Shown here in pieces: positions 1-34,160 of a stretch of DNA of 34,160 bases. The notes under the pieces are model-generated. The model was given only the letters and a program-made list of their open reading frames with translations. It was not told the DNA's origin and did no database searches. Made by a program: the position numbers and the translations under genes. The stretch covers positions 1 through 34,160 of the forward strand of contig NZ_SPMY01000074.1 of the NCBI RefSeq assembly GCF_012939955.1, read 5' to 3'. The DNA is from Candidatus Accumulibacter phosphatis. GTDB taxonomy: Bacteria; Pseudomonadota; Gammaproteobacteria; Burkholderiales; Rhodocyclaceae. Within the stretch, counting starts at the first letter, position 1; each line of letters starts with the position of its first letter.

Positions 1-250
1 GGGTCAGCAAGACGAGCGAGACGGAGTGAAGGCTATCACCTGCGCCGACAAAGCAAACATGGTGCGCGTCCGCTTCCCTACGACGGCATGACCCGTACAG
101 TTCGAAGGGACTCTCTCAGCCACACCCGAGCAGCGCGGCACCCCCAACGTGAGCACCCAAGTTACTGGAATCGCAGGACTTTAGCAAGAATATTGATATC
201 TTTCGGCGGCGCTCGCTGCTACGGAAAGGCACTCCGCGGACACCGTCTAT

Positions 251-634
251 TTGGCGATCGTCGGACAACTGTCGAGTCAATGGCGACGCACTGACCATCG
301 TAAGCTATGGATTTGGCACATCCTCAAGAACGCGGATCGGTACCGTCAGCCGGGCACGCCGATCACACTCACCCTGGAGAGCACGGAGACCACGGCGACG
401 GTGATCATTCACAATGTCGGCCAGCCGATTGCTGAGGATTTCCTGGACAAGATCTTCGAGTACGGCGTTTCCGAGCATGCGGAAGCCGGCGCCAACGGTA
501 ACCGCGGCCAAGGTCTCTTCGTCGCCAAGACGTACATGGCCAAGATGGGCGGGACAATCACCGTTCGCAACGTGGAAGATGGCGTGAGTTTCGTGCTGAC
601 ATTACAGCGGATGCGGGTTGGAGGGGCGCAGTAA
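251..634 (+). pseudogene. C-terminal fragment of a sensor histidine kinase (HATPase_c domain only)
   Basis: The frame encodes most of a GHKL ATP-binding domain, the part of a two-component kinase that binds ATP. An N-box-like ILKNADRY lies at about residues 25-32, a G1-like DKIFEYGVS near 66-74, and a glycine-rich G2 lid GNRGQGLFVAK near 82-92, followed by the usual GG-I-V ending. The HisKA/phosphoacceptor region and any sensor domain are missing. Kinase-like sequence begins only at about position 315, so the apparent ATG at 251 is probably not a native start and the gene looks cut by a rearrangement. No response regulator is next to it. Positions 1-250 hold nothing I recognise. The domain call is fairly firm; that it is a dead remnant is inferred. 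Confidence 0.6.
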
Positions 635-728
635 GGTCCCCCAACGGGTTCCAGGAAGACGATCGCGTGCTTCTGCCGGATACTACTGCAGCGCTAATAT
701 AGAGCCAAGAATCCAGCACCGGCCTTGA

Positions 729-755
729 CCGATCATTGCGGACGGCGATGATCGG
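729..755. promoter_or_regulatory. 27-bp inverted repeat, candidate operator of the CI-like gene
   Basis: Perfect 8-bp arms CCGATCAT and ATGATCGG are separated by 11 bp, about 130 bp upstream of the repressor start. The size and symmetry suit a dimeric helix-turn-helix repressor, so autoregulation is plausible. No convincing promoter boxes were identified around it. Confidence 0.35.
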
Positions 756-885
756 GGCGCTTGCGAGTGCATAATTCGTGAAAAGAAATGCAGGACACGA
801 ACAACCGGCGGCCCTCGCCTCGACTGTACCCGGGCCGGCCCTCTGGCTTCCCGGCCTCAAAAGCACCGGTTTTGAAAGGAGCGAC

Positions 886-1389
886 ATGAGCAAGACCACG
901 ATCGATGGAGAGCCACCGTCGGATGGAACGGCGTCTGAACAGGGCAACGACCGACTGTCAATCCCTGCAGTCGAATCGGGCGCGCTGGCAGCCCGTTTGA
1001 AGGTGCTCATCAGACCGGGGTCGGTTGCATCTTTTGCCAAGCGATGTGGCCTCGCGGAATCCGTCCTCCGGGCGTACATCAGCGATGGGCGAATGCCATC
1101 GCTGGACAAGTCTCTGGCCATTGCCACCGCCGGGAGCGTCACCCTTGACTGGCTCGCGACAGGACGCGGCCGACGCGCCACTGCCCAAATCCTCGCGGTT
1201 GACACCACGGCCTCTGGCAGCCCCGGCGATGCTGAAGAACTAGAAACCCCTACACTCGACACCGTCGTACTCGAAGGCATCCTGAAGGCCGTCCTCGAAG
1301 CCCAGGGCGATCGCGCGACACCGGAACACCTTGCCGCCTTGACCGTCGATCTGTATCAACGCGCCATGGTTCTTGACCAGCCGGAATAG
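886..1389 (+). CDS. CI-like helix-turn-helix regulator (phage repressor N-terminal type)
   Basis: A predicted DNA-binding regulator of 167 aa. The segment at about residues 27-90 has the look of a Cro/CI-family helix-turn-helix: an SVASFAKRCGL helix, a second helix beginning SVLRAYISDGR, then LDKSLAIATA and the typical ending LDWLATGRGR. The rest is a short acidic linker and a helical tail; there is no S24 LexA-type peptidase domain, so SOS self-cleavage is not expected. I chose ATG 886 because AAAGGAG lies just upstream and the in-frame ATG at 778 has no ribosome binding site. An inverted repeat at 729-755 may be its operator. Such orphan repressors are typical of prophage or integrative-element remnants. 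Target and role are unknown. Confidence 0.7.
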   Translation: MSKTTIDGEPPSDGTASEQGNDRLSIPAVESGALAARLKVLIRPGSVASFAKRCGLAESVLRAYISDGRMPSLDKSLAIATAGSVTLDWLATGRGRRATAQILAVDTTASGSPGDAEELETPTLDTVVLEGILKAVLEAQGDRATPEHLAALTVDLYQRAMVLDQPE

Positions 1390-1395
1390 ACGCCC

Positions 1396-1411
1396 CGGGC
1401 CTTTCGGCCCG
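1396..1411 (+). terminator. Short GC hairpin after the CI-like gene
   Basis: Stem CGGGCC/GGCCCG with loop TTTC starts 7 nt after the stop codon. No T-tract follows, so it is a weak intrinsic terminator at best, or an mRNA 3'-end stabiliser. Confidence 0.35.
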
Positions 1412-1549
1412 AGGTTATCCGCAACCCTCGCCCTTTCGCCGACCAGCGGAGTGTCTCCTCCCGCTTCCGGCAAGGGAAGGGTCATCGCCCCTCGACAGAA
1501 CGAACGCCGTTTGGCGTGACGAACACGACTCAAGCCTGCCGACGGGCAG

Positions 1550-1592
1550 CAGGCGATGGACCGCGACCCGTTCGTTCGCGATCCATCGCCTG
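1550..1592. terminator. Long inverted repeat between convergent genes
   Basis: 17-nt arms at 1550-1566 and 1576-1592 with one mismatch and a 9-nt loop. It lies between the plus-strand repressor gene and the minus-strand SH3/SPFH operon, where a bidirectional transcription barrier would be expected. There is no T-run on either side. Confidence 0.4.
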
Positions 1593-1650
1593 AAGGAGGA
1601 TGTCGAGGAAGACTCCCCGCAGCTTCCACGCGAGTCGCCTCCAGAAAACC

Positions 1651-3091
1651 TCAGCGAATGCTCACTGTCCCCGCCTTCCACGCTGGAGACTGCCTCCGGT
1701 AGAAGACAGACAGCGAAGAAGGTTTGTCGGCCCAGCGTTCGACCTCCAGGCTGGACAGGTTCAGCAACTCGAAGCTGATCTTGTAGCGGCCGTCCACCTT
1801 CGCCTCACGGGCGGCGAGCATCTTCGTGCGGCCCGGCACCCATCCGGCGAATTCGACGTAGCCAAGGTCGGGGGGTGTCGGTCGCCGGCGGTACGACATC
1901 GAGAATCCAACCCGTTGGTTCCTGGCGAAAGACCCACATCTCGCGCCAGGTGTCCAGCGGCTGCACAGCCAGGGTCAGGGCGCCCCCCTCGGGGTGAGTG
2001 ACGGCCGATGCCGACCAGACGATACCGTAGGTACAGCGCCTGAGAAGCGGGTTCTTCACGTCGTGTCGCGCATCGACCAGATGAACGCAGGTCTCGCCTG
2101 GTTCACCGGGAGTGGTGACGATCCCGAGACCGACCGGCGCCTTGATCGGCTCGAGCGGGAGCCCGGGCTCGGCGGCCCAGCGCGAAGCGCCCACACGAAT
2201 CGCGGCGTCGCTGTAGGTCGCGGCATCGCTTTCCGCCAACTCGTGTTGGTTGATCGCCGCCAGTTCGTCCACCGCGCGGTTACCTGCCTCGGCAACGGCC
2301 GCGGTGCCGAGTTCGGACCGTCTCGCCCGTTGCCAGGCGAGACTTGCCCACACCCCGGCCTTGCGCAGGTGCAGGCGGTTCTTGAGGACCTCCGGGAGCT
2401 GGGACGTGTCGATCCGGTCCAGCACTTCGGCCCGCCAGTTGTCGAGAGCGAACCGCTCGACCGGCGTCAGCCTCGGTGAAACGCAATCGTGACGAGTGAG
2501 CGCCAGAGCTGCCAGGGCTTTCTGCAGATCGCTCGCCGGCAGCGCGAGGACACGGCGGAAGGCGTCGCCGTCGTAGCAGAGCTGGACTTGATCGTCGCGC
2601 TCGACGCTGACCATGGTCACGCCGTAAGCGGCGGCGACTTCGAGATGTTCGCCAACGGCGCTGTCGGGTCTCTTTGCCCGGCGCGAGCTGGCGCTTCGGG
2701 CGAGACGTTCGGCGAAGGTGCCGAGCGCGTCGAACACTTCGCCATCGATGGCTTCCGCGGGTGCCGCCTTGAGATAGGCGGCCGCATAGCTGATGCCCAG
2801 GGCTTCCGCCCCGGGCGTGTCGCGCAGAAAACGGACCACGGCAAGCAGTTCGGGAGCGTTTTCCGGTTTCAGCGACTGCGGCCGAACCTGGCTCGCGCGG
2901 ACGTAGCCGGCACGTTCCCGGCGATGGTCGTAGACCTGCAGGTAGTCGCCCTTGGTGCCACGGATTTCCAGGCTGTCACCCTGCCACAAGACGGCATGCT
3001 GGGCGGCGCTTTCCCGCGGGGCGGCACGCAGGCCGGCCTGATCCTGGGTGACGATGGCGATGATGGTGAGTGCGGTGGCCAGCATGGTCAT
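1651..3091 (-). CDS. Exported SH3-domain protein, frameshifted near its C-terminus
   Basis: The N-terminus has a short hydrophobic segment (ATALTIIAIV) that could be a signal peptide or anchor. A bacterial SH3-like fold follows at about residues 33-72 (WQGDSLEIRG, GYVRASQVRP). The remainder is helical and unrecognised. The start codon overlaps the stop of the SPFH gene by 4 nt, so the two are translationally coupled and probably act together at the cell envelope. In the start frame the protein stops at 1805 (428 aa) with an arginine/proline-rich tail. A second frame, from about 1870 to 1651, gives a far more natural continuation (DLGYVEFAGWVPGRTK, then FELLNLSSLEVERW). The two join at a G6 run at 1870-1875; removing one base restores about 479 aa. 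This is real decay, slippage or a sequencing error. The function is unknown. Confidence 0.6.
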
Positions 3092-4371
3092 TGCCCTCCC
3101 TCGGAACTGTCTTCTGCGGCTCGACCGTCCGGCGCCTCATAGCGTCCTGACGGCGCAGGCGTCCCTCGACCGCTACCGAGCAAGGCGGCACCGATGAAGC
3201 CGCCATCGCGGGGCGGGGGCGCGATGATCACCGAAATCTTGTCGGAGAGCTTGTCGGCCATCGTCTTCTGGATCAGGAGCGGATGCTTGTCGATCAGCGC
3301 GCCGTCACGCGCCAGCTGCTCGCTGGCGACTTTTCCCATGCGCTCCTGCCGATATGCTTCGGCGTCGGCCAGCTGCCGGCGCGAATCGGCTTCGCCGGCC
3401 GCCTCGATGCGACGCGACTGGGCGGTGGCTTCGGCGCGCTTGATCCGGGTCACCTTCTCGGCCTCGGCCTCTAAGCCGCGTTGCTCGATCTGTTTCTGTT
3501 TGAAAGGCAGGACGTGTTTCATCGCTTCAGCCTGTGCCTTGGCGGCGATGACCTGCTCCTGGCCGGCGGCCTCGGCGGCGGTTTCCCGGCGAACCTTCTG
3601 GGCCAGGGCTTCGAGTTCGCTCTGCTTGACCTGCTTGTCTTTGAGTTCCAGCGTGTAGCGCATTTTTTCGCTGGCGAGCTCTTCGGCGAGCAGGGTTTCC
3701 ATGCCCGACCGGTAGTCGCGCGGCAGGTCCACCTTGCCCAGGGTCACCGACTCCAGAACAATCCCGTCAGCCGCCAGGCGGGGTTTCAGTTCGCGCTCGA
3801 TGGACTCCTGGATGTCCTGGCGTTTGCTCGAGAAAATCTCGCGCACGGTGTAGCGCGACAGGGTCTTGTAGAGCACACCCTGCACCACCGGCTCGACGAT
3901 CTCACCACTGACGTCCTCGGGCAGGTTCCTGGCCACGGCCACGATCTGTTTCGGGTCGAGCGCGTAGCGCACCGAGATGTCGATGCCCAGCGAGAGCCCC
4001 TCTACCGACTGGAAAGGCGCAGGGCCGTTGGCTTCGAGTCCATCGATCGGGCGATAGACCTGGTCGCGCAGCGAGAAGCGGCGCAGCTCGTGCAGATGGG
4101 GAATGACGACCGCGGCGCCTTCGTGCACTTCGACCGAATCGCCGGTGAGCTGATTGAGGCGGATGCCGACTTCCCCACGACCAATGCTCTGCACCGGGGG
4201 ATTCGTGTAGAGGGCGTAACCGCCGACGGTGAGCACACCGAGCGTGGTGAGGCCAACGGCGTGACGACGGATGGCGCTGCCGCAGCGGACAGCCAGCGAA
4301 CCGACACCCGTAGCCGCGCTACCCAGCGCGTTGCGAACGTGTTGGGCAATCTTTGTGAGCTGTTCCGACAT
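3088..4371 (-). CDS. SPFH/band-7 (prohibitin-like) membrane protein
   Basis: A predicted membrane-anchored scaffold of the stomatin/prohibitin/flotillin/HflK superfamily (427 aa). A hydrophobic segment at about residues 40-57 (LTTLGVLTVGGYALY) is followed directly by a band-7 domain, including an NPPVQSIGRGEVGIRL entry strand and a conserved prohibitin-like stretch VTLGKVDLPRDY. A long Ala/Glu/Lys/Arg-rich coiled coil (about 250-370) follows, then a glycine/proline-rich tail. I chose ATG 4371 because GGGGAG lies 7 nt upstream; the longer frame from 4470 has no such site. The SH3-domain gene downstream overlaps its stop. Family members oligomerise into rings at membranes and chaperone proteases or partners; which one applies here is unknown. 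Confidence 0.85.
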   Translation of the reverse strand: MSEQLTKIAQHVRNALGSAATGVGSLAVRCGSAIRRHAVGLTTLGVLTVGGYALYTNPPVQSIGRGEVGIRLNQLTGDSVEVHEGAAVVIPHLHELRRFSLRDQVYRPIDGLEANGPAPFQSVEGLSLGIDISVRYALDPKQIVAVARNLPEDVSGEIVEPVVQGVLYKTLSRYTVREIFSSKRQDIQESIERELKPRLAADGIVLESVTLGKVDLPRDYRSGMETLLAEELASEKMRYTLELKDKQVKQSELEALAQKVRRETAAEAAGQEQVIAAKAQAEAMKHVLPFKQKQIEQRGLEAEAEKVTRIKRAEATAQSRRIEAAGEADSRRQLADAEAYRQERMGKVASEQLARDGALIDKHPLLIQKTMADKLSDKISVIIAPPPRDGGFIGAALLGSGRGTPAPSGRYEAPDGRAAEDSSEGGQ

Positions 4372-4878
4372 GATGTTTCTCCCCACAGCATGATCTTCGA
4401 TGAAAGGGACGAGAGCCCCGCCGCGGGGTCGGGAAGATCGGTCCGCACCCCGGTTCGGCATGGAATCCATGGTCGTCCAAGTGCTGCGGAGGGTTCAAAG
4501 GCGACGCGGGGGCAGTTTCGTCACGGGCCGGCGGCTTTTCTACCGGGAGGTCGTCATTTCTTCAGGGGTGTGAACAAATCTTCACAACCTGGCCGTGAAC
4601 GTGCCCGTCAAGCGGGGGGATCTGCGACGTGTGCAGGCGGCTGGCCGCTGAAGAGCCCTTCCCTTCCTCGGCGAAATGCGTCCTCCGTGGTCGCTTTTCG
4701 AATGCCGCTGGGCCGACCGTTTCCATAGCATCAGGTGCACTGGCGGCGCACTGAACGCGCGAAGGAACGTTGAACGCTCCTCTTGTGTGCCTGCAGGTTT
4801 CCTGCAGTACGTCTGCCAGGCTTCGCTGCCCACTTCCGGGCGCGCTGGTCAATGACGTGACCCAGGAGAAAACCTGAC
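4372..4878. promoter_or_regulatory. Divergent control region, possible parC-like site
   Basis: About 500 bp between the SPFH operon and the plus-strand parM-like gene, with no credible gene. It holds a dyad TGTGAA-N6-TTCACA at 4569-4586, a perfect dyad CTGCAGG-TTT-CCTGCAG at 4791-4807, and three GAACG pentamers at 4753, 4765 and 4772. Type II partition loci usually keep the centromere upstream of parM as repeats bound by ParR; these short repeats are only weak candidates. AGGAG at 4864-4868 serves parM. Confidence 0.35.
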
Positions 4879-5853
4879 ATGACAGTTCTCGGAATCGATA
4901 TCGGCTATTCCAACCTCAAGTTGGCCTGCGGTGACCCCGGCGGCGAACCCCGGGTTCTGCTGCGACCCGCTGGCGCTGCGCCGGCCGACCGGCTCGGAGA
5001 AAAGATTGCCAGCAACGGCGAGGAAGATTTCTTGCGCGTGCTGGTCAACGGGGAACCGTTTGTCGCCGGTCTATCGCCGGATCGCGCCGAGCTATGGAGT
5101 CGCGAGTTGCACGAGGACTACCCGTCGACGGCCTCTTATCGCGCCCTCTTCCATGCCGCGCTTCTGCTCGCCGAGCGTGACGAGATCAATCGCGTCGTCA
5201 CCGGGCTTCCGGTCACTCAATATCTCAACCCCGAGTTGCGCGAGCGCTTGGCCGGGCAGATGCGGGGAGAGCACGAAATCACGCCGCGGCGGAAGATCAC
5301 GGTGAACCAGGTCAAGGTCGTCCCGCAACCCGTGGGAGGCTTCGTCGACTACGTCTGGGGATTGCCGGATGCCTCGGAAATCGAGGATAGCCGGGTGCTA
5401 GTCGTTGACCCCGGATTTTTCTCGGTCGACTGGGTTCTGATCAGTAACGGCGAGCTGCGGCGCCAGTCGTGTGGCACGAGCCTGGAGGCGTCTTCGGTGA
5501 TCCTCGACGAAGCCGTTCGCCTGATCGCGCAGGATTTTGGGGGCAACGTCGGCAGAGAACGTCTGGAGCACACGCTCCGCAAAGGACACGCGCAGGTCCG
5601 CCTTCTCGGCGAGCGGGTCGAAGTCGCGCCCTACCTGAAGAAGGCTGCCGACAAGGTCGGGCCGATCGTCACCACCCGCTTGCGAGAATCCCTGCGGAAG
5701 GAGAACGCGAGCGCTGACCTGGTGCTGCTGGTAGGCGGCGGCGCGGGGTTCTTTGAGGAGGCGATCAAGGACGCGTTCCCGCAGCTCAAGGTGTCGACGC
5801 CGGAGGCGCCGGTTTTTGCGAACGTGCGCGGGTTCTGGCGGATGGGCGCTTGA
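4879..5853 (+). CDS. parM: ParM/StbA-type actin-like partition ATPase
   Basis: A predicted bacterial actin that polymerises to push plasmid copies apart (type II partition). The 324 aa carry the actin-fold landmarks: phosphate-1 loop GIDIGYSNLK at residues 5-14, phosphate-2 loop VVDPGFFSVDW near 175-185, and the adenosine motif LLVGGGAGFFEEA near 283-295. The length matches ParM/StbA/Alp relatives and the actin-like component (protein D) of PRTRC-type elements. The start has AGGAG at 4864-4868. A small gene begins 1 nt after the stop, the usual place for the ParR adaptor. The presence of parMR suggests plasmid or integrative-element backbone. The family call is strong; assignment to a named subfamily is not possible by eye. 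Confidence 0.85.
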   Translation: MTVLGIDIGYSNLKLACGDPGGEPRVLLRPAGAAPADRLGEKIASNGEEDFLRVLVNGEPFVAGLSPDRAELWSRELHEDYPSTASYRALFHAALLLAERDEINRVVTGLPVTQYLNPELRERLAGQMRGEHEITPRRKITVNQVKVVPQPVGGFVDYVWGLPDASEIEDSRVLVVDPGFFSVDWVLISNGELRRQSCGTSLEASSVILDEAVRLIAQDFGGNVGRERLEHTLRKGHAQVRLLGERVEVAPYLKKAADKVGPIVTTRLRESLRKENASADLVLLVGGGAGFFEEAIKDAFPQLKVSTPEAPVFANVRGFWRMGA

Positions 5854-5854
5854 G

Positions 5855-6109
5855 ATGTCGTCGCTGCGCATTGTGGTGAAGATTCCGACGGGCACCTACC
5901 CGGAGTTGCTTGCCGATCTTGGTACCGTCGCGATACGAGAGCGGGCAGAACGGCTCAGAGTGCTGGCCATGATCGGCTTGAGGGACTTGCGTCAGGGTTC
6001 GTCACGAGGTCAGGCTCCGGCGAACTTGCAGCATCCGATGGAGGGAGAGGCAGCCGATGGGAAGCAGTCGGCGAATACGATCATTCGGAAACTGGCTGAG
6101 GGGCTGTAA
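5855..6109 (+). CDS. Small ParR-like partner of the actin-like protein
   Basis: An 84-aa basic protein whose ATG lies 1 nt after the parM stop, so it is certainly co-transcribed and probably coupled. The N-terminus has a possible strand (SLRIVVKIP) followed by helices (RERAERLRVLAMIGL), reminiscent of the ribbon-helix-helix DNA-binding fold of ParR adaptors, which bind the centromere and cap ParM filaments. The C-terminal half is polar and probably disordered until a last helix (NTIIRKLAEGL). ParR proteins diverge too fast for a confident match; the assignment rests mainly on position, size and charge. Confidence 0.55.
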   Translation: MSSLRIVVKIPTGTYPELLADLGTVAIRERAERLRVLAMIGLRDLRQGSSRGQAPANLQHPMEGEAADGKQSANTIIRKLAEGL

Positions 6110-6342
6110 CCCCGAGCAGCACGAGCGTTCCGGTGCGATGAGCAGCCCCGAGAAAAGCTCGGTTTGCCGCCGACGCCCGACCGACCCTGTGGTCCCGCAA
6201 GCCTGCGAGCACCCGAAAAGAACGTTGTGCGCGCCTCGCAACCGAGCCGACGCGCGGTCTAATTGGTTGCTGGCAACGCCTAATTCTTGGGCGGCGGAGC
6301 GTTTCGCTTGGCGGAGGCCGGGCCAAGGCAGCTATCCGCGGT

Positions 6343-6362
6343 TTATCCACCGCTTACCCACA
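6343..6362 (+). other. Two DnaA-box-like 9-mers, 11 bp apart
   Basis: TTATCCACC and TTACCCACA each differ by one base from the DnaA consensus TTATCCACA. They are in the same orientation, with starts 11 bp apart (about one helical turn). Tandem boxes next to a partition locus suggest an origin, but two imperfect matches are modest evidence and no AT-rich unwinding region or initiator gene is visible. Confidence 0.35.
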
Positions 6363-6629
6363 GCGTTACCAGCAGGTTCTGGGGACAGAAGCCAACGGTC
6401 CCGATTTTGCGCAACAAGAACTCTAGCGGACGTTCGCGGCTTGACTGGGTGGGCCCTTCCCTGGCGTTGCGCTTTTCCGCAAGATGCCCTTAACGATCAT
6501 TGCAGAGCCGGCAGCCACCCCGTATCATGAAACATATTGAAGCGCGGTCTGCTCGTCGACCAAAGTTAGAGGCACCAGGGGTGGTGCTTGACAGAGGCAT
6601 CAGAGTGGGTCCGCCCGGCTCTTTTCCTG

Positions 6630-6663
6630 GCATCGCGACGTCATCGTCGGCGATGCTTTTTTT
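6630..6663 (+). terminator. Rho-independent terminator
   Basis: GCATCGC pairs with GCGATGC and GACG with CGTC around a TCAT loop (one bulged G), followed directly by seven T (6657-6663). This is a textbook plus-strand terminator, implying transcription through 6110-6630. A second hairpin, GCACCA-GGGG-TGGTGC, lies just upstream at 6572-6587. Confidence 0.7.
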
Positions 6664-7114
6664 GCGCCCCAAGATTGCGTTGTTTCACATTAACGGACAA
6701 GAACGACGAGAACGAGGTTCGAGATGTCGCATGCAAAGCCCACTTCCCGGGTGAGGGAACGGCCTGGCGCAGGGCTCTGCGGCAATCGAGCGAATCGCCT
6801 TGAGCGCTTTTCAGCGGGAAGCCCCCGACCACCTGCCAAGCTTGGTACGTCAAACGATGGCGCACCCGTTTTTCGATCGCCAGAAAACGAGCAATCGCCA
6901 CGCGCTGGTAACTCGCTTGGCCTTCGTCGAAGACTCCATGGGGTCGCTTCCCGGGCGACTTCTCCAACGACCGGAAGAACTTCAGCTTCTCCGTCCCGCT
7001 GAAGACGCTTCTCCTGGTATCGACTGTCGCGGCTGACAAAAAGACTTGACCTCACCGCTACCGCTACACGCGAGACCTTTACTGAAAGCGTCTTTCTTCC
7101 CAGGAGTGCCAGCG

Positions 7115-7569
7115 ATGAAGATGCACATGCAGAGTTTTGGCGAGATCGAGGTTGAGGGCGCGCGTTACGTCTACGATGTCGTCATCGAACAGGGACGTAT
7201 CCGAAAGCGGGCGAAGGGGCCCTCGAAGACCTATCACGCAGCGTATGGACTTACACCCTTTCCGCCGAAGAAGCCATCCCTTGGCACCGGAAACGACTGT
7301 ACATTGGAACGGGGATGTACGGCGCGTTGCCCATCATGCCCGCTGTCTCTGACGCCGGCGAGGAGAAGGGCATCGAGGTGGTCGCGCTGCCAACCGGGGA
7401 AGTGTGCGGCAAGCTGGAGCGGCTGAAAGCGGACGACATCAATGCTGTCCTGCACGGGACCTGTCTTGCGGGGAAACAGCCAGCACATCTGACCTTGAGA
7501 GATTTGATGCAGCAATTTCCGGTGGAGTGGGCGAGGCAGAGGTTGCAGTTCGGGAGCAATGGTGGCTGA
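7115..7569 (+). pseudogene. Mth938/NDUFAF3-like domain protein, frameshifted
   Basis: The N-terminal part in frame from ATG 7115 (AGGAG at 7102-7106) reads FGEIEVEGARYVYDVVIEQG and continues to YGLTP, the start of the small Mth938-like fold. Downstream of a CCCTTT tract at 7256-7261 the expected family sequence continues in another frame: a shared IPWHRKRLYIGTGMYGALP core, then GIEVVALPT. Adding one base near 7261 restores a continuous protein of about 151 aa. The family has no firmly established biochemical role in bacteria; the eukaryotic relative NDUFAF3 is a complex I assembly factor. Because both halves are well conserved, a recent mutation or a sequencing error is likelier than old decay. 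Confidence 0.7.
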
Positions 7570-7636
7570 TCTTGGCTGGGTGATGCTTCTGGCTTCTGAT
7601 TTCAAACTGTCCTATTCTCGCAGTTAACGACCCTAT

Positions 7637-7656
7637 CCTCTTCTGCCGAGAAGAGG
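7637..7656. repeat. Perfect 8-bp hairpin
   Basis: CCTCTTCT-GCCG-AGAAGAGG in the 150-bp gap between the Mth938-like and dehydrogenase genes. No T-tract follows, so it may be an operator or an RNA structure in the leader of the dehydrogenase gene. Confidence 0.35.
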
Positions 7657-7722
7657 TGCCAGGGCTGCAAGCGAGGGCCGCCTACCGGCCGGGTTCGAGG
7701 CGGATCGAAGAGGAGGAACGGT

Positions 7723-8388
7723 ATGGGTGTTTCAGTCGTCACAGGTGCAAATCGTGGGATCGGTCTCGAACTCGCACGGCAGCTCAATGCACGCGGAGCG
7801 ATCGTGGTTGCGGTGTGTCGCAAGAGCTCGCCGGAGCTCGACGCGCTCGGAGTGCGTGTCGAATGCGAGATTGACGTCACTGAGCCTGCAGCGTTGTCAA
7901 AGCTCGCCGAACGCCTCGCACACGACGACATTGACCTCTTCTTGGTCCAGAACGCGGGCCTGCTCGTTGGCGACTCGCTCGAAGATGTTGATCTCGACGC
8001 GGTGCGCGCGCAGTTCGAACTCAACGCCATCGCGCCGCTCTTTCTCACGCGGGCTCTCGCCTCGCGCCTTCATCCAGGCTCGAAGGTCGCGCTCATCACC
8101 AGTCGCATGGGCTCCATCAGCGACAACACCTCCGGGCGCTACTACGGCTACCGTATGAGCAAGGCGGCGCTTAATGCGGCCGGCGTCTCCCTGGCGCACG
8201 ACCTCAAACCCCGAGGGGTCGCTGTAGTCATATTGCATCCGGGCGCGGTGCGCACCGAGATGACCGGCGGCCAGGGCATGATCGAGACGGACGAGTCTGT
8301 TCGCGGGCTCGTGCAGCGCATCGACGAGCTCGAACTCGAGACCACCGGACGATTCCTGCACCAGAATGGCGAAATCCTGCCGTGGTAA
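7723..8388 (+). CDS. Short-chain dehydrogenase/reductase (SDR)
   Basis: A complete classical SDR of 221 aa, a soluble NAD(P)-dependent oxidoreductase. Visible motifs are the Rossmann glycine motif TGANRGIG at residues 7-14, NAG at 77-79, a catalytic serine in the LITSRMGS segment (about 127-131), the YxxxK pair Y143 and K147 within YRMSK, and the HPGAVRTEM segment at 172-180 that follows the active site. The start is supported by AGGAGG at 7711-7716, 6 nt upstream. It is at the short end of the family, resembling the C-factor/sniffer-like group. The substrate cannot be told. It seems monocistronic, with a hairpin at 7637-7656 upstream. Confidence 0.85.
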   Translation: MGVSVVTGANRGIGLELARQLNARGAIVVAVCRKSSPELDALGVRVECEIDVTEPAALSKLAERLAHDDIDLFLVQNAGLLVGDSLEDVDLDAVRAQFELNAIAPLFLTRALASRLHPGSKVALITSRMGSISDNTSGRYYGYRMSKAALNAAGVSLAHDLKPRGVAVVILHPGAVRTEMTGGQGMIETDESVRGLVQRIDELELETTGRFLHQNGEILPW

Positions 8389-8638
8389 GACTGGGATCCG
8401 GGCACCCCGGTCGTGCTGGCAAATGGCGTCGTTCTGCGAATGGACGTTAGAGCAACCGTCCGACGATCCAGATGTGGTCAAGCTGGCGGAAACCTCGGGC
8501 AGCGGCTTGAAATGGCTCGACATGACGTTGTTTTCGGCCGGCGAAAAGCTTGCGGCGATCGCTTTGAATACAGGCAGTATTTTGGCTGACAGAACGACGG
8601 CCGTTGCGCACGTAACGCGATCGGCGTTGGCCCGCTAG

Positions 8639-8890
8639 CGGCAGATTGTTCGCGGCTGCACGAATTTGGGCGAAATTGACGCCCTGCTGCACCGGGAGGG
8701 GATCTATTCATCCTTTCTCTCCACCTGGCGCAAGAAGCGCGCGGCAATCGAACAGGCCGCATTCGAACCACAGAGGCGCGGACGAAAGGCCGACCCCGCG
8801 CTGGCCGAGGCCCGGCGACTTGATCAGCTCACGCGGGAGAACGACCGCCTGCGTCGCCAACTCGCCCAGGCCCGCAGGCCAGATCGCGGC
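8639..8890 (+). pseudogene. IS3-family transposase OrfA remnant
   Basis: After an in-frame TAG at 8636-8638 the frame reads like the middle of an IS3-type OrfA: CTNLGEIDALLHREGIYSS, a TWRKKR segment, a GRKAD linker and a leucine-zipper-like helix (LTRENDRLRRQLAQA). The helix-turn-helix N-terminus has no start and the zipper breaks off at about 8890, where the AT-richer parDE leader begins. No OrfB or terminal inverted repeats are seen, so this is a dead remnant. The 250 bp before it (8389-8638) hold no gene I recognise. Confidence 0.65.
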
Positions 8891-8964
8891 TTGGTTTTAC
8901 GTTCGATAACCTATTTTATCAATAGTAAAATGCCTGCAAGCTGTTGCTCACGCTCGATCGCCGC

Positions 8965-8983
8965 TGTATTAGTATCTAATACA
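8965..8983. promoter_or_regulatory. Palindromic operator upstream of parDE
   Basis: Perfect dyad TGTATTAG-TAT-CTAATACA lies 26 bp before the parD start, in a locally AT-rich leader. A second dyad ATTTTA-N7-TAAAAT is at 8913-8931. ParD-family ribbon-helix-helix antitoxins repress their own operon at such palindromes, so this is a good autoregulatory site candidate. Confidence 0.6.
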
Positions 8984-9009
8984 CAAAATCAGCCCAGAAA
9001 GGAGCCGTC

Positions 9010-9282
9010 ATGCCGAGAAACACTAGCGTCACCCTGGGTGAACACTTCGAGGGCTTCATCGCCCAGCAGATCGATGCCGGACGCTTCGAGTCCAAGAGCG
9101 AGGTGGTGCGCGCCGCGATGCGGCTGCTCGAAGAGCACGAGCAAAAAGTGAGCGCCTTGCGTCAGGCCCTGATCGAGGGCGAGACGAGCGGCGAACCGGT
9201 GCCCTTCGCGATGGCGTCGATCATCGAGGAGGCACGCCAGGAGGCACGCCAGGAGGCCAAGAGCGGTTCCGTGGATGCTTGA
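9010..9282 (+). CDS. parD: ParD-type antitoxin (ribbon-helix-helix)
   Basis: A 90-aa antitoxin of the type II ParDE system. The first 45 residues form the CopG/ParD ribbon-helix-helix: strand TSVTLGEHF, then helix FIAQQIDAGRFESKSEVVRA and AMRLLEEHE. The C-terminal half is the extended acidic helix that wraps the toxin, ending in an imperfect EARQEARQEA duplication. GGAG at 9001-9004 supports the start. The gene overlaps parE by 8 nt. With ParE bound it is expected to repress the operon at the palindrome 8965-8983. Here it sits at the left edge of the recombinase-bounded island, where it would select for retention. Confidence 0.88.
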   Translation: MPRNTSVTLGEHFEGFIAQQIDAGRFESKSEVVRAAMRLLEEHEQKVSALRQALIEGETSGEPVPFAMASIIEEARQEARQEAKSGSVDA

Positions 9283-9565
9283 ACTGCTTGTTCGTCCGCG
9301 CGCCCGCCGCGACCTCAAGGAGATCTGGCGCTACACCGTTCAGCAATGGGGCGCCGCGCAAGCGGATCAGTATCTGTATGACCTCGACCGAGAGATCCAG
9401 GGGCTTCTGAAGTTTCCCGAGTTGGGAACGCCGTACGATCCTATCCGAGCAGGCTATCGGCGGCTGCAAGTGAAACGTCACCTGGTGTTCTATCGCCGTA
9501 ACGGTCAGCGCCTTGAGATCGTTCGCGTGCTTCACGACGCCATGGATGTCAAAAGCCACCTATGA
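9275..9565 (+). CDS. parE: ParE-type toxin (RelE/ParE fold)
   Basis: A 96-aa toxin. The pattern RPRARRDLKEIWRYT, then QWGAAQADQYLYDL, LLKFPELGTPYDP, GYRRLQVKRHLVFYR and a VLHDAMD ending is that of the ParE branch of the RelE superfamily. ParE toxins characterised so far mostly poison DNA gyrase. It starts inside parD (8-nt overlap), so the toxin is made only with its antitoxin. Unusually, the stop codon overlaps the ATG of the downstream recombinase by 4 nt (ATGA at 9562-9565), placing recombinase translation under the toxin-antitoxin promoter. Confidence 0.88.
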   Translation: MLELLVRPRARRDLKEIWRYTVQQWGAAQADQYLYDLDREIQGLLKFPELGTPYDPIRAGYRRLQVKRHLVFYRRNGQRLEIVRVLHDAMDVKSHL

Positions 9566-10572
9566 CCCGGCGTGATCTTGTCGAAGGATTGGACGACCAC
9601 CCCGTGAGCGACACCAGCCCCCTCCCCGCCCCCCCAGCCGTCGCTTCCCGGCTCCTGACCGCCGAACAGTTCCAGCGCCTGGCCGATGTTCCCCCCGAAA
9701 TCGAATGGTTCGCCAATCTCGGCAACAAGGCCACCCGTCGCGCGTACGAAAACGCCCTCGGGGATTTCATGAAGTTCACCGGCATCGTGAAGCCCGAGGA
9801 ATTTCGCACCGTGACCCGCGGCCACGTCATCGCCTGGCGTGACGACCTGGTGCAGCGCGCCTTGAGCGGCATGACCGTACGGCATCGCCTGGCGGCGCTG
9901 TCGTCGCTGTTCGAGTCCCTGTGCGAAAAGAACGCCGTGACCCACAACCCAGTCAAGGGCGTCAAGCGCCCGCCGGTGGAAAGCTACGAAGGCAAGACCC
10001 CGGCCCTCGGCGACCACCAGGCGCGCAAGCTGCTCGACGCACCCGACGGCGCGTCGCTCAAGGGCAAGCGCGACCGCGCCATCCTGGCCACCCTGCTCTA
10101 TCACGCGCTACGCCGCGAGGAGCTGTGCCGGCTGAAGGTCAAGGACTTCAAGCACGAGCGGCGCGGGGTGCCGCACCTCAAGGTGTTCGGCAAGGGCGGC
10201 AAGATCCGCTATGTCCCGCTGCACCCCGCGGCCAGCGGCTTGATCGGCGACTATCTTGAGGTCGCCGGGCATGGCGCGGACAATACGGACGCACTGTTCC
10301 GGCCCATCCGCAACAACTGCACCGGCACACTGGAAAGAGCGATCACGCCCGACGCAGTTTACAAACTGGTACGGCAATACTCAACGGCGCTGGGTTTCGC
10401 GATCGGGGCGCACGCGTTGCGGGCGACTGCTGCGACCAACGCGCTTGACCACCAAGCCGACATCGCCAAGGTGCAGGAGTGGCTGGGTCACGCCAACATC
10501 GCCACTACGCGCATTTACGATCACCGCAAGACCCGGCCGGAGGACAGTCCGACGTTCAAAGTCGCCTACTAG
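9562..10572 (+). CDS. Tyrosine recombinase/integrase, copy 1
   Basis: A 336-aa site-specific DNA recombinase of the phage integrase/XerCD superfamily. An N-terminal SAM-like core-binding domain (about 45-135) is followed by the catalytic domain with R184 (HALRREEL), K214 (GKGGKIRYVPL), H284 and R287 (HALR), H310 (LGHANIATT) and nucleophile Y319 (TRIYDH). All expected catalytic residues are present. The ATG overlaps the parE stop; GTG 9604 is an alternative start. An IHF-beta-like gene follows after 159 bp. A near-identical copy lies at 23227-24240 in the same orientation. It may catalyse excision or integration of the island, though no att site is evident. Confidence 0.9.
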   Translation: MTRRDLVEGLDDHPVSDTSPLPAPPAVASRLLTAEQFQRLADVPPEIEWFANLGNKATRRAYENALGDFMKFTGIVKPEEFRTVTRGHVIAWRDDLVQRALSGMTVRHRLAALSSLFESLCEKNAVTHNPVKGVKRPPVESYEGKTPALGDHQARKLLDAPDGASLKGKRDRAILATLLYHALRREELCRLKVKDFKHERRGVPHLKVFGKGGKIRYVPLHPAASGLIGDYLEVAGHGADNTDALFRPIRNNCTGTLERAITPDAVYKLVRQYSTALGFAIGAHALRATAATNALDHQADIAKVQEWLGHANIATTRIYDHRKTRPEDSPTFKVAY

Positions 10573-10694
10573 CGAATGCTCGCGTCCTCTATCAGTCACA
10601 AACCGCCACTGGGTTGTTGCTCTGATTTCCGCCGCGACATCCTGCCGACGTGCCTCATCGCGCCGGGGTCGCGCCGGGCGTTGTGTAGTTTGCC

Positions 10695-10708
10695 ACCGCT
10701 CCCGAGCG
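10695..10708. repeat. Short hairpin before the IHF-like gene
   Basis: CCGCTC-CC-GAGCGG lies upstream of a TAAAAT hexamer at 10720-10725 that ends 6 nt before the ATG. Copy 2 keeps the arrangement with one arm mismatch. No ribosome binding site is visible, so a leaderless mRNA is possible. Confidence 0.3.
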
Positions 10709-10731
10709 GAAGTGCCGCGTAAAATTCGCCT

Positions 10732-11016
10732 ATGATCCGCTCCGAACTCATCAACCGACTCGCTGCCCACTTCCCGCAGTTCACAACCAAAGATACTGAA
10801 CTTGCGGTCAAGGCCATTCTTGAAGCGCTGAGCAACACGCTGGTGAAGGGGGACCGCATTGAAATACGCGGTTTCGGAAGCTTCGGGCTCAACTACCGGC
10901 CGCCCCGTACTGGGCGCAACCCAAAAACCGGTGAGGCCGTGCGGGTTCCAGCGAAAGCTGTGCCCCACTTTCAGGCGGGGAAAGAACTGCGTACCAAGGT
11001 CGACTCGGGCAGATAA
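10732..11016 (+). CDS. IHF beta-subunit-like DNA-bending protein
   Basis: A 94-aa member of the HU/IHF family that closely follows the IHF-beta pattern: N-terminal helices beginning [10 protein letters not shown], a dimer core, then [17 protein letters not shown] and the DNA-wrapping arm [12 protein letters not shown], ending [14 protein letters not shown] bends DNA and is an essential host factor in many tyrosine-recombinase intasomes. Here the gene travels with a recombinase in both copies of the module rather than sitting in a housekeeping locus, so it may be a dedicated recombination accessory. It could pair with host IHF-alpha or act as a homodimer. There is no clear Shine-Dalgarno sequence. 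Confidence 0.88.
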
Positions 11017-11465
11017 GCGCTTCTTGATTGCGTTCTGTTCGTGCGCCGGTATGTATACAGCATGTATTACAGAGCGGAGCTGATGATCTCAGATCGGTCA
11101 TCAACCGCCGCTGGGGATTGTTCTGCGTAGCCGACGTTCGTTCAGCTCGATCACTCGGAGGCCGCCATCGGATGCGCCATCACCCGCAGTTAGTCAACTC
11201 GTGGCGATGCGAGATTTATCTTCGTCAGACGTTGTTCGATGATGCCTAACACTTCGCGCAGCCCTTACGCTCGCACCTCGGAAACCCTAATTGCATTGCG
11301 CATACTCGGGTGCTGATCGACAATGCAGGGCCTTAGACTGAATCTACGAGAAAATAGCGAAAAATCAACGGACAAAGAAACTCGAACAGCTCCTCTCCCA
11401 CGCAGCAATCCGTAGAAGCGTTTCCTTAGGGGCAACCACGGCATCCGCCCAGGCTAAATAGAAAG
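11017..11465. other. 450-bp leader region of the defence operon
   Basis: No gene or RNA is recognised. It must hold the promoter of the five-gene operon, but I found no convincing sigma-70 pair. The last 130 bp are AT-richer than the flanks, as expected for a promoter. The helicase start has only a weak purine site (AGAAAG) before ATG 11466. Confidence 0.35.
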
Positions 11466-14400
11466 ATGATTACTCTCGATACCCTCACGCCTGGTCTTGC
11501 GCTCACGGGACTTGAGCCCAGCGGCATTGGAAGCGTCATTGCCGTAGTTCCGATTGCCGACGGTGCGGTGCAAGTCATCTATCGGACGTCCGATGGTGGC
11601 GTCAAAGAGCGCCTGCTCAACCGGGTGGATGAAGCCACCCTGTCGATCGCCACCGTAGAACGGCCTTGGTCATTCGATGGCGATGGCGATGCGTTCAAGC
11701 TCACCGTCGAGGCGAAACGCATTGATCTCGCCTTTCTGTTCGACCCGATGATGGCCGTCCACACCTCAAACGTGGAGCCGCTGCCGCACCAGATCACCGC
11801 TGTTTACGAATCCATGCTGCCGCGTCAGCCGTTGCGCTTTGTGCTGGCGGACGACCCCGGCGCGGGGAAGACCATCATGGCGGGGCTTTATATCCGCGAA
11901 CTCATCATGCGCGCCGACGCCCGGCGTATCGTCATCGTCGCCCCCGGCAGCCTGGTCGATCAGTGGCGCGAGGAAATGTTCGAGAAGTTCGGCCTGGAGT
12001 TCCGTGTCTTTACCAGAGACCTGGAAGCTGCCACGCCAAGTGGCAATCCGTTTGAAGACATTGACCACCTCATCGTTCGCCTAGACCAGATGGCGCGCAA
12101 CGAAGAACTACAAGAGAAGCTCTGCGCTGCGGGATGGGACCTGGTTGTTTTCGATGAGGCGCACAAGCTCGCCGCCCACTTCTTCGGCAACAAGCTGGAG
12201 AAGACGGGCCGCTTCAAGCTGGCCGAGAAGCTCGGAGCGCAAACGCGCCATCTCTTGCTGATGACGGCTACACCGCACAACGGCAAGGAGGAGGACTTCC
12301 AGTTGTTCCTCTCACTGCTCGATTCCGACCGCTTCTATGGGAAATTTCGCGACGGCGTGCACAAGGTCGATTGCTCCGATCTCATCCGTCGCATGGTGAA
12401 GGAGAAACTGGTCAAGTTCGATGGCACCCCGCTGTTCCCTGAGCGCCGCGCATACACGGTCAACTACGAGCTTTCCAAGCTTGAGTCTGCGCTCTACGAA
12501 GCCGTCACAGAGTATGTGAAAACCGAAATGGGCAAGGCTGACCAACTCGACGGCAAACGCAAAGGCTCGGTGGGTTTTGCGCTCACAGCCCTCCAGCGCC
12601 GTCTCGCCTCCAGCCCCGAGGCTATCTTCCAATCGCTCAAGCGCCGCCGCGAACGTCTCGAACGTCGCCTGCGCGAAGAACGAATAGGCATACGCGGCCA
12701 GTCAATCCTCGCCGAAACTCTCGCTGAAGTGCCCGAAGACGACGACGACCTCAACGCCGAGGAGCAGGAGAATCTGGAAGAAACCTTGGTCGATCAGGCC
12801 ACCGCTTCGCGCAGCATCACCGAACTCGAAGGCGAAATCATCATCCTGCAATCCCTCGAACAGCAGGCCAGGGCGCTGGTCGCGTCCGGCAGGGATCGCA
12901 AGTGGGACGAACTCTCGCGCATCCTGCAAAACGAACCGCAGATGCACGATGCCGGCGGGCGGATGCGCAAGATCATCATCTTCAGCGAGCACCGCGACAC
13001 GCTGAACTACCTGCAAGAAAAAAATCGCCGGGGTACTGGGCAGCCATGACGCCATCGTCGTCATTCACGGCGGCGTACACCGCGATGACCGGCGCAAGGC
13101 GCAGGCGCTGTTTCGCTCCGACCCCGACATCCGCGTGCTGGTGGCCACTGATGCCGCCGGTGAAGGCATCAACCTACAAAACGCCAACCTGATGGTGAAC
13201 TACGATTTGCCGTGGAACCCCAACCGCCTCGAACAACGCTTTGGGCGCATCCACCGCATCGGCCAGCAGGAGGTCTGCCATCTCTGGAATCTGGTCGCCA
13301 AGGAAACCCGCGAGGGCGATGTTTTTTTCCGGCTGCTTGAAAAGCTCCAGGTCGTGAGCGAGGCGCTTCATGGCCAAGTCTTCAACGTCCTCGGTGAAGT
13401 CTTTGAAGACAACAGTCTCAAGGACATGCTGTTGGAAGCCATTCGCTACGGCGACCAGCCGGAGGTGCGCGCTCGTCTGAATCAGACCATCGACAACGTT
13501 CTCGACCGCGAGCACCTGATGACCATCCTCAACCGCGACGCGCTGGCTCAGGAAAGTCTCACTCCGGAGCGCCTGTTTGCGGTGAAAGAAGAAATGGAAA
13601 AGGCCGAAGCCCGCCGCCTTCAGCCGTACTTTGTCCGTTCCTTCTTCATGAAAGGCTTCGAGTCGCTGGGCGGCTCGATTTACCCGCGTGAGTCCGAGCG
13701 TTTCGAGATTACCCATGTTCCCGCTGAATTGCGTGAGCGCGACCGCCTCATCACCGGGCGCAATCGGCGCGATCTCGCGCCCGTCCTACGCCGCTACGAG
13801 CGGGTGTGCTTCACCAAGGCCGCCGTGCGCCCGACCGACCGCCCCGGCCTCGCCTTCGCCAGCATGATTCATCCCGGCCACCCGCTGATGCTCGCCCTCA
13901 GCGATGTCCTGCTGGAGCAGCACGCTAATCTGCTGCGTCAGGGCACCTTGCTGGTTGACCCGGCAGACGACGGCGATCAGCTTTCCTTGCTCTTTCTGCT
14001 CACCCACGAAGTGAAGTCCGGCGATGGGCAAGTCATTTCCAAGCGCCTGCAATTTGTTCGCGTCCTGCCCGACGGCAGCGCCACCTTTGCCGGTTGGGCA
14101 CCGCACCTCGACCTCGAACCTCTCGCACCGGCCGACCGCCCGCTCTTGGCTGAAACCATCGCTGCGCCGTGGCTCACCGCCGGGCTGGAAAATCGCGCAC
14201 TCGCGCTCGCCGCCCAGACACTCGTGCCTGAGCACTTCAGCGAAATCGCCGGACGCCGCATCGCCCATGTGGACAAGACCCTCGCCGCCGTCCATGAACG
14301 CCTGACCAAGGAGATCGATTACTGGTCCGACCGCTTCATCAAACTCACCGACGACAAGGCCGCCGGTAAAGACGTGCGGCTCAACCTCGAAAACGTCCGC

Positions 14401-14989
14401 CGCACCCTCAGCAATCTGGAAGCCCGGCTGGAGAGCCGCAAGAAAGAACTCCAGTCCATGCGCCACGTCACCTCCGCCACGCCGGTGGTGCTCAGCGGTG
14501 CGCTGGTCATACCGACGGGCTTGCTCCGCCGCTTGCGTGGCGATGTCCCTGCAGTGGGGGCATTGTTCTCTGCCGACCCGGCAGCCCGCTCGCGCATCGA
14601 ACAACTGGCCATGAACGCCGTGCGCCTCGCCGAAGAAGCCCGTGGTTGCTGCGTCGTGGATGTCTCGGCGCAGAAATGCGGCTGGGACATCACCTCATAC
14701 GCCCCCCGCCCCAGAGGGCCGCCTGTCCGAAGCCCGCCACATCGAAGTCAAAGGCCGCGTCAAAGGCGCAACCACGGTGACGGTGACCAAGAACGAAATC
14801 TTTGAAAGCTGGAACCAGGGCAACAAGTACCACCTCGCCATCGTGATCGTCGGCGAAGGTGACGCCATCGACGGCCCCTACTACGTGCCGCACCCCTTCA
14901 AGGAAGAGCCGGGCTGGGGCGTATCTTCAGTCAACTACGACCTAAAAGCGTTGCTGCTTAGAGCAACCCAATCGGAGAATAGTCTGTGA
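11466..14989 (+). CDS. SNF2-family helicase with DUF3883 domain, two frameshifts
   Basis: A large superfamily 2 DNA translocase of the SNF2/HepA group (COG0553-like), as used by DISARM (DrmD) and type 3 BREX (BrxHII). Motif I is [13 protein letters not shown] (about residue 129), motif II DEAH at 230-233, motif III TATPHNG near 266; the helicase-C half carries [12 protein letters not shown] and [10 protein letters not shown]. The end is DUF3883-like ([24 protein letters not shown]). The frame breaks twice: at an A7 run, 13018-13024 (first part stops at 13049), and at a C6 run, 14702-14707 (second part stops at 14805). Dropping one base at each gives about 1173 continuous residues. The stop overlaps the next start (GTGA). 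It probably moves on foreign DNA; activity depends on whether the frameshifts are real. Confidence 0.85.
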
Positions 14990-16374
14990 AGCTAACCAAA
15001 CTGCGTGTAGACAATTTCCGCTGTTTCGCCGCGCTTGACTTAGAACTGCATTCACAACTCACCGTTCTTGTCGCCGAAAATGGTCAAGGTAAATCGACCT
15101 TGCTGGATGCCGCTCGTATTGCGCTGTGGCCGTTTGTGAGTAGTTTTGATCTGGCGCGAAACGCATTTAACGACCCTGGCAACGCGATAGCAATTGACGA
15201 TGTGCGCCTGGTGAAACTCGACACTGGCGATATGGCTCGACAACTTCCATCTCGCGTTCAGATGACAGGCGATTTTGGCATCGGACAAGAAAGGACCTGG
15301 ATTCGTTATCGCGATAAAGAGGCAAAACTAACCAAAACGAAAGATGACGGCGATACCGGCTTTATGAAGCAATGGGCAGGGGCGATTCAGACACAGATTC
15401 GAGACCCAGCCAAGCCAACGCTTGGTCTCCCTGTATTTGGTTATTACGGTACGGGGCGACTTTGGGCACAAAAACGGCTAACAGAAACCACCAAGGGCCA
15501 GGACGACACACTGAAGACCGATTTCTATGTGCGGACGTTTGCCTATCGCAATTGTCTCGACCCAGCCTCGTCCTATAAGCATTTCAAGGAGTGGTTTACC
15601 TGGGCCTTCGAGAGTTATCGCGAAGCACAAATTAAGCAACTGGAAAATCGTTCGACTAAATCGGATGTGTCTGCCGCGCAAGAGCGCATTCTCGTTGTGC
15701 AGCAAGTCATAGATATTTTTCTGCGCCCAACTACCGGCTGGCATACGCTGGAATACAGTGTGAGCCACGAGAAATCACTCGTTTTGCACCATGACCAGCA
15801 CGGCACCTTGGAAGTGGATCTTCTGAGTGATGGCATTCGCAGCGTCCTGGCGATGGCGGGTGACATTGCGTACCGCTGTATCAAACTCAACCCGCATTTG
15901 GGTGGCAACGCTGCACGCGAAACCCAAGGCGTAGTCATGATCGACGAAGTGGATATGCACTTGCACCCGCGCTGGCAACAAGTCGTTCTTGACCAGTTGC
16001 AGCAGGCATTTCCACTCGTGCAGTTCATCGTCACCACTCACAGCCCGCAAGTGCTGAGCACCGTCAAGCGTGAAAACATTCGCGTGCTGGGACAGGATGC
16101 CAGCGGCGTGGCGATTGCCGAACCGCCGCTTGCCATGACCTACGGCGAACCTAGTGGCGACGTAATGCACAGCGTGATGATGGTAGACCCGCAGCCGCCG
16201 GTCATTGAAAAAGCCGACTTGCAGCGTCTGACTGCATGGGTGGATCAGGGTAACTACCTGAGCGCGGAGGCCAAACAGGTCATGCAAAGCCTCACTGCCG
16301 CGCTGGGAGAACAGCATCCGCAATTGCAGCGACTAAAACGCAGTATTCAACGTCAGGAGGCACTGAAGGGATGA
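14986..16374 (+). CDS. PtuA-like ATPase (Septu-type, SMC/ABC fold)
   Basis: A 462-aa ATPase of the RecF/SMC-like ABC class found in Septu defence as PtuA. The N-terminus is typical ([13 protein letters not shown]), with Walker A ENGQGKST at about residues 31-38, an LSDGIRS signature-like segment near 280, Walker B VVMIDEVDMHLHP with D320/E321, and an H-loop-like TTHSPQVL near 346-353. The start is GTG 14986 with GGAG at 14974-14977, overlapping the helicase stop by 4 nt. Its stop overlaps the HNH gene, so the two are stoichiometrically coupled. In Septu, PtuA forms an ATPase complex that controls the PtuB nuclease. No reverse transcriptase is nearby, so this is not a retron-type arrangement. 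Confidence 0.82.
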   Translation: MKLTKLRVDNFRCFAALDLELHSQLTVLVAENGQGKSTLLDAARIALWPFVSSFDLARNAFNDPGNAIAIDDVRLVKLDTGDMARQLPSRVQMTGDFGIGQERTWIRYRDKEAKLTKTKDDGDTGFMKQWAGAIQTQIRDPAKPTLGLPVFGYYGTGRLWAQKRLTETTKGQDDTLKTDFYVRTFAYRNCLDPASSYKHFKEWFTWAFESYREAQIKQLENRSTKSDVSAAQERILVVQQVIDIFLRPTTGWHTLEYSVSHEKSLVLHHDQHGTLEVDLLSDGIRSVLAMAGDIAYRCIKLNPHLGGNAARETQGVVMIDEVDMHLHPRWQQVVLDQLQQAFPLVQFIVTTHSPQVLSTVKRENIRVLGQDASGVAIAEPPLAMTYGEPSGDVMHSVMMVDPQPPVIEKADLQRLTAWVDQGNYLSAEAKQVMQSLTAALGEQHPQLQRLKRSIQRQEALKG

Positions 16375-17087
16375 GGGCCATTACCAAACAAGGCAATGGC
16401 GGCTATCACCTCAACCAGTCTCACGCCAATCCGCCACAAACCCATACGCAAGCCAGCAGCCGTTGGAGTCGCTTTGGTCACAAACAAGCGGTACTGCAAT
16501 CCCTACTTTCCGAGCAGTACCACCTGTGTTGCTACAGCGAGATTCGTGCCGATCAGGAAGGCTTGGGCTATCACATTGAGCATGTCGAAAACAAAAGCCA
16601 GAACCCATCGCATACTTTCGACTATGCCAACCTCGCCGCGAGTGCGCTGCGTAGCGATGATTTGCCGAATTTGAACAGAGGCGAAGCGTTTGCCGGACAC
16701 GCTACCGGAAAGCAGCAGGCATGCGATACCGCGAGGTTCATATCCTGTCATCAACCGAACTGCGCGCGCTACTTCGCCTATTTGTCCGATGGACGGGTTA
16801 TCCCCAGCCAGAATCTTGATGCCCTTGAGCAAGATCGTGCGCAATACACCATCGACACGCTCAACCTCAACAGCCCCTATTTGCTGACGCGGCGGCGGCA
16901 ATGGTGGAATGAGCTCGATTCGCTTTTCCAAGAACACAAAGCACAAGACTGGAGCCTGCCGCACCTGGCTGCTGTTGATCTTGTCCCTGTCGCCGGTGGC
17001 TTGAGTCGTTTCTTCAGCCTCACTCGCCAATTTTTCGGTCAAGTCGCCGAACAGACCTTACAGCAGTCCGCACCGGAACTCGTATGA
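16371..17087 (+). CDS. PtuB-like HNH endonuclease (TIGR02646-type)
   Basis: A 238-aa predicted nuclease effector. The core matches the TIGR02646/PtuB pattern: CCYSEIR at residues 53-59, [10 protein letters not shown] at 66-75 with H68 and H71, then FDYANLAAS, where Asn and the aromatic residues are conserved. A later C-x4-C pair (SCHQPNC, about 125-131) could bind metal. AGGAGG at 16355-16360 and a 4-nt ATGA overlap with the ATPase stop support the start. PtuB cleaves nucleic acid when released or activated by PtuA. Its position between helicase and methyltransferase genes suggests it supplies the killing or cleavage activity of the combined system. Confidence 0.8.
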
Positions 17088-19993
17088 CCCACCCGATAAA
17101 ATCACCCCGCAAGCTCATCGAAGTCGCCTTGCCACTCGATGCCATCAACAAGGCGTGTGCGAGGGAGAAGTCCATCCGGCACGGGCATCCTTCCACGCTG
17201 CATCTGTGGTGGGCGCGGCGACCGTTGGCGGCGGCGCGGGCGGTGATCTTTGCGCAGATGGTCAATGATCCCGGCTACCAGCAGGGCGGCGGGTTCAAAT
17301 ATGGAAAGAACAAGAAGGACGCCGCCATCGAGCGGAAGCGGTTGTTCAAGATCATCGAAGACCTCGTGCTGTGGGAGAACACCACAAAGGAGGAATTCTT
17401 AGAACCTGCCCGCGCCGAGATTCGCCGCTCGTGGCGGGAGGTGTGCGAACTGAACAAGGGCCACCCGCAGGCCGCCGAGTTGTTCAATCCCGACAAGCTG
17501 CCCGCCCTGCACGATCCCTTTGCCGGTGGCGGAGCCATCCCGCTGGAAGCGCAGCGGCTAGGGTTAGAGGCATACGCCAGTGACCTCAATCCCGTGGCCG
17601 TGCTCATCAACAAGGCCATGATCGAGATCCCGCCCAAGTTCGCGGGCAGGCCGCCCGTTAACCCGGCAGCAGTGAAGCGTGGCGAAAGCTCGGCTACGTG
17701 GAAGGGAGCCACAGGTCTGGCGGAAGACGTGCGCTATTACGGCGCTTGGATGCGCGAGGAGGCGCAGAAGCGCATCGGCCACCTCTATCCGCCGGTGGAA
17801 ATCACGGCGGAGATGACGAAGGAGCGGCCCGACCTCAAACCGCTCGTCGGCCAGAAGCTCACCGTCATCGCTTGGCTGTGGGCGCGGACGGTCAAGAGTC
17901 CCAATCCGGCGTTTTCGCATGTAGATGTGCCACTGGCGTCCACGTTCATTCTCTCCAGCAAGGAAGGGAACGAGTCTTATGTGGTGCCCATAGTGGAGGG
18001 CAACCAGTATCGATTCACTGTAAAGATCGGCACTCCACCACAGGGCGCAGGGCAAGGAACAAAACTGGCCCGGGGGGCGAATTTCAAATGCATTCTGTCC
18101 AATGTCGCGATGGAAGGCGACTATATTAAGTCAGAGGGAAGAGCCGGGCGAATGGGTGGAAAGATCGTGGCCGTCGTTGTTGATGGCCCAAAGGGTCGAA
18201 TCTTTATCGAGCCTACGCCAGCAATGGAGGTGTGCGCAAAATCCGCCAAACCCTCTTGGTCACCTGAGACATCACTCCCTGACGATCATCGAAACTTTTG
18301 GACGTTTAACTACGGCATCACCACATATGGAGGTCTCTTCACACTTCGACAGATGGAGGCCATGACGACCTTCGCCGAAATCATTGGGGAGGCGCGAACT
18401 AGAATTCGGGTTGATGCCCTAGCCACCGGGATGGATGACGGTGTTTGTCTTGATAAATCGGGCGAGGCATCTACGAAGGCCGGCGCTGTCGCTTATGCTG
18501 AAGCTGTCAGTGTTTACCTCGCATGCGCTCTGGGACGTGCGAGCGATTACTGGACGTCGCTTGCAACGTGGGAACCAGGCGGTGGCTTCGTTGCACATGG
18601 TTTCACGAAACAAGCGATTCCAATGGTTTGGGACTACGCAGAATCAAATCCATTTTCTGATGGCACGGGAAACTGGGAACAAACTTGCGTTAGCTGGGTC
18701 GTTCGTGTTTTACAGAATTTCACTCCTGCTGCAGGTGGGTTATGCAACCAGGCGGATGCGACCCGGCAGTCTTTTTCAAAAGATAAAGTGGTCTCCACTG
18801 ATCCCCCTTATTACGACAATATCGCCTACGCTGACCTTTCCGATTACTTCTATATATGGATGCGCCGCAGTCTACGAAGTGTCTTCCCCGAACTATTTTC
18901 AACAATTGCAGTTCCCAAAATGGAGGAACTCATTGCTAGCCCACACCGTCACGGCGGCAACGTTAAGGCTGAATCATTTTTCCTTAACGGAATGACGGAA
19001 GCGATGAGAAGAATCTCCAACCAAGCACACATCGCTTTCCCCATTTCAATTTACTATGCATTTAAACAGTCTGAGACCAAAGCCGAAGGGGGGACTTCTT
19101 CGACGGGGTGGGAAACATTCTTGGAAGCGGTCTTTCAGGCTGAGTTGTCGCTTTGTGGCACATGGCCGGTCCGGACAGAAAGAGTAAATCGCTCGGTCGG
19201 AATAGGAACCAACGCTCTCGCCTCCAGCATCGTCCTCGTCTGCCGTAAGCGCCCATCAGATGCGCCCTCCATTTCCCGCCGCGAGTTCATCCGCGAGTTG
19301 AACAGCGTGCTGCCCGAGGCGCTCGACGAGATGACCAAAGGTTCCGGTGAAGAGCGTTCGCCCGTGGCCCCGGTAGACCTTTCGCAGGCCATCATCGGGC
19401 CGGGTATGGCGGTCTTTTCCAAATACGCCGCTGTGCTTGAGGCCGACGGCTCGCCCATGAGTGTGCGCACAGCCCTCCAACTCATCAACCGCTTCCTCGC
19501 TGAGGACGATTTCGACGCCGACACACAGTTCTGCCTGCACTGGTTCGAGCAGTTTGGGTGGGGAATAGGCGAATCCGGAGTCGCTGATGGCCTGGCCCGT
19601 GCCAAGAACACCAGCGAAAATGGTCTCGTTTCGTCTGGCGTTATCTTCTGGAAAGGCGGGAAAACACGCTTGCTCAAGTGGGCTGAATATCCCACCGACT
19701 GGGACCCGCGCACCGACCTCCGCCTGCCCGTCTGGGAAGCCCTGCACCAACTTATTCGTGCCCTGAAACAAGGCGGCGAATCGGCCTCCGGCGCGCTCCT
19801 CGCCGCCCTCGGCGGCAAAGCCGAAGCCATCCGCCAACTGGCCTATCGTCTATATACCCTGTGCGAGCGGCTAGGCAAAGCTGAAGATGCCCGTGCCTAC
19901 AACGATCTCATCACCAGTTGGACCGGCATCGAATCCGCCGCCAACAGCGTGCCTAAACCTGCTGACCCGCAAGGGACACTCTTTGAAAGATAG
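17084..19993 (+). CDS. DUF1156 DNA methyltransferase (COG1743 / PglXI-like)
   Basis: A 969-aa adenine-type DNA methylase of the DUF1156/COG1743 family. The N-terminus carries the DUF1156 signature ([32 protein letters not shown]). Motif I is [14 protein letters not shown] at about residues 142-155, and the catalytic motif [15 protein letters not shown] lies near 573-585, with about 420 residues between them, probably partly target recognition. Family members modify host DNA and occur in type 3 BREX (PglXI) and in clusters annotated as anti-phage-associated with DUF499. The ATG overlaps the ptuB-like stop (ATGA). Base composition from roughly 17900 to 19240 looks less GC-rich than on either side. 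No frameshift is seen. Confidence 0.85.
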
Positions 19994-20005
19994 AGGACCC
20001 AGTTT

Positions 20006-22825
20006 ATGAGCATGAAACCCTGGCGCGAAGTCATAGTGCCGCATCCTGATGTGCTGAATGGCACCTTCCAGCAATCCGAGTTTGCCGCCGACCTGACCGC
20101 CGTGCGGACGGGCAGGGCAACCCCGGAATACGGCGACGCAAAGTCCTTTTACGAGCGTACTTTCATCACCGAGGGCATGGGCAAGCTGCTCACCCAGGTG
20201 GCGCAGCGGCTCAATGGCAAGGGCGGCGAACCGGTCATCCAGTTGCAGACCTCCTTCGGTGGCGGCAAGACGCACACGATGCTAGCGGTGTATCACTTGG
20301 CAAATCGCCAATGCGCGCTGGGCGATTTGGCCGGCATCCCGGCGCTGCTCGATCACGCGGGGGTGATGGATGTGCCGACGGCCAAGGCGGCGGTGCTCGA
20401 CGGTACGGCCCATGCCCCAGGCCAAGCGTGGAAGCAAGGCAAGCAGGCGATCCGCACACTGTGGGGCGAGATGGCGTGGCAACTGGGTGGCACAGAAGGT
20501 TTTGCGCTGGTGAAAGAAGCGGATGCCAGCGGCACCTCGCCGGGCAAGGATGTGCTGTGCACGCTGCTGACCCAGTGTGCGCCCTGCGTGGTACTGCTGG
20601 ATGAACTGGTGGTGTATATCCGCCAGTTTGTGGAGAGCCAGGCGCTCAGCGGCGGCACCTACGACAGCAATCTGTCTTTCATTCAATCACTGACTGAGGC
20701 GGCCAAGCTGGTGCCGAATGCAGTAGTGCTGGCATCCTTGCCGGAATCGAACAGCCAGGCCGGTGGGCCGCGTGGTGTGGCGGCATTGCAATCGTTGGAG
20801 GCGGTCTTCAATCGAGTGCAGGCGCTGTGGAAAACGGTGGCCCCCGAAGAGGCTTTCGAGATCGTCCGGCGGCGCTTGTTCGAGTCGATTCGTGACGCCA
20901 AGGCGCGTGATCTGGTGTGCCGTGCCTTTGCCGATGCCTATGTGGCCGAGGGTGCCAAGGTGCCGCAGGAAACGCAGGAAGCCCGTTACTTCGACAGGAT
21001 GGTGCAGAGTTATCCCATCCACCCCGAAGTGTTCACCCAACTCTACGAAGAGTGGACGACCATCGACGGCTTCCAGCGCACGCGCGGTGTGTTGAAACTG
21101 ATGGCCAAAGTCATCTTCCGCCTATGGCAGGACAACAACAAAGACCTGATGATTTTGCCCGGAAGTCTGCCGCTCTACGATGGCAGTGCGCGCAACGAAC
21201 TGGTCTACTACCTCGGCCCAGGCTGGGACCCGGTGATCGACCGTGACATTGACGGCGAGCGAGCCGAGACCACGGTACTGGAAACGAAAGAAACCCGCTT
21301 CGGTTCGGTGCAGGCTGCCCGCCGCGTGGCGCGAACGGTATTCCTCGGCAGTGCACCGTCATCAGTGACCACCCGACCCGGCATACGTGGCCTTGACCGG
21401 GCGCGCGTGCTGTTGGGCTGCTTACAGCCAGGGCAAACGTCCTCGCTGTATTCTGATGCGCTGAACCGGCTGGCGGATCAACTGCATTACCTGAATTCGT
21501 CCGGAGATAAGGCGCAGGAAGCAACGCGCTATTGGTTCGACACCCGCGCCAACCTGCGGCGCGAAATGGAAGAGCGCAAGAAACGGTTTGAAGACGGTGT
21601 GGTACGCGGGCGCATGGCCGATATTCTCAAGCGACTTACCAGCAACGCGGCGTTCTTCGATGGCACCCATATTTTTACCCCGCACAGCGATGTGCCGGAT
21701 GACAGTGCGCTGCGGCTGATTGTGTTGCCGCCTGAACAGTTCTTCTCGCGTGAAGAGTCTCGCGCTGCCTTTGAGGGCGTGCTTGAGCACGTCAGGAGCC
21801 ACGGCACCACGCCTAGGTATCGCGGCAACCGTTTACTTTTCCTTGCGCCGGATCACGGTGCGCTGACCCGACTGCGCGATTGCATCCGGGTGTCACTGGC
21901 CTGGAACTCCATCATCGAAGAGTGGCGGCAAATCGACTGACGCTAGACAATCTCCAAACGAACCAAGCCAAGAAGGAACTGACGACAGCAGAGGACGTGC
22001 TGCCGCGTGTGGCGCGGGAGTGCTATAAGTGGTTGCTCTGCCCGACGCAGGATACGCCGACCGCAGCCAAACCAACGGTGGAGGTGTTCCCGCTCAATAC
22101 CGGCGGCGCGGCGCTGGGGCCCGAGATCGAGCGGGTGTGCATCGACAACGTGCTGGTGATCACGATCTGGTCGCCAATCCATCTGCGTGATGAGTTAAAG
22201 AAGCTTTACTGGAAGGCAGGCAAATCAGCCATTGGCGGCATGGCTTTCTGGGAAGACACGCTGCGCTACCTCTATTTGCCACGCTTGAAGAACCGCCAAG
22301 TTCTGGAGCAAGCCATTGTCAAAGGCGCAGGCAGCCGAGATTTTTTTGGCACGTCTTACGGTCAGCATGAAGGCAAGTTCGACGGCTTCAAAGTCGGCGA
22401 TGCCAATGTGCAACTGGACGACACGCTGCTGCTGATTGAACCCGATGCCGCCAAGGCGTATGAGGCGGCGCTTCCGCCTGGCCCAACACCGCCGGGGGGG
22501 GGCGGGGCCGGGTCCACTTCCGCCTGGGCCGGGACCGAAACCACCCGCACCTGTGCCGCCAGGACCGATACCGCCCGGATCCGCGCCAACGCCCAAGCAC
22601 CGCGCTTTCCACGGCAACGTCGCCATCAACGCTTCGACGGCCAGAGTGCGGTTGGTTCAGGTGGCGGAGGAGATCATCGCCGTGCTCGTCGCCGACCCCA
22701 ATGCGGACATCAAGATTACGCTGGAAATCCAAGTTGGCTTTCCGTCCGGCGCGTCAGATCAAACCAAACGGGCTGTCACGGAGAACGCGAAGATGCTGGG
22801 CTTTAAGAATGCGGATTGGGAGTAA
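20006..22825 (+). CDS. DUF499 AAA-type ATPase (BrxC/PglY-like), two frameshifts
   Basis: A large P-loop ATPase of the DUF499 family, to which BREX BrxC/PglY belongs. Walker A lies in [17 protein letters not shown] (about 80-95) and Walker B in [15 protein letters not shown] (about 194-208). It starts 12 nt after the methyltransferase stop. The first frame ends at 21940, but homologous-looking sequence continues in another frame ([17 protein letters not shown]) if one A is added at the AAA tract 21930-21932. That frame in turn fails at a G9 run, 22494-22502, where a proline/glycine linker leads to a small C-terminal domain ending at 22825. Repaired, the product is about 939 aa with a multiple-of-three length. 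It presumably powers assembly or DNA handling with the methylase and helicase. Confidence 0.82.
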
Positions 22826-23226
22826 AGCGTGATGACTTATCACAGGTTGATGCCACTGTCGGCAATGTGGAAGATGCGGACTGGAAGACCTGCGCTTCGG
22901 TTCTGAACGGGACTTACCGATATATCTCCAAGTCCAAAATGGCTCCAGCCGCTGCGCAGGCGCCGGTCAGTCTGGAATGCTGACATAGTATAGCGAATGT
23001 CGGCTTCTATTTTCCTTCACCCGCGCGTAAGGGTCGGTGGCAGCCGACCACCTCGCAATCCCTGCCGCATACAACGCGCCGCTTTTGGGGCGCTGCAGCA
23101 TGGCAGGAAGGCAGTCCCCGAAAATTTGATGCCCGGTCTTGCCATGAGCCCCCCCAACATTCTTATCGCCTAGCGCCGCTCCCTCTTAGCGTGCAATTTG
23201 TCCCTTTTCGTGAGCCGACCCCATCT
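22826..23226. other. Junction between defence operon and recombinase copy 2
   Basis: No full gene. An open frame without an ATG runs from about 22807 to TGA 22981-22983 (TTG 22816 is a possible start) and encodes a protein-like tail, NVEDADWKTCASVLNGTYRY and on to QAPVSLEC. It could be a very small protein or the end of a lost gene. A dyad GGTCGG-N6-CCGACC at 23032-23049 has no T-run. Confidence 0.35.
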
Positions 23227-24240
23227 ATGACCCGGCGTGATCTTGCCGAAGGATTGGACGATCTTCCCGTGAGCGACACAAACCCCCTCCCCGTCCTCCC
23301 GGCCGTTGCTTCCCGGCTCCTGACCGCCGAACAGTTCCAGCGCCTGGCCGATGTTCCCCCCGAAATCGAATGGTTCGCCAATCTCGGCAACAAGGCCACC
23401 CGCCGCGCCTACGAAAACGCCCTCGGGGATTTCATGAAGTTCACCGGCATCGTGAAGCCCGAGGAATTTCGCGGCGTGACCCGCGCCCACGTCATCGCCT
23501 GGCGCGACGACCTGGTGCAGCGCGCCTTGAGCGGCATGACGGTACGGCATCGCCTGGCGGCGCTGTCGTCGCTGTTCGAGTCCCTGTGCGAGAAGAACGC
23601 CGTGACCCATAACCCGGTCAAGGGCGTCAAGCGCCCGCCGGTGGAAAGCTACGAAGGCAAGACCCCTGCGCTCGGTGACCATCAGGCGCGCAAGCTGCTG
23701 GACGCGCCCGACGGCGTGTCACTCAAGGGCAAGCGCGACCGCGCCATCCTGGCCACCCTGCTCTATCACGCCCTGCGGCGTGACGAACTGTGCCGGTTGA
23801 CGGTCAAGGACTTCAAACACGAGCGGCGCGGGGTGCCGCACCTCAAGGTGTTCGGCAAGGGCGGCAAGATCCGCTATGTGCCGCTGCACCCCGTTGCCAG
23901 CGGCTTGATCGGGGACTATCTTGAGGTCGCCGGGCATGGCGCAGACGATTCCGGCGCCCTGTTCCGGCCGCTGCGCAACAACTGCACTACTGGCGGACTG
24001 GAAAGAGCGATCACGCCCGACGCGGTTTACAAATTGGTGCGGCAATACTCAACGGCGTTGGGTTTCGCGGTCGGGGCGCACGCGTTGCGGGCGACTGCTG
24101 CGACCAACGCGCTTGACCACCAAGCCGACATCGCCAAGGTGCAGGAGTGGCTGGGTCACGCCAACATCGCCACTACGCGCATTTACGATCACCGCAAGAC
24201 CCGGCCGGAGGACAGTCCGACGTTCAAGGTGGCCTACTAG
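23227..24240 (+). CDS. Tyrosine recombinase/integrase, copy 2
   Basis: A 337-aa near-duplicate of the recombinase at 9562-10572. About 17 substitutions and one inserted residue (NNCTTGG against NNCTGT) were counted by eye. The catalytic set is kept: HALRR, GKGGKIRYVPL, HALRATAAT, LGHANIATT and TRIYDH. I start it at ATG 23227 because similarity to copy 1 begins there; the frame extends to 23191 but the extra residues have no counterpart. No parDE genes precede it and no ribosome binding site is obvious. Changes cluster in the N-terminal 30 residues and near the segment before ERAITPDAVYK. Both copies remaining intact suggests recent duplication or continued selection. Confidence 0.88.
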   Translation: MTRRDLAEGLDDLPVSDTNPLPVLPAVASRLLTAEQFQRLADVPPEIEWFANLGNKATRRAYENALGDFMKFTGIVKPEEFRGVTRAHVIAWRDDLVQRALSGMTVRHRLAALSSLFESLCEKNAVTHNPVKGVKRPPVESYEGKTPALGDHQARKLLDAPDGVSLKGKRDRAILATLLYHALRRDELCRLTVKDFKHERRGVPHLKVFGKGGKIRYVPLHPVASGLIGDYLEVAGHGADDSGALFRPLRNNCTTGGLERAITPDAVYKLVRQYSTALGFAVGAHALRATAATNALDHQADIAKVQEWLGHANIATTRIYDHRKTRPEDSPTFKVAY

Positions 24241-24449
24241 AGAATGCTAGCGTCCTCTATCTGGCAGGACCGTCCACTGGGGTTTTGCACTTAATTTCCG
24301 CCGCGACATCCTGCCGGCGTGCTTGAGCTGAGGGGCGGAGCTCAACACCCGGAGTGCGTTGAAGTTGCCATGCGTCATCGATGCTGTTGCGCCTGGCGTT
24401 GTGTGGTTTGCCACCACTCCCGAGCGGAGGTGCCGCGTAAAATTCGCCA

Positions 24450-24734
24450 ATGATCCGTTCCTAACTCATCTATCGACTCGCTGCCCTCTTCCCGCAGTTC
24501 ACGCCCAAAGATACCGAGCTTGCGGTCAAGACCATTCTTGAAGCGCTGAGCAACACGCTGGCGAAGGGGGACCGCATTGAAATACGCGGTTTCGGAAGCT
24601 TCGGGCTCAACTACCGGCCGCCCCGTACTGGGCGCAACCCAAAAACCGGTGAGGCCGTGCAGGTTCCAGCGAAAGCTGTGCCCCACTTTCAGGCGGGAAA
24701 AGAACTGCGTACCAAGGTCGACTCGGGCAGATAA
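24450..24734 (+). pseudogene. IHF-beta-like gene, copy 2, with nonsense codon 5
   Basis: Aligned codon for codon with 10732-11016 over 95 codons, no indels. Codon 5 is TAA (24462-24464) where copy 1 has GAA, so translation stops after MIRS. The rest is otherwise intact, with about six changes (such as A to L at residue 13 and R to Q in the EAVQVP segment). No in-frame ATG follows early enough to restart a full protein. Inactivation by a single base, with the body preserved, points to a recent event. Copy 1 could supply the function in trans. Confidence 0.8.
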
Positions 24735-24837
24735 CGGCCACCTGCCGCCGCTCGTCGTTTCCCCAAACCAGCCACCTGGGCGACCGCAGCCCTCTGCAAC
24801 CTGCCAGCGACGCCCCCGCGCCTTTCTGGCCCGGCAT

Positions 24838-25030
24838 CATTTGCAAGCCAGAACGAGCCGCAAGGCGAATTGCTGGGGGCGTCAACGCTGCCTTGGAGCG
24901 CTTCTTCCTGAATCTCAAGATGGAGCGCGTCTGGCCGAAAATCCAACCATGCCGAGACCACTCGTGATGTGACCGACTACATCGTTGGCTTCTACTTCTA
25001 CAGCAGCCTCCGCGCCTGGCTACCCTGCAA
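24838..25030 (+). pseudogene. IS3-family transposase OrfB C-terminal remnant
   Basis: Pieces of an IS3-type DDE transposase C-terminus lie in successive frames: RTSRKANCW, then ALERFFLNLKMERVW with the catalytic-domain glutamate region (24890-24934), then DVTDYIVGFYFYSSLR (24966 onward), matching the usual DYI-FYN-R-H ending. At least two frameshifts and a stop separate them. The remnant lies outside recombinase copy 2, mirroring the OrfA remnant left of parDE. No terminal inverted repeat was found. Confidence 0.6.
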
Positions 25031-25305
25031 CCCCGAACGCCACAGCTTCCGCATTGGCAGGGCTTTCATCCCAGGTTTCCACCGGGATCGCCCCTTCGGT
25101 GCAGCGTGGAACTCGGCCATCGTTGCAACCTCGAAAAGCTTGAGCCGAGGAGTCTGGATTAGTGCCGGACGTACCACCAATCTGGCACACCCCAAAAGCT
25201 CAGCTCTCGATTTCCCTGAATCCTTTTGATAGTTCGTCCGTCTTCAAAGGAAGAGCACCCGGGTGACGCAACTGACGTACGGGAAAAGAGCATGGAGCAG
25301 AAGCA

Positions 25306-26343
25306 ATGACTGGACTGGTGGCACGCTGGCCGCAACAAAGCCCGCGAATCTTTCTAATCGCCGCAGCGGCGATCTGGTGGGGTTTGTACCAAACTCTCAT
25401 TCCGTTCTCCGAAGCCTTGGTCGCACTGTTTCCGGTCGCCCGCGATAGTCATCTCGGCGGCGCGCTGCAATTCTTCTTCTACGACACACCCAAGGTGTTG
25501 ATGCTATTGACCGGCGTAGTGTTTGCCATGGGCATGATCAACAGCTACTTCACACCCGAACGAACGCGTGCGTTGCTTGCGGGTAGAACTGAGGGTGTAG
25601 CCAACGTGATGGCCGCCACACTGGGCATCGTGACGCCATTTTGCTCCTGTTCCGCCGTGCCGCTGTTCATTGGGTTCGTCCAGGCCGGTGTGCCTCTAGG
25701 GGTGACCTTCTCGTTTCTCATTTCTGCGCCGATGGTTAACGAGGTGGCCTTGACCTTGTTGTTTGGCATGTTTGGCTGGAAAGTGGCGATGCTCTACCTC
25801 GGGCTAGGTCTGAGCGTGGCCATCGTGGCGGGCTGGATCATCGGCCGGCTAAAGATGGAAGACTATCTGGAAGACTGGGTGCGCGACATGCCCAAGGCTT
25901 CGGCCCGATTCGAGGATTCTGGCGTGACGTTGGCAGAGCGAATTGAAGGTGGCTTTGCGGCGGTACGAGAGATTGTCGGCAAAGTCTGGCCATACATCCT
26001 TGTCGGCATCGGCCTTGGAGCCTTGATTCACGGCTATGTGCCGGAAGAATTCATGGCTTCCTTCATGGGCAAAGAAGCGTGGTGGTCGGTACCGTTGGCG
26101 GTAGTTATCGGTGTGCCTATGTACACCAATGCTGCCGGCGTGATTCCGATCGTCCAGGCACTGCTGACCAAGGGAGCCGCCTTGGGAACTGTCTTGGCCT
26201 TCATGATGAGCGTGATTGCATTGTCGTTACCGGAAGCGATCATCCTGCGCAAAGTACTCAAGATTCGCTTGATCGTTACCTTCATCGGCGTCGTCGCTAG
26301 CGGCATTCTGCTGGTGGGCTATGTCTTCAACTGGTTGCTATAG
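25306..26343 (+). CDS. arsP: ArsP/DUF318-type permease
   Basis: A 345-aa inner-membrane permease with about eight to ten hydrophobic segments. The diagnostic sequence PFCSCSAVPLFIGF (C113 and C115) begins a conserved stretch through PLGVTFSFLISAPMVNEVALT, and a second conserved loop VPMYTNAAGVIPIV lies in the C-terminal half. Family members characterised as ArsP export trivalent methylated or aromatic arsenicals; others are unassigned permeases. It is followed at 11 nt by a small thioredoxin-like gene, the common arrangement for this family. The 275 bp upstream (25031-25305) hold IS debris and no recognised regulator. Given the arsenic genes downstream, an arsenical substrate is likely, but other metalloids cannot be excluded. 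Confidence 0.75.
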   Translation: MTGLVARWPQQSPRIFLIAAAAIWWGLYQTLIPFSEALVALFPVARDSHLGGALQFFFYDTPKVLMLLTGVVFAMGMINSYFTPERTRALLAGRTEGVANVMAATLGIVTPFCSCSAVPLFIGFVQAGVPLGVTFSFLISAPMVNEVALTLLFGMFGWKVAMLYLGLGLSVAIVAGWIIGRLKMEDYLEDWVRDMPKASARFEDSGVTLAERIEGGFAAVREIVGKVWPYILVGIGLGALIHGYVPEEFMASFMGKEAWWSVPLAVVIGVPMYTNAAGVIPIVQALLTKGAALGTVLAFMMSVIALSLPEAIILRKVLKIRLIVTFIGVVASGILLVGYVFNWLL

Positions 26344-26354
26344 GGTAGATTGAG

Positions 26355-26591
26355 ATGAAAGAAATTAAGGTATTGGGTACAGGTTGTGCCAAATGCAAGA
26401 ACACCATTGCGCTGATCCAACAGGTGGCAGAAGCTACTGGCGTAGCGGTCAATATCGAAAAAATCGAAGAACTACGCGACATCACAAATTACGGCGTCAT
26501 GAGTACGCCAGCTGTCGTGCTTGATGGAAAGGTCGTGCATACGGGGGGTATTCCCAGCCGCGACAAGATCGAGCAATGGCTGAACCATTGA
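26355..26591 (+). CDS. Small thioredoxin-like redox-active disulfide protein
   Basis: A 78-aa single-domain thioredoxin-fold protein of the MTH895/TM0996 type. It has strand EIKVLGTG, active site C11-x-x-C14 (CAKCKNT), and the cis-proline segment GVMSTPAVVLDGKVVHTGG. Such proteins often follow DUF318/ArsP permease genes and may pass thiol-bound arsenicals or electrons to the two-cysteine permease; that role is inferred. The start is 11 nt after the permease stop. Confidence 0.85.
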   Translation: MKEIKVLGTGCAKCKNTIALIQQVAEATGVAVNIEKIEELRDITNYGVMSTPAVVLDGKVVHTGGIPSRDKIEQWLNH

Positions 26592-26702
26592 TGCGACGTC
26601 GAAATGTTCAAGGAACAAGCGGCTACGCCTTTCCTTCTCCGTGAGATTGCACCATGGGGCAAGAGAAGCACCGGAGCCGATTCCAGTTCAAGGAGGATTG
26701 CC

Positions 26703-26939
26703 ATGAGAGGCGCCGATGCCTATGTGCGTGCTCGAATTGACACCGATACCAAGGAGCGCGCCATTGTCGCACTGAAAGCAATGGACCTGTCCATTTCTGA
26801 TGCTATTCGCCTGTTGATGGCGCACGTAGCGGATGAGCGCTGCTTACCGTTTGAGGTCAAGATGAAGAGCGTGAAGAAGCGCAACTGGAAGCATGGAAAA
26901 GCCAGCGTCTCGACAGCGCAACCCACTGTAAGAGACTAG
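26703..26939 (+). CDS. Orphan RelB/DinJ-family antitoxin
   Basis: A 78-aa protein with the RelB/DinJ pattern: ADAYVRARIDTDTKERA ribbon and helix, LDLSISDAIRLL-like second helix (here MDLSISDAIRLLMAHV), then LPFEVK. This family neutralises RelE/YafQ ribosome-dependent mRNA nucleases and represses its operon. I chose ATG 26703 for its strong AGGAGG at 26691-26696, rather than an upstream ATG at 26604. No toxin gene follows: 26940-27131 holds nothing recognisable. It may be the survivor of a broken module, or it may act on a toxin elsewhere. The basic C-terminal tail is longer than usual. Confidence 0.75.
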   Translation: MRGADAYVRARIDTDTKERAIVALKAMDLSISDAIRLLMAHVADERCLPFEVKMKSVKKRNWKHGKASVSTAQPTVRD

Positions 26940-27131
26940 CGGAAGGCTGCCACAAGCAATCGAAATCTAACGCCCTGCTCAGTCTTTTCCTGGTCAGGTT
27001 CCATGCCCGGAAACAGAAGCGCCGTTTCAGCGCCAAGGTTTCGCGCTAGCCGAGAAGAAGACTACGGGGCAAGTGACACTGCTTTTTTTTGGGCGCTACG
27101 TCTTCGAGCAGGCAAAGAGAGAAAGCTCGTA

Positions 27132-28028
27132 TCAGCGGCGAACAAACTGAATGGGCTGTAACTCCCCAGCCGGGCTTTCAGGCTGAAAGGTGACATGATC
27201 GATCCCCTGGTCGCTGGCCACAGCTCTGAGCAAGTGCAGGGTTTGTGGCCAAGAGGCGAGATTGGCGACCAGAACATGGGCAGACAGGGCCAGTCGCTCG
27301 GAGGCGATCGGCCAGACATGTAGATCGTGTACTTCGCTGACCCCAGGTACTTCTGCGAGCGCTTGTCCGACCAGCTCGATATTCATCGTAAAGGGCACGC
27401 CATCAAGGGTGGCATGCAAGGCTTCGCGCAGCAGACCGACGCTGGAGGCGAGAATCAGTCCGCCGATCAGGATCGACAACAAGGGGTCAATTGGCGTCCA
27501 TCCGGTAAGCCAGATCACGACTCCTGCGGCGATGGCGGCCACCGATCCCAGTGCATCGTCCATGACGTGCAGCATTGCGGCGCGAACGTTCAGATTGCGC
27601 TCACCCCGTGAAAGTATCCACGCGACGACGAGATTGATCAGCAACCCGAGCACGGCGACGATGCTGACTGTTGCACCATTGATACTTCCCGGGTGCTGCA
27701 GACGTTGCCAGGCTTCGCTGCCGATGACGAAGACCACGGCCACCATGGAAAGTGCATTGATCAATGCGGCCAGGAATTCGACCCGACCCAAACCATAGGT
27801 ATGCCGGCGGCTGGGGGGGCGGGCTGCCAACCAGGCAGCCAAGGCGGATATACCGAGCGACGCGCCATCGGTAACCATGTGGCCGGCGTCTGCCAGCAAG
27901 GCCAAGGATCCCGAGTGCCAACCAGCAATCAGCTCGACTATCGAGAAGCCAAGCGTAAGTGCAAGGGCGAGCAGGAGGTTCTTACCTGTAGTGCTGCTGT
28001 GCGCATGCGCGTGATCACGTTCGCTCAT
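27132..28028 (-). CDS. Cation diffusion facilitator (CDF) metal exporter, ZitB/CzcD-like
   Basis: A 298-aa inner-membrane proton-coupled divalent metal antiporter with six predicted membrane segments. A short His-rich N-terminus (HAHAH) is present. The transport site is seen as H50/D54 in DAGHMVTD (segment 2) and H154/D158 in HVMDD (segment 5), the HD-HD set typical of Zn/Cd exporters. The cytosolic C-terminal domain has VSEVHDLHVWPI. It is the last gene of the minus-strand ars unit, 75 nt after the sigma factor gene, so it may be co-transcribed or have its own promoter in the gap. Its substrate is more likely zinc or cadmium than arsenic. Confidence 0.88.
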   Translation of the reverse strand: MSERDHAHAHSSTTGKNLLLALALTLGFSIVELIAGWHSGSLALLADAGHMVTDGASLGISALAAWLAARPPSRRHTYGLGRVEFLAALINALSMVAVVFVIGSEAWQRLQHPGSINGATVSIVAVLGLLINLVVAWILSRGERNLNVRAAMLHVMDDALGSVAAIAAGVVIWLTGWTPIDPLLSILIGGLILASSVGLLREALHATLDGVPFTMNIELVGQALAEVPGVSEVHDLHVWPIASERLALSAHVLVANLASWPQTLHLLRAVASDQGIDHVTFQPESPAGELQPIQFVRR

Positions 28029-28103
28029 GACAATCCCTCGGTGGTGTTCAGGGCAGGCGCCACCAACAAAGCGACGACCTGCGGGGCGATACCGTCAAGA
28101 ACA

Positions 28104-28640
28104 CTACAACGGTGGGCGCGGCGTAAAACAGCAGACACGACCGTCCTCATCGAAGCGGACACGACACGCTTTTATCATTCGCTCTTTCAGGCGTTTGCGG
28201 GCACGCTGAATGCGTGACTTGGCGCCAGCCAGCGTTATGCCGAGGCGATCCGCGAGTTCTTGTTGCGACAGTCCTTCGATGTCGCACAAGGTGATTGCCA
28301 GCCGATCGGCTTCGGCAAGTTCCGAGAGCACCCGGGGCAGACACCGGTTCAGGTCGTCGACTGCCGGGAGAAGTTCGTTCTGTGGGGCGGGTAAATCGTC
28401 CGGCAGTGGGAGGTTTTCACGCACTGCTCGTAGACGGTCGACCAGCGCATTGCGCGCCACGCGGAAAAGCCATGCCCGAGGGTCGTCGACTGCGCAGAAC
28501 AGTTTTCCTTGCATCAAGGCCTTGATGAAAACCTCTTGAAGTACTTCGTCCGCATCATCGCGACCGATTTGATGGCGCAGATAGCCACGTAACTGTGACT
28601 CGCACATCGACCAGGCTGTAAGCAGGCACGGAGTACTCAT
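28104..28640 (-). CDS. ECF-type sigma factor, SigZ-like
   Basis: A 178-aa sigma-70 family protein. Region 2 has DADEVLQEVFIKAL and PRAWLFRVARNALVDRLR; region 4 has EADRLAITLCDIEGLSQQEL, then LGITLAGAKSRIQRARKRLK, the -35-binding helix-turn-helix. The size and the short C-terminal tail with cysteines (ACRVRFDEDGRVCC) match SigZ-like factors. It starts 2 nt after the acr3 stop, so it is coupled to the ars genes. No anti-sigma gene is adjacent. The vicinal cysteines might sense metal or arsenite; that is speculative. Confidence 0.82.
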   Translation of the reverse strand: MSTPCLLTAWSMCESQLRGYLRHQIGRDDADEVLQEVFIKALMQGKLFCAVDDPRAWLFRVARNALVDRLRAVRENLPLPDDLPAPQNELLPAVDDLNRCLPRVLSELAEADRLAITLCDIEGLSQQELADRLGITLAGAKSRIQRARKRLKERMIKACRVRFDEDGRVCCFTPRPPL

Positions 28641-28642
28641 GC

Positions 28643-29704
28643 CTATCTGCAGTTTTCTTTGTCGAGATCGTCCCCGCCGGTGGCCGGAGCATAGCGGTAC
28701 CAGTGTTCGCTGCGATTGACGAGTGCCACCAAGGACAGCATTACCGGCACCTCAACCAGCACGCCGACCACGGTGGCCAGCGCCGCACCAGAGTTCAGGC
28801 CAAACAGCGAAATCGCCACTGCCACCGCCAACTCGAAGAAGTTCGAGGTCCCGATCAGACAGGCGGGGCCGGCAACGTTGTGCGGTAGCTTCAGCATGCG
28901 AGCGCCAATCATGCCGATGGCGAAAATGCCATAGGTTTGCACAATCAGCGGCACCGCGATCATCGCGATCACCAGGGGCCGGTTAACGATGGTCCCGGCC
29001 TGGAAGCCGAACAGCAGTACCACGGTGGCAATCAGTCCGACGACGGACCACGGCTTGAGCTTCGCCACGAAGTCGGCCACCGCGTGTGAACTGCGGCGCT
29101 CCAGCGCGTGCCGTGTGGCCATGCCGGCGGCCAGAGGAAGAACCACGTACAAGACGGTCGACAGCACCAGGGTTTCCCATGGCACGCTGATGTTGGTGAC
29201 GCCCAGCAGGAAGGCGGCGATCGGTGCGAACGCGAACACCATGATGAGGTCGTTCACCGACACCTGCACCAGTGTGTAGTTGGCGTCGCCCTTCACCAAT
29301 TGGCTCCACACGAACACCATCGCGGTGCAAGGCGCCACACCGAGCAGGATCATGCCGGCGATGTATTCGTTGGCCGACTGTGGGTCGACCCAGGGTGCGA
29401 ACAGGTGCTTAAAGAACAGCACGCCGAGCGCGGCCATCGTAAACGGCTTGATCAGCCAGTTCACGACCAGTGTCAGCAGCAGGCCCCGCGGCTTCTTGCC
29501 GACGTCCTTCACCGCATGCCAGTCGATCTGGATCATCATCGGGTAGATCATTACCCAAATGAACACTGCCACCACCAGGTTCACATGGGCGATCTCCAGC
29601 CCGGCGATGATCTGGAAGGCATCGGGCATTGCCAGGCCCAGCGCGACGCCAGCAAGGATGCCCAGCGCGACCCAGACGGTTAGATAACGTTCAAACAGTC
29701 CCAT
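28643..29704 (-). CDS. acr3: ACR3-type arsenite efflux permease
   Basis: A 353-aa inner-membrane arsenite exporter of the ACR3 branch of the bile acid/Na symporter superfamily, with ten predicted helices. The essential cysteine is C126 in [13 protein letters not shown], and the conserved glutamate is E291 in [10 protein letters not shown]. Other family marks are YPMMIQIDW and [13 protein letters not shown]. It starts 1 nt after the arsA stop. ACR3 works alone by proton motive force, but when arsA and arsD are linked it is probably energised by the ATPase. Confidence 0.92.
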
Positions 29705-29705
29705 G

Positions 29706-31496
29706 TCAGACCCCGGTTGTCGTTTTCAAAGGCACTTCACCTGCCAGTTCGAGCAGGCGTCCGACGCCGACTGGTTCCGCTTCCAATAACGGAACCACCG
29801 CGTGACGCACGGCATGGCGGGTGGCAACCGCCTCGATCTCGCGCAGCTCGGTCGCAGCGCGACGGTGCAGCAGGGGTGAGCAGGTGTTGGCCACGGCAAC
29901 GCTGGCGTTGACGATCCAGGCCCAGGGCTCGATGCCGGCGCGGCGCAGATCGGCCTGCAGACTCGCCGCTTCGAGGATCGGAGTGGTCTCGGCTAGCGTG
30001 GCGATGATCACCTTGGTCTGCTTCGGATCCTGCAGCTGCATCATCGGTGTGGTGAAGTTCATACCCTTGCCGCCCATCTGGCGCGCCACCTCGCGGTGAT
30101 AGGCACCGGTGGCGTCGAGTAAAAGCAGGGTGTGTCCAGTGGGCGCCGTGTCCATCACGACAAACCTGCGCCCGGCCTCACGAATCACGCGCGAGAAAGC
30201 CCGGAACACCGCGACTTCCTCGGTGCAGGGTGAGCGTAGGTCCTCTTCGAGCAGCTTGCGCCCCTGCTCGTCGAGTTGCGCACCTTTACTCGCCATGATC
30301 TGCTTGCGGTAGCGCTCGGTTTCCACCTGCGGATCGATGCGGCTGACCGCGAGATCGGGTAGCGTGCTATCCATAGTCTCGGCCAGATGTGCGGCGGGGT
30401 CGGATGTCGTCAGATGCACGGGCAAGCCGCGCTGTGCAAGCGCCACCGAAATCGCTGCTGCTAGCGTGGTCTTGCCCACGCCTCCCTTGCCCATCAGCAT
30501 GATGAGGCCGTGGCCATCGGCGGCGATGTCGTTGATAAGATCGGCCAGTGCTGGAGCGTCGAGGTGGGGATCGGACTCTACAGCCTGGTCGGCAGCCAAA
30601 TCGCCGCCGCCATTTTCGTTGAACAGGTGACGCAGCGCCTCGAGTCCAACCAGGTTGTAGGCCTTTAGTGCGATGTGGTCGCAGGGGAGCGCCGCTAGCG
30701 TTTCTGGCAGTTCACCGAGTGCCGCCTGCTCGCGCGCATGGATCGCTGCGGCGAGTGCGTCGTTTTTGGCTTCACCCGTCGGCAGCTCGCCGTTGATCAC
30801 CAGGTACTGCCGCGTCAACCCGATCGCGGCAAGCTCCTCATGGGTCCGCGCCACTTCTCGCAGCGTGGCTTTCTGTGCGCGGGCAACCAGCACCAGACGC
30901 GTGCGCGACGAGTCGGCCAGCGCCTCTACCGCCGCACGATATTGGGCGCGTTGCTTCTCAAGCCCGGCAAGTGGCCCGAGGCAGGAAGCGTCGCCCTTGC
31001 CTGCGTCGAGAAAGCCGGACCATGCGCCAGGGAGTTGCAATAACCGGATCGTATGCCCGGTAGGCGCGGTGTCGAACAGGATGTGAACGTAATCAACCAT
31101 CAGCGCCGCATCGGTGAGCAGCGCGGTGAATTCGTCGAAGGCAGCGATCTCCGTGGTGCACGCACCGGACAGCTGTTCCTCGATGCCCTTCACCACCGCG
31201 TCGGGCAAGCGCCCGCGCACCGGCCCGAGCAAGCGATCACGGTAGACCTGTGCCGCAGCCTGTGGGTCGATCTCGAGTGCATCCAGACCAGGCACCGCGG
31301 TGATCGGCGTGATGCGATTACCGATTGCCACGCCGAACACCTGCCCAACATTTGAGGCCGGGTCGGTGCTGACCAGCAGCACTCGGCGTTCGGCTGCCGC
31401 CAGGCGCACTGCCGCGGCGCAGGCGATCGAGGTCTTGCCGACGCCACCCTTGCCGGTGAAAAAGAGGAAGCGCGGTGGATTCGTCAGGAAGTTCAT
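29706..31496 (-). CDS. arsA: ArsA arsenite-stimulated ATPase (two-domain)
   Basis: A 596-aa cytosolic ATPase made of two homologous halves. Deviant Walker A motifs are GKGGVGKTS at 15-23 and GKGGVGKTT at 336-344; signal motifs [12 protein letters not shown] and [12 protein letters not shown] lie in each half. The arsenite-binding cysteines are at C113 and C172, the same numbers as in the plasmid R773 protein, and at C424 (equivalent to C422). It receives As(III) from ArsD and drives export through the permease encoded just downstream. The gene lies 16 nt after arsD. Full length, no lesions seen. Confidence 0.95.
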
Positions 31497-31512
31497 AACT
31501 GGTCTCAGGCGC

Positions 31513-31878
31513 TCAGCAGCAGCGGCTGCCAGAGCAGCAATCTGAAGCCGCGACCGCCTCTAGCTTCGCCGGTTGAGCGATACCCGCCCAGCGCGCCAGA
31601 TCGCAGCGCTCCGGATAGCGGCCGGCGAGCGCGAGCTGGCCATCAACCAGCACCAGTGGCAATGCCTCCTGCCCGGAACGTTCGAGAAAGTCCCTGACCG
31701 TTCCGTTGTTGGCAAAGACCAGCGGCTGCCGGGCGAGATTGAAGCGCTCGATCTGCACGCCGTACTGCTTCGCCCAGTCCACGTCGGCCGCGAAGCTTAC
31801 GAGAGCCTGGTCGATGTCGACGCCACACACGCCGGTGCTGCAGCACAGGGCTGGATCAAAGATCTGGATGTTGGCCAT
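31513..31878 (-). CDS. arsD: ArsD arsenic metallochaperone
   Basis: A 121-aa chaperone that carries arsenite to ArsA and weakly represses ars operons. The N-terminus shows the chaperone site ALCCSTGVCG with C12, C13 and C18. Two further vicinal pairs close the protein (DCCSGSRCC, about C114/C115 and C120/C121), as in longer ArsD proteins. I chose ATG 31878 because it begins the family-typical ANIQIFDPA; the frame extends upstream through arsC-overlapping sequence that is not ArsD-like. It is placed 38 nt after the arsC stop. Confidence 0.92.
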   Translation of the reverse strand: MANIQIFDPALCCSTGVCGVDIDQALVSFAADVDWAKQYGVQIERFNLARQPLVFANNGTVRDFLERSGQEALPLVLVDGQLALAGRYPERCDLARWAGIAQPAKLEAVAASDCCSGSRCC

Positions 31879-31916
31879 TTCGAGACTCCATCGAAAGTTG
31901 AAACACTGGCAAGAAA

Positions 31917-32396
31917 TTAGGGCACCAACTTGCCAATGCGATCCAGCTCGCGCTGTAGTTGGGCGTGGTCCCCCGCCGATGCGACCAGCGGCAGAGCAAG
32001 GAAGGCCTCGATGCGCACACGCAGGATGCGATAAGTGGCCATAAACGCTGCTTCGACGTCCTCTTCGCTTCCGTTTGTACGGCCAGGGTCTTCCACAGCC
32101 CAATGGCTTCGTACGACTTGCCCAAGGTATGCGGGGCAGCTCTCTCCTGCAGCGCTTGAACAGACCGTAACCACAATGTCTGGAGTAAGCGGCAGGTTTT
32201 CCCAAGATTTGCTGTAACAGCCAAGGGTAGAGATTCCCTCGCGGGCGAGCAAGGCGATCGCGCGCGAATTGAGGTGGCCAGTCGGTTTACTCCCCGCGCT
32301 CATGGCTTTCCAACCAGGGGGAGCGAGATGATTGAAGATGGCTTCGGCAAGGATAGAACGGCAGGAGTTGCCGGTGCACAGAAAAAGAAGATTCAT
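31917..32396 (-). CDS. arsC: Arsenate reductase, low-molecular-weight phosphatase type
   Basis: A 159-aa enzyme reducing arsenate to arsenite. The phosphatase-type loop CTGNSCRS spans C7-S14, and the redox pair is C79 and C87 in VTVCSSAAGESCPAYLG. The three-cysteine relay is that of thioredoxin- or mycothiol-independent PTP-fold ArsC proteins, with thioredoxin the likely reductant. It is the first gene of the minus-strand operon, divergent from the GAPDH-arsJ unit. Its product, As(III), feeds the ArsD-ArsA-ACR3 pump. Confidence 0.9.
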   Translation of the reverse strand: MNLLFLCTGNSCRSILAEAIFNHLAPPGWKAMSAGSKPTGHLNSRAIALLAREGISTLGCYSKSWENLPLTPDIVVTVCSSAAGESCPAYLGQVVRSHWAVEDPGRTNGSEEDVEAAFMATYRILRVRIEAFLALPLVASAGDHAQLQRELDRIGKLVP

Positions 32397-32575
32397 GGCA
32401 TCACCTTGGGTGAGTACGCGACGTCAGCGATGGGGCGATAAAAATCACGTTTCCATAGTTCTAATAATATAGTAAGATTTAGGTGTCGCACAAGCTGAAA
32501 TCGCTTGCCGCGTTCAGGTTTTTGGCTCACTGGCAGGTTTGCCGAGCACTACTCACCCTTTCGGAGGAACGAGAA
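32397..32575. promoter_or_regulatory. Divergent ars promoter region
   Basis: 179 bp between arsC and the GAPDH gene, AT-rich at 32440-32480. For arsC, a minus-strand pair TTGTGC (32493-32488) and TATATT (32471-32466), spaced 16 nt, is a fair promoter candidate. For the plus strand, TATAGT at 32468-32473 could be a -10 but lacks a good -35. I see no clean ArsR operator. GGAGG at 32563-32567 serves the GAPDH gene. Confidence 0.4.
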
Positions 32576-33586
32576 ATGACTATCAAGGTTGGCATCAACG
32601 GTTTCGGTCGCATGGGCAGGTTGGCGTTGCGCGCGGCATGGGACTATCCGGAACTCGAGGTCGTCCACATCAACGAAGCCAACGGGCCAGTGGAATCTGC
32701 GGCGCACCTGCTCGAATTCGATTCCGTGCAGGGCCGCTGGCAGCGTGACATTTCGGTCAGCAACGGGCACATGCTGGTGGGCGGCAAGTCGATCAGCTAC
32801 AGCAGCGCCAAAGACGTGGCCGGTGGCCCGTGGAGCGAAACTGGGGTGGACATCGTTCTCGAGGCCAGTGGCAAGTGGCGTACGGTCGGGCAACTGTCGC
32901 CCTATCTGGCAGCGGGAGTAAAGAAGGTCATTGTCGCCGCGCCGGTCAAGGACGGGGATGTCTTGAACGTCGTCATGGGGGTCAACGACCATCTCTACGA
33001 TCCGGCGCGCGACCAGATCGTCACCGCCGCCTCGTGCACCACCAATTGCCTGGCACCGGTGGTCAAGGTCGTCCATGAAGCAATCGGCATTACACGCGGG
33101 ATTATCACCACGATCCACAGCTCGACCAATACGCAGAGCGTGCACGATCAAATGCACAAGGACCTTCGTCGCGCCCGGGCAGCGAGTTTGTCACTGGTAC
33201 CGACGACCACCGGTTCGGCGACCGCCATCGCGCTGATTTTTCCGGAATTGAAGGGAAAACTCGATGGTCATGCGGTGCGCGTACCGCTGCTCAACGCTTC
33301 GCTGACTGATTGTGTTTTCGAGATGAAGCGCCCAACGACCGCCGCCGAAGTCAATGGCCTGTTCAAGGCAGCTGCTGAAGGCCCGCTGAAGGGAATCCTG
33401 GGCTACGAGGAGCGGCCGCTGGTTTCCATGGACTACCTGGGCGATCCGCGGTCGTCGATTGTTGACGCTGCGCACACGCTGGTGGTCGACGACACGATGC
33501 TCAAGATCTACGCCTGGTACGACAACGAGTGGGGTTACGCCAATCGTTACGTCGAGTTGGCGCGCAAGCTGGCGACTTCGCTCTAG
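32576..33586 (+). CDS. ArsJ-associated glyceraldehyde-3-phosphate dehydrogenase
   Basis: A complete 336-aa GAPDH. NAD-binding [15 protein letters not shown] is at residues 6-20, catalytic C154 in [11 protein letters not shown]181 in [14 protein letters not shown], and the C-terminal [16 protein letters not shown] start it at ATG 32576 with GGAGG 8 nt upstream; the frame upstream to 32483 is not GAPDH-like. Next to arsJ, this enzyme is expected to use arsenate in place of phosphate and make unstable 1-arseno-3-phosphoglycerate, which ArsJ exports and which then breaks down to arsenate outside. That pathway is established for arsJ-linked GAPDH; here it is inferred from adjacency. Confidence 0.92.
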
Positions 33587-33676
33587 GTAGGCACTTCGTA
33601 GCATCGCGCCGGGGTTACTGCAGCCAATTTCGCGGACAAGAGCCCTGGTGCGCCGGCACCCCTTTGGAGGAACGCA

Positions 33677-34160
33677 ATGAGCGAGCCATCACAAGCCAAA
33701 ACCGACACATCGCGCGCTGGGCTGCGCAACTACGTATTGGTTACGGCCGCCTACTGGGCGGATACGGTGACCGATGGCGCAACGCGCATGTTGGTGCTGT
33801 TCTATTTCTACAACCTTGGCTACTCGCCTCTTGCCGTCGCCTCGCTGTTTATCTTCTACGAAGTCTTCGGCATTCTGACCAATCTCTTCGGTGGCTACAT
33901 CGGTGCCCGTTTCGGGCTCAAGTCAACGTTGTTCATCGGCCTTGGCACGCAGCTGGTGGCGCTGTCGATGCTCGCCTTCGCGCCACAGTCCTTGCTCGTC
34001 GTTGCCTGGGTGATGGCCTCCCAAGCCTTGAGCGGGATCGCCAAGGACATGACCAAGATGAGCTCGAAGAGCGCCGTCAAGCTGATCGTCCCGGAGAACG
34101 CATCCGACACGCTGTATCGCTGGGTGGCCATCCTGACCGGTTCGAAGAATGCGCTGAAGG
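33677..34160 (+). CDS. arsJ: ArsJ organoarsenical efflux permease (5' part)
   Basis: The first 161 residues of a major facilitator protein; the gene runs past the window end. ATG 33677 has GGAGG at 33666-33670. Hydrophobic segments alternate with loops: NYVLVTAAYWADTVTDGATRM, LVLFYFYNLGY, LFIFYEVFGILTNLFGGYIG, TQLVALSMLAFAPQ and a conserved SGIAKDMTKMSSKSAVK loop, which is characteristic of ArsJ. It exports 1-arseno-3-phosphoglycerate made by the GAPDH encoded 90 bp upstream, giving arsenate resistance without reduction. Confidence 0.88.
   Translation, partial: MSEPSQAKTDTSRAGLRNYVLVTAAYWADTVTDGATRMLVLFYFYNLGYSPLAVASLFIFYEVFGILTNLFGGYIGARFGLKSTLFIGLGTQLVALSMLAFAPQSLLVVAWVMASQALSGIAKDMTKMSSKSAVKLIVPENASDTLYRWVAILTGSKNALK

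Follow-up and report, generated by a model that had tools for sequence, protein, structure and literature searches.

The window (the whole stretch of 34,160 nucleotides that was analysed) carries an operon of five plus-strand genes (Table 1), the order, strand and junctions of which, three 4-nt overlaps and one 12-nt gap, are all as claimed in the initial annotation. The PtuA gene starts with a GTG at 14986, within a GTGA that contains the stop of the helicase gene; an ATGA at 16371-16374 is common to PtuA and PtuB, another one at 17084-17087 is common to PtuB and HmaB, and the HmaB stop at 19993 is followed, after 12 nt, by the HmaC start at 20006.

Table 1. Predicted genes of the operon and the repeats flanking it (coordinates within the window)
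Feature	Position	Strand	Basis
HmaA: SNF2 helicase with C-terminal NOV_C/DUF3883 nuclease-like domain, frame-broken	11466..14989	+	PADLOC, aligned homologue
PtuA: Septu ATPase, frame intact	14986..16374	+	PADLOC PDLC00310
PtuB: Septu HNH nuclease, frame intact	16371..17087	+	PADLOC PDLC00357, TIGR02646
HmaB: DUF1156 adenine methylase, frame intact	17084..19993	+	PADLOC PDLC00660, Pfam DUF1156
HmaC: DUF499 ATPase without HEPN domain, frame-broken	20006..22825	+	PADLOC PDLC00662, Pfam DUF499
Left direct repeat; tyrosine recombinase gene 9562-10572 (Phage_integrase)	9556..11016	+	repeat comparison
Right direct repeat; tyrosine recombinase gene 23191-24240	23221..24734	+	repeat comparison

The PADLOC models matched two large pieces of the helicase as HmaA (PDLC00659, E 3.1e-283 and 1.6e-254), the DUF1156 methylase as HmaB (PDLC00660, E 0) and two pieces of the DUF499 ATPase as HmaC (PDLC00662, E 0 and 5.2e-61), DUF499 being the sole Pfam domain matched in the latter. 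The NOV_C/DUF3883 domain is present on the intact HmaA homologue of a related locus (L023), the C-terminus of which aligns to positions 14705-14965 of the window with 91% identity, and both HmaA homologues scanned carry NOV_C. The family matches thus bear out the SNF2 helicase of DUF3883 type, the DUF1156 methylase and the DUF499 ATPase named initially. Standing together in one operon and in the order seen in related loci, genes 1, 4 and 5 are, as judged from sequence, HmaA, HmaB and HmaC of an Hma system. Passages describing the published Hma core name only an ATPase, a methylase and a helicase (Payne 2021; Rakesh and Krishnan 2026); in those of the latter work, the Type-1 BREX-related system of which corresponds to Hma, a C-terminal nuclease-like domain is given for the helicase in 79% of taxa, and a HEPN domain for relatives of HmaC in 1370 of 2446 taxa. 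The window locus shares with Hma the three genes in order, the DUF1156 methylase, the DUF499 ATPase, the associated Septu type I pair and, by prediction, the SNF2 helicase with a C-terminal nuclease-like domain; it displays no decisive difference, although its HmaC is devoid of HEPN, a domain present in many relatives. A second Hma system is present in the same genome on another contig.

The operon had been read as type 3 BREX-like, with PglZ, BrxA and BrxF absent. Its methylase, ATPase and helicase are indeed related to those of type 3 BREX, and this kinship stands, but the core is that of the named Hma system rather than of a reduced type 3 BREX: the first helicase piece scored 941 bits with HmaA against 208 bits with the best BrxH profile, and PglZ, which type 3 BREX possesses, is absent from the window, as had been claimed. 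Nor does PglZ lie nearby outside the window, which the initial annotation had regarded as contrary to its reading, since the only match to PF08665 in the genome falls within a separate BREX on contig C64. Considering these family scores and the location of PglZ, type 3 BREX was ruled out. DISARM was judged unlikely from the same PADLOC scan, in which DrmD (282 bits) and DrmA (163 bits) remained far below HmaA for the helicase. Neither BrxA and BrxF nor DrmB and DrmC occurred among the matches listed for the seven operon pieces (best 25 per piece).

Genes 2 and 3 are, by their family matches, a complete Septu type I pair, in agreement with the PtuAB pair initially placed between helicase and methylase: PtuA matched PDLC00310 with E 1.3e-182, PtuB matched PDLC00357 with E 7.5e-132, and TIGR02646 was above its cut-off. 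K36, D320 and E321 of PtuA are identical in 19 of 19 aligned rows (one of these being a PtuA-like ORF from locus L056, also a member of the 18-member PtuA group), and H71 and N87 of PtuB in 18 of 18. A published passage on another Septu describes the Walker and H-N-H counterparts as essential, and the residues in the window would match those of that Septu in position. As in Septu type I, PtuA adjoins PtuB and no reverse transcriptase precedes PtuA, its place being taken by HmaA; the difference is that the window pair sits within another operon. Elsewhere PtuA often has no Hma gene as a neighbour. It was found at 51 places in a sample of 398 genomes, loci were obtained for 30 of them, and 28 of these 30 had no HmaA or HmaB within approximately 1.5 kb on either side, PtuB being present in 23 of the 28.

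Alignment of intact homologues revealed changes of frame near 13020 and 14710 in hmaA and near 21922 and 22500 in hmaC; the intact HmaA of L023 aligns to the window helicase in three frames with 91-95% identity, and its HmaC homologue also in three. Such breaks might mean that the Hma part is decaying and that only Septu and an orphan methylase are still functional. All four of them fall in hmaA and hmaC, ptuA, ptuB and hmaB being unbroken, and the one near 21922 is away from any homopolymer. The other three, however, coincide (by eye) with homopolymers of 6 to 9 bases, and elsewhere in this assembly rpoB (C42) and two dnaE-like genes (C76, C65) are likewise split between frames, rpoC being in one frame. 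Moreover, the codon differences between the window and L023 helicases, summed over the three parts, comprise 334 synonymous and 66 non-synonymous ones, i.e., about 5 to 1. Because rpoB and the dnaE-like genes are also split and the differences are mostly synonymous, the breaks look like sequencing errors, which are, short of proof, their likeliest cause; decay was judged the less likely explanation once the three essential-gene families and the codon changes had been checked, and we regard it as very improbable.

The operon lies between direct repeats that match each other in two blocks (93.0% and 94.6% identity), and the recombinase has six close copies genome-wide (93-100% identity), two of them in the window. 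Ten ORFs were scanned near the four other copies; Pfam matches were obtained for five of them, in no case to a defence family, and the two ORFs scanned on C114 were without any. Mobility by means of the flanking recombinases is unsupported by these data. A plasmid search with PtuA returned 15 records, all below 60% identity.

Related loci were represented by the best 80 of at least 580 confirmed relatives, in which 12 hmaA-hmaB gaps and 5 hmaB-hmaC gaps were unscorable. In the 68 loci with a scorable hmaA-hmaB gap, it was closed in 22 (stop-to-stop frames no more than 110 nt apart), contained PtuAB in 17 and was otherwise filled in 29; L056, with its PtuA-like ORF and no recognised PtuB, was counted among the latter, and L003 and L047, where the gene following PtuA falls outside the cluster of the other PtuB (cluster c8), were counted as PtuAB because the same HNH columns are kept. 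The initial annotation had made its reading dependent on conservation of the gene order elsewhere, and such conservation was found: with an identically placed PtuAB pair in 17 of the 68 loci, the order exceeds what chance would give. Other cargo in the hmaA-hmaB and hmaB-hmaC gaps of the relatives matches the PADLOC models HEC-02, HEC-05, HEC-06, HEC-08 and HEC-09 (Hma-embedded candidates), so embedding in Hma is already catalogued; these occupy the same two gaps, and the window cargo differs from them in being Septu.

PtuAB presence requires 13 changes on an 87-row HmaB tree (FastTree), 10 of them being forced by starred branches. L023, with HmaA 93% and HmaC 89% identical to those of the window, has hmaA directly followed by hmaB, without PtuAB, and in loci L005 and L007, where HmaB is 94% identical, the PtuA copies fall on different branches of the PtuA tree. 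PtuA of the window shares 65% identity with its L113 counterpart, the two HmaB proteins being 48% identical; the window PtuA is 46% identical to PtuA of L060 and 29-41% to 16 other embedded copies, and HmaB of these 17 loci is 59-72% identical to the window HmaB. Strict co-inheritance of PtuAB with Hma is ruled out by the HmaB and PtuA trees. Given the 13 changes, the mixed gap contents and the PtuAB-free locus with the 93%-identical HmaA, PtuAB is, on these comparisons, exchangeable cargo of the Hma operon. PtuA and HmaB identities nevertheless correlate weakly (rho 0.26 over 19 loci, a value equalled or exceeded in 100 of 5000 permutations). Embedded PtuA copies cluster on the PtuA tree, from which L082, L083, L115 and L116 were removed as duplicates (6 changes against a shuffled mean of 15; 0 of 500 as low), a clustering that can be produced by unequal sampling alone, as embedded copies were drawn from many phyla via HmaB and the others from one phylum sample. 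Taken together, the correlation and the clustering make some co-inheritance or adaptation to Hma likely.

We consider, with a probability of roughly 0.8, that the locus is an Hma operon housing a complete, co-oriented Septu module between hmaA and hmaB, PtuAB constituting a separate layer. The comparisons establish the gene identities, the recurrent position, the repeated change and exchange of cargo and the kept catalytic residues of PtuAB. The biochemical steps, and whether the two layers are coupled or independent, we infer as follows. HmaB would methylate a short site, thereby marking self and supplying sequence specificity, HmaC may assemble or load the complex, and HmaA would translocate on unmarked DNA and cut it via its C-terminal nuclease-like domain. 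PtuAB would form a second, largely autonomous layer on the shared transcript, presumably an abortive nuclease with a tRNA or DNA target that acts once the first layer fails; tRNA-Tyr is given as the target of two characterised PtuAB pairs in the published passages concerned. PtuAB is probably an autonomous backup.

It had been proposed that the five genes form one system in which PtuAB cuts, i.e., an integrated machine with HmaB marking self, HmaA and HmaC recognising and translocating, and PtuAB as the obligatory nuclease. PtuAB overlaps its neighbours by 4 nt at either end, implying tight co-translation, which would be expected of such a machine too, and the repeated use of one position, the clustering of embedded PtuA and its weak correlation with HmaB point in the same direction. 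The proposal is, however, unsupported by the rest of the data, as PtuAB comes and goes: hmaA and hmaB are adjacent, or separated by a longer gap or other genes, in most scorable loci, a 93%-identical HmaA exists without PtuAB, PtuA occurs without a neighbouring Hma gene, and the HmaA homologues carry a nuclease-like domain of their own. We hold the integrated machine to be quite improbable. A looser tie is conceivable, in which PtuAB guards Hma, staying quiet while Hma works and firing when a phage protein inhibits it, in the manner of PARIS, described in a published passage as sensing anti-restriction proteins. Location inside the operon would couple the PtuAB dose to Hma, and Rakesh and Krishnan (2026), in the passages concerned, put forward ATPase-nuclease modules as possible backup effectors and also treat PARIS. 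But PtuA is often found without an adjoining Hma gene, and several unrelated cargos use the same slot, so that a specific sensing link would need many origins; guarding is thus unlikely.

The locus had been taken for a new hybrid; instead, it matches a documented combination. The association of the two systems, Septu and Hma, was published as early as 2021 (Payne 2021, in the passage concerned), and a passage of a 2025 paper names 'Septu in Hma systems'. Because this combination is already in print, the locus is a further example of it and not a new kind of immunity. What it adds are pairs for comparison, the window with L023 and L005 with L007, in which the Hma core is largely alike and the cargo different; with them one can test directly if an embedded system is coupled to the one that houses it or has only the transcript in common with it. 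An Hma system with an embedded Septu is also said to appear in a 2024 preprint by Payne and others.

Two further features of the relatives are perhaps unpublished. Cargo families seen at least twice in the 80 loci appear confined to one of the two slots, with one exception, a statement that depends on splitting the large ATPase cluster c0, present in both gaps (24 and 28), by a score limit of our choice. The middle of HmaB (about residues 301-550) is highly variable among the relatives by binned identity and seems to diverge where HmaA and HmaC remain alike, the bins comprising only pairs with HmaB below 85%, which favours divergent HmaB (three pairs within the HmaA/HmaC limits, with HmaB at or above 85%, were unused). 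We tentatively suggest, at somewhat less than even odds, that Hma operons are two-slot exchange platforms, each gap with its own repertoire of effector modules, which are swapped by recombination within the conserved core-gene ends, the HmaB middle turning over while HmaA and HmaC are kept. If so, marking and restriction would both take their specificity from HmaB, and each cargo would be held in its own slot by recombination at the core genes. The slot bias and the variable HmaB middle, if upheld, would hint at the means by which Hma alters both specificity and effectors.

The five plus-strand genes proposed in the initial annotation, with their order and junctions, match the sequence as described, and its reading of genes 1, 4 and 5 as type 3 BREX parts gives way to Hma, since the PADLOC profiles name these three HmaA, HmaB and HmaC. 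The first helicase piece scored 941 bits for HmaA, whereas the BREX helicase profiles reached at most 208 bits and, among the matches listed, the DISARM helicase profiles at most 282 bits. Pfam recognized SNF2-related and ResIII domains in the helicase, ABC-type AAA domains in PtuA, DUF1156 in HmaB (plus a D12 adenine-methylase match barely above the cut-off) and DUF499 in HmaC, and gave no match for PtuB. PtuA residues K36, D320 and E321 are retained in 19 of 19 aligned rows, and PtuB residues H71 and N87 in 18 of 18. A profile search of the genome yielded a single PglZ (PF08665) match, on contig C64, where PADLOC finds a BREX locus composed, in order, of PglX in two pieces, BrxC, PglZ, BrxD and BrxHI. 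A second Hma system of the genome, with unbroken frames, is located on contig C116; TmtA-like and PDC-S02-like genes occupy its hmaA-hmaB gap, and its HmaC possesses a HEPN domain.

Features of the window (plus-strand numbering) and of related loci on other contigs of the genome
Feature	Position	Remarks
Actin-like protein	4879-5853	left side; ALP_N; perhaps for plasmid partition
Left direct repeat	9556-11016	with tyrosine recombinase
HmaA		two helicase pieces; PADLOC E 3.1e-283 and 1.6e-254
Frame changes in hmaA	near 13020 and 14710
PtuA		PADLOC E 1.3e-182
PtuB		PADLOC E 7.5e-132; also supported by TIGR02646
HmaB		PADLOC E 0
HmaC		two pieces; PADLOC E 0 and 5.2e-61
Frame changes in hmaC	near 21922 and 22500
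Right direct repeat	23221-24734	with tyrosine recombinase
Arsenic-related cluster	25306-34160	right side; Pfam ArsP_1, SBF-family transporter, ArsA, ArsD; ArsC-like, GAPDH and cation-efflux genes judged by eye only
Second Hma system	C116 (L112:337-16255)
Third, distant DUF499 ATPase match	C73:3100-4973	29-34% identity; two pieces

The frame changes in hmaA and hmaC were placed by alignment to intact homologues, and three of the four, all but the one near 21922, lie at homopolymer runs of 6 to 9 bases. In the same assembly, rpoB (contig C42) and two dnaE-like genes (C76 and C65) are split between frames, and rpoC is in a single frame. Considering these other split genes, and that HmaA codon differences between the window and the Hma locus L023 are mostly synonymous (334 synonymous and 66 non-synonymous, three parts summed), the breaks are taken, as an assumption, to be sequencing errors.

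The HmaB scan gave at least 580 confirmed relatives, and the core genes were located in the best 80 of these. With gaps of 110 nt or less scored as closed, the hmaA-hmaB gap (first slot) was closed in 22 loci, held PtuAB in 17, was longer or contained other genes in 29, and was unscorable in 12; of the hmaB-hmaC gaps (second slot), 29 were closed and 46 filled, with 5 left unscored. Cargo families seen at least twice in these 80 loci, named from representatives, kept to one slot each, with the Schlafen-like family (one first, seven second) as the sole exception. The PtuA group (18) and NYN-like genes (8) were confined to the first slot, the other ATPase group (16) and the HEC-02-like partner (7) to the second, the two ATPase groups being one cluster divided by a score limit of our choosing. 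On the HmaB tree (87 rows, FastTree) PtuAB presence requires 13 changes, 10 of which are forced by starred branches; the second-slot ATPase group requires 13, NYN-like 8, Schlafen-like 7 and GmrSD-like 5, counts in which gains are not distinguishable from losses.

Slot fidelity would also result from one early gain followed by many losses; against a single early gain of PtuAB, however, stands the fact that PtuA sequences do not track HmaB. The HmaB proteins of L005 and L007 are 94% identical, yet their PtuA fall on different branches, and the window and L113 share 65% identity in PtuA and 48% in HmaB. L023 is 93% (HmaA) and 89% (HmaC) identical to the window, yet its hmaA is directly followed by hmaB. 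PtuA from L084 and L085 (the latter at a contig end), with no Hma alongside, belong to the same small starred group as the window PtuA. The PtuA tree comprised 19 embedded sequences and 28 without HmaA or HmaB within roughly 1.5 kb on either side, the two groups being sampled differently; the embedded label required 6 changes against a shuffled mean of 15, thus embedded PtuA cluster, yet not as one clade. Over 19 loci, PtuA and HmaB identities correlated weakly, though above expectation (rho 0.26; 100 of 5000 permutations as high).

HmaB itself was compared in 18 pairs from 13 loci (identity of 88% or more in HmaA, 85% or more in HmaC and below 85% in HmaB, the last limit favouring divergence), which are not independent because several pairs have loci in common. 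Mean identity was 0.34-0.64 in the five 50-residue bins spanning residues 301 to 550 and 0.74-0.94 in the remaining HmaB bins; HmaA bins gave 0.87-0.99 and HmaC bins 0.73-0.97. The frame break and gaps make the final HmaC bins unreliable. The window and L023 have low identity over HmaB residues 301 to roughly 650, where the bins give 0.35-0.66, and their DNA shows the same. This fits a changing target-recognition insert, such as passages of Rakesh and Krishnan (2026) describe for this methylase family, beside a constant helicase and ATPase. From this combination we infer that HmaB would carry the specificity, both for marking and for restriction.

The direct repeats enclose the whole operon; their blocks are 93.0% and 94.6% identical, and their recombinases are near-identical. 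Six close recombinase copies are present in the genome (two in the window and one each on C88, C109, C113 and C114), and 133 plasmid records carry relatives with less than 80% identity, for which reasons the contig may represent plasmid DNA, either free or integrated. The window is the entire contig C81, and the surroundings described here extend as far as its ends.

Embedding in Hma is already catalogued: a passage of a 2025 paper gives 'Septu in Hma systems' as an example of a system embedded in another (citing Payne et al., 2021, and the 2024 preprint of Payne et al.), a passage of one paper uses the term 'Hma-embedded candidates (HECs)', and representatives of other cargo in the compared Hma loci match the HEC-02, -05, -06, -08 and -09 models. 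In the portions consulted, Rakesh and Krishnan (2026) treat this core under the name Type-1 BREX-related. They report that the helicase is fused to a nuclease in 79% of taxa, and that some of their BREX and related loci link HNH nucleases with OLD-type ATPases; their main text does not contain the word 'Septu'. No description of the slot bias or of HmaB turnover was found in the consulted portions of the literature on Hma embedding, though an earlier one may exist.

Judging from sequence comparison, the operon most likely encodes two layers, Hma and a PtuAB backup, a reading against which two results count, namely that PtuA and HmaB identities correlate weakly and that the two PtuA groups differ in how they were sampled. 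Hma would restrict unmarked DNA as the first layer, and PtuAB, on the same transcript, would serve as the second, abortive one.
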